Part shown: one piece after another, positions 1 through 64,000 of the stretch
How the letters are laid out: each line of letters opens with the position of its first letter
Numbering within the stretch: the stretch's first letter is position 1
Assembly: GCF_004194535.1 (NCBI RefSeq)
Contig: NZ_CP025781.1
Span: 248,001-312,000, forward strand
Length of the DNA stretch: 64,000 nt
Direction: 5' to 3'
Origin: Iodobacter fluviatilis
Lineage (GTDB): Bacteria > Pseudomonadota > Gammaproteobacteria > Burkholderiales > Chitinibacteraceae
Program-made: the position numbers and the translations under genes
The notes under the pieces: generated by a model
What the model was told of the DNA's origin: nothing
The model's input: the letters and a program-made list of their open reading frames with translations, nothing else
Databases searched by the model: none

Positions 1-2
1 CC

Positions 3-266
3 AAATTTGTTAAAAAAAGAGATGCTCAAGCGGCTGGCTGGCGGCCAGGCTCTTCTCTCTGGCAAAGCCTGCCTGGCAAATCGATCGGCGGGGACCGCTT
101 TGGTAACCGTGAAAATCGTCTGCCACGCAGCCAGTATCAAGAAGCAGATTTAGACTATCAAGGCGGTAAACGCGGCGCTAAGCGGATTGTCTTCAACAAA
201 AACGGCCCGCGTTTTATTACCGTCGATCACTATCAAACCTTTACCGAGGTGGCAGCATGTCAATAA
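3..266 (+). CDS. barnase-type secreted ribonuclease (5' end outside window)
   Basis: The open frame runs from the left edge to the TAA at 264-266 and gives 87 residues of a guanyl-specific RNase of the barnase (N1/T1) family. Visible family blocks are PGKSIGGDRFGNRE, a YQEADLDY segment carrying the expected catalytic Glu, GAKRIVF, and the C-terminal DHYQTFTEV with the catalytic His. These match Bacillus barnase almost block for block. The family cleaves single-stranded RNA and is normally exported, but the signal peptide or any larger N-terminal module lies outside the window. The stop codon overlaps the barstar start by 10 nt, so the two are translationally coupled. Whether this is a free enzyme or the tip of a larger polymorphic toxin cannot be decided here. 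Confidence 0.88.
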   Translation, partial: KFVKKRDAQAAGWRPGSSLWQSLPGKSIGGDRFGNRENRLPRSQYQEADLDYQGGKRGAKRIVFNKNGPRFITVDHYQTFTEVAACQ

Positions 267-538
267 CTCAGAAAGTCGTTCTCAAGCATCTCAGCAAGCA
301 GGCCGATGTTTATCAGCAACTGGCCGAGCAGCTCGATTTCCCTACTGATTTTGTGAACAACCTTGATGCGCTTTACGACGAGCTAAGTGGCAATCTAGAA
401 GGCCCGATCCAAATCACTTGGCAAGATGGAGAAGAAGCAAAAGTGGCGCTGGGAAGGGAAGATTACGAAGCGCTGCTGGCGGTATTTAACGACACCATGC
501 TAGAGCGGGACGATTTTACATTTATCCTTAAACCTTAG
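257..538 (+). CDS. barstar-family ribonuclease inhibitor
   Basis: A 93-residue acidic protein of barstar size. Recognisable features are the N-terminal hydrophobic strand, the helix region with DFPTDFVNNLDALYDELSG (the barstar segment that plugs the barnase active site), and the C-terminal strand region. The known role is to bind and neutralise the cognate barnase in the cytoplasm. The ATG at 257 lies inside the last codons of the RNase gene, so enzyme and inhibitor are made together. The pair ends at 538 and is followed directly by repeat DNA. Confidence 0.9.
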   Translation: MSITQKVVLKHLSKQADVYQQLAEQLDFPTDFVNNLDALYDELSGNLEGPIQITWQDGEEAKVALGREDYEALLAVFNDTMLERDDFTFILKP

Positions 539-554
539 CAGCCTGTCGGACTTA
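539..554 (+). repeat. solo terminus of repeat R1
   Basis: The 16 bases immediately after the barstar stop are identical to the outer end of the R1 element at 841, but no matching second end follows. This is probably a decayed copy. The next 100 bases contain a small palindrome (CAATAACTCGTTATTG at 609-624). Confidence 0.5.
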
Positions 555-649
555 GCATCAGTCAGCTGCAAAATCACCTGATCGGCCTATATTTCACCAG
601 ATTTTTGACCAATAACTCGTTATTGGCGCTGCAAATCCGGAAAAATCTG

Positions 650-840
650 GTCTCGACCATGCGATTTTTAACTTTCGTTCCGCCCAAAAAATGGGCTAAA
701 CCCGAAGGGCTGAGCCCGAAAATGGCCATTCACTGCGTTATGCTCCTCGACAATAACCCGTTATTGCCTACGTCACATGCCTTGTGCATAGCCGTTTTCC
801 GGCTCAGCGCAATGGCGAATGAAACGCCAACAGACCCTAG
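650..840 (-). repeat. repeat R2, partial copy
   Basis: This matches the reverse complement of the complete R2 element at 34814-35084. It shares the GGGCTAAACCCGAAGGGCTGAG segment (in pieces), the ATTCACTGCGTTATGCTCC segment, the ACAATAACCCGTTATTG hairpin and the terminus ending in CAACAGACCCTAG. The other terminus is missing. The left limit is approximate. A frame at 605-898 through this DNA is judged non-coding. The rest of the 540-1279 gap holds R1 and no convincing gene. Confidence 0.75.
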
Positions 841-1000
841 CAGCCTGTCGGACTTAAGCGATCGTAGCGAGGGAAAGACCGGTTTGAGACAGATTTAGCG
901 GGTTTTTGAGGCGAATAGCTGGCTATTCAACGAGAAAATGCGTGAAATCTGGCCAAATCCGGCTTTTCCGTAGTAGATCAGTCTTAAGTCCGACAGGCTG
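841..1000 (+). repeat. R1 MITE-like element, copy 1
   Basis: A 160-bp element bounded by perfect 18-bp terminal inverted repeats beginning CAGCCTGTCGGACTTAAG. It is flanked on both sides by CTAG (837-840 and 1001-1004), consistent with a 4-bp target duplication. It has no coding capacity. The left CTAG is the outer tip of an R2 element. A second copy of the same length lies at 29185-29344. Confidence 0.85.
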
Positions 1001-1279
1001 CTAGGATTAAGCTGCTGGTGTATTTACCTTGAAATGGCGAATATAAAACCAGCAGTGACTAACATTCTGCACTGCAGCAAAATAGTCAGAATCACACAAA
1101 AAACTTTCCTATAATGAATCTTTGAGCGTATAGAGCACGCTGTCAATCCTGCCGTTTAAGTGTTGGTAGGGTAAGCAATTCTTACCCATACTACTAACGA
1201 TGCTTCCATCTTAAATTGATAAAAAAAGCACTCTATCCGATAAGACACTATACGTTTTCTTCCGCATTAAGGAGGCAGT

Positions 1280-1984
1280 ATGGATTTTGATTACCAGAAA
1301 TATCCCAATAAAATCAATATCGGCTGTGGATATGATTTAAAAATTGGCTTTCTGAATATTGATTTAAACGCTTATCACCAGCCTGATTTAGTTGCCGACT
1401 GTACTCGGCTTGAATGTCTACCCACCGGCTATTATCAGTATATTTTAGCTAATGACATACTCGAGCATATTCCTCGTTTAAAAACCCGCAGCACACTAAG
1501 GGAATGGAGCCGATTACTAAATATCGGGGGCACGCTAGAGTTACAGATTCCAGATGTAATCGGCTTATTAAGCCTACTCAAAAAGCCAGAAAATCAAACG
1601 CTTGAAAAACACGAAGAATTATTGCGCTGCCTATTTGGCACACAGTGTTATAACGGCGACTTTCACTTTATTGGCTTCACTGAAATCACCATAAAAAGTG
1701 CTCTACTTGATGCAGGCTTTACCACCACCAGCTTAGAACCTCTAGACGGTTGGTTATTTAATGTTAAAGCCATCAAAACTCAAAACCCTACACACGATGG
1801 CCTAATTGATATTGAAAAAGACGACGACTTCTTATTTTCCGCTTTTATGCAATTACTAAAAAGAAAACCAGACCACGACGGCTTTGTTCACTATAAAACA
1901 CAACTCAGCAAAGGCATGGAAAGAGAAGCTATTGTAGAAAATATCAAGGGGAGCGAGGAATATCTTATGCTAAAAAAAATATAA
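1280..1984 (+). CDS. SAM-dependent methyltransferase with C-terminal DUF4214-like domain
   Basis: 234 residues, with a GGAGG ribosome site 4-9 nt before the ATG. Residues 10-20 carry the SAM-binding loop INIGCGYD, followed by the DLVADCT acidic strand and an ANDILEHI motif IV, typical of class I methyltransferases that act on sugars or surface polymers. Residues about 180-230 (a FMQLLKRKPDHDGFVHY segment, then IVENIKGSEEY) resemble the DUF4214 repeat often attached to glycosyltransferases, methyltransferases and S-layer-like proteins. The substrate is unknown. The gene stands alone, is more AT-rich than its neighbours and lies beside mobile repeats, so it may be acquired. Confidence 0.7.
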   Translation: MDFDYQKYPNKINIGCGYDLKIGFLNIDLNAYHQPDLVADCTRLECLPTGYYQYILANDILEHIPRLKTRSTLREWSRLLNIGGTLELQIPDVIGLLSLLKKPENQTLEKHEELLRCLFGTQCYNGDFHFIGFTEITIKSALLDAGFTTTSLEPLDGWLFNVKAIKTQNPTHDGLIDIEKDDDFLFSAFMQLLKRKPDHDGFVHYKTQLSKGMEREAIVENIKGSEEYLMLKKI

Positions 1985-2087
1985 GTGCTGTCTTAGGCAT
2001 TTAATTTAACCTACATACACAAAATTTAAACGGATTAACCTAAATCACCCCTAAAAATTAAAGCAGACTTATTTTAACTGGCAATAA

Positions 2088-2130
2088 GCAAAGGCCACCT
2101 CCATCTTTAATGTAGGTGGCCTTTGCTTTA
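2088..2130. terminator. convergent rho-independent terminator
   Basis: Perfect 13-bp stem GCAAAGGCCACCT / AGGTGGCCTTTGC with a 13-nt loop, between the converging methyltransferase gene and tamB. It can serve both strands. Confidence 0.8.
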
Positions 2131-2149
2131 AAAAAACACCGTTTAAACC

Positions 2150-5100
2150 TCAATCAAACGTAAAGGTGTAATAAGCATCACCGGTTGTTTCATCTGTTCC
2201 CACCCTAGACACCAAGGACCAGCCTTTAGAGAGCTGCCAAGTAAACTTCACCGCATCACGTAGGCCGTTCACGCTTTTTTCTAGCGAGACCCTTACGTTT
2301 TTGCCGAGCTGTTTACCCACCGACACCACTTGGGTAGAGGTACCATCCTTTTCTTTTTGACTACTAAAGCCCACAGCATCCAAGCCAACCTGCCCTAAAA
2401 TCCCTTCGGTAAAGCTAGGACCACCATCGCCAGAGGTGAGTAAGGCATTGGCCACTTGCAGCATAAGAGCGCTATCTGATTTCTCCATGCTATCTGAGCC
2501 ATGCCCAAACAAGAGCCAGCTTAGTTTTTCATTATCTGGCATGCCTGGCTCTGAATAGAGCTGTACCCGTGGCCTTAGCGCGGAGCCAGATACTTGCACC
2601 CCTGCGGCAACCTCTTGCCCACGGCGCATAGCGAGAATATCAAGGGAAGGGTTATCGATTGGCCCCTGAAACGCGAGAATACCGCGCTCAATATCTAGCT
2701 TCTGACCATAAGCGCTGTAAGTGCTATGCACATTGCCGCTATTTTCGGCCACTTGCACCACGCCAGTGGCCGTTGGTGCTTGATTGGCCTGTGTGCGCAA
2801 ACGGAGCAAACCTGTTAGGCGGGCATCCAAGCCATAGGCGCGAAAGCGAAAGCTATTACCTAGATCAAGATCCATCTGCAGCGTAAGCTTAGGCCCTGCT
2901 TCAACCGGCGCTTTTGCCCTACCCTTGATCACCACATCATCGGATAAACGCGGCACATCATTGGATTGAAAGCGTATATCACCTTCATCTGCCCTTAACC
3001 TACCGCTCACGCTCAGTGCTTTGTCTCTAAGACTAATATCGCCTTGACCTGACATCACCACCAACATATCAGCCTTGCTAATCAAAGTGAGCTTATTAGC
3101 AGTCACTTGTGCCGTAGCACTTGGGCTAGGACCAGATAAATCAAAGCTCCCCTTAGCCTCTAAGTTGCCTTGCCCCCCTTTAAATTGGAATTGCTGCAAA
3201 ACGATCTGCCGCTTATCCAGAGCGACTCTCACCTTACCGTCTTGCAAGGCAAGGCCTGTTGCAGAGTCGCGAATCGATAAATTATCGCCATTCACAAAGC
3301 CCGCCCACTGCTGATCTACGAGCAAACCAGAATGGCGCACTTCAAAGCTCCCCTTACCGCCCAAGCTTAAATCAGGCCCAAGTAGGGGGCCAAGCATGGC
3401 CAGCTTAGGCAAATCACCTTTCACTAAAATATCAACGGGAGAGTGCTCAACCAAACGCCAATTCACCGCATCCACTAACGCTTTGCCACTGGCCTGCACC
3501 TGTCCAAAACGGTCTGAGCTAAGACTACTTTCCAGCTTAATCACAGATTTTTTAGCATTGATTTGGAGCTTAAAATCTTGCAAATGAAATTTTTGTGGCA
3601 CGATACTCGCGTTGACGTATTTTAAATCGCCCGATTGGCGGTGGATTTCCAGCGCCCCATTGAGGCCCCCCTTGGATTGTAGATTCCAACGCCCACCCAG
3701 CATTAAATTACCGATCAGGTCTTTTTGCCCAAGTAACGGCAACCATTGCCCTACAGAAAGCTGCTCAAGATCGCCTGCGGTATCCAAAGCGCCATCATTC
3801 CAAGAGAAGTGTTGCAGGTGTAAGCGTGTATCCCCCATGAGTAAACGAGCATCACCAAGACGCAATAAGCCTGCGCCCGCCTCTAAAGGTAGAGGATCAG
3901 CTAAATTCACCTCAAGAGGTTGCCTTACCTGCAAAGACTGCATCATGCCACGCCATGCCCACTGCTCGTTTACCCCGCCATCTAAGGTGGTGGAAAGATC
4001 AATCAGTTGCTCTTCTTTTTTGCCCTGTACCTGCAAAGTGGCATGGTGCTTAGCACGGCTTCCATCCACCTTAAAGCTGAGCTTTTGTAGCAGCACACCC
4101 GCAGCTTTAGCATCAATAACTTCGGCATGAAGCTGAAATGGGCCTTTTAGATCAGATTGCAAATGCGCATCGATCTGAGCTTGGTTAACCGACACCCCAA
4201 ATGGCGTTTGCAAGCTATGCAGCGACAACTGCGCAGCAATCTGCGGATTAAGTAGCTCGCCCTTTAACTGCGCATCGCCACTGGCTTTACCCGCAAAACC
4301 AGGGCCAAACAGCTGGAGTTGTGGCAAGTTAAGCTTAAGTTTAAGTGTGTCATTAGCGCGCCCTAAAGCCCCATCGACATCGACTCGATTTGTGCCCAAT
4401 GCTAACCATAAATCGGCATTGGAGACGCGGGTTTCTTCTAGCCTTAATTGCCCTTTTCCACTCAATACTTCACCGTTAAAACGGCTATCTTGTAGGCTGT
4501 AATCCACATCCGCCCGCATCACCGGCAGCAAAGCACCCGCTAGTTTAAATTGCCCAGTGATCACACCCTTAGGGCTATTCACAAATTCAGCAGGATTAAT
4601 CCCAGCAAATTCACCATTGAGTTTGAAATCGTTTCTGGCAACGCCTTTGCTATCTAATAAGCCAAACTCCCCCTGTAAAGATACGCGGCTATTAGCGCGG
4701 GATAATTTAGCGCTACGCAGTGCAATACGGCGCTCGTGCTTAGGATTTAACCAGCCCATATTCAGATCAAACGCCACTTTGCGCTGCTGGTCTTCCAATT
4801 TTGCCAGCACATCAGGGGCCAACCAGGGCCCGTGCAGCTGAATTGTCCCACCTAAAGACGCAGGGGCTGGTGCGACCATAGTTTTGCTGGGTCGATTTTG
4901 GCCAATTCAAACTGCAGCTTCATTTGCCCTTGGCTCACCAGCCCTGAGCCCTTAATCTGGCCTTGCCCCAGTAAGCTAAGTACCGCAGATTTAATAGTCA
5001 GCGCTTCTTTTAAATAGCTTAGCTTGCTGCTAATTTGAGTAAAAGGCAGTCCCCCTTGATCGATCGTCAAAGGCATGGCGTTTTTTACTTCCAGCACGCC

Positions 5101-6027
5101 ACTACCCGCCTGCTCCCCCAGCGGAATCATCGTCAAAGACACATCCAGCATTGCCTTAGGCAAGCTAGGCATAAGCGCCGCAGGATTAAGCTGCTGCAAC
5201 TCAATTTTGCCCTCGCTGAGTAATTGATAGGTGTAAGGCGCAAACACGTCTAAACGCGCATTAATCAGCGCTTTAAGTTGCTCACTTTTAATGTCACCCT
5301 GCAATTGCAATTTACGCAGCTCACCGCTGAGTTTGACTTGCGAATTCAAAGGCTTATTTTCAACCTTACCCTGCAGCGACAATTGCCCTGAAGTCGTAAA
5401 AGGTTGAGTCCCTAACAAGGCTAAATCGCCTTTTATTGTGGCATCTGCCTGCGGTAATTTCAGCCGAAGCTGATCCAAAAAAAGCTGATGAAAACGACCA
5501 TTACTGGCTAGTTTTAAACGGATTTTTTCGATGTCAGGTGAGCCCTTTATACTTAGACGATCAATACTGGCCCGCTCAATATGTAAGCCGATCGGCAGAG
5601 TCATACTCTCGGGTGGAGGCGAAGGAAGCTTATCTGGCGGGCTAGGCTTTATATTCAGCTCCAAATGCCCAATGGTTAAATCATCCAGCGATAAATCCCG
5701 CGCCAATAAGCTATACGGGCTCCACGCGAAGCTTACCTTATCGATCGCCAGCTTCATCTCTGCGGTATCAACCACCAAACCACGTAGGGCAAAATCAGAC
5801 CATAAAGAGCCATCAATGGCATGCAACTTGACCACACCACTGTGGTTCACCTGCTTAACCAGCCAATCACGGCCCATTTGTGAATCAAAGAAGGCCAAAG
5901 TTGCCGTTAACACAAAGACTGGCACAATGAGAGCAAATAACAACAGACCAACTAATCTACGTAATAATGAGGATCTAGATTTTGGGATTTCAGCGGGAGC
6001 AGTCTGCTCGGGGCTATTGGGCTCCAT
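2150..6027 (-). pseudogene. tamB: tamB, translocation and assembly module inner-membrane subunit, with one frameshift
   Basis: Two overlapping frames together give about 1,290 residues, the usual TamB length. The first (6027 to 4852) has an N-terminal membrane anchor (residues about 25-48, LLFALIVPVFVLTATLAFF) and the start of the beta-taco repeats. The second (4879 to 2150) holds the rest and the conserved C-terminal DUF490 region that contacts TamA. They are separated by a -1 shift. Adding one base to the TTTT run at 4882-4885 (AAAA in the message) joins them as ...DPAKTMVAPAPASLGGT. There is no ribosome site before the second ATG. This is either a sequencing error or a real disruption. TamB spans the periplasm and with TamA carries proteins or phospholipids to the outer membrane. 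Its ATG directly follows the tamA stop. Confidence 0.85.
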
Positions 6028-7799
6028 TTAGAATGTCACTCCCATCGTGAAATGCACTCGAAATTGCTTCGCTTCAATAGCATGGGCCACGTCTATACCG
6101 ATCATGCCAACAGGACTCACCCAACGCGCGCCCACACCGACCCCTGTAGAACCTTTCCAATCTTTCCACTGATCCGCCACCCCACCATGATCCACAAACA
6201 CCGCCCCTAACCAATCTTTGTAGATTGGCTGTTGATACTCTAAAGAACTCACGGCCAACACTCGCCCAGGCACCGTTGATCCGCCCAAGGAAATACCTAA
6301 ACTTTGATAATCATAACCTCGCACTGAAGATGAACCACCAGTACGAAACAACCAATCAGTTGGCACATTTGTCACTTCTTTAGTAAACGTTTGACCTAGC
6401 TCTAGGCGGCCAACAAACACGCTTTTTTTGCCAATCGGAAAATATTGCACACCGCGCCCGTAAAGCTGTGCGAAGGTTTCATCAGATAAAACCCCTTTAA
6501 TTGCCCCGCCCCCTCCAAGGTAATCACATTACCTGAACGAGGGTTTCTGAGGCGATCCACATTGCGTCTCACCCATTGATATTTGGCGGTTAAAGACTGT
6601 GGATCAAACACCGTGCCATCATTGAGTTCACTACGCTCGATTTGGTATTCCAGCCTAATTAAGCGATCAATGTTTTCTGATGTGATACTTCTAGAAACCC
6701 CAGTCTTCCATTTATCAATGGCTAAGCTTTGAATATCTTCACGGGTATAGCTGGCATACACCCTATGCTCATAGCCCGAGGTAAAACGAGGGAAGGTAAC
6801 CCCTGCACTGAGCGCCTGCTCTTTTTGTTCTAAGCGCAAACTACTATCAAAAACCCATGCCCTATCCATTAAATTTAAGTAGCGATAATTAAACGAGCCG
6901 CGTACACCGGTATTGGTGCTGTAGCCCAAACCCGTACTAATTTTGCTTAATGGAGATTCTTGTACTGTAACTTTTACCGGCGCAATAAAAGGCGGATCTG
7001 TAGGTAAATCTACATCCACCAAGACCAAAGAAAAATGCGGTAGGTTTTGTAAATCGGTTTGCAGGTCAACTAGATCTTTACGGCGATACTCTTCCCCCTC
7101 ATGAAATTCAACATTATTGCGAATTAGCTTTTCTGTGAAGCGGGATAATCCACTCACTTCTAATGGGCCATAGGTATAAGCAGGGCCACTATCCAAATCA
7201 ATACTTAAATCCACCGTTAAAGCCTGCGGATCTACACTGGCTTCAGAGCGAACCATTTTAGCCGCTGGGTAACGGCGGTTAAGCAAAGCGCTTAATGCAC
7301 GGCGCTTACTATCATTCCAAGCACTTTGCTTAAAGATACTTCCTACTGGCAAAGACCACGTTTGCTCACGCCGCTCAAACAGTCGCTGTACTCGCACCTC
7401 ATCTTCATCAATCGCGCCCATATAATTCACATCAATATCGCGCACGCGGCTTGGTTCACCGGCTTTAACATCTAAGCTCACCACGGCAGGCTGCACCGTT
7501 TCATCCAATTTGGCACTCACCACCGGCGAAAAATACCCTTCTGTAGCCAGCAAGCCCGATACCGATTCCGCAACCGAATCCAAAAGCCGCTCAAGCTGTT
7601 CTCGGGTAACGCGCCTTTCACGCTGCCAACGCGCTAAATCTAAGTTTTTTTCTAGCAAATCATGAAAATTATTGGTAGTGGTTATTTTTAAAACGTAGGG
7701 AAATGAGACGTTTTGCTCTGCTTCAGCAGGCGCTTCCACGTCGGCATATACCACAGCGGGAACAACAAGAGCTAAAGCACACAATGAACGAGCAAACAT
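6028..7799 (-). pseudogene. tamA: tamA, Omp85-family outer-membrane protein, with one frameshift
   Basis: An N-terminal frame (ending 6402) carries a signal peptide (LCALALVVPAVVYA), three POTRA-type domains and the first barrel strands. A second frame (6450 to 6028) carries the rest of the beta-barrel, including the RGYDYQSLG block that matches the Omp85 lid-lock motif (VRGF/Y), and ends in the aromatic residue F. The frames join without loss if one base is added to the CCCCC run at 6509-6513, giving ...TLEGGGAIKGVLSDE. Start chosen at the ATG at 7799, just before the signal peptide; an upstream TTG at 7847 is possible. TamA is the outer-membrane partner of TamB, encoded immediately downstream. 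Confidence 0.85.
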
Positions 7800-7931
7800 A
7801 AGCAAAATATTCAATAGGATCAAGGCCGCTACTTTACCGCATGGCAAGCACTGATGGCATTTGTTTCAGACATGAGATCAAGCAAAAAATACCTAGGTGT
7901 ATTTTTACAAAGATAAAACGCCCAAATTGTA

Positions 7932-7983
7932 GGCAAAAAAATAGCCCAGTCTGCTGCGCAAAAACGCAGAACAGAACTGGGCA
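7932..7983 (-). terminator. strong rho-independent terminator
   Basis: GCCCAGT...ACTGGGC stem with an inner CTGCG/CGCAG stem, followed on the minus strand by seven T. No annotated gene ends just upstream except the 26-codon frame at 8068-8148, so this supports a short transcript there. Confidence 0.7.
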
Positions 7984-8067
7984 AAAAAAGACTAGATGAA
8001 GAATCAAAACACACTACACACACAACAACTTACTACCACAACAACTACATACTACTAAACCACTAGA

Positions 8068-8148
8068 TCAACGAATCAAACCTTGCAACTTCATCAACAA
8101 GTTTTGAGCAGCTTCGATGTTCTTAAAAATACTTTGCAAGGTACGCAT
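8068..8148 (-). CDS. candidate 26-residue small protein
   Basis: A minus-strand ATG frame of 26 codons with an amphipathic, helix-forming composition (it starts MRTLQSIFKNIEAAQ and ends KLQGLIR). It has a plausible promoter 57 nt upstream (8205-8233), a weak AAGG ribosome site, and a strong terminator 85 nt downstream. It is not a shadow of any larger gene. I do not recognise a family. It could be a small membrane- or protein-binding peptide, or the coding-like part of a small RNA. The remaining DNA from 8160 to 8500 is very AT-rich and contains two palindromes but no gene that I can see. Confidence 0.4.
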   Translation of the reverse strand: MRTLQSIFKNIEAAQNLLMKLQGLIR

Positions 8149-8204
8149 AACAAGCGCCTTAGTGAGCGAGGTTAGGCATCTACCCCCAATGAAGCAATGA
8201 CGAT

Positions 8205-8233
8205 ACTTTAACAAAACTACAAAACGCATGCAA
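8205..8233 (-). promoter_or_regulatory. putative sigma-70 promoter of the small ORF
   Basis: Minus-strand TTGCAT (8228-8233), 17-bp spacer, TAAAGT (8205-8210). Transcription would start near 8198, about 50 nt before the small ORF. Confidence 0.4.
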
Positions 8234-8241
8234 GTACATTT

Positions 8242-8254
8242 GTAGTAAAACTAC
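8242..8254. promoter_or_regulatory. palindrome GTAGT-N3-ACTAC, site 1
   Basis: Perfect inverted repeat GTAGTAAAACTAC immediately upstream of the putative -35 of the small ORF. It is the same arrangement as site 2 at 8361. The regulator is unknown. Confidence 0.45.
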
Positions 8255-8360
8255 TCGATAGATACAAAAAAACACAATAAACAACTACATTTAATAATAA
8301 ATATATTATAAATATCAATAGATTAACGTGTAATAAAATTTAAAAAAATAAAATCAACAA

Positions 8361-8373
8361 GTAGTAATACTAC
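8361..8373. promoter_or_regulatory. palindrome GTAGT-N3-ACTAC, site 2
   Basis: Perfect inverted repeat GTAGTAATACTAC, 119 bp from site 1 and in the same gap. The two look like a paired operator. Confidence 0.4.
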
Positions 8374-8501
8374 ACAAAAAAAACACCTTCACGCATTTGC
8401 AGCCTACAAAAAAAAGCAATAAACCATACACAACGACCAAAAAACCAAGGCCCATTTACATATCGTCTATTGCTTGTCTTAAATGCTTTAAAACTATTTA
8501 C

Positions 8502-9065
8502 TTACTTACCTAATAGTGCCGCTTTTAAACCGTCATTTACTGGCACACGCCCTAGCCAGATGGATAGCATCGCCGCAGCAAAATCATCCCCAGCAATCAC
8601 TGCGTAAGTCTTTCCACGCACTGTAACCCGCGTACCTTGGCCTGGCATAAAATCAAGCTGAATCACATCACCCTTAGCAGCAGTTTTAACTTGTTTAAAT
8701 ACCTGCTCCAGCTCAATAATTTTTGGCGAGAGTGTCGCTAAAGTGGCCTCACTCTGATTGGCTTTTAAACCATCAACAAACCCCTCGTGCATAGCCGCAG
8801 CAGATACTTCACGCAGCATCCGCAGTTCCATCCGGCGTGGCGACACCGCATTGACAACCGCTGACGCATCTTGCGTTTTGCTTGGCACATACAGCGCAGC
8901 CAAATACACATCAAAGAACACTTTTTTACGCACCCCCGCACCATTAAGCGCCAAAGACTGGCTGGATAATTCAGTACGGTCAGCTAAGCTAACCCCCGCC
9001 ACTTCCAAAGCCATACAGCTTTGAGTGGCCAGTACAAAAGAGGCGGTCATTAAGAGCTTTTTCAC
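8502..9065 (-). CDS. periplasmic chalcone-isomerase-like protein
   Basis: 187 residues from the GTG at 9065, which has an AAGGA ribosome site 8 nt upstream. An ATG at 9092 would place the start inside the terminator hairpin of the preceding gene and is rejected. The first 20 residues (KKLLMTASFVLATQSCMA) form a signal peptide. The body (LADRTELSSQSLALNGAGVRKK split over two strands, then VYLAALYVPS, and a late VNDGLKAALLG) matches the bacterial chalcone isomerase-like family. These proteins are often encoded near fatty-acid genes and are thought to bind fatty acids or similar hydrophobic ligands rather than chalcones. It follows fadA on the same strand after a terminator. Confidence 0.75.
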   Translation of the reverse strand: MKKLLMTASFVLATQSCMALEVAGVSLADRTELSSQSLALNGAGVRKKVFFDVYLAALYVPSKTQDASAVVNAVSPRRMELRMLREVSAAAMHEGFVDGLKANQSEATLATLSPKIIELEQVFKQVKTAAKGDVIQLDFMPGQGTRVTVRGKTYAVIAGDDFAAAMLSIWLGRVPVNDGLKAALLGK

Positions 9066-9081
9066 TATGGTATTCCTTACG

Positions 9082-9111
9082 AAAAAACCCACAGACTATG
9101 CCGTGGGTTTA
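9082..9111 (-). terminator. terminator of fadA
   Basis: AAACCCAC...GTGGGTTTTTT hairpin on the minus strand, 22 nt after the thiolase stop. Confidence 0.8.
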
Positions 9112-9132
9112 AAGGAGAGATGGTTTACAGGC

Positions 9133-10338
9133 TTACAACGACTGAATAATACCTGCAGCGCCCATACCTGTACCGATACACATCGAGATCATGCCGTACT
9201 TGCCTGCCATACCGTGGCGGCGCATACCGTGCACGATCGTTGCCGCGCGAATCGCGCCGGTTGCACCCAGTGGATGGCCCAAAGCAATTGCGCCGCCTAG
9301 TGGATTAACTTTACTCATATCCAGACTAAGATCACGCGCCACAGCCAGTGCTTGCGCGGCAAAGGCTTCGTTCAGCTCGATCCAACCCAAATCATCCAGC
9401 GTCAGACCTGCTAACTTCAGTGCCGCCGGAATCGCTTCTTTCGGGCCAATCCCCATGATATGTGCCGGAACGCCTTTTACGGCAAAGGTCACATAACGCG
9501 CCAAAGGCACCAGATTAAATTGCTTCAGAATACGCTCGGAAACCAAAATCACCGCGCCTGCACCATCGGACATTTGCGAGCTATTACCGGCAGTAACCGA
9601 GCCCTTAGCCGCGAATACGGTTTTAAGCTTAGCCAAGCCTTCCATCGTAGTGCCAGCACGCGGGCCTTCGTCGGTATCACAAATCTTGCTGGTGACTTCA
9701 ACTTCACCAGTCGCTAAATTGGGCGTGCGTGCAAATACTTCTAGCGGGCTGATTTCGTCTTTGAATTCGCCCGTGGCAATCGCATGCAAGGCACGACGGT
9801 TTGATTCAACTGCAAACGCGTCTTGGTCTTCACGGGATACATTCCATTGATCCGCTACTTTTTCTGCCGTCAGGCCCATGCCGAAAGCAATACCGAGGTT
9901 TTCATTTTTAGTGAAAATCTCAGGATTCAGGGAGATTTTATTTCCCATCATCGGCACTTGCGACATGCTTTCCGTACCCGCCGCGATCATCACATCTGCT
10001 TCGCCCAAGCGAATCTTATCCGCTGCCATAGCAATGGCATTCACGCCTGAGGAGCAGAAACGATTGATGGTTACACCACCGACCGTATCTGGCAAACCGG
10101 CCAGTAGCACAGCCATACGAGCAATATTCATCCCCTGCTCGGCTTCTGGCATGGCGCAGCCCACAATCACGTCTTCGATCAGCTTAGGATCAAGCTGAGG
10201 CACTTGCGCCAGCGCACTTCTTAATACATGGGCTAGCAAATCATCCGGGCGAACATTGCGCAGCATACCGCGCGGTGCTTTACCAACCGGGCTGCGTGTC
10301 GCAGCGACGATATAAGCTTCTTGAATCTGTCTGCTCAT
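9133..10338 (-). CDS. fadA: acetyl-CoA C-acyltransferase (3-ketoacyl-CoA thiolase)
   Basis: 401 residues, full length for thiolase. It catalyses the last step of beta-oxidation, splitting 3-ketoacyl-CoA with CoA into acetyl-CoA and a shortened acyl-CoA. The nucleophilic Cys is C95 in NRFCSSGVN, the catalytic His is H355 in GHPLGATGA, and the second Cys is C387 in CIGTGMG. NEAFAAQ is also present. It lies downstream of the fadN-type gene on the same strand but is separated by 340 bp that contain a repeat, so it may have its own promoter. A biosynthetic (PhaA-type) thiolase role is less likely given the neighbours. Confidence 0.92.
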   Translation of the reverse strand: MSRQIQEAYIVAATRSPVGKAPRGMLRNVRPDDLLAHVLRSALAQVPQLDPKLIEDVIVGCAMPEAEQGMNIARMAVLLAGLPDTVGGVTINRFCSSGVNAIAMAADKIRLGEADVMIAAGTESMSQVPMMGNKISLNPEIFTKNENLGIAFGMGLTAEKVADQWNVSREDQDAFAVESNRRALHAIATGEFKDEISPLEVFARTPNLATGEVEVTSKICDTDEGPRAGTTMEGLAKLKTVFAAKGSVTAGNSSQMSDGAGAVILVSERILKQFNLVPLARYVTFAVKGVPAHIMGIGPKEAIPAALKLAGLTLDDLGWIELNEAFAAQALAVARDLSLDMSKVNPLGGAIALGHPLGATGAIRAATIVHGMRRHGMAGKYGMISMCIGTGMGAAGIIQSL

Positions 10339-10501
10339 TTTGAGCTCCTAAATATGGGGTATTCGCTAAAGCCAAGAATCAACCGTAAACCAAAAGAAGC
10401 TGTAGACACAAAGCACATAAAGGGCACGGAGAAAACCAGAGTAAAAACACGCCAATAATATCTATTGTCACGTCACAGACTGAACCGCTCAAAAAACTTT
10501 A

Positions 10502-10588
10502 AAACCGTCATCCCCGAGTGTTTTTGTCGGGGATCCAGTAGTACCACTGGATTCCCGATAACAGCATTCGGGAATGACGTAGCGGTTT
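10502..10588. repeat. R3, imperfect palindromic repeat
   Basis: This element begins AAACCGTCATCCCCGAG and ends GGGAATGACGTAGCGGTTT. Inner stems are CCCCGA..TCGGGG and CACTGGATTCCCG-type segments. It resembles the widespread GTCATCCCCG...GGGAATGAC intergenic repeats of proteobacteria. It occupies the middle of the 10339-10678 gap, and I see nothing else in that gap. Confidence 0.6.
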
Positions 10589-10678
10589 AGTTTCAGAGAT
10601 AGTGCGACGATGCTTAGCTCGTTTTACTTGGTATGTTCTGTGTTCTCCCCGATCTCTGTGTCTACAGAACTTTTCTGT

Positions 10679-13054
10679 TTAGTTACGCAGCGGCTTGTTG
10701 TTTTCCAGCATATACATGATGCGCTCTTGCGTTTTGCCGGTTTTGAGCAGCTTCATAAAGCGCTCACGCTCTAACTTGAGGATCCATTCTTCATCCACCA
10801 GCGTACCCGCATCGACATCACCACCAGTCATGATTTCGGCAATATGGCCAGCAATCAGGTAGTCGTGCTTAGAGATAAAGCCGCCTTCCAGCATATTGAT
10901 CAGCTGGCCTTTGATGGTTGCAGCGCCTGCACGGCCCGCTACAGCAAAGGATTTTGGCTTAAGCGGTGCTTTGTAGCCTGATTCGCTCATGGCACGTACT
11001 TGCGCTTTAGCCACATAGAGCAATTCATTCGGGTTAAACACAATAATATCTGAGCTACGCAGATAGCCAATTTGCTGGCCTTCTTCCGCGCTCGTACCCA
11101 CTTTGGCCATCGCTACCGACAGATAGTAGTCTTTCAGCGCGCCAACGATATCGCCTTTTGCTTCTTGCGAGGCACGCAGTGCAAATTCTTTACACCCACC
11201 GCCTGCTGGCAAGAGGCCTACGCCCACTTCAACCAAGCCGATATAAGTCTCTAGGCAAGCCACAACGCGTGAGCAGTGCATTAAGAATTCGCAACCGCCA
11301 CCAAAGGCATAACCCTGAGCCGCGCCAACTACCGGCACAGCTGCATATTTGATGCGCATACTGGCTTTTTGGAATTCGGCCACCATGTTTTCGATCGAAG
11401 CAAAGTCGCCAGTCATAAAGGCCGGGCCCATGCTCATCAAATCTGCCCCCACCGAGAACGGTGCTTCTGGATGCCAAACCACCAAACCAGCGTAGCGCTC
11501 TTCAGCGATCGTAACCGCTTGATTTACGCCAGCCAGTACATCTGGGCCGATGCAATGTGCTTTGGTTTTAAAGCTTAGAACAGCGACATCTTCACCGGCT
11601 TGCGCCCAGAGGCGAACGCCGTCATTTTCAAAAATCGTTTCGCCATAAAGAGGCGCTGCATCACCCACCACGGTTGGCGGGTAGAGCTGGCGCTTATAAA
11701 CTGGCAAGTTAGAGCGTTGTTTCAGGGCATTATCTGCCGCGCTGAACGAGCCTTCTGGTGTATGCACAGCATCACGCGCCGATACCCAAGCTGGCAATGC
11801 CACATCGCTCATGGATTGGCCTGCTGCTGAATCCGCAGCAATGGCCGCAGCAATCTCTTGCCAACCCGCGGCTTGCCACTGCTCGAACGGGCCTTGATTC
11901 CAGCCGAATCCCCAACGAATCGCAAAGTCCACATCGCGTGCGTTGTCCGCAATGGTATCGAGGTGATAGCTGATGTAATGCCATACATCACGCATGCAGG
12001 CCCAGAGGAATTGCGCTTCTGGGTGAGCCGATTCGCGCAAGGCTTTAAAGCGTGCTGCTGGATCGGTAATTTTCAGCAGCGCTTTCACTTCATCGCTTCC
12101 CTTCTGGCCGCCAGCAATATAGTCCCCAGTGCTTGGGTCCAGCATCAACACATCGCGGCCTACTTTCTTGAATACGCCCGCCTTGGTTTTTTGCCCCAAA
12201 GCACCGTTTTCAATCAGCTTTTGCATCCAAGCCGGAACAGTGAAGTATTTATGCCAAGGATCTGCTGCCAATTGCTCAGTCATGGTTTTAACCACATGAG
12301 CAAAGGTATCCAAACCAACCACATCGGCAGTGCGGAAAGTCGCTGATTTCGGACGACCCAAGCGTGGGCCAGTCAGATCATCAACCACATCAAAACGGAT
12401 GCCGAGGCGTTCGGCGTGATAAATCGTTGCCAGCATGGAGAACACACCAATGCGGTTGGCAACAAAGTTAGGGGTGTCTTTAGCGCGTACTACGCCCTTG
12501 CCCATGCGGGTAGCAAGGAAGCTTTCCAGCGCGTCCATCATTACAGGATCAGTCTGGGAATCGGCAATCAACTCAACCAGATACATATAGCGTGGTGGGT
12601 TAAAGAAATGGATACCGCAGAAACGGCTGCGCAATTGCTCAGGTACACCGCCAGCCAATGAATTAATGGATAGGCCAGAAGTATTGGACGCCAGAATAGC
12701 GTGTGGTGCTACAAAAGGCGCAATCTTGGCATAAAGATCGAGTTTCCAATCAAGGCGTTCAGCAATCGCCTCAATAATTAAATCGCAATCTTTTAATTTT
12801 TCTAAATCAGAACCGTAATTGGCTGGCTCAATATGATCCGCACGCATTGCCGAGGCTAATGGCGATGGTTTCATTTTTTTAAGATTGGCAATTGCCTTTG
12901 TTGCAATGGCATTTGCATCGCCTTCTTTGGCTGGAGCCGGTAAGTCAAATAAAACGGTTTTAATTCCCGCATTGGCAAGATGGGCAGCAATTTGCGCTCC
13001 CATAACGCCCGCGCCGAGAACGGCAACCTGACGGATATGCACGGTATTGGCCAT
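10679..13054 (-). CDS. fadN: 3-hydroxyacyl-CoA dehydrogenase / enoyl-CoA hydratase fusion (FadN type)
   Basis: 791 residues. The NAD-binding Rossmann fold is at the N-terminus (VLGAGVMGAQIAAHLANAG, residues 12-30), and the dehydrogenase His is H149 in GIHFFNPP. A second dehydrogenase C-domain follows to about residue 400. The crotonase fold is at the C-terminus (about 465-700, with AYAFGGGCEFLMHCS as oxyanion region). This dehydrogenase-first order and length fit Bacillus FadN rather than E. coli FadB/FadJ, where the hydratase comes first. It should hydrate enoyl-CoA and oxidise 3-hydroxyacyl-CoA to feed the FadA thiolase. It is in a run of same-strand fatty-acid genes. Confidence 0.88.
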   Translation of the reverse strand: MANTVHIRQVAVLGAGVMGAQIAAHLANAGIKTVLFDLPAPAKEGDANAIATKAIANLKKMKPSPLASAMRADHIEPANYGSDLEKLKDCDLIIEAIAERLDWKLDLYAKIAPFVAPHAILASNTSGLSINSLAGGVPEQLRSRFCGIHFFNPPRYMYLVELIADSQTDPVMMDALESFLATRMGKGVVRAKDTPNFVANRIGVFSMLATIYHAERLGIRFDVVDDLTGPRLGRPKSATFRTADVVGLDTFAHVVKTMTEQLAADPWHKYFTVPAWMQKLIENGALGQKTKAGVFKKVGRDVLMLDPSTGDYIAGGQKGSDEVKALLKITDPAARFKALRESAHPEAQFLWACMRDVWHYISYHLDTIADNARDVDFAIRWGFGWNQGPFEQWQAAGWQEIAAAIAADSAAGQSMSDVALPAWVSARDAVHTPEGSFSAADNALKQRSNLPVYKRQLYPPTVVGDAAPLYGETIFENDGVRLWAQAGEDVAVLSFKTKAHCIGPDVLAGVNQAVTIAEERYAGLVVWHPEAPFSVGADLMSMGPAFMTGDFASIENMVAEFQKASMRIKYAAVPVVGAAQGYAFGGGCEFLMHCSRVVACLETYIGLVEVGVGLLPAGGGCKEFALRASQEAKGDIVGALKDYYLSVAMAKVGTSAEEGQQIGYLRSSDIIVFNPNELLYVAKAQVRAMSESGYKAPLKPKSFAVAGRAGAATIKGQLINMLEGGFISKHDYLIAGHIAEIMTGGDVDAGTLVDEEWILKLERERFMKLLKTGKTQERIMYMLENNKPLRN

Positions 13055-13110
13055 GTTTAGCCTCGCTAAATGGAAAGGAAGAGCGGCGAGAGCCGCCCAG
13101 AGTCAAACGA

Positions 13111-13134
13111 AACCTCCCCCGCAAGGGGGAGGGT
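13111..13134 (-). terminator. terminator of fadL
   Basis: CCTCCCCC-TTGC-GGGGGAGG stem on the minus strand followed by TTTCGTTT. A second GC-rich hairpin (GCGGC/GCCGC) follows at 13083-13097. Confidence 0.7.
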
Positions 13135-13145
13135 TAAACAAAAAA

Positions 13146-14456
13146 TTAGAAGCGGTAATTCAGCTGCGCACCAAATACATTGGCGTAAGCAGAAATATCT
13201 GCGTTAGTCGTAACAGCATTACTATTAATATCAATATTCGACATACTTGAATCTTTAAATTTCACATAGGTATAAGCCACGTCAACCGACATATTTTTAT
13301 CGATTGCATAGTTAAACCCAGTCGAGAACCAATAACGATCGCTGTCTGGCAAATTAGCAATACGATATTTTGCCTCATCAGCCGGTGATTGATCGTAAGC
13401 CAAACCAAAGCGCAATTTCAAAGGATCGTTATATTGATAACTCAAACCCAAAGAGAAACGATCGGTATCGCGCCACTTTTGTTCAATATCTGCATTAAAA
13501 CCAGCGTCTGTGTCCAAATTTAAATCTTGAAACTTAGAATGCCAAGTATGCGTCCAATCGCCTGTTATGGCGAATTGGTCATTTAACTTTTTATAAAAGT
13601 TAATCGCAAATGAATCAGGTGTTTCTAAATCAACTGTACCATTTGAATTAAGCAGTTTCTTCAAATTAGCTAAGCCAGGAGGAAAAGCACCTGGCACGTA
13701 AAACTTGGTATCCCCCTGCAGACTATGGCTCAAACTAGAGCGATATGCTGCACCAAAACGCAAACTATCATCTACTTTCCAAGTCACGCCTAAATTAAAA
13801 CCATAAGCCCAATTATCGCCCTCGTAATCCATCGAGCCATCAAGTGCCGGTGTTGAATTACCACCAACAGTTGCTTGACCACCCAGATCAATCATTTTCT
13901 TAAAGCGTGCTTTCATATATTGGGCAGTAACACCTGCACCAACAGAAAACTGCTCATTAACTTTGTAGGCTACCGAAGGGTTTAGAGCCAAAGTCATGAG
14001 TTCAAGATCAGTGCCGTTGTAACGGCCAATCCATTTATCATCAAAATTGGTTTTGTCGCCAAATGGCACAAACATCGCCAAGCCCATAAATAACTGCTCA
14101 TTGACTTGATGAGTGATATAAGTTTGTGGAACAAAAACAGGTTTAGTCGCCGTACCGCCATCATTACCTGTTACTGGCTTACCGCGGCTATTGGTCGCAT
14201 TCAAATTAGAAAAGCTGATGTGCGGATCGACTACAACCAAAGCACCCGAAATATTAGTGCCCCGTAAATTAGTCATCCCTGCGGGGTTGTAAAACAATAC
14301 AGATGCATCTTCTGCTTCGGCAGCGTTTGAATTAGCAACGCCTTGCGAGCTAACACTTTGCACACCAAAGTGATAACCAGAAGCAAGGGCATTACCGGCA
14401 ATAAATAAGCTTGCTACACCTAATGTACGAATTGCCATACGGATAGTTCCAGACAT
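13146..14456 (-). CDS. fadL: FadL-family long-chain fatty acid outer-membrane transporter
   Basis: 436 residues with a signal peptide ending ...LFIAGNALA at residue 25. The mature N-terminus has the family hatch region (SGYHFGVQS, then NPAGMT at about residues 57-62). The rest alternates beta-strands and ends in the terminal YRF typical of outer-membrane barrels. Start at the ATG at 14456, preceded by a GGAGA ribosome site. It takes up exogenous long-chain fatty acids across the outer membrane, upstream of FadE/FadN/FadA. A terminator follows it. Substrates could also include other hydrophobic compounds, since the family includes TodX-type members. Confidence 0.88.
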   Translation of the reverse strand: MSGTIRMAIRTLGVASLFIAGNALASGYHFGVQSVSSQGVANSNAAEAEDASVLFYNPAGMTNLRGTNISGALVVVDPHISFSNLNATNSRGKPVTGNDGGTATKPVFVPQTYITHQVNEQLFMGLAMFVPFGDKTNFDDKWIGRYNGTDLELMTLALNPSVAYKVNEQFSVGAGVTAQYMKARFKKMIDLGGQATVGGNSTPALDGSMDYEGDNWAYGFNLGVTWKVDDSLRFGAAYRSSLSHSLQGDTKFYVPGAFPPGLANLKKLLNSNGTVDLETPDSFAINFYKKLNDQFAITGDWTHTWHSKFQDLNLDTDAGFNADIEQKWRDTDRFSLGLSYQYNDPLKLRFGLAYDQSPADEAKYRIANLPDSDRYWFSTGFNYAIDKNMSVDVAYTYVKFKDSSMSNIDINSNAVTTNADISAYANVFGAQLNYRF

Positions 14457-14651
14457 CGTTTATCTCCGACTGTGGCCAGTGGCCTATGATTTTATCCTAA
14501 ACAATAAAAATGCAACAAACCCCAAGTACTCTTTGGTACTTTCGCAGATGGTAAGCTGCCCTTACTCATCTAGCGCATTTGGGCCTCATCGATTTTAGGA
14601 TACTAAGTGGGTGCAAGCTTATTTTTATTCAAACACCTGTTTCAGCGCATT

Positions 14652-14692
14652 AGGGATTTCATCACGCAGATGAAATCCCTCTTTTTTTATGA
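14652..14692. terminator. hairpin between fadE and fadL
   Basis: Perfect 12-bp stem AGGGATTTCATC / GATGAAATCCCT with a 5-nt loop. The T tract is on the plus strand, so as a terminator it fits plus-strand transcription best. It may still shape the fadE 3' end on the minus strand. Confidence 0.5.
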
Positions 14693-17236
14693 CACTGGAC
14701 GTGTTTCTGTTGCTATTTTTACACTTTCCACCATATTCACCTTGGCCGTTGCCACAACATCCAAAGCTTTAGGCTGATTTAAAATATCGCGATGAATGGC
14801 GTTGTCATCAGAGAATGTCAGCGTGGCATCAAAATCATCCACCATAATCACTTCACGCCGTAAGCGACGAGCACGCTCTACAGCAGCAAATTCAGCCGTT
14901 GTAATCAAACCTGTGCTCAGTGCCTCAGCCAAACGCTCACCCGCAGTGATGCTTTTTAAAGTGCCTTGGCGATGTGCGTTGCGCAGCTTACCTTCCAACG
15001 CTTCAGTTTCAATCACCGCTTTCAAGGCATGCTCTAACACACCAACAGGATCATTTTCGTCTTTAGAGCGATACATATATTGCGTCAGGCGATCACGTGC
15101 TACCGATGGCTCCATCAACAGACGTGCAATCTTTGTACCATCCGTATCTGTTGCAGCCTTTAAGCTCAAGCCCAATGGGAACACCAGAGCGCGCATCAAG
15201 AAGGCCAACGCACGGCTTGGGTGATTGGCCATAAAGCCATCCATTGCTACCTGGCAATCATACAGCGCCGAATCAACCGCCCAAGCCACAAGTGGCAAAT
15301 CTTCTTTTGGTGCACCATCGTCATTGAATTTCTTCAACGCTGCCGTCGCAATATAAAGACCGGACAACATATCGCCTAAACGTGCCGATAGTTTTTCACG
15401 AAACTTCAAGCTGCCGCCCAATGAAGCCATCCCCATATCAGCTAAGAATGCAAAAGCTGAAGAGAAACGCACCACATTGCGATAACGCTGAGCCATTGCG
15501 CCTGATTTTGGCGAGGCAACTAATTTAGCGCCAGTCAAGCCCATTACAAAAGCACGCACCGCATTTGATATTGCAAAGCCAATATGGCCAATCACTGCTG
15601 TATCAAAAGCAGGTAAATCTTTATTCATTGCCGCACGTAATTCAGTCAGTACAAACGGATGGCAACGAATTGCGCCCTGACCAAAGATAATCATGCTGCG
15701 GGTTAAGATGTTTGCACCTTCAACCGTAATGGCTACCGGAATTGCGCCGTAAGCCCCAGCCAGATAGTTACGCGGGCCAGTACATACCGCTTTACCACCG
15801 TGTACATCCATCGCATCGTTAATCACCTTACGCATACGCTCGGTGTTGTGATACTTCAAGATACCGGACAAAACGGATGGCTTCTCACCCATATCCAGCC
15901 CTGCTAAAGCCAAACGCTGCGCAGCATCCATTTGGTAAGTCATCCCACCGATACGGCCCAGTGCTTCATCCACACCCTCAAAGCGGCCAATCGATAAACC
16001 AAACTGATTACGAATCCGTGAGTACGCACCGGTGGTGTAAGAAGACACCATACCTGATGCTACCGACATCGCTGGCAGAGAAATACAACGACCTACCGAC
16101 AAACATTCAACCAGCATGCGCCAGCCTTGGCCCACGTAATCTTTACCGCCAATGACCCAATCCATAGGAATAAATACATCTTTACCCCAGTTCGGGCCGT
16201 TCTGGAACACCGCTGTACCCGGATAATGGCGACGGCCAATATGTACGCCTTCGTGCTCAGTAGGAATCAGCGCACAAGTGATACCGATGTCTTCTTTATC
16301 GCTTAAAAGATGTTCTGGGTCATATAACTTGAATGCCATACCCAGCACCGTAGCGATTGGGCCCAATGTGATGTAACGCTTTTCCCAAGAAAGGCGAATA
16401 CCCAGCACATTTTCATGGTGAACACCGGTACGCGGATCGGTGTAGCTGCCACGACAAACTTTACCAAAGTCAGGAATACCACCCGCATCTGAACCAGCAT
16501 CAGGGCTAGTCAATGCAAAGCAAGGAATATCAATCCCTTTAGCTAAGCGTGGCAGGTAGTAATTTTTTTGCTCATCGGTACCGTAATGTTGCAGTAATTC
16601 GCCTGGCCCGAGTGAATTTGGCACCATGACCGAAACCGCTGCTGAGCCGGAGCGCGTCGCAATCTTAGTCACAACACGAGCATGAGCGGTATTGCTGAAT
16701 TCTTTACCGCCATATTGCTTCTTAATGATCATGCCCAAGAAGCCTTGGTCTTTAATAAATTGCCAAGCTTCAGGCGGCAGATCTTTATGTTGGGTAGATA
16801 TTTTCCAATCATCCAGCATCGCGCAGAGCTGCTCTGTTGGGCCATCTAGGAAGGCTTGCTCGTCGGCAGTTAGCGTTGCTTGCGGAATCGCATGCAGACG
16901 ATCGAAATCTGGCTTACCTGAAAATAAATCGCGATCCCACCAAACCGTGCCCGCATCAACCGCTTCTTGCTCGGTTTGCGACATGGCAGGTGTGATTTTG
17001 CGGAACACTCCAAAAATTGGGCCGGTTAAAATAGCGCGGCGAATCGGCTTGATATTAATCAAAGCCAGCAGTACAACAACCACAATCAAGACACTGGCAG
17101 GCATCGCGGAGGTTTGAACCCCAACAGCTGTCGCTACTACTAATAATAGGGAGCTAAGCCAAAGCGGGGCGCGCCAGTAAGCGAGGAGCAAAAACGCGCC
17201 AAAAATTGGCAAAATATGCAGCAATACGTTAGTCAT
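14687..17236 (-). CDS. fadE: acyl-CoA dehydrogenase FadE
   Basis: 849 residues, the large FadE type (E. coli about 814) rather than the usual 380-residue acyl-CoA dehydrogenase. Two hydrophobic segments at residues 4-60 predict an inner-membrane anchor. Next come the acyl-CoA dehydrogenase N-, middle- and C-domains, with CFALTSPDAGSDAGGIPD as a flavin/substrate loop and NILTRSMIIFGQGAIRCHPF near residue 540. The C-terminal 280 residues are the FadE-specific DUF1974 region. It performs the first oxidation of beta-oxidation (acyl-CoA to trans-2-enoyl-CoA). The ATG has a GGAGAC ribosome site and lies 12 bp after the TetR gene, so both share an operon and promoter. Confidence 0.93.
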   Translation of the reverse strand: MTNVLLHILPIFGAFLLLAYWRAPLWLSSLLLVVATAVGVQTSAMPASVLIVVVVLLALINIKPIRRAILTGPIFGVFRKITPAMSQTEQEAVDAGTVWWDRDLFSGKPDFDRLHAIPQATLTADEQAFLDGPTEQLCAMLDDWKISTQHKDLPPEAWQFIKDQGFLGMIIKKQYGGKEFSNTAHARVVTKIATRSGSAAVSVMVPNSLGPGELLQHYGTDEQKNYYLPRLAKGIDIPCFALTSPDAGSDAGGIPDFGKVCRGSYTDPRTGVHHENVLGIRLSWEKRYITLGPIATVLGMAFKLYDPEHLLSDKEDIGITCALIPTEHEGVHIGRRHYPGTAVFQNGPNWGKDVFIPMDWVIGGKDYVGQGWRMLVECLSVGRCISLPAMSVASGMVSSYTTGAYSRIRNQFGLSIGRFEGVDEALGRIGGMTYQMDAAQRLALAGLDMGEKPSVLSGILKYHNTERMRKVINDAMDVHGGKAVCTGPRNYLAGAYGAIPVAITVEGANILTRSMIIFGQGAIRCHPFVLTELRAAMNKDLPAFDTAVIGHIGFAISNAVRAFVMGLTGAKLVASPKSGAMAQRYRNVVRFSSAFAFLADMGMASLGGSLKFREKLSARLGDMLSGLYIATAALKKFNDDGAPKEDLPLVAWAVDSALYDCQVAMDGFMANHPSRALAFLMRALVFPLGLSLKAATDTDGTKIARLLMEPSVARDRLTQYMYRSKDENDPVGVLEHALKAVIETEALEGKLRNAHRQGTLKSITAGERLAEALSTGLITTAEFAAVERARRLRREVIMVDDFDATLTFSDDNAIHRDILNQPKALDVVATAKVNMVESVKIATETRPVS

Positions 17237-17248
17237 GACCGTCTCCAG

Positions 17249-17896
17249 TTATTGGGCAGCTGGCGCATTTAAGCCAGCACGGATAAAAGGCATTAACATT
17301 CGAACCACCAATGCAGGATCGCGGGCATTGACGAGTGAGCTTTCGGTAAATAAACGTAAAACATTATTACCAGCGAATGCATTAAACATAGCACTGGATA
17401 AAAAATGAAAACGCCATTGCACTTCTAATTCAGACAGATGTGGTAAAGCCCGCCCTAATGCCGCTAAATACCGCCGAGTTAATTCACCATATCGCTGTGG
17501 CATAGTCGCTTTTAATTCTGGATGCGGCTCAACAAATGTTCGAGCTACTAAGCGAACAAACAATAAACCACCGTATTCTGGATTTCTTCCCATTTCTAAA
17601 GAAGCCATTACAAATGCTTCTGCTACTTGATCTGCTGTTGGCTGAGCGACGCTTTGCTCTAATTCCTCTAACTTGCCTAATAGCAATCTGGCAAATGGCT
17701 CGGCGCGGCGTTCAAATACCGCACGAAACAAACCATCTTTAGAGTGGTAATAATAATTAACTGCCGCAATATTGACTCGGGCCGATTGCGTAATCATGCG
17801 CATCGAGGTGGCATCAAAGCCGTGCTCCACAAAAAGAGGCTCTGCTGCATCTAAAATGCGGTTTGCTGTATCTTGCGCCTTGACCGATTCGACCAC
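17249..17896 (-). CDS. psrA: TetR-family repressor of fatty-acid degradation (PsrA/FadR-like)
   Basis: 215 residues from a GTG with an AGGAG ribosome site 8 nt upstream. The N-terminal helix-turn-helix is at about residues 25-55 (FDATSMRMITQSARVNIAAVNYYYHSKDGLFRAV, in parts); the C-terminal half is the ligand pocket. It is the first gene of the operon with fadE. A perfect palindrome containing CAAAC-N4-GTTTG covers its own promoter and matches the published PsrA box. Acyl-CoA or a free long-chain fatty acid is the probable inducer in this family. I infer autoregulation and control of fadE. Confidence 0.82.
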   Translation of the reverse strand: MVESVKAQDTANRILDAAEPLFVEHGFDATSMRMITQSARVNIAAVNYYYHSKDGLFRAVFERRAEPFARLLLGKLEELEQSVAQPTADQVAEAFVMASLEMGRNPEYGGLLFVRLVARTFVEPHPELKATMPQRYGELTRRYLAALGRALPHLSELEVQWRFHFLSSAMFNAFAGNNVLRLFTESSLVNARDPALVVRMLMPFIRAGLNAPAAQ

Positions 17897-17931
17897 GTTG
17901 CAACTCCTGCTGGGTGTAGTTGATTTAAAAC

Positions 17932-17955
17932 AATTTCAAACGACCGTTTGAAATT
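17932..17955. promoter_or_regulatory. PsrA-type operator
   Basis: Perfect inverted repeat with 11-bp arms AATTTCAAACG and a 2-bp centre. It overlaps the -10 and the predicted start region of the psrA-fadE promoter, so a bound repressor would block transcription. Confidence 0.85.
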
Positions 17956-17979
17956 ATAAGAAGTTGACTTTATTGTCAA
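17953..17979 (-). promoter_or_regulatory. psrA-fadE promoter
   Basis: Consensus TTGACA (17974-17979) and consensus TATAAT (17953-17958) on the minus strand, with a short 15-bp spacer. The -10 overlaps the operator by three bases. Confidence 0.75.
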
Positions 17980-18070
17980 GCCAAGACGTAAAAATAGAGG
18001 AAAACCCCTAGAGCTTCCGCCTCACAATGCAACACTTCAGCCCTTGTTTTGTGCTGAAGTCCTTCGCGTA

Positions 18071-18451
18071 TTAACTATTTAGCATCTCGCCATCTAAGTA
18101 ATACCAACGCCCCTCTTCATAAATAAAGCGGCTTCTTTCGTGTAATTTCCAAGCCTTGCCCGCTATTTTATAACGCGCAATAAATTCCACCTCGCCATTA
18201 ACACCCGCCGCCTGCGCATGTTTAATTTTTAAACCCAACCAGCGCACTGGCTCTTCATCGCTCATGGCTTCTGGCCGCGTTGTAGCATGCCAAGTGGCCA
18301 ATAAATAATCATGCAAGCCAAATACAAAAGCACTGTAGCGCGAGCGCATTAACTGCTCAGGCGTTGTAGCCGCAGCGCCATCATGCCAAGGGGCACAGCA
18401 ATCAGCGTACTCACGCCCGCTTTCACAAGGGCAGCTCTTATTCTTTAGCAT
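18071..18451 (-). CDS. ychJ: YchJ-family protein (SEC-C zinc motif)
   Basis: 126 residues. It has an N-terminal SEC-C type zinc motif (CPCESGREYADCC, residues 7-19) and then the YchJ-like NTF2-fold domain (RSRYSAFVFGLHDYLLATWH, in parts, and the EFIARYK and GRWYYLDG segments). It matches the UPF0225/YchJ family, whose function is not established; the SEC-C motif suggests interaction with other proteins. It is transcribed alone. Confidence 0.82.
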   Translation of the reverse strand: MLKNKSCPCESGREYADCCAPWHDGAAATTPEQLMRSRYSAFVFGLHDYLLATWHATTRPEAMSDEEPVRWLGLKIKHAQAAGVNGEVEFIARYKIAGKAWKLHERSRFIYEEGRWYYLDGEMLNS

Positions 18452-18503
18452 TCACACACCTGCACTCATCACATTTGAAAGCCTCGCATCATACTGAAGT
18501 TAG

Positions 18504-18545
18504 AGTCTGTTGACGTTTTCCGGCTCAGCGCAATAGCGAATGAAA
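18504..18545 (+). repeat. R2, internally deleted remnant
   Basis: About 40 bp carrying one R2 end (GAGTCTGTTGACG) joined directly to the distal end (TTTTCCGGCTCAGCGCAAT, then GCGAATGAAAC). The whole middle of the element is missing. Confidence 0.65.
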
Positions 18546-18622
18546 CTTAGCGTAATAATGCAGCGACCAACGCGAGGCGATGGCGTAAAATAAGCGTTTT
18601 CAGCTCTTCTATCGGCCACTGC

Positions 18623-19288
18623 ATGTATTTAACTTCTAAACCACTTGCCGCCCTTTTTGATATGGATGGGCTGATGTTAGACACGGAAAGCATCGGTATT
18701 GAATGCTGGACTGAAGCGGCGGCTGCGCTCAGTGTGGATATGCCACGTACCCTAGTCATTGGCATGATTGGTATGCATTACAGCAAAACCGACGCTTATC
18801 TCCTTGAGCATCTCGGCTCAGCAGCCCCAATAGATAAGTTACGTACAGCTTGCCACAAGCTATATATGGAGCGCACACAAGCGCCAATAGCACACCGCCC
18901 TGGGCTGAATGATATTTTAAGCTGGCTTGAAGAAAACAATATCCCTAAAGCCGTTTGCACATCCACACGGCGTAGCATTGCAGAGCATCATTTACGCGCA
19001 GCGGGCCTTTGGCCGCGTTTTCAGTTTGCCATCTGCGGGGATGAAGTCACCCACCCTAAGCCCGCACCAGAAATTTACCAAAAAGCCGCTGCCGCATTTA
19101 ATTTCCCTACTGAATCGTGCCTCGTATTAGAGGATTCCGATTTTGGCGTACAAGCGGCCCATCAAGCTGGCTGCAAAGTCATGATGATCCCCGATCTACG
19201 CCCCCCTTCGCGGCATTCTTTAGCGCTCAACATCCCGATTTTAAGCTCCCTGAGTGACGCAAGAGATTTACTCACACAAGCCCAGTAA
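18623..19288 (+). CDS. HAD-superfamily phosphatase (beta-phosphoglucomutase/phosphoglycolate phosphatase-like)
   Basis: 221 residues. Motif I is FDMDGLMLDTE with the nucleophile D13 and acid/base D15, motif II is CTSTRR, motif III is K in THPKPAPEIY, and motif IV is LEDSDFG. A four-helix C1 cap lies between motifs I and II. The class hydrolyses small phosphate esters or isomerises sugar phosphates; the substrate cannot be told from sequence. It stands between repeat DNA and a methyl-accepting protein gene and is not obviously in an operon. Confidence 0.85.
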   Translation: MYLTSKPLAALFDMDGLMLDTESIGIECWTEAAAALSVDMPRTLVIGMIGMHYSKTDAYLLEHLGSAAPIDKLRTACHKLYMERTQAPIAHRPGLNDILSWLEENNIPKAVCTSTRRSIAEHHLRAAGLWPRFQFAICGDEVTHPKPAPEIYQKAAAAFNFPTESCLVLEDSDFGVQAAHQAGCKVMMIPDLRPPSRHSLALNIPILSSLSDARDLLTQAQ

Positions 19289-19462
19289 ACCTTACGCCTT
19301 AGCCTGCCAAATCAAAGACAGACTAAGGCCCAGCAAAAAATTTAATCCATTTACAGAAACCCCAGCCCCCTCCGCGCCTTCATCGCCATACCATAGAGAC
19401 GTAGCAAACAGCCCCACCTATAAGCGATTCCCCTTCACGCGAATAAACTCAGACGCACCACA

Positions 19463-19502
19463 AAAAAGGAACCAGCGACATAATCAAGTCCTTTTTTGTT
19501 TT
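19463..19502 (+). terminator. terminator-like hairpin after the HAD gene
   Basis: AAAAAAGGA ... TCCTTTTTT inverted repeat ending in a T tract. A weaker hairpin GCCTTAG/CTAAGGC lies at 19295-19325. No coding sequence is apparent in 19289-19563. Confidence 0.5.
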
Positions 19503-19563
19503 ATACACAGCACCGCCCTATATTGAATTTCTAAGGGAAGTCCAATATCAAGGCCATTAACCG

Positions 19564-20703
19564 ATGAAAACGCACAGATATTTATGGAATGGGTGCAATC
19601 TGCTCAGCGCAACGCTGGCTATTGTGATGGCAGGAATGCTCAATTTACCTTGGCTAGCCGCCCTTTATTTCCCTATAGGTATGTTATTTAATCGCCTCGC
19701 CCACGCCAAACCACCCACTGCAATTGAGCCCCTCACTCAAAAGGACGATGCTGAACCCGCGCCCCTCCCTCAATTGCTGACCGCAGTGGCCCCAATATGG
19801 CGTGGCAATATCGAGCTAGCTAGGCGGCAATCTGAAGAAGCAGGTAATCAACTAGGCCAAACACTAAGAGATATAGCCGTGGATTTACGCGCCACGATTC
19901 GTGAATCACGCGGAGAATCTGACGACAATCACAACGGCCAGCACAACTTGAGCCAATTGATTGATCATGTACGTGAGCGCACCAACAGCCTTACCCACAT
20001 CCTTGCGCAAACATCTAGCCACCGTGAAGAGCTAATTAACCAAGTCACCAGTCTTGCCAATTTCTCCTCCGAGTTAGATTCAATGGCAAAAGGCGTAGCG
20101 GTCATTGCCAACCAAACCAATTTACTTGCACTCAATGCCGCTATTGAAGCTGCGCGGGCAGGTGAATCGGGCCGAGGCTTTGCCGTAGTTGCCGATGAAG
20201 TTCGCAAGCTTTCTACGATGTCGGCTGAAACTGGCAAGCAGATGTCCATCAAAGTAGCCGACATCGATCACGCCTTACGGGACGCAGGCCAAAAAGCCGC
20301 CAATATCAGCACCAGCGAATCTCAGCAAATAGGGATGGCCTTGCAATTACTCAATGAATCTCTTTCTGATTTCACCAGTGCCACACAGCAAATGGCACAG
20401 ACCAATAGCAATTTACAAGCTCAGGGCAATAAAGTTGAACAAGAGCTGAATCAAACCTTAGTTGCTCTTCAGTTTCAAGATAGGGTGTGCCAGATGATGG
20501 CGCATGTTGAACAAGACTTAAGCCACCTAGAAGATTACTTAGCCGCTCTAATCAGTGCCCCCATCGATTCTCCACCCCCGCTATCTCTAGCAGACTGGCT
20601 AGCCCGATTACGCAGCACTTACTCCACTCAAGAGCAAGCGGCATTGCATGGCGGCTTACCAAGCAAGCCGAGCACAGCAGCAGGGGAGCCCGAGTTCTTT
20701 TAA
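19564..20703 (+). CDS. methyl-accepting signalling protein without a periplasmic sensor
   Basis: 379 residues. Two close hydrophobic segments (about 14-26 and 28-43) form a hairpin with almost no periplasmic loop. The rest is cytoplasmic coiled coil with the receptor hairpin tip ([20 protein letters not shown], then [11 protein letters not shown]) that binds CheA/CheW. There is no recognisable HAMP or ligand-binding domain, so it would report on a membrane or cytoplasmic signal. The C-terminal part ([18 protein letters not shown]) resembles receptor-like proteins in which a conserved FQD-type helix follows the signalling domain. It is followed by a terminator and lies just before the chemotaxis cluster. 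Confidence 0.82.
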
Positions 20704-20708
20704 AGCTA

Positions 20709-20735
20709 TCGGCACTGCAATGGTGCCGTTTTACT
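20709..20735 (+). terminator. terminator
   Basis: GGCAC-tgcaatg-GTGCC type hairpin followed by TTTT, directly after the methyl-accepting protein gene. Confidence 0.65.
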
Positions 20736-20857
20736 CGATGGCCACCGCTCAAAACATAATAAAACCGCACACCATGTAGGGGCGCTGCTTGCTACGCCCC
20801 TTTACCAATCCGGCAGCTTGACAGCAAATATTAAATCCTGATTGACACTGGCTCATG

Positions 20858-20898
20858 AAGTGCTAAATCTAATCAATGTAATGATTATTTAAGCACTT
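20858..20898. promoter_or_regulatory. nested palindrome, upstream copy
   Basis: Outer arms AAGTGCT/AGCACTT and inner arms TAATCA/TGATTA, concentric. The same structure recurs at 24464-24504 upstream of cheY. It belongs to a duplicated block of about 74 bp (20851-20925 and 24457-24531) and is a candidate regulator-binding site or leader structure. The 20704-21192 gap holds this block, an R2 repeat and a STAS fragment. Confidence 0.5.
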
Positions 20899-20925
20899 AC
20901 GAATACATACCCAAATAAAGCTTAG

Positions 20926-21124
20926 CGACATGGTACGAGTACCATCAGCGATTTTTAACTTTCGTTCCGCCCCCAAAAGGAGCTAAACCCGAAGGGCTGA
21001 GCCGGTGAATGAGCATTCACTGCGTGATGCTCCTCGACAATAACCCGTTATTGCCTTCATCACATGCCTTGTGCTTGGCCGTTTTCCGGCTCAGCGCAAT
21101 GGCGAATGAAACATCAACAGACCC
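20926..21124 (-). repeat. R2, copy replacing cheY in the upstream chemotaxis block
   Basis: This matches the reverse complement of most of the complete R2 at 34814, including the GGTACGAGTACC hairpin, the CCCGAAGGGCTGAG segment and the end GAATGAAACATCAACAGACC. One terminus is missing. It lies exactly where the downstream copy has cheY and the 5' part of the STAS gene. Confidence 0.8.
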
Positions 21125-21206
21125 CGCCATGAAACACACCTTCCAAAATCTAGGCGTAATGGTGTGCTCAAGACTGCCAACAGAGGCCCACCATGATGGA
21201 TCTTAG
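21119..21206 (+). pseudogene. 3' remnant of STAS-domain gene
   Basis: From AGACCCCGCC onward this is nearly identical to the last 88 bp of the intact STAS gene at 25202-25289 and keeps its stop at 21204-21206. Only about 28 codons remain, fused to the R2 end. It is not expected to be functional, but it retains the overlap with the following cheA start. Confidence 0.8.
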
Positions 21207-21870
21207 CAAAGCAAGGCTAATCTTTTTTGAAGAAGCTGAAGAGCTATGCGATGCGCTAGAAACCGCCCTGCTCGATCCTATCGCCTACCCACCCAGCACG
21301 GAAACTTATAACTTATTATTTCGTACCGCCCATACCATTAAAGGCTCTGGCGGCATCTTTGGGCTGGAAGCCTTGGTGAGATTTGCCCATGTTGTCGAAA
21401 ACGTATTAGAGCGCTTACGTAGCAATCAACTGGCCTTAAGCGATGAGTTAATTTCGCTCCTACTCGCCAGCAATGATCACCTACGCCGCTTGCTGTTAAC
21501 CAGCGCGGGCAGTGAAGCAATGGCCTTAGTGGATCTGCCCAAAGGCATACCGCTGCTAGAAAGCCTGTATCAATATCAAGACGTACAACCCACAGCCCGC
21601 AGCGTTTCTGACATCGTAGCGCCTCCAAATGAACCGCTTACCCTTTCGCCGCTGCGGCAGTTTTCTTTACGTTTATATCCTAATACCTTTCGATTTGATT
21701 TCTACCCACTTTCTTTTTTACACGACTTGAATATCAGTGGCTCCACCATGTTGGGCAGTGGCAAACCAGCACTGGTGCTGGATATCCCCCAACCTATTCA
21801 ACACGCGTGGCGGCGTGAACGTAAGCTAATTCGTCAACACACTGAAGCATCCGTCAGGGATAAGCATTAG
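21193..21870 (+). CDS. truncated CheA: HPt (P1) domain joined to the C-terminal tail
   Basis: 225 residues, where the intact neighbour has 737. Residues 1-about 150 are nearly identical to CheA at 25276, including the phospho-accepting His47 in RTAHTIKGSGG. The sequence then jumps in frame to the last 45 residues of CheA (ISGSTMLGSGKPALVLDIPQ onward). Dimerisation, ATPase and most of the CheW-like domain are gone. It cannot phosphorylate itself, but it could accept phosphate from another CheA as an HPt protein. The loss (about 1.5 kb) kept the reading frame and the start and stop, so a product is possible. Otherwise it is a pseudogene. Confidence 0.75.
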   Translation: MMDLSKARLIFFEEAEELCDALETALLDPIAYPPSTETYNLLFRTAHTIKGSGGIFGLEALVRFAHVVENVLERLRSNQLALSDELISLLLASNDHLRRLLLTSAGSEAMALVDLPKGIPLLESLYQYQDVQPTARSVSDIVAPPNEPLTLSPLRQFSLRLYPNTFRFDFYPLSFLHDLNISGSTMLGSGKPALVLDIPQPIQHAWRRERKLIRQHTEASVRDKH

Positions 21871-21903
21871 CACCAACCACCGTTTGTCAAAAAGGAAATC
21901 AAA

Positions 21904-23541
21904 ATGAACTGGTTCCACAACATCCGCATCCAAATCAAGCTTGCAATCGGCTATGGTGTCATTCTGCTGCTAATGGCTGGCATTCTCTGGGTAGGCATCA
22001 GTAGCTTGGGGCTTATGAGCGATCAAACACAAGAAATTGTGGATGATCGATACGCCAAAGTTGATATGTCTAATAGCATTATTAACAACACACTCAATAA
22101 CGGCCGATCAATTAGAAATATGGTTTTGGTCGAGCCTGCTCAGCAAGAACAACACAAAGCTGATATTGAAAAACGCCGAGCCGAAAACAAAGCATTGCTT
22201 GATCAGCTAGACAAAACCATCAACACCACAAAAGGGAGAGAGGGATACAACAAAATAATGGCACAAAGAAACACATTAAATGAGAAGTACACCACCTTTT
22301 ATGGCTTAGCAGCACAAAAAGATCGCAAACCCGCAATTGATTTTTTACTTAAAGAATTTGCCCCTAGCAATACCGCCTACACAGAAGCATTAAATGAATT
22401 TGGCGGCTTCCAACAAGAAAGGATGCTGGCGCTTAGCAAGGAGTCAAAAGCAAGCGCCGTGAGTACACGTAGTTTGATGCTGCTGTCAGGTGGAATAGCA
22501 CTAGCCGTCACCATCTTGCTCGCCGTATTAATTACCCGCAGTGTTTTACGCCAGCTCGGAGGTGATCCATTCTATGCCATGACGATTGTGGCCCGCGTTT
22601 CTGAGGGTGATTTAGCCGTGCCGATCCGCCTAAGCGCCAATGATGATTCCAGCCTGCTGGCCTCCATCAAAGCCATGACCCACCGGCTATCTGGCACGCT
22701 TACAGAAATTGGCTCGATGGCCAATGCCATTACCAGCGCCTCGGAACAAGTTTCATCTGCGGCCAATTCCCTATCACAAACCTCATCCGAGCTGGCCTCA
22801 AGCGTAGAAGAAACCAGCGCTTCGATCGAAGAAATGAGCGCCACCGTCTCTCAAAATGCCGACAACGCAAGGGTAACAGAAAGCATTGCGTCTAAATCTG
22901 CCGGTAGCGCCACCCAAGGCGGCAAGGCCGTTAGCGATATGGTGCACGCCATGAAGGAAATCGCCTCGCGCATCACCGTTATCAATGATATTGCCAACAA
23001 AACCGATCTACTTGCCATCAATGCCGCGATTGAAGCCGCCCGCGCAGGCGAGCATGGCAAGGGCTTTGCCACCGTGGCCGTTGAAGTGCGTAAATTGGCT
23101 GAGCGCTCACAAGTGGCCGCAAAAGAAATCGGCGATTTAGCCAGCAAATCCGTTGGCGTTGCCGAACGTGCAGGGACTTTGCTGCAAGAAATGCTGCCGG
23201 GTATTGATCAAACAGCCACGCTGGTGCAAGAAATCTCCGCCGCATCGCGCGAACAACGCACCGGCATTGATCAGATTAATTCTGCGGTCACCCAAATCAA
23301 TGGCGGCATGCAATCTTCCGCAGCTTCCGCCGAAGAGCTGAGCTCTACCTCAGAAGAGCTCAGCGCCACAGCCATGCAATTGCAGGAGCTACTGCAGCAA
23401 TTTAATTTGCGCGGCAGCAAAAGTACTCGGCGCAGCAGCGCTCACACCCCCGCCCGCCGAGTTGTTGTACCTACCTCTTACAATCACCACGATGAAGACT
23501 TGGATGATGATGTAGATGACGATAAGTTCAGCAAATACTAG
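21904..23541 (+). CDS. methyl-accepting chemotaxis protein (copy A)
   Basis: 545 residues with AAGGA before the ATG. TM1 is at about 12-33, then a periplasmic four-helix-bundle-like sensor (34-190), TM2 at 191-211, a HAMP at about 212-265 ([12 protein letters not shown]), and a long signalling coiled coil with tip [21 protein letters not shown] (in parts). The C-terminus is an acidic tail ([16 protein letters not shown]) without the usual CheR-binding pentapeptide. From about residue 216 on it is almost identical to the copy B receptor at 27529, but the sensor halves are unrelated. It lies between truncated cheA and cheW copy A. Confidence 0.9.
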
Positions 23542-23595
23542 TTTCATACACGGCTGCGTTTGGCCCAGTTTTGGGGCAAAACCCGAAGGGCTGAG
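23541..23595 (+). repeat. R2-derived fragment before cheW copy A
   Basis: GTTTCATACACGGCTGCG onward through GCCCAGTTTTGGGG to CCCGAAGGGCTGAG, parts of R2 as in the fragment at 29347. Its last bases overlap the cheW ribosome site GAGGAG. Confidence 0.6.
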
Positions 23596-23605
23596 GAGAA
23601 GAACC

Positions 23606-24142
23606 ATGAAAGAACATCTTGATGCTAGCGATGCAAAGCACCCCAACAAGTTTCACTGCGTCACCTTTATTTTGGGGGAAGATCTGTTTGGGATACAGAT
23701 TAATTTCATCCGTGAAATCATCGAATTTGAAGGGATTACCCACGTCCCAATGATGCCCAATTTTGTAAGGGGCATTATTAATCTACGTGGCTCGGTGGTG
23801 CCGGTGATTGATCTCTCCGTGCGTTTTGGCCGTGAGCTAACCGTGCTTAAGCCCTCTACCTGCGTAGCAATTCTCTCTTTACCGGGGCTGGAAGGCTATT
23901 CTGAGGTGGGCATTTTGCTAGATGCGGTGTGCGAGGTATTAGAGATTCCTATGGAGGATATTGACCCGACCCCCACTTTTGGCGCGCGCATTCGTGGCGA
24001 TTTTATTCAAGGCATCGCCACCATTGAGGAGCGTTTTGCCATTTTACTGAATGTGCAACGTGCGCTATCGGTGGCCGAACTGAGCGCCATGGCCGAATCC
24101 GTAATGCAGCTGCATTTGGCCGAAGACACCGAGGCGGCTTAA
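23606..24142 (+). CDS. cheW: chemotaxis coupling protein CheW (copy A)
   Basis: 178 residues. The CheW fold is recognisable from FILGEDLFGIQINFIREIIE, the repeated glycine-rich NLRGSVVPVIDLSVRFG block, and GILLDAVCEVLEIP. It links receptors to CheA. The ATG at 23606 has GAGGAG nearby, so the longer upstream frame is rejected. It differs from copy B (29425) at only about ten residues, mainly at the two ends. It is followed by the first bases of cheR, then an IS remnant, so nothing further in this copy is intact. Confidence 0.92.
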   Translation: MKEHLDASDAKHPNKFHCVTFILGEDLFGIQINFIREIIEFEGITHVPMMPNFVRGIINLRGSVVPVIDLSVRFGRELTVLKPSTCVAILSLPGLEGYSEVGILLDAVCEVLEIPMEDIDPTPTFGARIRGDFIQGIATIEERFAILLNVQRALSVAELSAMAESVMQLHLAEDTEAA

Positions 24143-24458
24143 TTGACAGAGGCTTTGTTGCACAAATTAGCCAGACCTCGCTACAAACGCATGAGTAAGC
24201 CTGAACCAAGCAAGTACCCCACCCATTAGAACGCCTATCACGCCGCACTTAAATTGTGCGGTTCACTGCCGGTTTGGTTTGATAAAAACATGCAATGGCA
24301 CGCACTCCTAATAAAAAAACGCGGATGGCAAAACTACCAATGCGTGTTGCGATCTTAAATCGCTTCACGCAATTGGGTATGCCACTGACGATGTGCGTGA
24401 CGTAAATCCGTATGGCGTTTGGGGCTAATCGTTCTTAAATTGATTTGTGCAACAAAGC
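24143..24458 (+). mobile_element. IS5-family remnant at the duplication junction
   Basis: Perfect 16-bp terminal inverted repeats GCTTTGTTGCACAAAT at 24152-24167 and 24443-24458. Inside is a decayed transposase start (MSKPEPSKYPTH, stop, NAYHAALKLCGSLPVWF), typical of the IS5 group, with the rest deleted. The left end follows the first ten bases after the cheW stop (the cheR start TTGACAGA), and the right end abuts the duplicated promoter block. No clear target duplication is seen. Confidence 0.8.
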
Positions 24459-24463
24459 TCATG

Positions 24464-24504
24464 AAGTGCTAAACCTAATCAATGTAATGATTATTTAAGC
24501 ACTT
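24464..24504. promoter_or_regulatory. nested palindrome upstream of cheY
   Basis: AAGTGCT/AGCACTT around TAATCA/TGATTA, as at 20858. It lies 82 bp before cheY in the intact operon, in the expected position for an operator or activator site. Confidence 0.5.
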
Positions 24505-24585
24505 ACGAATACATGCCCAAATAAAGCTTACATACAATCACACCAATCTTGTCTACCCGCTTTTTACTACGATGGCTTAACTACC

Positions 24586-24957
24586 ATGGCAAAAAAAACG
24601 ATTTTGATACTGGATGACTCGGCCAGCATGCGAGCAACCGTCTCCATTACCTTAAACGGAGCGGGCTACGAGGTGATTGAGGCCAAAGATGGTAACGAAG
24701 GGCTAAGCAAGCTCTCTGGGCTACGCGTCAATCTGATTATTTCTGACGTTAATATGCCCGGCATGGATGGCATCACTTTTCTAAAAAAACTAAAAGAGCA
24801 AGCGGCGCATCGCTATGTGCCGGTGATTATGCTGACCACAGAATCAGCCGATGATAAAAAACAACAAGGCAAGGAGGCAGGGGCAAAAGCTTGGATTGTT
24901 AAACCATTTGAACCCGCCAAATTACTCGACGCGGTCTCCAAGCTGATTCAACCCTAA
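24586..24957 (+). CDS. cheY: CheY-type response regulator
   Basis: 123 residues, receiver domain only. Acid pair D10/D11, phospho-acceptor D54 in IISDVNMPGMDG, switch Thr in MLTTES, and the conserved Lys in WIVKPFEP (K106). It carries the phosphate from CheA to a target (the flagellar switch or another output). It is the first gene of the intact chemotaxis operon and is 11 bp before the STAS gene. The upstream copy of the operon lacks it. Confidence 0.93.
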   Translation: MAKKTILILDDSASMRATVSITLNGAGYEVIEAKDGNEGLSKLSGLRVNLIISDVNMPGMDGITFLKKLKEQAAHRYVPVIMLTTESADDKKQQGKEAGAKAWIVKPFEPAKLLDAVSKLIQP

Positions 24958-24968
24958 GCGAGCACACC

Positions 24969-25289
24969 ATGTCACTGCTGCTAGAACACCACAATGGCCA
25001 AACTTTGGCACGGCTACAAGGCGAGCTTACGATATTCAATGTAGCCGAAGCCCAAGATGATTTACTCAACCTGCTCAATCACGATGAAGTGATCATTGAT
25101 CTGTCTGAAGTCAGTGAATTAGATAGCTGTGGCGCGCAATTACTGGCTATTTTGCAGGCTGAAGCGATAAACACAGGCAAAAGTATTGCGCTCTTCACCC
25201 TAGACCCCGCCATGAAACACACCTTCCAAAATCTAGGCGTAATGGTGTGCTCAAAGTTACCAACAGAGGCCCACCATGATGGATCTTAG
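24969..25289 (+). CDS. STAS-domain protein (anti-anti-sigma-like)
   Basis: 106 residues. The STAS fold is shown by GELTIFNVAEAQ, IIDLSEVSELDSCGAQLLAIL and the final helix. The DSCG motif keeps a Ser at the position phosphorylated in SpoIIAA-type proteins. Its end overlaps the cheA start by 14 nt, so the two are translationally coupled. STAS proteins occur in some non-canonical chemotaxis operons, but their target there is generally unknown. The other possibility is a structural partner of CheA. Confidence 0.85.
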   Translation: MSLLLEHHNGQTLARLQGELTIFNVAEAQDDLLNLLNHDEVIIDLSEVSELDSCGAQLLAILQAEAINTGKSIALFTLDPAMKHTFQNLGVMVCSKLPTEAHHDGS

Positions 25290-27489
25290 CAAAGCAAGGC
25301 TAATCTTTTTTGAAGAAGCTGAAGAGCTATGCGATGCGCTAGAAACCGCCCTGCTCGATCCTATTGCCTACCCACCCAGCACGGAAACTTATAACTTATT
25401 ATTTCGTACCGCCCATACCATTAAAGGCTCTGGCGGCATCTTTGGGCTGGAAGCCTTGGTGAGATTTGCCCATGTTGTCGAAAACGTATTAGAGCGCTTA
25501 CGTAGTAATCAACTGGCCTTAAGCGATGAGTTAATTTCGCTCCTACTCGCCAGCAATGATCACCTACGCCGCTTGCTGTTAACCAGCGCGGGCAGTGAAG
25601 CAATGGCCTTAGTGGATCTGCCCGAAGGCATACCGCTGCTAGAAAGCCTGCATCAATATCAAGACGTACAACCCACAGCCCGCAGCGTTTCTGAGATCGT
25701 AGCGCCTCCAAATGAACCGCTTGCCCCGCAAAACTCACCCCATGCCCTTTCACCGCTGTGGCAGCTTTCTTTACGTTTTCATCCTGATACCTTTCGATTT
25801 GGTTTCGACCCGCTTTCTTTTTTACATTACTTGCAAGGGTTTTGTTCAATTAAGCATATTGAACCGGTCTGGCGTACTTGGCCCGCCATGCAGCTTTTCG
25901 ACCCCACAGAATGCTTTATTGGTTTTGAAATCAGCCTGGAATCGGATGCCACAGCCGATCAAATCAGTGGCACTTTTGATTTTGTGCGTGATGATAGCCT
26001 CATCGGCATCCTGCCTCCTCACGCCCCATTAGCGCTTTATCGTCAGCTGGCCGAGCAGCTGCACGCACAAAGAGGCGAAGACATTGCCGATCAGCTTGCA
26101 CGCTGGTGCGCAAGGGGGGCCTTAAATAACACAGAAGCAATACACGTCCGCAGTGGCAGCTTCGCTATCGCTGAAGAGCCCGTTGCGAGCTATAGCAGCA
26201 CAGAGCAAGCGAATACCAGCAGCGCAGAGCCAACTAAATCCAGCAGCGCAGACCAGCTCCCTACCAACAACAAAACCGCTAAAGCCCCTAAAACCGAAAG
26301 CCAATCCATCCGCATTGAAACCGCCAAGCTTGATCGGCTGATTAATCGCGTAGGCGAGCTGGTGATTGCCGCATCCGGCACCAAGCTGATTGCACAGCAA
26401 CGCGGCGATGCCGAGCTGATTGAATCGGTTGCCATCATCAATACCTTGGTAGAAAGCATTCGTGATGACGCACTGACCTTACGCATGGTGCCGGTTGACG
26501 AGATTTTCAGCCGCTTTCCACGCATGGTGCGCGAAACCTCCAAACAACTCGGCAAAGCCATTCATCTTGAAATCAAAGGAGCCGAAACCGAAGTCGATAA
26601 ATCGATGGTAGAAAAACTCACCGATCCACTGATGCACATTATTCGCAACGCGGTAGACCACGGTTTGGAGCCCGCAGCGCAACGCCTTGCCGCCAATAAA
26701 CCAGAAGTAGGCACGGTCACCCTCAATGCCTATCACGATGCAGGCTCGGTGGTGGTAGAAGTCAGCGACGATGGTGCAGGGATTAATCGCGAAAAAGTAC
26801 TCGCCAAAGCGCTTGAGCGCTCCCTCATCAATGATGAACGCCAGCTTTCCGATCAAGAAATTTTACAGCTGATTTTTTTACCCGGCTTTTCAACCGCCGA
26901 TGCCGTCAGCGATTTATCGGGCCGTGGCGTGGGCATGGATGTGGTGAAGCGCAATATCGAATCTTTGCGCGGCGAAATAGAAATCCATTCTCGCCCAGGA
27001 ATAGGCTCTACTTTCCGGCTGCGGCTGCCACTCACCTTAGCCATTATCGATGGCTTCCACGTTGAAGTAGAGAACTCAGCCCTAGTCATGCCGCTAGATA
27101 TGATGATTGAGTGCGTTGATTTACCGCCAGAAGCCATGGATCACAACACCAGACAAATCAATCTACGCGGTGACTGGCTGCCGTTTATCTCACTACGTGA
27201 GCTATTTGGCTTACCCACAGCGCATACCCCAGAATTTATCGTGATTGTGCATTACGGCGAAAACCGTGCGGGCATTGTGGTGGATCGCCTGATTGGCGAG
27301 CTACAAGCCGTCATCAAGCCCTTAGGCGATATTTTTAAATCGCTACGTGGTATCAGTGGCTCCACCATTTTGGGCAGTGGCAAACCCGCACTGGTACTGG
27401 ATATCCCCCAACTTATTCAACACGCATGGCGGCGTGAGCGACGCTTTATCCGTCAACACACCGATGCCGCCGTTTTGGAAAAGCATTAA
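25276..27489 (+). CDS. cheA: chemotaxis histidine kinase CheA
   Basis: 737 residues. P1/HPt with His47 (RTAHTIKGSGG); a central region about 150-290; a Ser/Thr/Lys-rich linker (SSAEPTKSSSADQ); P3 dimerisation helices (LDRLINRVGELVIAASG); P4 ATPase with N box HIIRNAVDHGLEP, DDGAGIN and GRGVGMDVVKRN; P5 CheW-like domain to the end. All catalytic boxes are present. It autophosphorylates under receptor control and passes phosphate to CheY and CheB. A damaged copy of the gene lies at 21193. Confidence 0.95.
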   Translation: MMDLSKARLIFFEEAEELCDALETALLDPIAYPPSTETYNLLFRTAHTIKGSGGIFGLEALVRFAHVVENVLERLRSNQLALSDELISLLLASNDHLRRLLLTSAGSEAMALVDLPEGIPLLESLHQYQDVQPTARSVSEIVAPPNEPLAPQNSPHALSPLWQLSLRFHPDTFRFGFDPLSFLHYLQGFCSIKHIEPVWRTWPAMQLFDPTECFIGFEISLESDATADQISGTFDFVRDDSLIGILPPHAPLALYRQLAEQLHAQRGEDIADQLARWCARGALNNTEAIHVRSGSFAIAEEPVASYSSTEQANTSSAEPTKSSSADQLPTNNKTAKAPKTESQSIRIETAKLDRLINRVGELVIAASGTKLIAQQRGDAELIESVAIINTLVESIRDDALTLRMVPVDEIFSRFPRMVRETSKQLGKAIHLEIKGAETEVDKSMVEKLTDPLMHIIRNAVDHGLEPAAQRLAANKPEVGTVTLNAYHDAGSVVVEVSDDGAGINREKVLAKALERSLINDERQLSDQEILQLIFLPGFSTADAVSDLSGRGVGMDVVKRNIESLRGEIEIHSRPGIGSTFRLRLPLTLAIIDGFHVEVENSALVMPLDMMIECVDLPPEAMDHNTRQINLRGDWLPFISLRELFGLPTAHTPEFIVIVHYGENRAGIVVDRLIGELQAVIKPLGDIFKSLRGISGSTILGSGKPALVLDIPQLIQHAWRRERRFIRQHTDAAVLEKH

Positions 27490-27528
27490 ACCCTGCCCCA
27501 CGTTATTTAATCTCGTTAGGAGATCATC

Positions 27529-29184
27529 ATGAACTGGTTTCATAGTTGGAAAGTAAGCAGCAAGCTCATAGTTTCATTTATTACTGTGCTAGCACTACTG
27601 CTGGGGGTGGCGTTTCTGGGTTATTCATCCACCAGTAAAACCAACGAGTTGATTGGCGAGATGTACGCCAATCAACTCACCCCCATTAAAGATATCGCCA
27701 ATGCAAATATGCAGGCGATCTACATCAACCGCGCGCTTTACCGCTACGTATTAGAAACCAACCGCAGCGATATGGAAGCCACCGAAGCACGCATGATGAA
27801 GTTTGAAACGGAGATGGTTCGGCTGCTGGATAAATACCGCAAGACTGAGCTCACCCCCATAGAAATCGATGCACTGAAGCGTTTTGATGCCTCATGGCCT
27901 CCCACTAAAGAAGCCGCCAAAGAAGTGATGCAACACTCCTATGCAGATAACGGGGATGGCAAAGAAAACAAAATCGCTTTTGATATCCTGACCAAAAAAG
28001 CCAGACCCTTATTTGATAAATCAGATGACATCCTTACCGAGCTGGTGGAGATCAATTCAAAACTAGCAGACGACGCACTAGGCCAAAGCAAAAAAACCTT
28101 TGAAGGCACGGTAAAGGAAATTGCCTTTGTCTCTGGCGTGGCCATTTTGCTTGGGATATTTCTAGCCCTTTTAGTCACCCGTAGCATCCAGCGCCAATTG
28201 GGGGGCGATCCATCCTACGCTATGGGTATTGTGGCCCGTGTTTCTGATGGTGATTTAGCCGTGCCGATCCGCCTAAGCGCCAATGATGATTCCAGCCTGC
28301 TGGCCTCCATCAAGGGCATGACCCACCGGCTATCTGGCACGCTTACAGAAATTGGCTCGATGGCCAATGCCATTACCAGCGCCTCGGAACAAGTTTCATC
28401 CTCGGCCAATTCTTTATCGCAAACCTCTTCCGAGCTAGCCGCAAGCGTAGAAGAAACCAGCGCTTCGATCGAACAAATGACCGCCACCGTTACCCAAAAT
28501 GCCGACAACGCAAGGGTAACGGAAAGCATTGCTTCTAAATCTGCCGGTAGCGCCACCGAAGGCGGCAAGGCCGTTAGCGATATGGTGCACGCCATGAAGG
28601 AAATCGCCTCGCGCATCACCGTTATCAATGATATTGCCAACAAAACCGACCTACTTGCCATCAATGCCGCGATTGAAGCCGCCCGCGCAGGCGAGCATGG
28701 CAAGGGCTTTGCCACCGTGGCCGTTGAAGTGCGTAAATTGGCCGAGCGCTCACAAGTGGCCGCAAAAGAAATCGGCGATTTAGCCGGTAGATCCGTTGGC
28801 GTTGCCGAACGTGCAGGGACTTTGCTGCAAGAAATGCTGCCGGGTATTGATCAAACAGCCACACTGGTGCAGGAAATCTCCGCCGCATCGCGCGAGCAGC
28901 GTGGCGGCATTGATCAGATTAATGTGGCCGTTACCCAAATCAATGGCGGCATGCAATCTTCCGCAGCTTCCGCCGAAGAGCTCAGCTCTACCTCAGAAGA
29001 GCTCAGCGCCACGGCCATGCAATTGCAGGAGCTACTACAGCAATTTAATTTACGTGGCAGCAAAAGTACCCGGCGTAGCAGCGCTCACACTCTCGTCCGT
29101 CGAGCGGTCGTACCTATTCCTTCCAATCACTACGATGAAGACTTGGATGATGATGTAGATGACGATAAGTTCAGCAAATACTAG
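27529..29184 (+). CDS. methyl-accepting chemotaxis protein (copy B)
   Basis: 551 residues with AGGAG before the ATG. TM1 is at about 12-31; the periplasmic helical sensor spans about 32-196, with [19 protein letters not shown] and [17 protein letters not shown] helices as in four-helix-bundle (4HB_MCP) sensors. TM2 is at about 197-217, followed by HAMP and a signalling domain nearly identical to copy A, with the same acidic tail. It has no CheR-binding pentapeptide. It should report a small-molecule signal to the CheA/CheW encoded around it. The stop codon lies within the CTAG target of an R1 element. Confidence 0.92.
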
Positions 29185-29344
29185 CAGCCTGTCGGCCTTA
29201 AGCGATCGTAGCGAGGGAAAGACCGGTTTGAGACAGATTTAGCGAATTTTTGAGGCGAATAGCTGGCTATTCAACGAGAAAATGCGTGAAATATGGCCAA
29301 ATCCGGCTTTTCCGTAGTAGATCAGTCTTAAGTCCGACAGGCTG
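29185..29344 (+). repeat. R1 MITE-like element, copy 2
   Basis: 160 bp with R1 terminal repeats and about 95% identity to the copy at 841. It is flanked by CTAG (which contains the receptor's TAG stop) and ATAG. It is absent at the equivalent place in copy A (23541), which gives a natural empty site. Confidence 0.85.
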
Positions 29345-29346
29345 AT

Positions 29347-29414
29347 AGGGTCTGTTGACGTTTCATACACAGCTGCGTTTGGCCCAGTTTTGGGGCTAAA
29401 CCCGAAGGGCTGAG
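29347..29414 (+). repeat. R2-derived fragment before cheW copy B
   Basis: AGGGTCTGTTGACGTTTCAT followed by the GCCCAGTTTTGGGGCTAAAC segment and CCCGAAGGGCTGAG of R2. It runs into the cheW ribosome site. Confidence 0.7.
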
Positions 29415-29424
29415 GAGAAGAACC

Positions 29425-29961
29425 ATGAAAGAGCGTCTTGATGCTAACGATGCAAAGCACACCAACAAGTTTCACTGCGTCACCTTTATTTTGGGGGAAG
29501 ATCTGTTTGGGATACAGATTAATTTCATCCGTGAAATCATCGAATTTGAAGGGATTACCCACGTCCCAATGATGCCTAATTTTGTAAGGGGCATTATTAA
29601 TCTACGTGGCTCGGTGGTGCCGGTGATTGATCTCTCCGTGCGTTTTGGCCGTGAGCTAACCGTGCTTAAGCCCTCTACCTGCGTGGCGATTCTCTCTTTA
29701 CCGGGGCTGGAAGGCTATTCTGAGGTGGGCATTTTGCTAGATGCGGTGTGCGAGGTATTAGAGATTCCTATGGAGGATATTGACCCGACCCCCACTTTTG
29801 GCGCGCGCATTCGTGGCGATTTTATTCAAGGCATCGCCACCATTGAGGAGCGTTTTGCCATTTTACTGAATGTGCAACGTGCGCTATCGGTGGCCGAACT
29901 GAGCGCCATGGCCGAATCCGTAATGCAGCTGCATTTTGCCGATGACACCGAGGTGGCTTAA
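29425..29961 (+). CDS. cheW: chemotaxis coupling protein CheW (copy B)
   Basis: 178 residues, nearly identical to copy A. It has the same GAGGAG ribosome site and the same CheW blocks (FILGEDLFGIQINFI, NLRGSVVPVIDLS). It couples the copy B receptor to CheA. The stop TAA is followed at once by the TTG of cheR. Separation from the receptor gene by R1 and R2 DNA (240 bp) may lower or change its expression relative to copy A. Confidence 0.93.
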   Translation: MKERLDANDAKHTNKFHCVTFILGEDLFGIQINFIREIIEFEGITHVPMMPNFVRGIINLRGSVVPVIDLSVRFGRELTVLKPSTCVAILSLPGLEGYSEVGILLDAVCEVLEIPMEDIDPTPTFGARIRGDFIQGIATIEERFAILLNVQRALSVAELSAMAESVMQLHFADDTEVA

Positions 29962-30837
29962 TTGACAGATGCCGCTTCAAAGAAAGACCAGCATCAATTT
30001 GATACAGGTCCTACTCTTAATCAGATGGAGTTCGAGCAATTTCGCCACTTTATTTTTTCTGAGGCGGGCATTGATATGCCGCCCAGCAAGCGGGCGCTCA
30101 TTCAATCTAGATTGGCGGTTAGATTACGCGAGCTAGAGCTCAATAGCTTCAGCGCTTATTGGCAAAAGTTACAACACCCCAGTGGCGCAGCTGAACGGCA
30201 AAAAGCCATTAATCTGCTTTCTACCAATGAAACTTATTTTTTCCGCGAACCCGATCATTTCACTTGGCTACAGCAGCACGTTATTGAGCTATCCAAACAT
30301 GGTAATCGGCATATTAAAATATGGTCCGCAGCCTGCTCTACAGGGGAAGAAGCCTATACGATTGCAATCGTGCTAGCCGAAGCACTTGGCATCAATGGCA
30401 ATTGGCAACTTTTTGCCTCTGATATCAACACACGCGTTACCGCGTTTGCCAAAAGAGGCGTTTACCCATTAGAGCGCGCCAAGAAAACCCCGCCTCATCT
30501 ATGGCAAAAATATTTTTTACGTGGCCGCGATGAATACAGCGGCCAAGTTCGCATGGTTCCCCAATTAATCAAACGAATTAATTTTTTCAATCTAAACTTA
30601 CTGCAAAGCGATGCGTATCAGCAATCTGGGTTTGATATTATTTTTTTACGTAATGTGCTTATTTATTTTAATGAAGAGACAAAATTAAAAGTATTGGGCA
30701 ATTTATGCCCTAAGATTATAAATGGCGGCCATTTATTAATTAGCCATGCTGAAACAATACGTAATAAAGAACTACCCTTATTTATGGATGGCCCTTCACG
30801 TTACTGCGTAAATCAACCTTTTAACCCACACCGGTGA
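29962..30837 (+). CDS. cheR: chemotaxis methyltransferase CheR
   Basis: 291 residues if started at the TTG that abuts the cheW stop; an internal ATG 22 codons later is the alternative. The N-terminal helical domain is followed by the SAM-binding domain with [26 protein letters not shown] and [13 protein letters not shown], all standard for CheR. It methylates glutamates in receptor coiled coils using SAM. The extreme 5' end of this gene is also present in copy A before the IS remnant. cheB follows after 4 bp. Confidence 0.93.
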
Positions 30838-30841
30838 CCCT

Positions 30842-31918
30842 ATGGGCATTAATGTTTTAATCGTTGATGATTCTGCTGTAGTACGAGAGATCCTGACTCA
30901 GGTGCTGGATGCTGCGAGTGATATTAAGGTGCTTGCCGCCGTGCCAGATCCAATTTTTGCCATGCAAAGAATGAAAATACAATGGCCTGATGTGATTGTG
31001 CTTGATATTGAAATGCCGCGTATGGATGGCCTTACCTTTCTACGCCGCATTATGGGCGAGCGCCCCACCCCCGTTGTGATCTGCTCATCTCTTACAGAAC
31101 AAGGCGCCGATATCACTATGGATGCGATGTCAGCGGGTGCAGTCTCTATCGTCACAAAACCTACCCTTAATCTCAAAACCTTTTTGCAAGGTGCGGGCAA
31201 TGATTTAGTACAAGAAGTGCGTGCCGCTGCCGCCGCCAGAATGAGCTCGATGCGGCCATTCAAGACCCAGCATGATAGATCCATGCCCGGCCCAAAACTC
31301 ACTGCGGATGCCATACTGGAAGCACCATCGGGTAAAACGATGTTTCGTACTACCGATAAACTGATCGCAGTGGGTACATCTACTGGCGGCACACAAGCGC
31401 TGGAATTTATACTCCCTAAATTACCCACCAATTGCCCTGCAATGGTGGTGGTACAACATATGCCTGAGCAATTTACCCGTGCATTTGCCGAACGCTTAAA
31501 CCGTATTTCGGAGGTGGAAGTTCTTGAGGCAAAAGATGGCGCAAGACTGATGCCTGGCCTTGTATTGATTGCGCCTGGCGGCCGACATTTACTAGTAAAA
31601 CGCAGCGGCGCACAATATATCGCCGAGGTAAAAGACGGCCCGCTGGTTTCTCGGCATCGCCCATCAGTGGATGTACTATTTCGCTCTGTTGCCATTAGCG
31701 CAGGCAGCAATGCCCTAGGAGTGATTATGACGGGGATGGGGGATGATGGCGCGCGCGGCCTGCGTGAAATGCACGATGCTGGCGCACGTACCTTGGCCCA
31801 AGATGAAAAAACTTGCGTCGTATTTGGCATGCCCAAAGAAGCCATTGCCCATGGCGGCGTGGATGAAGTTGTTTCTCTAGCACAAATTGGGCAAACACTG
31901 GCAGCGCAACGGAGTTAA
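30842..31918 (+). CDS. cheB: chemotaxis protein-glutamate methylesterase CheB
   Basis: 358 residues. Receiver domain with D55 ([11 protein letters not shown]), a linker at about 125-170, and the esterase domain with [11 protein letters not shown] (catalytic Ser), QHMPEQFT (His) and [11 protein letters not shown] (Asp). It removes receptor methyl groups or deamidates glutamines when phosphorylated by CheA. It completes the adaptation pair with CheR. No CheD is present in the cluster. Confidence 0.94.
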
Positions 31919-31925
31919 CACCACC

Positions 31926-33128
31926 ATGCCTCATTTAGAAAAATGGCGTAACCGTATTGCCTTAGTGGTGGATGACTCCCCAAGCCATTGTCTGGCGGCC
32001 GTTGAATACCTCACAGATATTGGTTTTGCCCACGTCTATGTTGCGCAAGACGGCAAAGAAGCCTTAGATATCTTACAAACAATTGAGCATGTTGACTTTA
32101 TTTTGACCGATTTAAGAATGCCTGGCATGGATGGCATTGAATTTCTGGGCTGCTTGGCTAAGGCATCCAAACAGTATTTTATTTCTGTGATGAGCGAAGT
32201 ACCACGCGATGTGCTAGATACCGTGCAGGGCATTGCAGATGCCTCCAGCCTAGAATTATTAGCCGTGATGCAAAAGCCGCTCACGCCTGAATCGATCTGT
32301 ACCCTACTCAAAAAATCCAACCCAAACTTACAAACCAGTAACACCATTTGGCCACTTTTTAACTTTAGCACTGATGAAGTCTCTCTTGCGCTGGATGCGC
32401 ACGAATTACATTTCTATTTTCAACCCAAGGTCACAATTGTTAATAAAAAACTCATAGGATTTGAAGCGCTGGCCCGCTGGCTACATCCAATACACGGCGT
32501 ACTGCCACCGATTGCTTTTATTCATCATGTGGAACATGGAGAATTAGCCCTGCGCTTTTTTTATGACTTAGTCGGCGCAAGCTGCGATATGTTAAAAAAA
32601 TTGCATACGGTGGCCGGCGGCATTCATTGCTCTATTAATTTACCCGTTCCTTTATTAGATCGCCCAGAGCTGGTAGATAAAATGCAGTCAATTGTTGAAG
32701 CCAAAGGCATTGAGAGCAGATTCATTATTGTTGAAGTCACCGAAACCACTTTAATGTCAAATCTAGCCACCTCTCTAGGGGCTTTAGCAAGGCTGAGAAT
32801 AAAAGGCTTTGGCGTAGCGATGGATGATTACGGCTCAGGTTATTCTTCCATGAAACAATTATCCCGCTGCCCCTTTACCGAAATAAAAATTGATAAAGAA
32901 TTTGTGCATGACACAGTACATCGCCCAAAGAAACTTGCTATTTTGACTTCGGCTATTTCTATGAGCCAACGCCTTAATCTAAAAGTAGTCGCAGAAGGCG
33001 TTGAAACAGAAGAAGATTGGAATCAATTATCCGCCTTGGGCTGCGATATTGCCCAAGGCTACTTTATTAGCAGACCTATCCCTGAAGAAAAAGTTTTGGC
33101 ATGGATTGCCCTATGGCAATCCCCATAG
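31926..33128 (+). CDS. response regulator with EAL c-di-GMP phosphodiesterase domain
   Basis: 400 residues from the ATG at 31926 (GGAG 11 nt before); the longer frame from 31887 is rejected because it overlaps cheB without a ribosome site. Receiver domain (1-125) with D62 in LTDLRMPGMDG. EAL domain (about 155-395) with EALARW, the metal/substrate residues in SINLPVP, VEVTET, DDYGSGYSS, KIDKEF, VAEGVET and QGYFISRP, all retained, so phosphodiesterase activity is predicted. As the last gene of the chemotaxis operon it probably lets CheA or another kinase control c-di-GMP breakdown. Confidence 0.9.
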   Translation: MPHLEKWRNRIALVVDDSPSHCLAAVEYLTDIGFAHVYVAQDGKEALDILQTIEHVDFILTDLRMPGMDGIEFLGCLAKASKQYFISVMSEVPRDVLDTVQGIADASSLELLAVMQKPLTPESICTLLKKSNPNLQTSNTIWPLFNFSTDEVSLALDAHELHFYFQPKVTIVNKKLIGFEALARWLHPIHGVLPPIAFIHHVEHGELALRFFYDLVGASCDMLKKLHTVAGGIHCSINLPVPLLDRPELVDKMQSIVEAKGIESRFIIVEVTETTLMSNLATSLGALARLRIKGFGVAMDDYGSGYSSMKQLSRCPFTEIKIDKEFVHDTVHRPKKLAILTSAISMSQRLNLKVVAEGVETEEDWNQLSALGCDIAQGYFISRPIPEEKVLAWIALWQSP

Positions 33129-33138
33129 CAAAATAAAA

Positions 33139-34089
33139 TCAAACCAAAGTATTACTTGGCTCACCCGCTAAAAAAGCATCAATATTATGTATCAGCTGAT
33201 CGGCCAATTGCTGCATGGTAAAGCGCCCTGCCCATGCAATATGCGGGGTAATAATTAAATTAGGTAACTCAATATCTAATAAAATATTACCATTTCGTGG
33301 TGGCTCCTCAATCAGCACATCCAAGCCCGCCCCACCTATATATCCTGCCTGCAAAGCCTTTAATAACGCCGCCTCATCCACCAAACCGCCTCTTGCGGTA
33401 TTAATTAATACCGCATCGTTTTTCATTAACGCTAATTCAGCCTCAGCAATTAAATGCCGTGTTTCTGTATTGAGCGGGCAATGCAAACTAACAATATCAG
33501 CCAGCCCCAAGGCTTGATTAAAGGGAATATAACCCTCACGCGTTACGCTCGCATTTTTTCTCTCGGCAAATAACACATGCATGCCCAAGGCCCTCGCCAA
33601 GCCCGCCATGGCTTGCCCTAATGCGCCAGAACCCACAATCACCAAAGTACTGCCCGCCAAATCTTGTATCGGCGCAGAAAAATGACAAAAACTCTGCGCT
33701 TGTTGCCATTTACCTGCCAGTACATCAATGCGATAAGTGAGTAATTGCCGGCGCAAGGCCAGCATCAACATTAAGGCATGCTCAGGAACTCCAGATAAAG
33801 CGTAATCACGAATATTACAAACACGGATACCCCGCGCTTTACACGCTGCCAAATCAATCTGGTTATAACCGGTTGCGGCAACCGCAATCATTTTTAAATT
33901 TGGGCAGGCTGTAATCGTTGCCGCCGTAATGGGGACTTTATTGCTAATCGCAATTTCTGCATTTTGTAATCGCCCCGCCACATCAGCAGCAGCCGTATTG
34001 GCATATTCCTGCCATTGATGTTTGGCTTTTAAGGGGAGTAAAGTGAGGGGTAATGAATCTCTGTCTAAAAATACAATTCTTGGCAACAT
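33139..34089 (-). CDS. hprA: D-2-hydroxyacid dehydrogenase (glycerate/hydroxypyruvate reductase type)
   Basis: 316 residues from the ATG at 34089, which has GGGA before it and gives the usual family length; upstream in-frame codons are not needed. NAD-binding loop VIVGSGALGQAMA, catalytic Arg in NTARGGLVDE, Glu in LDVLIEEPP, and His in ITPHIAW. ATGYNQIDL is the substrate loop. It reduces hydroxypyruvate or a related 2-oxo acid. It converges with the RR-EAL gene, 10 bp away. Specificity within the family is inferred from length and overall similarity. Confidence 0.85.
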   Translation of the reverse strand: MLPRIVFLDRDSLPLTLLPLKAKHQWQEYANTAAADVAGRLQNAEIAISNKVPITAATITACPNLKMIAVAATGYNQIDLAACKARGIRVCNIRDYALSGVPEHALMLMLALRRQLLTYRIDVLAGKWQQAQSFCHFSAPIQDLAGSTLVIVGSGALGQAMAGLARALGMHVLFAERKNASVTREGYIPFNQALGLADIVSLHCPLNTETRHLIAEAELALMKNDAVLINTARGGLVDEAALLKALQAGYIGGAGLDVLIEEPPRNGNILLDIELPNLIITPHIAWAGRFTMQQLADQLIHNIDAFLAGEPSNTLV

Positions 34090-34188
34090 AAATAATCCCA
34101 TATTAAAAACCCACGCCTTGTTCTGCGCAAGCGGAAGATGATCAAGCAAATAGCAGAGCACTTACATTTTCTATAAAGGTAAAAAACC

Positions 34189-34740
34189 ATGCATCAAGTC
34201 GATATTTTTCTTGCCCCAGGTTTTGAAGAAATAGAATTAGTAACGGTGGTTGATATTCTACGCAGAGCCAATATCAATACCCGCCTAATTGCTGTGGCAG
34301 ACCATACCGCAGTTATGGGGGCACACCAAATCACCTTAGAAGCGGACATAACACTGGCTCAAGCCGACAATGACACACAGATGTTAGTGCTACCCGGCGG
34401 TGGGCCTGGCACACAGGCAATGATGGCCTCTGTAGAGTTAATCAGCCGGCTTAAAGCCCATTTTGCCGCAGGCCGCCCCATTGCCGCTATTTGCGCGGCC
34501 CCAATGGTGTTAGCCAAAGCAGGCCTACTTAGAGAAAATAAAGCCACATGTTTTCCCGGCTGCGAAGCCCCATTGCTCGCTGCAGGAGCCATCATTAGTG
34601 GCGGCGATGTCATTGTAGATGGTCTTATCACCACATCTCGCGGGCCTGGTACGGCTGCTGCATTTGCTTTTGAGCTGGTCCGCCAAATTAAAGACGAAGC
34701 CATTTCCCAAGCACTGCGCACAGAAATGCTATTTGATTAA
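34189..34740 (+). CDS. yajL: DJ-1/PfpI-family protein (YajL-like)
   Basis: 183 residues. Active Cys is C102 in AAICAAP with the conserved Glu in GFEEIE, and the family end motif TSRGPGTAAAFAFELV. DJ-1/YajL proteins act as redox-sensing chaperones or glyoxalase/deglycase enzymes. The gene is divergent from hprA and ends 73 bp before an R2 element. Confidence 0.9.
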   Translation: MHQVDIFLAPGFEEIELVTVVDILRRANINTRLIAVADHTAVMGAHQITLEADITLAQADNDTQMLVLPGGGPGTQAMMASVELISRLKAHFAAGRPIAAICAAPMVLAKAGLLRENKATCFPGCEAPLLAAGAIISGGDVIVDGLITTSRGPGTAAAFAFELVRQIKDEAISQALRTEMLFD

Positions 34741-34813
34741 ACGTATATTTATGCAGCAAAATAAAATAAGGCACAGCCCACAAAACACATAAAAATCACG
34801 AATAGATACCACA

Positions 34814-35084
34814 CTAGGGTCTGTTGACGTTTCATTCGCCATTGCGCTGAGTCGGAAAACGGCCAGGCACAAGGCATGTGACGAAGGCAATAACGGGTTA
34901 TTGTCGAGGAGCATAACGCAGTGAATGGCCATTTTCCGGCTCAGCCCTTCGGGTTTAGCCCATTTTTGGGGCTGCACGGCGTTAAAAATCGCTCATGGTA
35001 CTCGTACCATGTCGCCATTTTCTCCTTGTTCAGCCCCAAAACTGGGCCAAACGCAGCCGCGAATGAAACGTCAACAGACCCTAG
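34814..35084 (+). repeat. R2, complete copy: 271-bp cloverleaf repeat
   Basis: 25-bp perfect terminal inverted repeats starting CTAGGGTCTGTTGACG and ending in CTAG. Two internal long stems: 34846-34865 with 34926-34945 (18 of 20 paired), and 34953-34971 with 35034-35052 (17 of 19). Each contains a smaller hairpin (CAATAACgggTTATTG; CATGGTActcgTACCATG). No coding sequence is seen. Partial copies lie at 650, 18504, 20926, 23541 and 29347. Confidence 0.88.
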
Positions 35085-35177
35085 AACAATAACCATGCAT
35101 ATTGCATTTTTAGTACAGAGGATTGCTTGCTGTGGCCGCGCTGCCTTCTGTAATATCAACACTAAAGCAATCATCGT

Positions 35178-35213
35178 AAAAAAACCCACAACATGCTTGT
35201 GGGTTTTTATTGT
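35178..35213. terminator. bidirectional terminator
   Basis: AAAAACCCACAA-catg-CTTGTGGGTTTTT hairpin with A and T tracts on its sides, just after the orphan cheR stop on the minus strand. The rest of 35085-35222 shows no gene. Confidence 0.75.
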
Positions 35214-35222
35214 TTTCGCTCA

Positions 35223-36038
35223 TTACACCAGCTCATAAACCGTTTTACCACGCAATTTAAACAGCTGCGCAGCGTGATATAGGTTTTCCGAATGGCCTAC
35301 TACCAATAAACCCGATGATTTCATTTGCGGAGCAAAGCGCTCTAAGATTTTAAACTGGGTTGGCTTATCAAAATAAATCATCACATTGCGGCAAAAGATC
35401 ACATCATAGGGGCCACGAATTGCCCATGTGGCTTCAACTAAATTCAGCCGCTTAAATGTAATCATATCGCGCAATTCTTGTTTGGCCTGATAGTGACCAT
35501 CTGCCATTTTATCAAAAAAACGCTTAACTCTTTGTGGGCCTAAACGCTCAACTTCTTCCCCTACATAAATCCCCAAGCGCCCCGTTTCTAGCACATTGGT
35601 ATCTAAATCGGTTGCGATGACTTTGACTGGCGGATGCATGCTATCAAACGCTTCGCAGGCCGTCATTGCAATACTATATGGCTCTTCGCCGGTACTGGAA
35701 GCCGAAGACCAAACATTTAAGGTGCCAGCGCTACGATGAGCCAATAAATGCTCAGCCAGAATCGGGAAATGATGCGATTCCCGGAAAAACGAAGTGAGAT
35801 TAGTTGTTAAAGAGTTAGTAAATAGCTCAAATTCTTTGCTATTGCCGCGCTCTAAAACCTGCAAATATTCATTAAAAGTATGCATACCCAACGCCCGTAG
35901 GCGTTTGGCTAAACGGCCGTAAACCATATCTTGCTTAGCAGGAGATAAGGCAATACCTGCGTAGTTATAAATTAACTTACGCACCTTTTCGAAGTCTTGC
36001 TCCGTAAATTGGAATTCACGAGAAGGTGTAGGCAGCAT
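35223..36038 (-). CDS. cheR: CheR-family methyltransferase (orphan)
   Basis: 271 residues from the ATG at 36038. An AAAGG ribosome site is 7 nt before that ATG but touches the alternative ATG at 36044, so the shorter start is preferred. It has the CheR all-alpha N-domain, then NVWSSASSTGEEPYSIAM, IATDLDTNVL and DVIFCRNVMIYFD. No receptors or other chemotaxis genes are adjacent. It is clearly different from CheR at 29962 and is closer in pattern to the enteric type. It probably serves receptors encoded elsewhere in the genome. Confidence 0.92.
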   Translation of the reverse strand: MLPTPSREFQFTEQDFEKVRKLIYNYAGIALSPAKQDMVYGRLAKRLRALGMHTFNEYLQVLERGNSKEFELFTNSLTTNLTSFFRESHHFPILAEHLLAHRSAGTLNVWSSASSTGEEPYSIAMTACEAFDSMHPPVKVIATDLDTNVLETGRLGIYVGEEVERLGPQRVKRFFDKMADGHYQAKQELRDMITFKRLNLVEATWAIRGPYDVIFCRNVMIYFDKPTQFKILERFAPQMKSSGLLVVGHSENLYHAAQLFKLRGKTVYELV

Positions 36039-36079
36039 GGTCATCCTTTAAGCTTAATTTCTTTAAAAACAATAAGACG

Positions 36080-37603
36080 TTATAGCCCCAAATCAGGCCA
36101 AATGGCATCGATACGTGATTTAACTGCATCGTCCATCGCAATCGTTCTACCCCATTCACGGCTGGTTTCACCTGGCCATTTGTTAGTGGCATCCAAGCCC
36201 ATTTTGCCACCTAGCCCCGATATCGGCGAAGCAAAGTCTAGGTAATCAATCGGCGTGCTTTCTACCAAAGTCGTGTCTCTAACTGGATCCATACGGGTGG
36301 TCACTGCCCAAATGACTTCTTTCCAATCCCGAATATCAATATCGTCATCCACCACCACAATAAACTTGGTGTACATAAATTGCCGCAAGAACGACCACAC
36401 CCCAAACATCACCCGTTTAGCGTGCCCAGGATAGGATTTCTTAATCGAAACAATTGCCATCCGATAACTACATCCTTCAGGCGGCAAATAGAAATCAGCA
36501 ATTTCGCTAAACTGCTTTTGCAAAATGGGTACAAACACTTCATTTAAAGCCACGCCAAGCACTGCAGGTTCGTCTGGTGGCTTGCCGGTATAGGTACTGT
36601 GGTAAATAGGATCTTTACGCGTGGTGATGCGCTCTAGGCTAAATACGGGGAACCAGTCTTTTTCATTGTAGTAACCGGTGTGATCGCCATACGGGCCTTC
36701 CAACGCATATAAATAGCCACCCACTTCTTTTAGCGGAATACCCGCTTCGCTCACGCCGCTAAAGCCTAGCTCTGCAGGCTGAATATGCCCTTCTAAGATG
36801 ATTTCTGCCCGTGCAGGCACTTGCAAGTCAGAGCCTATACACTTCACTAGCTCGGTTTTTGAACCCCGCAACAATCCAGCAAATTGATATTCCGACAAGG
36901 TATCGGGCACAGGTGTTACCGCACCAAGGATCGTGGCAGGATCACAGCCTAATACCACCGCAATCGGAAAAGGCTGGCCAGCATTTTGCTGCGCATGCTC
37001 ACGAAAATCCAAAGCGCCGCCGCGATGCGCTAGCCAGCGCATAATCACCTGATTGCGACTAATCACCTGCTGGCGATAAATGCCTAGATTTTGGCGCTTT
37101 TTATTAGGGCCACGCGTCACCACCAAGCCCCAAGTAATCAGCGGGGCGACATCTTCTGGCCAGCAGTGTTGGATGGGAATACGCGCTAAATCTACATCAG
37201 CCCCTTCCCAAACTACTTCTTGGCATGGGCCATGCTTGACTTCCTTAGGCGACATGCTGAGTACTTGTTTTAAGAGCGGCAGCTTATCCCAAGCATCGCG
37301 CAAGCCTTTAGGTGGCTCTGGCTCTTTTAGATAGGCCAAGGTTTTGCCAATTTCACGTAGGGCGCTAATATCCACAGCCCCCATGCCATTTGCCACCCGA
37401 GTAGGCGTGCCAAACAAATTGGCCAGTACCGGCATGCTATGGCCAGGTACGTTTTCAAACAATATCGCTGGCCCTTCGCTGCGCAAAGTACGATCACAAA
37501 TTTCGGTCATTTCTAAATAGGGAGAAACCGGCACGGTAACCCGCTTTAATTCGCCCCTTTGTTCCAGCTGAGAAATAAAATCACGCAGATCACGGTATTG
37601 CAT
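36080..37603 (-). CDS. ubiD: UbiD, 3-octaprenyl-4-hydroxybenzoate decarboxylase
   Basis: 507 residues, close to E. coli UbiD (497). The N-terminus ([20 protein letters not shown]) and blocks such as [27 protein letters not shown] and [14 protein letters not shown] are typical. It needs prenylated FMN made by UbiX and decarboxylates the ubiquinone precursor. It is encoded 41 bp upstream of orphan cheR on the same strand, with yeaD just upstream. Confidence 0.94.
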
Positions 37604-37628
37604 AAAGAAACCTATAAAAAAACAGCCA

Positions 37629-38530
37629 CTACTCGGATAGCGTCATTGAGGCGCGATAAACACCGCCAGCAGCAATGGATACTGCATTATCTAAAACATC
37701 GCCACGCTCAACACAAACAAAACCATGATAATGCTCGGCCCCTACATCCGCCATTTTAGCGGCACCTTCCCAAGGATTCCAAACAATCGCCGAGTGCGTA
37801 TCGCTGACTATTTTAATCTGCCCAGCGCTATGCTTTATCACTTGTTCAGCAGGCACATCTAGATACACCCGATCAGTCAGCGCTTGCACACTTAAATCAC
37901 CCTCTTGCAGTAAGCGTGGCCGGCCATCTAGCAAGGTATCCACGTAAGTGCACAGGCCTAAGCCGCTAATAACAACATCTTGTACATCAGGCACGGCTAA
38001 GTAGCTGTGGAATGCTTGCGAAAAGAGCGCGGCGGTATCACTACGATTTTCAACACTTAGCTGCAAACTAAGCGTGCGGCCAACGATCACTTCTAAGCGG
38101 AACAAACAAGCATGCGGCCATAGCGCACGGGTTGCGGCAGAGTCAGCCAGCTCCAGCGCAATTTTAATCGCACCATCGCTAAGGATTTCTACCTCTAACA
38201 CATCCCAATTAGACACCCGCGCAAAACCATGCGAAGGCAAACCGGAAGGATGAGCACCAAACCAAGGCATGCAAAGTGGAACCCCCCCTCTGATCGCTTT
38301 ACCTTGTGCAAATACCGCCTTGGGTGAGCGCCATAGCAGCTCACGCCCGCCTTTAGCTTTAGGAATAAAAGACAGCAAATGCGCACCTTGCAAAGCAATC
38401 ACTGCCGAGCCTAATTCACCTTCAATTTGCAGCAATGGCAAGCCAGGCTCTTCCCCCCATATAAATCGACCGAGGAACACAAACTGATTTCAGGGATAGC
38501 CGCCAACAAGGTGGCCAGATTTGCTTGCAT
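37629..38530 (-). CDS. yeaD: YeaD-family D-hexose-6-phosphate mutarotase, with an apparent 5' frameshift
   Basis: The main frame (38480 to 37629, 283 residues) has the aldose-1-epimerase fold of the YeaD branch: [32 protein letters not shown] (His), FHSYLAV and VWNPW. A better start is the ATG at 38530, with AAGGAG 8 nt upstream. It reads [16 protein letters not shown] and then runs out of frame. One base added near 38470-38485 would join the two. The main frame otherwise needs a GTG without a ribosome site. The enzyme interconverts the anomers of glucose-6-phosphate and related sugars. Confidence 0.82.
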
Positions 38531-38570
38531 AGATAAACTCCTTGTTATTCAGTACGCCCATAGCCAGTGG

Positions 38571-38990
38571 CTACTGTGGACGACGCGGCACCCACACCAA
38601 GGCATCGCCATCAATCACTTTTTCGCCCCGTACCCAACATTCAGTCATTAAACGCACACGTTGTTTTTCTTGAAACAACTCTAAAACAGTCACTAAAGCC
38701 GTTACTGTGTCACCGATTTTAACTGGCTTTAAAAACTTTAAATTTTGGCCCATATAAATGGCCCCAGCACCCGGCAAGCGCGTTCCAATGACGGTAGAAA
38801 TCAAACTGGCACTCAGCATGCCGTGGGCAATCCGGCCTTCAAAGCGTGTTTTTACCGCGTACTCTTCATCGATATGCATAGGATTATTGTCGCCAGAAAT
38901 ACCAGCGAACAAAACCACATCCGTTTCAGTGATGGTCTTACGATATTCAGCACTTAATCCTAAAGCTAAGTCTTCCATGCAGTAATTCAT
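38571..38990 (-). CDS. phaJ: MaoC-like (R)-specific enoyl-CoA hydratase
   Basis: 139 residues from the ATG at 38990, 5 nt after AGGGG (a GTG at 38996 overlaps this site and is rejected). The hydratase-2 motif is at residues 29-41 (AGISGDNNPMHID, catalytic D34 and H39), followed by the GRIAHGMLSASLISTVIG helix. PhaJ converts trans-2-enoyl-CoA from beta-oxidation to (R)-3-hydroxyacyl-CoA for polyhydroxyalkanoate. Related MaoC proteins have other roles, so the link to storage polymer is an inference from the motif. Confidence 0.82.
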   Translation of the reverse strand: MNYCMEDLALGLSAEYRKTITETDVVLFAGISGDNNPMHIDEEYAVKTRFEGRIAHGMLSASLISTVIGTRLPGAGAIYMGQNLKFLKPVKIGDTVTALVTVLELFQEKQRVRLMTECWVRGEKVIDGDALVWVPRRPQ

Positions 38991-39032
38991 ATTCACCCCT
39001 GTAAATTAAGATAATTTGAAATCATTGAATCA

Positions 39033-39908
39033 CTAAGGCCCAGTGTTTTTTCCTACACCCGTACCAGAATGGCGAAACAAAGAGGGTGTGACCACCGGCA
39101 TACGATTTAAATCCAGCCAAGGCGATAACCACTTAAAGGTACGTCTGTATGCATCTGAGCTAGCATCGGGATTAAACGCAATCACTACCCTTGATGCGCC
39201 CACCACCATCCGTTTTACCACATCAGGCTTTAAGCTGGCGTTGTCAAAATCATGAAAAGCATCTGGATAAGTGATTAAACGAAAAGTGGGTTGATCTGCT
39301 TTTGCCACTAAGGCTCGACATGGCTCGGCGGGGGTCCAATCATCCTCTTCCCCCACCAGCATCAGCAAGGGCGCGGTGACTTGGTATTTATCGCGTAGCA
39401 AATAAGAGCTACATGAGGGGAAAAACGCCACGCCAACGCGAACCGATGGCAGCTTTTGCCCTAGCAAAGATAAAACAGCACTAGCGCCATGCGACCAGCC
39501 AATCACGCCTAAGCGATCACCATCAATTTCCTTGCGGGTTTTTAGCCATTCCAACGCATGCCGTGCATCTTCTGCACGCATTTTAGGGCTTAAGGTGCGC
39601 TTACTGAGCGGCACACTGCATAGCTCCAGCAAATCCCGCCCGCCAAAGCTATCAAGCATCAAGACGGCGTAGCCTTTTTCCTGCAAAAGGCTCGCCATCC
39701 GCTCTGGCCTTGGATTTAGCCCTGTTGTTTGCCCCATACCGTTGCAGCCATGCAAAAGCACAACCGCGGCAGCAGGCCCAGCATCAGGAAAAGGAGGGGG
39801 AAGGTATTTTGCAGACAAGGTGATTTCTGCACCGGGAATGAGTACACGCTCAGCCCGAACAGGCAAAGCCAGCATACTCAACAAACAAGACCAAAATATA
39901 ATTCGCAT
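39033..39908 (-). CDS. secreted dienelactone-hydrolase-like alpha/beta hydrolase
   Basis: 291 residues. Signal peptide (RIIFWSCLLSMLALPVRA). Oxyanion segment VVLLHGCNGM, nucleophile Ser in GWSHGAS, Asp in GEEDDWTP and His in AFHDFD form a complete catalytic triad in dienelactone hydrolase order. It is predicted to be a periplasmic esterase/hydrolase; substrate unknown. It stands alone between phaJ and a 400-bp gap. Confidence 0.8.
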   Translation of the reverse strand: MRIIFWSCLLSMLALPVRAERVLIPGAEITLSAKYLPPPFPDAGPAAAVVLLHGCNGMGQTTGLNPRPERMASLLQEKGYAVLMLDSFGGRDLLELCSVPLSKRTLSPKMRAEDARHALEWLKTRKEIDGDRLGVIGWSHGASAVLSLLGQKLPSVRVGVAFFPSCSSYLLRDKYQVTAPLLMLVGEEDDWTPAEPCRALVAKADQPTFRLITYPDAFHDFDNASLKPDVVKRMVVGASRVVIAFNPDASSDAYRRTFKWLSPWLDLNRMPVVTPSLFRHSGTGVGKNTGP

Positions 39909-40041
39909 CGGACCAAGGAATCAAAGAACCTAACAATAAAATTTGCCTTTAAATCGATGCAAGAGCATCCAAAGAAAACCAGCAAGGCAAAACACCATAT
40001 CAGCACAGCTACTTTTATCACGAATGCAAAAAGAATTAAGC

Positions 40042-40078
40042 CATCTTTTACTCTTTGAAAACAAACAAAGAAAGTAAA
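40042..40078. terminator. hairpin in the 39909-40312 gap
   Basis: TTTTACTCTTTG ... CAAAGAAAGTAAAA imperfect stem. The rest of this gap contains a likely liuC promoter region but no supported gene. Confidence 0.35.
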
Positions 40079-40312
40079 AACCTCGTCTTCATTCATTAAT
40101 CAATCTAGGAAAATTACTGGAAACTGGCCTAAGAAACGTAATAAGGACCATCCCTGCATCCCATAACCTCCCATCAGCCCAGAGTGGCGCGCACTCTACC
40201 ACATGCAACTGAACTTGACTAAGCTGACTCGCCTTAACGCTTGCCTCTGCAGTCTGCCTTAGTTTATTTACAAATTTTAATACTAACAACGCAATTTCAT
40301 TAAGGAGTCGGG

Positions 40313-41125
40313 ATGAGCGACACAATACACACCCATTTCAGCCATGGCATTGCTACTATAACGCTCGCAAGACCTGAGCTGTGTAATGCCTTTGATGACA
40401 TGTTAATTGCAGAGCTCACCGCCACTCTTGCTGCATTCGGGCAAAACTCCAACTTACGCGTCGTTGTGCTATCAGCCGAAGGCAGCACCTTTAGTGCAGG
40501 TGCAGACTTAAGCTGGATGCACCATTCCACCCAATTTGATCAACATCGCAATTTTGAAGATGCACTCAGGCTTGCCCGCCTCATGCAAACACTTGAGCGG
40601 CTACCCGTGCCCACGATTGCTCGTATTCAAGGCCCCGCCTTGGGGGGAGGGGTTGGTTTGATTGCTTGCTGTGATTTAGCCGTGGCCACTAGCGATAGTT
40701 GGTTTCGTATCAATGAAGTGCGGCTAGGCTTAATCCCCGCCGTTATTGGGCCTTATATCATAGGCAAAATTGGCATCAGCGCAGCAAGGCGCTATATGCT
40801 GACAGCGGAGCAATTTGACTGCCACACTGCACTGCAATTGGGATTGGTACACGAGGTAAAACAGAATATCGAGGAAATGGATGCGCAAGTACAGGCTTGG
40901 ATAAACGAGTTACTACAAAATAGCCCACATGCACTCACTGCAGCCAAAAGGCTAATTACATCCGTAGTACATCGCCCTATTGATGATGCGATGATTTCTG
41001 ATACCGCACACCGTATTGCACACATCAGAACCCATGAAGAAGCACGTGAAGGCGCGGCCGCCTATTTGGGCAAACGCGCCCCTTCATGGCACATCAATCG
41101 AAACGCTAAGCTAAATGGCGAGTAA
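40313..41125 (+). CDS. liuC: enoyl-CoA hydratase/isomerase (methylglutaconyl-CoA hydratase-like)
   Basis: 270 residues with AAGGAG before the ATG. Crotonase fold: oxyanion blocks FSAGADLSWM and GPALGGGVGLIACCDLAVA, the acid/base region FRINEVRLGLIPAVIGPYI. The SAGADLSWM form is characteristic of the LiuC/AtuE branch acting in leucine or isoprenoid degradation. No other leu/isovalerate genes are nearby, so the exact substrate is uncertain. The 3' end overlaps a small minus-strand frame. Confidence 0.78.
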   Translation: MSDTIHTHFSHGIATITLARPELCNAFDDMLIAELTATLAAFGQNSNLRVVVLSAEGSTFSAGADLSWMHHSTQFDQHRNFEDALRLARLMQTLERLPVPTIARIQGPALGGGVGLIACCDLAVATSDSWFRINEVRLGLIPAVIGPYIIGKIGISAARRYMLTAEQFDCHTALQLGLVHEVKQNIEEMDAQVQAWINELLQNSPHALTAAKRLITSVVHRPIDDAMISDTAHRIAHIRTHEEAREGAAAYLGKRAPSWHINRNAKLNGE

Positions 41126-41273
41126 CTGAAACCCTCGCACATTCAGACTCAGCAACACTGAGCAGTTGCAAACTAGGCAGGTTAAAGGGGCGAAGAAATT
41201 CATCTCTAGTTGCGAGGATATCCACGGTTTCTAGCTCTGCGCTTCCGTCTTCCATCTTGAATACGGTGATCAT
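41106..41273 (-). CDS. small 55-residue protein or truncated gene
   Basis: Starts MITVFKMEDGSAELETVD and ends SVTRHLA. The ATG has a strong GAGGAG ribosome site 8 nt upstream and a TATATT box about 40 bp further up. It overlaps the last 20 bp of liuC tail to tail. I do not recognise a family; it could be the N-terminal stub of a larger lost gene. It fills most of the 41126-41411 gap. Confidence 0.5.
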   Translation of the reverse strand: MITVFKMEDGSAELETVDILATRDEFLRPFNLPSLQLLSVAESECARVSVTRHLA

Positions 41274-41365
41274 GGCAATATCTCCTCAGGTCATAAGCAA
41301 GAATATAAGTCCATTGCTTATTAGTAATATCGGCATGTCAGTAAGAAAATACAATCCTAATTATC

Positions 41366-41400
41366 AAAAAACGGCAAGATAAAATTTCTCTTGCCGTTTT
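41366..41400 (-). terminator. terminator of ppiD
   Basis: ACGGCAAGA...TCTTGCCGT hairpin followed by TTTTTT on the minus strand. Confidence 0.8.
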
Positions 41401-41411
41401 CACCCCCTTTT

Positions 41412-43244
41412 TTACTCAAGTGAGCTAGGTTTTAGCTTGTAATCAACTTTAATTTGCGATTTAAGCGCCTGTAAATAGCTAGCCACTTCAACTTGGCCGT
41501 ACATCTGCCCGATATTTTCACTCATGCGGCGACGTAATTCGTCGTCTAATACAGGGGCAGCCGTTGATTTCAGCACTTTAAATAGCGCAAAACCTTGGCC
41601 TTTCACCTCTGAACCCACGTAAGCGGGTAGCTTATCCGCAGAAACGCTAAAAATTTCTTTCAGCTGAGCTTCTGGCACTGCAGATTGCCCCATACGTAGC
41701 GTTTCTTGTGCTGCAGACCAAGTAAGCGTGTCCGCCCCGCCTTTTTTCAGCTCAGCTAATTTCTTAGTGCCCTCAGCAAGCGCTAATTTAAGCGCCTTCT
41801 CTTGCTTAAGCTTAGCTAAAATGCCTGCGCTTACCGCTTCTAACTTCTGCAGTTGCGCGGGTTTTGCCTCAAGAACACGCACAGAAACCAAAGTACCTGG
41901 CGTCACTTCAATGGCTTCTGAATTATGTTTCTTTTTTAATACATCATCGCTAAAGACAGCCTCACGTAACTTCTCGTTATTGAGCACTTCATCAGTCGCC
42001 GCTGCACGTGTCACCCAAGCACTTTGCTGCACAAGCAATTTAAATGCCTCTGCCGCTGGCTTTAAACTATCCGCTTGCTGATAAACCAGCTCATTAAATT
42101 TCTCAGCTTGGTTTTGGAAGCTTTGCTGCACTTTTTCAAGCTTAAGCTTGCGCTCAACTTCAGGCTGTACTTCTGCCAAAGTTTTACTGCGAATATCATC
42201 AAGACGAATAATGTGCAAGCCAAAATCGCTGGCAACTACCGCACTAATTTCGCCTTTTTTAAGTTTAAACGCCGCATCATCAAACGGCTTTACCATCGCG
42301 CCATGAGGAAAAAAACCTAAATCCCCACCATTCATAGCCGAGCCTGGATCTTGCGACTCTTTTTTAGCTAGCTCAGCAAAACGCGCGGGATTGGCTTTTA
42401 GCTCTTTTAAAATGGCATCCGCCTTAGCCTGCGCTGCTTTCTTCACTTCTGGCTTAGCATCTTTAGCCAGCGTAATTAAGATGTGGCTGGCTTTACGCTC
42501 TTCGCCTGTAAGTTGCGCTTTATTTACTTCAAAATATTTCTGCACATCGGCGGGCGTCACCACAACACTTTTAGCTAATTCTTGCTGAGAGAAAACGATA
42601 TATTCCAAGCGGGCCATTTCTGGCGATTTAAATTCTTCGCTGTGTGTATCGTAATATTTTTTAACCTCGGCATCCGATATCGTCACTTGCGACAAAAAAG
42701 AGACAGGCAAAATCTGCACCATCGCCACTTCTCTTTTCTCACCCAAAAGCTTCGCCATATGCTCAGTCATGGCCGCCGATTGAATACCATTAGCAAACCC
42801 AGACAATAAATGTCGGCTAGATAAATCATCACGCACACGCTGCTGAAAGGCCAGCGGCGTCATTTGCTGGGCTGCAAGTAAGTCTTGGTAGCGCTGTGTG
42901 CTAAATTTGCCATTTTCTTGGAAGTCTGGAATAGCAGCAATTGCGTCACGGACTTGATTGTCCGAAACCTTGAGATGCAATAAACCTGCTTGCTCAAGTA
43001 AGAGCTGCTTTTTAACCAGCTGCTCAAGCACCATCGGTTTCATTTCATTTGCGATAGGCTGGTTGCCAATGGCTTGAGCAAGCTCACGAGGGGTAATAAG
43101 CGTCTGGCCAACCTTAGCCAGATACGAATCGCCATCTTCCATAGCGCTGTAGCCTGTAAGGCCAACACCAACAACTAGACCCAAAGAAACGAGGCCAAGT
43201 ACCACCTGAACGGCGGTCTTGTTTTTTTCAACAAAAGAAAACAT
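41412..43244 (-). CDS. ppiD: PpiD, SurA N-terminal/parvulin-domain periplasmic chaperone
   Basis: 610 residues from the ATG at 43244 (MFSFVEKNKT). A longer frame would add residues from the intergenic region. One transmembrane anchor (about 12-32), a SurA-like helical N-domain, a parvulin domain near residues 255-355 (ASHILITL, NGGDLGFFPHGAMVKPFDDAAF, GLHIIRLDD), and a degenerate second one. It is anchored in the inner membrane near SecYEG and assists folding of exported proteins. It follows hupB and two tRNA genes, the same order as many proteobacteria (lon-hupB-ppiD). Confidence 0.93.
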   Translation of the reverse strand: MFSFVEKNKTAVQVVLGLVSLGLVVGVGLTGYSAMEDGDSYLAKVGQTLITPRELAQAIGNQPIANEMKPMVLEQLVKKQLLLEQAGLLHLKVSDNQVRDAIAAIPDFQENGKFSTQRYQDLLAAQQMTPLAFQQRVRDDLSSRHLLSGFANGIQSAAMTEHMAKLLGEKREVAMVQILPVSFLSQVTISDAEVKKYYDTHSEEFKSPEMARLEYIVFSQQELAKSVVVTPADVQKYFEVNKAQLTGEERKASHILITLAKDAKPEVKKAAQAKADAILKELKANPARFAELAKKESQDPGSAMNGGDLGFFPHGAMVKPFDDAAFKLKKGEISAVVASDFGLHIIRLDDIRSKTLAEVQPEVERKLKLEKVQQSFQNQAEKFNELVYQQADSLKPAAEAFKLLVQQSAWVTRAAATDEVLNNEKLREAVFSDDVLKKKHNSEAIEVTPGTLVSVRVLEAKPAQLQKLEAVSAGILAKLKQEKALKLALAEGTKKLAELKKGGADTLTWSAAQETLRMGQSAVPEAQLKEIFSVSADKLPAYVGSEVKGQGFALFKVLKSTAAPVLDDELRRRMSENIGQMYGQVEVASYLQALKSQIKVDYKLKPSSLE

Positions 43245-43460
43245 GGGACAAGCAACTCCGCGAGTGATTCGCAACATACAATCTGAAGTGGCGAATGGCC
43301 ATTCAATCTATGCCACGAAGGCGTGTATTTTTTATGTTTAAACGGGCAACCACAATCACCACAAGATGTGGGCACCATAACCGAGCGTGTAAATCTCACC
43401 CTATCGGATAATGCCAGATTGACGCCTGCCTGTCTTGCAAACGCAAATAATAGACAAATA

Positions 43461-43490
43461 AAAAAGCCAAGCATTTCTGCTTGGCTTTTT
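43461..43490 (-). terminator. terminator after tRNA-Asp
   Basis: AAAAAGCCAAGCA...TGCTTGGCTTTTT hairpin 10 bp downstream of the tRNA-Asp 3' end. Confidence 0.85.
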
Positions 43491-43499
43491 ATTCTAATC

Positions 43500-43576
43500 T
43501 GGCGGAGCGGACGGGACTCGAACCCGCGACCCCCGGCGTGACAGGCCGGTATTCTAACCAACTGAACTACCACTCC
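43500..43576 (-). tRNA. tRNA-Asp(GUC)
   Basis: 77 nt with encoded CCA; acceptor GGAGTGG/CCGCTCC. The anticodon loop CTGTCAC gives GTC. It has the standard D- and T-arms (GTTCGAGTC). Confidence 0.96.
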
Positions 43577-43605
43577 TCGATGCAACTAAATCTTCTGTAG
43601 TTATA

Positions 43606-43681
43606 TGGTGGGTGATGACGGGGTCGAACCGCCGACATTCTGCGTGTAAGGCAGACGCTCTACCAACTGAGCTAATCACCC
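43606..43681 (-). tRNA. tRNA-Val(UAC)
   Basis: 76 nt with encoded CCA; acceptor GGGTGAT/ATCACCC. The anticodon loop CTTACAC gives TAC. It lies just upstream of tRNA-Asp and probably shares its transcript with hupB. Confidence 0.96.
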
Positions 43682-43730
43682 CAGACCAAATTACTACACC
43701 AACAAAGATTTAGTCAGCAAAGTAAGTCGA

Positions 43731-44003
43731 TTATTGTACTGCATCTTTCAAAGATTTACCAGCCCTAAATTTAGGCTGTTTTGCAGCAGCAATCGCGATA
43801 GTCTCGCCAGTGCGTGGGTTACGGCCGCTGCGCTCAGCGCGCTCAGACACGTAAAAAGAACCAAAGCCGACCAACGTTACTTCGTCGCCTGATTTAAGGG
43901 CTTGAGTTACGGCTTCTACTGTTGCATCCAGAGCTTTACCTGCATCAGCCTTGGAGAGACCAGCGGATTCTGCGATGGCGTTGATGAGTTCCGATTTATT
44001 CAC
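43731..44003 (-). CDS. hupB: DNA-binding protein HU
   Basis: 90 residues, exact HU length. [23 protein letters not shown]-terminal helices (in parts), [22 protein letters not shown] beta-arm with the conserved RNPRTG, and the [12 protein letters not shown] end. It compacts and bends DNA. It sits between lon and the tRNA genes, the classical hupB place. Confidence 0.96.
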
Positions 44004-44087
44004 TTACGTCCCCTTTCAATTCTGATTGGATTGATACGATTAACTAATTACTGAAGCTTTATAGCAAGCCACAAAATCTCGTGTCAA

Positions 44088-46502
44088 CTAATGTTTAGTA
44101 AGCTGTCCAGTTACTTCCACCCCAGCTTGCGGCAAAACAGCCTCTGAACTCGCCACCACTTCCGGCAAAACCTCCGGCAACCGCTCTAAGGCAAGCCCCA
44201 ACACCTGATCGATCCACTTGACTGGGTGTATGGTTAACCCGCGCTTTACATTGTCTGGTATCTCAGCGAGATCCTTGACATTGCCCTCTGGAATCAATAC
44301 CTGCTTGATGCCACCTCGGTGAGCAGCAAGCAGTTTCTCCTTTAAACCGCCAATTGGCAACACTTCCCCACGCAAGGTGATCTCTCCTGTCATTGCAACA
44401 TCGCAACGAACGGGGATCCCAGCCAGCACGGAGACCATTGCAGTTGCAATACCAATCCCCGCTGAAGGGCCATCTTTTGGCGTAGCACCTTCAGGAAAAT
44501 GGATGTGCATATCAATTTTCTGATAAAAATCAGGGTCTATCCCTAGGGCCTTAGCGCGACTACGCACAACCGATAACGCCGCTTGGATGGACTCTTGCAT
44601 CACATCACCGAGCTTACCGGTTTGTATCATTTTCCCCTTGCCTGGGAATTTTACCGCTTCGATAGTGAGCAATTCACCACCTACTTCGGTCCAAGCAAGG
44701 CCAGTTACCTGACCAATTTGATTGGTTTGTTCTGCAACACCGTAATCAAAACGATGTACACCTAAGTATTTTTCTAAGTTTTTAGGCGTAATGGTGATCT
44801 TTTTATCACTTGGTTTCATCATCAAGCTTTTCACCACCTTGCGGCAGATACGCGCGATTTCTCTATCCAAGCTCCGTACCCCTGCTTCACGGGTGTAGAA
44901 ACGCACTACATCACGTACAGCAGCGTCGGAAATCACCAATTCACCCTCAGCTACACCATTGGCCTTAGTTTGTTTTGGCACTAGGTATTTAAGTGCAATA
45001 TTTACTTTTTCGTCTTCGGTATAACCCGACAAACGAATCACTTCCATTCTATCCAACAATGCCGGAGGAATATTCAGTGAGTTAGCCGTTGCCACAAACA
45101 TTACATCCGACAAATCAAAATCCACTTCTAGATAATGATCGCTAAATGCGTGGTTTTGTTCTGGGTCCAATACTTCTAGCAAGGCAGAAGAAGGGTCGCC
45201 TCGAAAATCCGAGCCCATCTTATCCACCTCATCAAGCAAAAAGAGTGGATTTTTTACACCAATTTTTGTCATCGACTGTAGGATTTTACCCGGCATCGAG
45301 CCAATATATGTGCGGCGATGCCCACGAATCTCAGATTCATCACGCACGCCACCTAAGGCCATGCGTACAAATTTACGATTAGTAGCACGAGCGATCGACT
45401 CACCCAAGGAGGTCTTACCCACGCCAGGCGGCCCTACAAGGCACAGAATAGGCGCTTTGAGCTTTTCAACACGGCTTTGTACCGCAAGGTACTCAACAAT
45501 GCGCTCTTTGACCTTCTCAAGGCCGTAGTGATCGGTATCCAGCACCAACTCAGCGGCAGGTAGCTCTTTGCTGATTTTGGTTTTCTTTTTCCACGGCAAA
45601 TCAAGCAAGGTATCGATGTAATTACGCACTACGGTTGCTTCTGCGGACATCGGCGACATCATGCGTAATTTTTTCAGCTCAGATTCGGCTTTATCGCGCG
45701 CTTCTTTGCTCATACCGGCGTTTTTGATTTTTTTATCAAGCTCGTCGATATCTGCGTTTTCATCTAGCTCGCCCAGCTCTTTCTGAATGGCTTTAACCTG
45801 CTCATTCAGATAGTACTCACGCTGGCTTTTTTCCATTTGACGCTTCACGCGACCACGAATACGCTTTTCTACCTGCAAGATATCGAGCTCAGATTCAAGC
45901 TGTTTGAGCAGCTGCTCCATGCGACGACGAAGATCGAACATTTCTAATATGGATTGCTTTTGCTCAAGCTTTAAAGGCAAATGCGCGGCAATCGTATCCG
46001 CCAAGCGATGCGCATCTTCTATCCCAGCCAGAGAGGTCAAAATTTCTGGTGGAATTTTTTTATTGAGCTTAACAAATTGATCAAATTGGGTCAGCAAGGC
46101 ACGGCGCATCGCCTCTACTTCATGCCCTTGCTCACCGCTGGCATCAACCGGATGAGCGATCGCGCTATAAAAGCCGGCCTCTTCATCAATATCGGTGACT
46201 TCAGCACGCTGGCCACCTTCAACCAGCACTTTAACCGTGCCGTCAGGAAGCTTCAGCATCTGTAAGATGCTGGCAATCGTACCTACTGGATAAATGTCAG
46301 CCAAGCCTGGCTCATCTTTCTGGGCGTTCTTTTGCGCAACCAGCAAGATATGGCGGCCATCTTCCATCGCGGCTTCTAGCGCACGAATCGACTTTGGGCG
46401 ACCCACAAATAGCGGGATAACCATATGCGGAAACACCACCACATCTCGTAGCGGCAGCAGCGGCAAATGGACATCGTCGGCAAACGCAACAGTTTGTGAC
46501 AT
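44088..46502 (-). CDS. lon: Lon ATP-dependent protease
   Basis: 804 residues from the ATG at 46502. N-terminal LON domain ([23 protein letters not shown]), coiled middle, AAA+ module with Walker [10 protein letters not shown] and Walker [10 protein letters not shown], and the protease domain with the Ser-Lys dyad ([23 protein letters not shown]). It degrades misfolded and regulatory proteins. It follows clpX on the same strand and precedes hupB. Confidence 0.97.
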
Positions 46503-46631
46503 CAACAAAGGGCCTCGAAAGTGGATTTACCCCCTAGAGCTGGGGCTTGGGCAAGAAATTACAATGCCCTAGAAGTAACTCTGACCTGAAAATTTCAGCC
46601 CAAAGCTTAAATAGTATCTTTTTGCTTGCAT

Positions 46632-46664
46632 AAAGACACCAGCAAACCTTGGCCGGTGTCTTTA
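46632..46664 (-). terminator. terminator of clpX
   Basis: AAAGACACC...GGTGTCTTT hairpin immediately after the clpX stop. Confidence 0.75.
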
Positions 46665-46671
46665 CACATTA

Positions 46672-47928
46672 TTACTCAGTTTCAGCAGGATCAGCGTAAA
46701 CAATTGTTGGCGCAGTTGCGTTTTTAATCACCGATTCATCCACCACCACACGGCTCACCCCTTCCATAGAAGGTAGCTCGTACATGATATCTAGCAAAGA
46801 TGATTCAACAATCGAGCGCAGGCCACGTGCACCAATTTTACGCTCCATCGCCTTATGTGCAATCGATGCCAAGGCTTCTTTTCCGACATCAAGCTCAACG
46901 CCTTCCAAGGAAAACAGTTTTTGATACTGTTTAATCAGGGCGTTTTTAGGCTCTGTCAGAATAGAGACCAAAGCCGCTTCATCTAATTCTTCTAAGGTTG
47001 CAGTCACTGGCAAGCGGCCTACAAATTCAGGAATCAAGCCAAAGCGAATCAAATCATCAGGCTCTACCGTATGCAGCATTTTGCCAACACTGGTGTTTTC
47101 GTCCTTGCTCATTACTTCGGCACCAAAACCGATGCCGCTTTTTACTGAACGATTGCGGATGATTTTATCTAAGCCTTCAAACGCACCACCACAAATAAAC
47201 AAGATATTAGTGGTATCAACCTGCGGCATATCTTGATTTGGATGTTTACGACCGCCCTGAGGAGGAACCGATGCAACCGTCCCCTCTACCAGCTTCAATA
47301 ACGCCTGCTGCACACCCTCACCCGATACATCACGGGTAATCGATGGGTTTTCAGATTTACGCGCAATTTTATCGATCTCGTCGATATAGATAATGCCCCG
47401 CTGGGCTTTTTCTACATCGTAATCACACTGAGCCAAAAGCTTAGCAATAATGTGTTCTACGTCTTCACCCACATAACCCGCTTCAGTCAGCGTTGTGGCA
47501 TCGGCAATCACAAACGGCACATCCAACAGCTTAGCCATGGTTTGCGCTAATAATGTTTTACCCGAACCAGTTGGCCCGATCAGCAGAATATTGGATTTAG
47601 CCAACTCCACATCATTATCAACAGACTTATTACTCGTTAAGCGCTTGTAATGATTGTAAACCGCAACAGCTAGAATCTTTTTGGCGCGTTCTTGGCCAAT
47701 CACATAAGAATCCAGTGTGGTTCGGATCTCAACTGGCGTAGGAACGCGCTTGCCATCACCTGCCTGCGCTGCCTCACCAACCACCGCCGCAGCGGCTTCG
47801 TCTTTTAATACATCACGGCAAAGCTCAATGCATTCGTTGCAAATAAACACTTGCGGGCCAGCAATCAGCTTAACCACTTCGTGCTGGCTTTTACCGCAAA
47901 AAGAACAATAAAGGAGTTTTTCTGACAT
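46672..47928 (-). CDS. clpX: ClpX, ATPase subunit of ClpXP
   Basis: 418 residues. Zinc-binding domain with C8, C11, C30, C33. AAA+ domain with Walker A GPTGSGKT, Walker [12 protein letters not shown], the pore-loop region and the ClpP-docking IGFGAEV loop (SGIGFGAEV). It unfolds tagged substrates and feeds them to ClpP, encoded just upstream. Length and order are standard. Confidence 0.97.
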
Positions 47929-48002
47929 CGCCTAACCTACACCCCAAAAAACGGGCCATTGCAACCTGTCTTATTTAAAACCACAAACCGACAGGCCACT
48001 AG

Positions 48003-48031
48003 AATAAAAAACCGCCAGGCACGCTGGCGGC
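48003..48031 (-). terminator. terminator between clpP and clpX
   Basis: GCCGCCAGC-GTGCCT-type hairpin (CCGCCAG/CTGGCGG) followed by TTTTTTATT on the minus strand. clpX may thus have partly separate transcription. Confidence 0.75.
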
Positions 48032-48052
48032 ATTGTCACAACTCAAGCCAGC

Positions 48053-48685
48053 TTATTTAGCTGTTGGCAAGCTACGAGACTGCAATACATCATCAATCAA
48101 ACCGTAATCTTTTGACTCTGCAGCACTCATGAAATTATCACGATCGGTATCGCGCTCAACGGCTTCGATACTTTGACCTGTATGTTTAGCAAGCATTTCA
48201 TTTAAGGAACGCTTGGTTTTGATTAATTCACGCGCATGAATTTCAACATCAGAAGCTTGGCCAGAAAGACCACCAATCAAAGGCTGATGAATCATAATGC
48301 GTGAATTAGGCAGCGCGTAGCGCTTACCCTTAGTGCCACTTGATAACAAGAATGCACCCATACTCGCCGCCATACCCACACACATAGTTGATACGTCAGG
48401 CTTAATAAAATTCATTGTGTCGTAAATCGCCAAACCTGCGGTCACAGAGCCACCAGGTGAGTTGATATACAAGTGAATATCTTTATCTGGATTCTCGGAC
48501 TCTAAAAACAACATCTGCGCAACAATCAGATTTGCGCTTTGATCGTTAACGGGGCCAACCAAGAAAATAACACGCTCTTTTAATAGGCGTGAATAGATAT
48601 CGTAAGAGCGCTCGCCACGGCCGCTTTGCTCAACGACCATTGGGATATACCCCAGGTTTTGTGGGTCAAATTCTTGTCTCGACAT
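48053..48685 (-). CDS. clpP: ClpP protease subunit
   Basis: 210 residues with the catalytic S108 ([11 protein letters not shown]), H133 (RIMIHQPL) and Asp in the DRDNFMSA segment. The short N-terminal propeptide typical of ClpP is present. It forms the tetradecameric chamber for ClpX. Order tig-clpP-clpX-lon on one strand. Confidence 0.97.
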
Positions 48686-48818
48686 CTTTTTCTCTCAGAA
48701 ATAATGGCTCGATTGATTGTTTTTTGGAAAACACATCAATAGATCCCATAGGGTCATTTAAACGATAAAGCACCACCTTGATGGCACTTTATCGTAGCAC
48801 CTCATTTGCCGAGATTGA

Positions 48819-50126
48819 TTAGCCTTGTTGGCCCATCAATTCTTCAAAGGACATGCCTTTTTCGGTTACTTGCGCCTTAGCTAATACAAACTCAACCACA
48901 TTGTCTTCCAATGCCATTGACTCTGGGCCAGCTAGACGCTCGCGATCTTCAAAGTACCAAGCCACTACTTCGCTTGGATCTTCGTAATTCTGTGCCAAGT
49001 CTTCAACCACGGCCTTAACTTGCTCTAGCTTAGCTTCTAATGCATTACCTTTCACCAGCTCAGCCAAAGCTAAACCAAGGTGAACACGGCGCTGAGCTTG
49101 TGCTTCAAACATTTCTGGCGAGAACGGAACGTACTTTGGGTCGATACCGCGTGCTTTCAAGTCCGCCAGCGCGCCTTCGGCCAAACGACCGACTTCTAAC
49201 TGAACTAAAGCCTTAGGCAAATCAACTGGAGCAGCAGCAATCAGCGCAGTCATGACGTTTTCTTTAGCGCGAGCTTTCAGACGAAAGCGTACTTCGCGCT
49301 CTAGATTACCACGCACTTCAGCACGCATTTTCTCTACATCACCATCGACGATACCGAGGCTTTTTGCAAATGCTGCATCAACTTCTGGCAAGATTGCAGC
49401 CGCTACATTTTTAACCGTTATTTCAAATACAGCAGTCTTACCTGCTACATCAGCACCATGGTAATCAGCGGGAAATTCAACGCTAACCGATTTGGTTTCG
49501 TCTTCTTTCATGCCAATCACACCGACTTCAAAACCTGGCAGCATTTGGCCCTTGCCCAGCAAGAAAGCGTGGTTCTCAGCAGAGCCACCGTCAAACAATA
49601 CACCGTCGATTGAGCCTTTAAAGTCAACAATCACGCGATCGCCATCAGCCGCTTCGCGCTCGACACGCTCAAAGCGGGTACGCTGGCGACGCAGGATATC
49701 AACGGTTTTTTCTACTTCAGCATCAGATAAATCCAAGACTGGCTTTTCAATTTGCGCAGCCGCCAAATCACCAATCACAATTTCTGGATACACTTCAAAT
49801 GTAGCTGAGAATTGGAAATCGCCCGTTTCTTCTGCCGCATCTTTTGGTTCAAAACGTGGATAGCCCGCTACGCGCAGCTTTTGCTCTTGAACCGCTTGGC
49901 CAAAACTTGCTTCAACCGTTTCACCCAATACTTCTTCTTGGATGCGGAAGCCATAGTTTTGCGCAACGATTTTCATCGGAGCCTTACCTGGGCGGAAACC
50001 TGCGATTCTTGCAGTCTTAGCCACATGCTTCAAACGCGCGTTAACTTGTTCAGTAATTTCTGAGCGTGGCACAGAAATAGACAGGCGACGTTCGAGTTGA
50101 TTCAGGGTTTCTAGTTGTACTTGCAT
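48819..50126 (-). CDS. tig: trigger factor
   Basis: 435 residues. Ribosome-binding N-domain (signature around GFRPGKAPMKIV), FKBP-type prolyl isomerase domain (VDFKGSIDGVLFDGG, LGKGQMLPGFEVGVIGM), then the helical C-terminal chaperone arms. It receives nascent chains at the ribosome exit. First gene of the tig-clpP-clpX-lon run. The 50127-50503 region upstream holds no gene that I can support. Confidence 0.96.
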   Translation of the reverse strand: MQVQLETLNQLERRLSISVPRSEITEQVNARLKHVAKTARIAGFRPGKAPMKIVAQNYGFRIQEEVLGETVEASFGQAVQEQKLRVAGYPRFEPKDAAEETGDFQFSATFEVYPEIVIGDLAAAQIEKPVLDLSDAEVEKTVDILRRQRTRFERVEREAADGDRVIVDFKGSIDGVLFDGGSAENHAFLLGKGQMLPGFEVGVIGMKEDETKSVSVEFPADYHGADVAGKTAVFEITVKNVAAAILPEVDAAFAKSLGIVDGDVEKMRAEVRGNLEREVRFRLKARAKENVMTALIAAAPVDLPKALVQLEVGRLAEGALADLKARGIDPKYVPFSPEMFEAQAQRRVHLGLALAELVKGNALEAKLEQVKAVVEDLAQNYEDPSEVVAWYFEDRERLAGPESMALEDNVVEFVLAKAQVTEKGMSFEELMGQQG

Positions 50127-50503
50127 TTCAAACCATTCCTATGGGGATCAACGCGCGTACACGCATCTTAATAAATAGGGGATAAGCCAGCTCATCTGCA
50201 AAAAACACTACGCCAAGGCTGTATCAGCCAAAAGCTTCAGCTTCAGATCATCACCTGTATCCAATGAAAACCTCAGCTTTACGCGCAGCACTTATCGTGA
50301 TTTACCAACAAAGTCGGTAAGTTTAGCGCACATCAGGGTGCAAATCCAAACAGAATTATTAACCAGCAGCAAGGCAGCAGCAAACATAGCGGCGGCAGGG
50401 CTTCAGCCACGCAATAAGCGGCAATAGAGACAGGACGATAAACAGAATAAAAAACGAGCGATTTTTAAACCACAAAACCTAACTCAATAAATAGCAAGCA
50501 TGA

Positions 50504-50540
50504 AAAAGGCCGCAAGAGCATTGCTCTTACGGCCTTTTCA
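50504..50540 (-). terminator. terminator of tRNA-Leu
   Basis: Hairpin GGCCGtAAGAGC / GCTCTTgCGGCC followed by TTTTT on the minus strand. Confidence 0.85.
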
Positions 50541-50547
50541 GAATATT

Positions 50548-50632
50548 TGGTGGGGGATAAGAGACTCGAACTCTTACACCTTACGGCGCTGGAACCTAAA
50601 TCCAGTGCGTCTACCAATTCCGCCAACCCCCC
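50548..50632 (-). tRNA. tRNA-Leu(UAG)
   Basis: 85 nt with long variable arm and encoded CCA. The anticodon loop TTTAGGT gives TAG. Acceptor GGGGGGT/ATCCCCC includes one G-U pair. Transcribed alone with its own terminator. Confidence 0.95.
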
Positions 50633-50863
50633 CACTTCGCTTCGGCTCGTTGTGCACCGAAGGAAGACCCGCATTCTAGATGAAGAGTTTCGCCTTGCCA
50701 AGCCTTTTTTTAAAATATTTCAAAATACTTTTTGCAGGCAGCAGCATCAACACGATTTTGTTTAATATATCAGTAAGATAATCGCAATCTACACAGCCCA
50801 CAAAAAGTTTATGTCATACTCCGCATAGATTTTCCCCTTATACACTCTTACGTCACTCCGCCC

Positions 50864-51922
50864 GTGAACGATCATACATACACACTCCTACGCATTCTTC
50901 CTGCCAGCGATCTGGCAACAAGCGAAGTCCGCTGGTTTGCAGAGCAAGCATCTGGCTCTGCCCCCCTTAGCGCGCTTCCCCTAGCCCAACGCATTGAGCT
51001 GATTATTCCTGCGGCACTCAGCAATCTATATATAGCTGAGCTCCCCAAGCAATCCTTAGCCAAGCAACTCAAACTATTACCCCACCTATTAGAGGATCGC
51101 TTACTGAGCCCCGCGGCTACGCTTCATTTCGGCCTATCGGACAGCAGCAACAAAGTAATTGCGGTAGAGCGTAAATGGCTAGAGGCTTACCTTAGCCAAT
51201 TACGCGAGCACCAAATCACCCCCAGCGCGGTATGGAGCCTTTATGACTTACTCCCAAAAGGCACAGATTGCTATGTGATTCAGGATGGTCAAGCGGGCTT
51301 ACTACGCACGCCTGACGGCCAGTACAGCCATTTTGACGACGCCAGCATTATAGAGGCGTTGATTGGCGATGCGCCGCGCCAAGACTTGGCTCTAGCGGAT
51401 TTAATCCGTGATGCTTCCCCTAGCACTAACCTGCTACAAGGTGATTTTGCGCAGCGCAGCCAATGGCGCTTTGATTGGAAAATCCTCCAAACACCCGCCC
51501 TCCTGCTCGCCAGTATTTTTGCAGCGATTCTTTTGGGGCAAATGGGCGATTGGTGGCAATTACGCAGCACTAAGATGGCTTTGCAACGTGAAATGCGCCA
51601 AACCTACGCAGCCGCTTTTCCTGGCGAACCCGTGTTTGACCCCGTATTGCAAATCCAAAGCAAATTGCGCGAACGCGGCGGGCTGAGCACTAGCAGCAAT
51701 GGCGACAGCCTAGATCTACTACTAACCGTAGCCAGCATTGCGGGCAATGGCTTGCAACTGGAACAGCTCGACTACGCCAATGGGCAGCTCAGTATGCTAC
51801 TACCCGATTCACAAGCAAGTAGCCTGCAAGCACAACTCAAGAGTGCGGGGCTCTTTGCCGAAACCCAGCCCGCCTCAACAGGGCAAATGAAAATCCTTAT
51901 TCACACCCAAGCAGCAAAATGA
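50864..51922 (+). CDS. gspL: type II secretion system protein GspL
   Basis: 352 residues from a GTG; no strong ribosome site is visible. The cytoplasmic actin-like domain (to about 205) has the LPHLLEDRLLSP segment seen in GspL. One transmembrane helix lies at about 210-228 (PALLLASIFAAILLGQMG), followed by a periplasmic ferredoxin-like domain. It links the GspE ATPase to the inner-membrane platform. It is followed by gspM (7 bp) and gspN. The other gsp genes are not in this window. Confidence 0.88.
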   Translation: MNDHTYTLLRILPASDLATSEVRWFAEQASGSAPLSALPLAQRIELIIPAALSNLYIAELPKQSLAKQLKLLPHLLEDRLLSPAATLHFGLSDSSNKVIAVERKWLEAYLSQLREHQITPSAVWSLYDLLPKGTDCYVIQDGQAGLLRTPDGQYSHFDDASIIEALIGDAPRQDLALADLIRDASPSTNLLQGDFAQRSQWRFDWKILQTPALLLASIFAAILLGQMGDWWQLRSTKMALQREMRQTYAAAFPGEPVFDPVLQIQSKLRERGGLSTSSNGDSLDLLLTVASIAGNGLQLEQLDYANGQLSMLLPDSQASSLQAQLKSAGLFAETQPASTGQMKILIHTQAAK

Positions 51923-51929
51923 GCATTAA

Positions 51930-52393
51930 ATGAACAAATTTAAAGAATTCTGGCAGCAGAGGAACCCACGTGAGCGCATTTACCTCAGTGCCTGCGCGGG
52001 CTTTGCCGCTTTTGCCATTCTCTATGCAGGGATTTGGCAGCCTATTAGCACATCCCGAGCATTACTCAGCCGCCAAGTTCCGCAAATACAGCTACAACTT
52101 GCCGAGCTACAAAGACAATTATCTGCCATCAAGGCCACACCTGCGGGGCCTAGCCGTAGCGGTGATTTACGCGCCAGCGTGCAAGCCAGCCTAGATGCTA
52201 AAAACACCAGCGCAGATATCCAAGCTTTATCCGCAGATAAATTACAAATTAAAATTGCACAAATCCGCTTTGCCGATGCTCTACCTTTACTCGCAGACCT
52301 ACGTAATGAAACTGGCTCACGCATTCATGCACTCAATATCAGTGGGACAACGCATAACGGCTTAGTGCAACTCACCGCCACGGTAGAACGTCA

Positions 52394-52397
<4 letters not shown>
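51930..52397 (+). CDS. gspM: type II secretion system protein GspM
   Basis: 155 residues. Short cytoplasmic start (KEFWQQRNPRERIYL), one transmembrane helix (about 19-36), and a periplasmic domain with the FADALPLLADLRNE pattern of GspM. It partners GspL in the platform. It overlaps gspN by 4 bp. Confidence 0.87.
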
Positions 52398-53505
<1,108 letters not shown>

Positions 53506-53525
53506 GCCCCACATCAGGCACAAAA

Positions 53526-53558
53526 TGCCGCTCAGCCAAGCTCCGAGCGGCACTTTTT
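53526..53558 (+). terminator. terminator of glnB
   Basis: GCCGCTC...GAGCGGC stem followed by ACTTTTTA. Confidence 0.85.
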
Positions 53559-53570
53559 ATCCACGAAATT

Positions 53571-55112
53571 TTACTGCGCGCGATAAGTGACCTTCAAAGT
53601 GTAATTTGCCGCTGCATAGCCATTAAGCAGCAAGTACACATCACCATTGCTGCTGATATTAAGTACGCAACTTTCTGTACTATTTACCCCATCGGATTTG
53701 CAATCAAAAACGCTGGTGCTTGGGGCGCTTCCTTTACGCAGATATAAATCTGCATCGCCAGTGCCGCTCAGCACTGCGGTAAAATCACTGCCAGCCCCCA
53801 CTTTAAACGGGCCATAACTTTGCTTTTGCCCAACCGTCAGCTTGCCGGAGAAGTTTTCCACCTTATCAGCGGGCCCAGGCCCAATAGCGCCATCGCTTCC
53901 CAGCTCAACCATAAAGGCCAGCGCCATTTTAGAAAACTTCAAAGCGTGCTGAGCCTGATTGCCGCTATTGGCATAGGTGTCGTTCGCGGTATGGATATAG
54001 GGATTATCTTGAGTAAATGACGATTCAAATGGCATAGAGGCAAAATAGCCCTGTGCATTCCATGAAGCATGATCCGAGCAGGCATAGCCGCACTTGTCGT
54101 AGCCAATTTTAATGCTTGGTAAATAACTGGTGAGCAGATTAGCTACAAACTGATTTTGCGCGTTATCGGTGTAATCGGTGTAAAGATAAATGTCTTTATC
54201 CGAGCCTTTGTAGTTAGTCATATCCAGCTGCATCACCCCAACCACATTGGTGTTAGCCGCTTTAAAACTTTTGGCAATATCTTGCGAACCGCGCAAGCCG
54301 ACTTCTTCTGCAGCATACCCCATTAATTTAAGTGTGCGGCGAGGCTTGTAGCCACCTGCCACCATCACCCGCAATACCTCGGTCATGCTGGCGATACCGG
54401 ATGCATCATCATCCGCCCCAGGTGCGCGCATGCTTTCACCTGAGCCTTGGTTACTGATTGAATCGAGATGGCCGCCCAATACCACTACTTCGTCTGCATT
54501 ATCTGTGCCTTTAATCGTTAAGATCACCGATTTTTGCGCCCAGGCTGCATGGGTAAATTGCTCCACCGTAATATCACTGCGCCCTGCTGCCATTTGCTGC
54601 CAGCGCGTTTTGATCCAGTTAGAGGCATTCACACCCGATGTGGAGGTGTAATAACGATTGGTAAAAGCAGATAAATCAACAATCGTTTGCGCAATATTGC
54701 TGTCTTGCATTTGTGGCAGCAAGGCATTCACCACGCTTTGATTATCCAAGGCATATGAAGGCCTTAGCGCGGCCAACAGAGAAGCAGTGGGCTGCAGTGC
54801 CTGACGCCCAGCCGCTTCGCTAGCGTGGAACATAAAGCCACCGCAACGCTTTAGCTCGTGGTGCACGGCCTCAGACAAGCCTAGCAATTGGCTCTCGTCC
54901 ACCTCAACCAAATGGACGCGCTCGGCCGCCAGCAGCCCCTCTTGTGGCAGGATGCTTTGGCTCTCTTTGGCAATTGTTTTAGGCGCTAATTTTTGCAGCT
55001 GTAAATAGGCTGCATCCCCTAAAGTAATCCAGACTTTTTTAGGTGCAGCTTCAACAGCTGACGTAGCAATCATGCTGCTGCATAGCAATGCAGCCAGAAT
55101 TTTGTAATTCAT
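53571..55112 (-). CDS. secreted M28 leucyl aminopeptidase with C-terminal PPC domain
   Basis: 513 residues. Signal peptide (about 1-22). Zinc ligands and catalytic residues of the M28 aminopeptidase family are in GGHLDSI, GADDDASGI, AAEEVGLRG, QLDMTNYKG and SDHASW. After about residue 405 comes a prepeptidase C-terminal (PPC) domain (GSDFTAVLSGTGDADLYLRKG, in parts). Closest in pattern to Vibrio/Aeromonas secreted leucine aminopeptidase. It probably leaves the cell by type II secretion, releasing N-terminal residues from peptides outside. It is downstream of the M4 protease gene on the same strand, after a terminator. Confidence 0.9.
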   Translation of the reverse strand: MNYKILAALLCSSMIATSAVEAAPKKVWITLGDAAYLQLQKLAPKTIAKESQSILPQEGLLAAERVHLVEVDESQLLGLSEAVHHELKRCGGFMFHASEAAGRQALQPTASLLAALRPSYALDNQSVVNALLPQMQDSNIAQTIVDLSAFTNRYYTSTSGVNASNWIKTRWQQMAAGRSDITVEQFTHAAWAQKSVILTIKGTDNADEVVVLGGHLDSISNQGSGESMRAPGADDDASGIASMTEVLRVMVAGGYKPRRTLKLMGYAAEEVGLRGSQDIAKSFKAANTNVVGVMQLDMTNYKGSDKDIYLYTDYTDNAQNQFVANLLTSYLPSIKIGYDKCGYACSDHASWNAQGYFASMPFESSFTQDNPYIHTANDTYANSGNQAQHALKFSKMALAFMVELGSDGAIGPGPADKVENFSGKLTVGQKQSYGPFKVGAGSDFTAVLSGTGDADLYLRKGSAPSTSVFDCKSDGVNSTESCVLNISSNGDVYLLLNGYAAANYTLKVTYRAQ

Positions 55113-55145
55113 GTATGAAATCCTTGGTAATAGATTATAAATCCC

Positions 55146-55180
55146 AAAAAAAAAGCCCCACTCACATTCGGAGCGGGGCT
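55146..55180 (-). terminator. terminator of the M4 protease gene
   Basis: AGCCCCgCTC ... GAGtGGGGCT hairpin followed by nine T on the minus strand. Confidence 0.88.
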
Positions 55181-55193
55181 AAGATCAACTCAA

Positions 55194-57125
<1,932 letters not shown>

Positions 57126-57496
57126 TCAACGCTAGATAAATGCGCCCCAAGGTATCGACATTACTTGCCACTTATATTTACGCGGCATTGTTTTACAATC
57201 ATTAGCTAAAATTTGACCAACATCAAGGATTTATTTTAATTTAGTATTTTTTTTAAAAACCCGTATTTATTAGTGAATAACGACGCAACAAAATGCCAAC
57301 AATGATGACTCAACATATTTGTAAGCAGTAAGCCCACTAGGGCTTATGCTCATAACATAGCGCACATTTTTACAACCATTAAAAAATTCAACTTTTTAAT
57401 ACAAAATACAATGAGGCATCATTATATTTTCAACTTTCAGGAGTCGGTTCATTAGCAACTTAGTTGCAAATTAATCGGATATTTCTCTAAAAAACG

Positions 57497-57530
57497 ACAA
57501 AAAAATACTACTCGAAAGTAGCCGTTTTTT
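57497..57530. terminator. hairpin between the M4 gene and the chitinase relic
   Basis: CTACT-cgaa-AGTAG stem with A and T tracts on both sides. The 57009-57560 gap is very AT-rich and otherwise shows no gene. Confidence 0.45.
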
Positions 57531-57561
57531 ATTTTAATCAATTACATCAATGACTCATTAA

Positions 57562-58762
57562 TCACTTTTCTAACTCGCTATCCATATCATAGCCATACTC
57601 CCAAACCATGATGCCGCCAAGATGCTTGCTTTTAACATACCGTGCTTGTACTTCAAACTTTCTTGATCTTCGTAGGTCATCATTAAGTGACAATCATGCA
57701 ACCAAGGGGCTTTAGCCACAGCACCCCAGAAACGTGTCGCACCCTTTGCTTTCAACGCTTTGATGTCTTGCCAAGAGGTACCTTCATCAAAGGTGCCTTT
57801 CTTGAAAGCGTTATATAAGCCATCATTATTAGCGGCAACACCTTGCCTAGCACGGCCATAAAAAGTACTGTCTAGTAATAATTTGCTCAGCGAAGCACCT
57901 GCATGAATATATAAATTCATCGCTTGACCGGCACTCCAGCCGCCAGTATCAGGATCTAATTTATTTTGATATAAATGAGTATGGTGACTGATATTTTTAC
58001 TCTATGATTCGGCAAAGGTGGAAGCCATCACTTGCATAAAGTTCACTAAATTAGCCACCCGCATCACATCAATATTTTTCAGAAACTAAGGTGTAGGCGG
58101 TATAGCGACCGACAATTGATAACTCCTACCCATTTTAGCGCCATATTTATTTAAATCGATCCGAGTTTCTTCTAAAAGAAGATGGTAATCTTCTTTATCA
58201 CTTCGATCTTTTGCAATAGGCAACCAATCTGGGCCAACGGGGCATTCCCAATCGTAATCAATCCATACTAATTTATGTTCATCTATTAACTTAACCACAT
58301 TAGTAATGAATTTAGCTCGCGATTCTGGCGCTCTAAATAATAGAGAAAAACCATCTGCACCCCATAGAGACGTTTACTTTCAAATGGGGATATTTAGCTT
58401 GCAGCTTTTCCACCTCACTCCACATATTCACAAATGAGGCAATGGTAGCTGTTTTATCTGAATTAGGTTGTGGCTCTAGATCTTTAATATACACATTAGT
58501 TTCATTGCGAATCAAACCAAAACTTAAATTTAAAGTGGTAAGTTGATCGCTTGAATATCATTAGCACTCCAGCGGCAGCCTTTATCCATATCTTGAGGGA
58601 AGAGCCAATAGGCCAAGTACGGATATAAGCCACCACTTGTTTATTATTCTATTTATCTGATGGTGTGGCTTTTTCGGTCGGCACTGCCGCCAGCGACGTA
58701 GACTGGCTTACACAAGCACCAAGCAATACTGTCATTGCAACCGCGGGTAGTCATTTCTTCAC
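57562..58762 (-). pseudogene. GH18 chitinase lipoprotein, multiply disrupted
   Basis: Reading the minus strand across frames recovers a chitinase. A lipoprotein signal (KK-stop-LPAVAMTVLLGACVSQ) is followed by VVAYIRTW, GADGFSLLF, KLIDEHKLVWIDYDWECPV (altered DxxDxDWE with the first Asp lost), GRSYQLSVAIP, LDSTFYGRA, GATRFWGAVAKAPWL and GGIMVWEYGYDMDSELEK. Damage includes TGA for Trp at 58751, TAG stops near 58649, 58086 and 58000, and frame changes near 58600, 58535, 58357 and 57612. The start GTG has AGGA upstream. It once probably hydrolysed chitin from the cell surface. Confidence 0.85.
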
Positions 58763-58843
58763 CCCCACATTCCTGTAAAGAGTGAGTGTCCAGTTTACGA
58801 CCTGCCCAGATTAAAGTGTAAATATTAAACAATACAGTGAACT

Positions 58844-59329
<486 letters not shown>

Positions 59330-59457
59330 TTATTATTCCCCACCACATCCATTCTCAAACTTTAATTACAACGCTAAATCCTGAGCTACAGAGAACTCAA
59401 GCCGGGAAACTTGATTCACACTGTGATTCATGCTTTAGCCAAATAGCATAGGGCAAC

Positions 59458-61116
59458 TTACACCGCAACACCCAGCATTTCTGCCGCATGCTGGCGGGTG
59501 GTGCCGGTGATTTCTACCCCACCCAACATGCGGGCGATTTCTTCGATGCGCTCTTCCATGCTTAGCATGCGGATGGTACTCAGCACGCCAGTGGCGGATT
59601 GGGTTTTGCTCACTTGTAGCTGCTGAAATCCACACGCTGCCACCTGGGGTAAATGGGTAATACATAGCACTTGCCGCGCTGCACCTAAATCGGCCAACAT
59701 GCGACCCACAATCTCAGCCACGCGCCCACCAATCCCCACATCCACCTCATCAAAAATCAGCGTAGGCACATTAGCAACTTGGCTGGCAATCACCTGTAAG
59801 GCCAGGCTGATGCGTGATAACTCGCCACCGGATGCCACTTTTGCCATCGCTCTGGCTGGAGTAGTCGGGTGATTTGCAACCATAAATTCAATGGTTTCTA
59901 GACCAAAGCTTGCAGGGGCTTCGTGGACATGTAGGGCAATTTCAAAGCGGCTGCCCACTAAAGCCAAGAGTTGTAACTCTGCAGTAACCAATTTACCTAG
60001 CTTGCTTGCCGCTGCTATGCGTTTGCTTGAAAGAACGGCAGCTTGCTTGCGTAATTCGGCTTCTAGCTTCTCCGCACGCCGGCGCACGGCATCTAAACCT
60101 TGCGCTCCGCCTAATTCGGCCAAGCGCTCTTGCCAACTGGCGAGTTTTTCTGGCAGATCCGCAGGCTCAACACGATATTTACGCGCCATACGAAAAATGG
60201 CGTCTAAGCGGCTTTCTACATCAGCAAGCCTTGCAGGATCTAGCTCTAGATGATCGGCATAGCGGCGCAAGGCATATACCGACTCCATCATCTGCGCCTC
60301 GGTGCTGGCAAGTAGTTCTAAAGTTTCAGAAATACCTGCGTCAAAATCAGCCAAGGCACTAAGCTTCGTCGCCACAGCTCCTAGCCAAGACTGGCAATTT
60401 TCATCGCCATCGGCCAGCATCAATAGGCTGCTTTGCACCCCGTCAATCAGGCTGGCAGCATGGTGTAAACGTTTATGCTCGGCTTGCAGCTCTGGCCATT
60501 CTGCAGCGGTAAATTGCAAGGCGGCTACTTCTTCAACCTGCCATTGCAGGCGTTCTCGCTCGGCCTCAAAGGCCTCGGCATTATTGCTGGCCGTAGCCAA
60601 TTCATCGGTAGCCGTTCTCCAATCTTTAAATAGGCCCGCCACATCTCGCGCCAGCGCCGCAGCTCCGGCGTAACCATCGACTAAATCACGCTGCACATCG
60701 GGGCGTAATAAGGATTGCGGGGCATGCTGGCCGTGGATATCCACCAATTGCTCACCCAGTGTTTTTAGCTGGGCCAAAGTGGCGGAAATCCCATTAATCC
60801 AAGCACGGGATTTACCATGACTATCAATATTGCGCCGTATCAATAGCTCCCCACCTTCATCCCCTTGCAAGGCTTCGGCTTCTAACCACGCCAAGGCCGT
60901 TTGAGGCACGACAAACCGCGCTTGCAACTCGGCCTTATCAGCCCCATGGCGCACCACCGCGCTTTCTGCCCTCCCCCCCAAAAGCAAGCCCAAAGCATCA
61001 ATCACAATGGATTTACCCGCGCCCGTTTCCCCCGTTAAGGTCGTCAAGCCAGAGGTAAAATCGAGGACAAGCTCGTCGACGATAACAAATGATTTAAGTG
61101 AGATAGAAAGCAGCAT
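59458..61116 (-). CDS. recN: DNA repair ATPase RecN
   Basis: 552 residues. SMC-like protein: Walker A GETGAGKS (29-36), a long coiled coil, signature motif (ASGGELSRISLALQ) and Walker B (TLIFDEVDVGIGG). It binds broken DNA ends and promotes recombinational repair. It lies downstream of nadK on the same strand, as in E. coli (nadK-recN). A short hydrophilic spacer of 210 bp separates them and shows no gene. Confidence 0.96.
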   Translation of the reverse strand: MLLSISLKSFVIVDELVLDFTSGLTTLTGETGAGKSIVIDALGLLLGGRAESAVVRHGADKAELQARFVVPQTALAWLEAEALQGDEGGELLIRRNIDSHGKSRAWINGISATLAQLKTLGEQLVDIHGQHAPQSLLRPDVQRDLVDGYAGAAALARDVAGLFKDWRTATDELATASNNAEAFEAERERLQWQVEEVAALQFTAAEWPELQAEHKRLHHAASLIDGVQSSLLMLADGDENCQSWLGAVATKLSALADFDAGISETLELLASTEAQMMESVYALRRYADHLELDPARLADVESRLDAIFRMARKYRVEPADLPEKLASWQERLAELGGAQGLDAVRRRAEKLEAELRKQAAVLSSKRIAAASKLGKLVTAELQLLALVGSRFEIALHVHEAPASFGLETIEFMVANHPTTPARAMAKVASGGELSRISLALQVIASQVANVPTLIFDEVDVGIGGRVAEIVGRMLADLGAARQVLCITHLPQVAACGFQQLQVSKTQSATGVLSTIRMLSMEERIEEIARMLGGVEITGTTRQHAAEMLGVAV

Positions 61117-61327
61117 GCGCTTTGTTTACACCTTGGTTACAAGTGATGATGAGCGTGAAAAAAGATCTGTAGGCACAGAGATCAAGGAAGCACGCAAAGA
61201 AACAGTCTTAAGGCAGGTAATAGTTAATCGCCCCCAAAGGGCTCTCTCTGTCTGCTGCCTTTTATCTTTATCTAGCTCTGCGTTTATAGATCTTTTAAGC
61301 TTTTTTAAAAAGTGCGTAGATCTTCGC

Positions 61328-62203
61328 CTACAAGCGCTCGCCCCAACGCAGTTTCTCGCGCAGCGTATCGTAGTAGTGATAGCTATTGGGGTGTAGTACC
61401 CTCAATGTATTGCGGTAGCGGCTAATTAATACACGGTCTTTTTCGTGCAAATTACAGTGCGATTGATTATCAAAATAAACCCGTGCATCTTCCGAGCGAG
61501 TCAATAAAAACTCAACTGCACAGGTGTCGTTCACCACAATCGGGCGGTTAGACAAGGATTGTGGGCAAATGGGCACAAGCGCAATGGCGGGTAGGCTAGG
61601 GTGCAAAATCGGCCCGCCCGATGCCAGCGCGTAAGCCGTAGAGCCAGTAGGTGTGGAAATAATCAGGCCATCTGAGCGCTGGCTATATACAAAGCGCCCG
61701 TCGATAAAGATTTCAAACTCAATCATGCCGCCGGTATTGCCACGGCTAAACACCACATCATTAAACGCCAGAGCGCTATCGATTTCATGGCCATCACGCA
61801 CCACGGTCGTTTCAAGCAGGATGCGCTCTTCGGGGATGAACTCGCCGTATAGCATTGCAATTATCAGCTCATCCATCTCATCCACTGAAATATCGGTCAT
61901 AAAGCCCAAACGGCCTTGATTAACACCGACAAGGGGAATGCGATAAGGTGCCAATAAGCGAGCAACACCCAGCATCGTGCCATCTCCACCCAGTACAATC
62001 ACCAAATCAGCCACTTTACCGATATTATCGCGACTAACCGCCTGGTGCTCGGTGATGCCATGCTCATCCGCAGTGGATTGATCCAAGAATACCTTAACGC
62101 CTGCGCGAGCCAGCAGAGCGGCAAGCCGACGAATCGGCTCGTCTAAGGTCGGTGTGCCGGTTCGGCCAACCACGGCAATGGTTTTGAACAGTAGACTATG
62201 CAT
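61328..62203 (-). CDS. nadK: NAD kinase
   Basis: 291 residues from the ATG at 62203 (MHSLLFKTIAVVGR), the usual length; an upstream extension is not conserved-looking. GGDGTMLG nucleotide loop, RGNTGGMIEFEI and STPTGSTAYALASGGP motifs. It phosphorylates NAD to NADP. Divergent from hrcA. Confidence 0.95.
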   Translation of the reverse strand: MHSLLFKTIAVVGRTGTPTLDEPIRRLAALLARAGVKVFLDQSTADEHGITEHQAVSRDNIGKVADLVIVLGGDGTMLGVARLLAPYRIPLVGVNQGRLGFMTDISVDEMDELIIAMLYGEFIPEERILLETTVVRDGHEIDSALAFNDVVFSRGNTGGMIEFEIFIDGRFVYSQRSDGLIISTPTGSTAYALASGGPILHPSLPAIALVPICPQSLSNRPIVVNDTCAVEFLLTRSEDARVYFDNQSHCNLHEKDRVLISRYRNTLRVLHPNSYHYYDTLREKLRWGERL

Positions 62204-62350
62204 AAGCTTATTAGACCCGAAATTTAATAAAAAAACACCCGCGCACTTTGCTTTAAACTCACTAAAACAACACAACACACTTTGCTTGGATGCAAAAGTC
62301 CTTGTAAAACAAAGTAAGATTCGCCATAAACCCTAGCGCCATTGGCCCAC

Positions 62351-63364
62351 ATGCTGAACGATCGTTCTCAAATTCTACTTAAAACCCTCGTCGAGCGCTA
62401 CATTGCCGACGGTCAACCTATTGGCTCAAAAGCCCTGCAGCACTTTTCTGGGCTAGATATTAGCTCAGCCACCATTCGTAATACGATGGTTGATTTAGAA
62501 GCACTAGGCTTTGTTGCCAGCCCACATACCTCGGCAGGTAGGATTCCTACCGCCCTAGCTTACCGTGTATTTGTTGATTCATTACTTACAGTGAAAACTT
62601 TAGATAAACTCACTATTACCGAACTCACCGAGCAGCTTCCCATCGATAGCCCACAGCGCAGCGTGGCTGCCGCATCGCAAATTTTATCGCAGCTTACTCA
62701 CTTTGCAGGCATGGTACAAAGCCCAAAGCGCCACGATATTTTGCTCAAGCAAATCGAGTTTATGCAGCTATCAGAGCGCCGTGTGCTGCTGATTTTAGTG
62801 ACTAGCGATGGCGATGTGCAGAACCGTATTTTGCAAACCGAGCGGCTGTTTAGCGCCAGCGAGCTGATTGAAGCCGCTAATGTACTGAATGAATATTGCT
62901 CAGGCAAAACACTTTCGGCACTGACTCATCTGGTACAAAACGAGTTAGTCCGGCTTAAAAGCGATATTGTCAGCCTGATGAATGCCGCCGTCGCCGTCGG
63001 TGCCTCTTTGGCAAAACACAGCGATTCCATGATAATTGCAGGTGAGCATCACCTTTTAGGCTTTGGTGATTTATCCTCCAATGTTATTAGAATGCGCCAA
63101 TTGTTTGCGCTGTTTGAGCAAAAAACAGCGCTGCTGCAGCTGTTAGATCTTGGCAATCACGCTGATGGCGTTAAAATTTATATCGGTGATGAATCTGGCT
63201 TGGCCCCCCTAGATGAATGCTCAGTAATTACTGCGCCCTATCGCGTCAATGGTGAGATTGTTGGCACACTAGGCGTGATAGGCCCAAGCAGAATGGATTA
63301 TCAGCGGGTGATTCCAATTGTAGATATCACCGCACAATTACTTTCTACGGCGCTCTCCCAATAG
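62351..63364 (+). CDS. hrcA: heat-inducible transcription repressor HrcA
   Basis: 337 residues from the ATG at 62351; a TTG at 62342 is the alternative, and neither has a good ribosome site. N-terminal winged helix (LKTLVERYIADGQPIGSKAL, then SSATIRNTMVDLEALGF) and the HrcA GAF-like domain. HrcA represses groE/dnaK at CIRCE sites. I see no CIRCE palindrome in the 62204-62350 gap, so autoregulation there is not evident. Confidence 0.94.
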   Translation: MLNDRSQILLKTLVERYIADGQPIGSKALQHFSGLDISSATIRNTMVDLEALGFVASPHTSAGRIPTALAYRVFVDSLLTVKTLDKLTITELTEQLPIDSPQRSVAAASQILSQLTHFAGMVQSPKRHDILLKQIEFMQLSERRVLLILVTSDGDVQNRILQTERLFSASELIEAANVLNEYCSGKTLSALTHLVQNELVRLKSDIVSLMNAAVAVGASLAKHSDSMIIAGEHHLLGFGDLSSNVIRMRQLFALFEQKTALLQLLDLGNHADGVKIYIGDESGLAPLDECSVITAPYRVNGEIVGTLGVIGPSRMDYQRVIPIVDITAQLLSTALSQ

Positions 63365-63407
63365 GGGCACGACATAGCCCCCTTCCACACCTCTCTAAGT
63401 GAAAACA

Positions 63408-64000
63408 ATGCATAAATTTCTTCCCCTATTATTAGTTAGCCTGATGGGTTTTGCCCAAGCCGATGAAGCTCTCGTTGCCCGAAAAGACGTGCAGGCCTAT
63501 ATCAAAGCCACCGCAGCTGCTTACCAATTTAGCGAAGAAGAGCTAGTGCAAACGCTAAGCCGCGCTACGCCCAAAAGCAATGTTTTAGATGTTTTAGATC
63601 GCCCTTCTACCGCTAGGCCTTGGTATACCTTTCGGGTGAATTTTGTAAACCCAGCGCGCAGCCTAGCGGGAGCCAAATTTTGGCGTGAACACGCCATTGC
63701 GATCAAAGAAATTAGCGAGCGCTATGAGGTAGAGCCAGAAGTTATCGTGGCGATTTTAGGGGCCGAAACCAATTACGGCAAAAACACCGGTAGCTTTCAT
63801 ATTTTGGACGTACTGACCACCATTGCCTTTGATTACCCACGCCGTGCCGAGTTCTTCCAAAAAGAGCTCACCGAATTTTTGCTCTTAGCACGCGAAGAAA
63901 ACGAAGACCCCCTGAGTTTTAAAGGCTCTTACGCTGGAGCCATGGGCTGGCCACAATTTATGCCCTCATCGTTTCGTCAATACGCCGTTGATTACGACCA
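63408..64000 (+). CDS. mltB: lytic murein transglycosylase B (3' end outside window)
   Basis: 197 residues visible. Signal peptide MHKFLPLLLVSLMGFAQA without a lipobox, so it is probably periplasmic and soluble. The MltB/SLT_2 domain has the catalytic Glu in AILGAETNYGKNTG, then DYPRRAEFFQKELTEFLLL and GSYAGAMGWPQFMPSSFRQYA. It cleaves peptidoglycan glycan strands to 1,6-anhydro ends. It is 43 bp after hrcA on the same strand. Confidence 0.94.
   Translation, partial: MHKFLPLLLVSLMGFAQADEALVARKDVQAYIKATAAAYQFSEEELVQTLSRATPKSNVLDVLDRPSTARPWYTFRVNFVNPARSLAGAKFWREHAIAIKEISERYEVEPEVIVAILGAETNYGKNTGSFHILDVLTTIAFDYPRRAEFFQKELTEFLLLAREENEDPLSFKGSYAGAMGWPQFMPSSFRQYAVDYD

Follow-up and report, generated by a model that had tools for sequence, protein, structure and literature searches.

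The chemotaxis operon examined here is probably a locus at which the sensor can be swapped, with the strain holding both sensor types in tandem and having shed the redundant genes. It lies in the window, a stretch of 64,000 nucleotides of Iodobacter fluviatilis (contig NZ_CP025781.1, positions 248,001 to 312,000), by whose own numbering all positions are given. The genes, gene fragments, upstream blocks and dispersed-element piece described below lie on the + strand; the IS remnant and the insert in copy B carry no strand assignment.

The tandem repeat of the operon, first proposed in the initial annotation, was recovered when the window was aligned to itself with blastn, all blocks lying in the same orientation and order. 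The upstream blocks (20851-20924 and 24457-24530) were 97.3% identical (E-value 6e-29). The pair 21119-21729/25202-25833 was 93.4% identical with gaps (21 columns) counted, and its aligned cheA codons 96.4%; the receptor block (22513-23541/28156-29184) was 92.1% identical and the cheW block (23541-24153/29360-29972) 97.9% (E-value 0 for all three). The repeat and its order therefore hold, although the receptor block is less alike than the description 'near-identical' implies. A fifth block at the cheA end, 21732-21869/27351-27488 (86%), had been overlooked. An assembly artefact is an unlikely cause of the repeat, given the 2-17% difference between the copies in alignable blocks and their unlike sensing halves. 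The single-copy relative that had been called for was found in the sister genome G001 (L039; Iodobacter sp. isolate 337R_metabat_28), where only matches of >60 bases were counted for operon layout and of >35% identity for genes. This genome carries one operon in the same order, cheY-STAS-cheA-receptor B-cheW-cheR-cheB, between the same flanks, without copy A, the IS remnant or the element between receptor and cheW, and the upstream blocks of both copies align to one stretch of it.

In the downstream copy (copy B), the upstream block (24457-24530) is followed by cheY (24586-24957; 96% to G001), a STAS-domain gene (24969-25289; Pfam STAS), cheA (25276-27489; 737 aa; Pfam Hpt, H-kinase_dim, HATPase_c and CheW) and receptor B (27529-29184; 551 aa), whose type-B sensing half extends from 27529 to about 28180 and precedes the signalling half. 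Then come cheW (29425-29961), assigned by comparison with G001 and copy A, and cheR (29962-30837) and cheB (30842-31918), both single-copy here and assigned by comparison with G001. A response regulator-EAL gene (31887-33128; synteny, Pfam) is the syntenic downstream neighbour. The insert between receptor B and cheW (29185-29414), not seen in G001, consists of a 168-bp element with inverted ends and a dispersed-element end; its last ~55 bp are common to the copy A spacer. No Rfam family reached threshold within 18000-36000.

In copy A, the losses listed by the initial annotation were all confirmed, namely cheY, most of the STAS gene, about 1.5 kb of cheA and cheR past its first 8 bases (24143-24150; compare 29962-29969). 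The upstream (promoter-region) block (20851-20924) is followed by a MITE-like piece (20925-21118) in place of cheY and most of STAS. Genome repeat matches identify it as a 194-bp piece of a terminal-inverted-repeat element with its left end missing, which has at least 41 matches in the genome (40 of 119 candidates scored). Its borders were compared over 8 copies, a fuller copy lying at about 34815-35083, and its right end joins STAS inside a common AGACCC. The remaining 3' end of the STAS gene (21119-21192; 94.6% to 25202-25275) leads into a shortened cheA of 225 codons (21193-21870; Pfam Hpt only), an internal fusion that places the Hpt region in frame with the last 46 codons, frame and stop being intact. 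Receptor A (21904-23541; 545 aa; type-A sensing half from 21904 to about 22540) and cheW (23606-24142; 98.1% to copy B; Pfam CheW) complete the copy. No sigma-70-like match was found on the + strand at 20700-25000; the promoter scan returned 2 sites where 5.6 were expected.

The seam between the copies is occupied by a 309-bp IS remnant (24151-24459) with both terminal repeats (GGCTTTGTTGCACAAAT, 17/17, and its complement, 16/17). A relative of 1,036 bp in G002 (L083:591-1626) encodes a 310-aa DDE transposase (Pfam DDE_Tnp_1 and DDE_Tnp_1_5). The paired terminal inverted repeats and this relative identify the remnant as an insertion sequence, which we take to be IS5-type, a name that follows the initial annotation. 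The remnant begins right after the first cheR bases, as described before, but at its right end it shares 3 bases with the promoter block. No target-site duplication was found, the flanks at 24150 and 24460 being different, so that the remnant could mark a rearrangement joint. With the MITE-like piece in the cheY-STAS gap, mobile-element remnants are present at two joints. The IS may have mediated the duplication, but a deletion next to it once the copies existed would explain its position at the seam equally well; the rest of the window contains no further IS end, and the flanks show no repeat.

The two receptors differ sharply between their halves, a difference missed at first: the sensing halves are 21-23% identical and the signalling halves 92-93%, with the break near 22540, at the sensor/HAMP boundary. 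Both are 4HB receptors by Pfam, with 4HB_MCP_1 and MCPsignal above cut-off (72.7 and 117.6 bits for receptor A; 110.5 and 120.1 bits for receptor B). AlphaFold2 models of the sensing halves, built from alignments of 6/8 type-A and 8/14 type-B rows, contain four helices in agreement with the four-helix-bundle fold (mean pLDDT 82.7 for A and 84.7 for B). A sequence search against solved structures gave no match to either sensing half at E 0.01; in a fold search with the models, solved receptor ligand-binding domains ranked top. The best matches, Vc1313 and MCP2201, were identical for both halves, and therefore the ligands are not told apart. Receptor A combines its type-A four-helix-bundle sensing half with a native-like HAMP region and signalling half. 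The sensing half is closest to receptors of the same operon in G006 and G008 (86% and 83% identical, respectively), with low synonymous divergence. These results contradict the claim that copy A is a decayed duplicate that kept its receptor, and simple duplication and decay was rejected for the receptor, as the sensing halves are not duplicates.

In collections with a single genome for each species, 20 genomes proved to carry the operon, with type A in 5, type B in 11, both in 3 and neither in 1; cheB matches <45%, cheY matches <50% and weaker overlapping matches were dropped. Receptors of >500 aa with the signalling motif entered the comparisons and trees, the distant loci L054-L069 being left out. 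In the sensing-half tree of 24 rows, type A formed one group (support 100/98). The sensing halves group by type across two families, whereas the signalling halves do not. The signalling-half tree contains 6 label changes, at least 4 of them forced by starred branches; 186 of 500 label shuffles gave a number as low, and the AU test rejected an A clade (p 2e-51). The two trees thus conflict in the manner of a recombining sensor locus. Sensing-half identity was 14-23% in pairs of different type (112 pairs), whose signalling halves reach 96%, and 28-92% in pairs of the same type (119 pairs). Among 8 hand-picked close pairs, three displayed a clear and two a partial low-identity window, which runs from about -100 to +630 relative to the receptor start; G439/G434 had none, and G442/G451 and G000/G001 had a mild dip only. 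The division into two types is a simplification, because type B contains a deep subgroup (G435, G447 and G449; 32-36% to the B of the window). DprA is present, but as its family was also detected in 11/14 control genomes, its presence is weak evidence of competence.

Synonymous divergence between the copies is uneven. For the start of cheA (cheA-N) and cheW, dS between copies A and B was 0.05 and 0.03, compared with 0.59 and 0.46 to single-copy G001. These values bear out a close relation of the copies that postdates the G001 split, and by this measure the cheA start and cheW are recent duplicates. For the signalling half and the cheA end, dS was 0.23 and 0.41, and approximate Fisher tests of the unequal values gave p of 1.2e-4 or less. 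The copies are therefore not a tandem operon duplication in which all retained parts are homologous and of the same age, because the sensing half is not a duplicate and dS is unequal between parts. Against G006, the type-A sensor differs at 48.8 of 133 synonymous sites, in contrast to 60% of such sites in mid-cheA (p 1e-5) and 63% in the upstream gene (p 5e-7). Against G008, the synonymous difference was 0.40 for the type-A sensor and 0.62 for the type-B sensor (p 9e-4). A comparison of cheB with G006 points the same way (65%, p 1e-7) but is given no weight here, since the cheW, cheR and cheB genes of G006 themselves seem to have been replaced.

On the reading we prefer, recombination would swap the periplasmic sensing half between two four-helix-bundle types (A and B), leaving the signalling half and the neighbouring genes in place. 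The downstream unit is a complete operon with receptor B. The upstream duplicated stretch has a receptor with an A sensing half, its own upstream block and its own cheW, without the genes supplied by copy B (cheY, most of STAS, mid-cheA and cheR onward). The A sensor may have been obtained by exchange with another Iodobacter, and the history would comprise duplication, sensor import and loss, in one of several possible orders. Receptor A would be expressed and sense a different ligand, and presumably feeds the same CheA, because the signalling tips of both receptors read alike; holding both sensors may be useful.

One version of this reading, with which its odds overlap, is that recombination placed a type-A operon from the same species next to the resident type-B one, copy A being wholly the other allele. 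Such a fusion is a real possibility, at somewhat less than even chances. Divergence between the copies peaks at the sensor and is mostly low away from it, and the type switches back and forth among closely related genomes; however, the copies differ by 7-11% in the third signalling block and in the tail but by 3% in the second block, which does not fit a smooth fall from the sensor. Six low-divergence blocks are mutually even (p 0.43), whereas all eleven blocks are not (p 5e-14), a test of little weight because the six were chosen after their values were seen. Duplication followed by sensor import fits the same data, and a single type-A operon was not seen in the species, represented by one genome. 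At the cheA joint, one-sided (homology-facilitated illegitimate) integration is not favoured, divergence being already raised within cheA codons 155-187.

It is more doubtful that copy A is a non-functional relic in a neutral arrangement, a reading that may overlap the other histories. Amino-acid changes exceed expectation relative to silent changes between the copies in cheA-N (p 0.009), cheW (p 0.0015) and the signalling half (p 0.0002), and because of this excess in three parts, part of copy A may be decaying. When changed codons were polarised with G001, the A side had more amino-acid changes than the B side in each part: 8 amino-acid and 4 silent against 0 and 2 in cheA-N (5 unpolarised), 4 and 2 against 1 and 2 in cheW (1 unpolarised), and 12 and 23 against 1 and 10 in the signalling half (8 unpolarised). 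In cheA-N, 6 of the 8 A-side amino-acid changes fall at codons 155 onward, where the changes may have been imported instead of arising by decay. The excess of amino-acid change agrees with the selective decay proposed earlier; the receptor, however, is not a simple decayed duplicate. Against a relic, receptor A and the copy A cheW are open with intact domains, and G008 and G435 also carry both types, arranged differently. Since both kinds of sensing half turn up again at this locus in related bacteria, copy A looks more like a means of holding both sensors than plain decay.

The account given by the initial annotation, a plain IS-mediated tandem duplication of one operon followed by decay, is improbable for the locus as a whole. 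The recent duplicate blocks, the remnant at the seam, the gene losses and the amino-acid excess all agree with it, and it could hold for the promoter, cheA-N and cheW. Conversely, the receptor A sensing half groups with G006, G008 and Chromobacterium records rather than with copy B, the cheA end is too divergent for the age of cheA-N, and the window contains no IS end besides those of the remnant. Descent of both receptors from the common ancestor of Iodobacter, with losses in G001 and G002, would explain why G008 has both and G006 has A and part of B, but is very unlikely given the low synonymous difference of the A sensor (0.37-0.40 to G006/G008, against 0.60-0.63 in mid-cheA and the upstream gene for G006 and 0.62 in the type-B sensor for G008) and the unlike junctions of receptor A, which follows a cheR fragment in G008 and G006 and the cheA end in the window.

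A wider form of the swappable-sensor reading is put forward tentatively: two cassettes may circulate between Iodobacter and Chromobacterium on resident signalling halves, as a two-state locus across families under selection for alternating cues, and tandem arrays would be fixed 'heterozygotes' that read both.

A sensing half that varies between close relatives, attached to an output half that is conserved, is familiar from Bacillus comQXPA and staphylococcal agr, peptide quorum sensors that co-vary with their own signal gene. For the Group A Tlp chemoreceptors of Campylobacter, the published work describes extensive recombination among tlp genes and, in some strains, two Tlps in tandem, one gene apart (PMC6433261). 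Those receptors have dCache sensors at several loci, with repeats bounding an invertible element (PMC6433261), whereas four-helix-bundle sensors in one conserved che operon are found here, the two types being shared by two families and here present in tandem. In Vibrio cholerae, displacement of T6SS effector-immunity modules is likewise a modular exchange anchored in conserved flanks that leaves remnants, comparable to the receptor-B piece in G006 and the cheR piece in G006 and G008, although effector and immunity genes are exchanged there, not receptors (PMC5361080). Sensor exchange therefore has precedent, and the pattern seen here is a new variant; no paper on the locus or the pattern was among the matches listed in open-licence PMC text.

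These results make replacement of a sensing half in place visible within one conserved operon, with discernible borders, apparent leftovers of past exchanges in G006 and G008, and three arrangements that hold both types. The natural receptor pairs, differing mainly in the sensor, would make it possible to test directly whether the pairing of alleles by duplication gives bacteria a second sense.

All repeat blocks described in the initial annotation were recovered by self-comparison of the window, in the same order and on one strand, together with an additional block absent from that annotation at the end of cheA (21732–21869, repeated at 27351–27488). Divergence between the upstream reduced copy of the chemotaxis operon (copy A, 20851–24150) and the downstream complete operon (copy B, from 24457) is uneven over the eleven blocks that remain once the pre-receptor spacer, the sensor and the start of cheR are set aside (p = 5e-14). 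Identity is 97.3% in the promoter region, 94.6% in the STAS tail, 96.3% in cheA codons 1–154, 86.7% from codon 155 to the block end, 83.0% at the cheA end, 89.6% in HAMP and the first signalling block, 97.3% and 92.6% in the second and third signalling blocks, 89.1% in the tail, 96.9% in the spacer and 98.1% in cheW, and the receptor sensing half reaches 44.3% in a forced alignment. The six least diverged blocks, picked after the values were seen, are mutually even (p = 0.43).

The receptors of copy A (21904–23541, 545 aa) and copy B (27529–29184, 551 aa) each comprise a four-helix-bundle sensing domain and a signalling domain (Pfam), and both sensing halves were also modelled as four-helix bundles in predicted structures. 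The sensing halves share 21–23% identity and the signalling halves 92–93%. The 100-base segment of copy A at 22440 is 88% and 87% identical to receptor A of the Iodobacter genomes G006 and G008, respectively, and 42% to copy B, whereas the corresponding values at 22560 are 66%, 68%, and 90%. Judged from sequence, this break sits at the expected start of the HAMP region. The receptor A frame is open across all 545 codons.

The closest named relatives of the operon are Iodobacter records. The initial annotation, which read the locus as an IS-mediated tandem duplication, looked to relatives for a single-copy locus, and the sister genome G001 has this arrangement: its one operon has flanks that align to both sides of the locus in the window genome (4.59 Mb, 4 contigs), at 18069–20896 (three pieces), 24465–29184, 29406–34741, and 35180–37000. 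G002, too, has only one copy of the operon, and it carries receptor B. Synonymous divergence between the copies is 0.05 for the common 5′ part of cheA (cheA-N) and 0.03 for cheW, compared to 0.59 and 0.46 between copy B and G001 (approximate Fisher p = 6e-13 and 3e-11); therefore, these parts are recent duplicates, or have been homogenised since. In contrast, the signalling half (0.23) and the cheA end (0.41) are older or imported (p = 1.2e-4 or less for these). A dispersed-element fragment before cheW is common to both copies and absent from the G001 spacer, indicating that the relation of the copies postdates the split from G001.

In cheA-N, cheW, and the signalling half, amino-acid changes between the copies are in excess over silent ones (p = 0.009, 0.0015, and 0.0002, respectively, by Fisher tests), which argues against every part of copy A having a role. 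Of the eight amino-acid changes on the A side of cheA-N, six fall at codon 155 or beyond and may instead have been imported. The in-frame cheA remnant of copy A consists of Hpt and the last 46 codons, and no kinase, dimerisation, or CheW-like domain was found in it by Pfam.

In copy A, the place of cheY and most of STAS is taken by 194 bp (20925–21118) of a dispersed element of ~270 bp, which also lies at 656–840 and ~34815–35083 and genome-wide; the fuller copy at ~34815–35083 terminates in inverted repeats TAGGGTCTGTTGACGTTTCATTCGC. The 194-bp piece has at least 41 matches in the window genome, and the element is matched in 8 of 9 Iodobacter genomes, this one counted. Since the left end of the piece is missing and its right end joins STAS within a common AGACCC, its position is that of a deletion joint, not of a clean insertion. 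An open frame at 21009–21206, possibly a chance one, begins in the element, reads through to the tail of STAS without a change of frame and overlaps the shortened cheA start. A different repeat of ~168 bp, also with inverted ends (CAGCCTGTCGG...), adjoins the dispersed element at both its places, 837–1005 and 29181–29349 (97% identity).

The seam (24151–24459) is a 309-bp IS remnant with both ends present. Of the 17 other matches to it in the genome, the majority cover all or part of either the left 160 or the right 130 bases, and at several sites two such matches form a pair ~780–950 bp apart end to end; one match (76%) spans the middle. A relative in G002 is 1,036 bp long and encodes a DDE transposase. 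The duplication may have been mediated by the IS, as initially annotated, or the IS may have removed cheR onward at a later stage.

Judged by cheA, the operon is present in 20 genomes: 5 of 9 Iodobacter genomes (identity of at least 79%, against no more than 46% in the remaining four), 14 of the 61 genomes in the G288 family, which includes Chromobacterium records, and 1 of 10 in the G341 family. All 4 found among 399 genomes sampled evenly over the order were already among the 20; with such sampling, incompletely sampled families may hold more. Typed by the sensing half, five genomes have type A only (G451, G442, G450, G448, and G006, the last with a receptor B fragment), eleven type B only (G444, G447, G449, G288, G114, G446, G439, G434, G001, G002, and G436, typed through locus L053), three both (the window strain, G008, and G435) and one, G341, neither. 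A deep type-B subgroup (G449, G447, and G435; 32–36% identity to the sensing half of window receptor B) is perhaps a third cassette.

In the sensing-half tree of 24 receptors (22 typed and the 2 of G341), the 8 A rows form a single group (100/98). Fitting the type label to the signalling tree takes 6 changes, no fewer than 4 of them forced by starred branches, and 186 of 500 label shuffles give 6 or fewer; an A clade on this tree was rejected by the AU test (p = 2e-51). Different-type pairs (112 of 231) show 14–23% sensing identity and up to 96% signalling identity, whereas same-type pairs (119 of 231) show 28–92% sensing identity. Among eight hand-picked pairs of close relatives, G449/G448, G450/G449, and G450/G442 exhibited a clear low-identity stretch between about −100 and +630 relative to the receptor start, with better conserved flanks; it begins at about +200 in G008/G002, is shallower in G447/G435, is a mild dip in G442/G451 and G000/G001, and was not found in G439/G434. 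The G450 and G442 receptors (C. vaccinii and C. piscinae records) have signalling halves 99% alike, type-A sensing halves 62% alike and flanks of 90–99% DNA identity, which may reflect exchange or fast change within type A.

The two types occur together as receptor A and cheW upstream of the complete operon with receptor B (window), as receptor B, cheW, a cheR fragment, receptor A, cheW, and cheR (G008), and as receptor B, receptor A, and one cheW (G435). In G006, a similar cheR fragment precedes receptor A, and receptor B is reduced to 89 codons of its sensing half. The 3′ half of the G006 operon (L041, 14314–16803) seems to have been replaced, because dS against its sister species G008 is 0.95–2.04 for cheW, cheR, and cheB, far above the 0.05–0.22 for mcpU, cheY, and cheA. 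Downstream of it, at 18120–19121 of L041, there is another partial receptor gene of 333 aa, with a signalling half that is 65% like receptor A.

Between the window and G006, 48.8 of 133 synonymous sites differ in the type-A sensor, compared to 60% in mid-cheA and 63% in an upstream receptor-like gene (p = 1e-5 and 5e-7); between the window and G008, the type-A sensor differs by 0.40 and the type-B sensor by 0.62 (p = 9e-4). Because its divergence is the lower, the A sensor would, by this clock, have moved between Iodobacter lineages after their split; a slower clock in the sensor is possible.

Work on the Campylobacter Tlps describes recombination among chemoreceptors sharing signalling halves (PMC6433261), and that on Vibrio cholerae T6SS modules describes modular displacement leaving remnants (PMC5361080). 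Compared to these accounts, the present case concerns one conserved operon, with two types of sensing half that recur across two families and with both types in tandem in three arrangements; no report of such a two-type tandem pattern was found among the matches listed in open-licence literature text. The signalling tips of receptors A and B are identical, which would allow either sensor, through the conserved signalling half, to drive the resident CheA, CheW, CheR, and CheB. We infer that the copy A receptor is expressed, has ligands of its own and brings a benefit; with those proteins supplied by the resident operon, copy A would need only the promoter, the receptor, and perhaps cheW, near to what survives.
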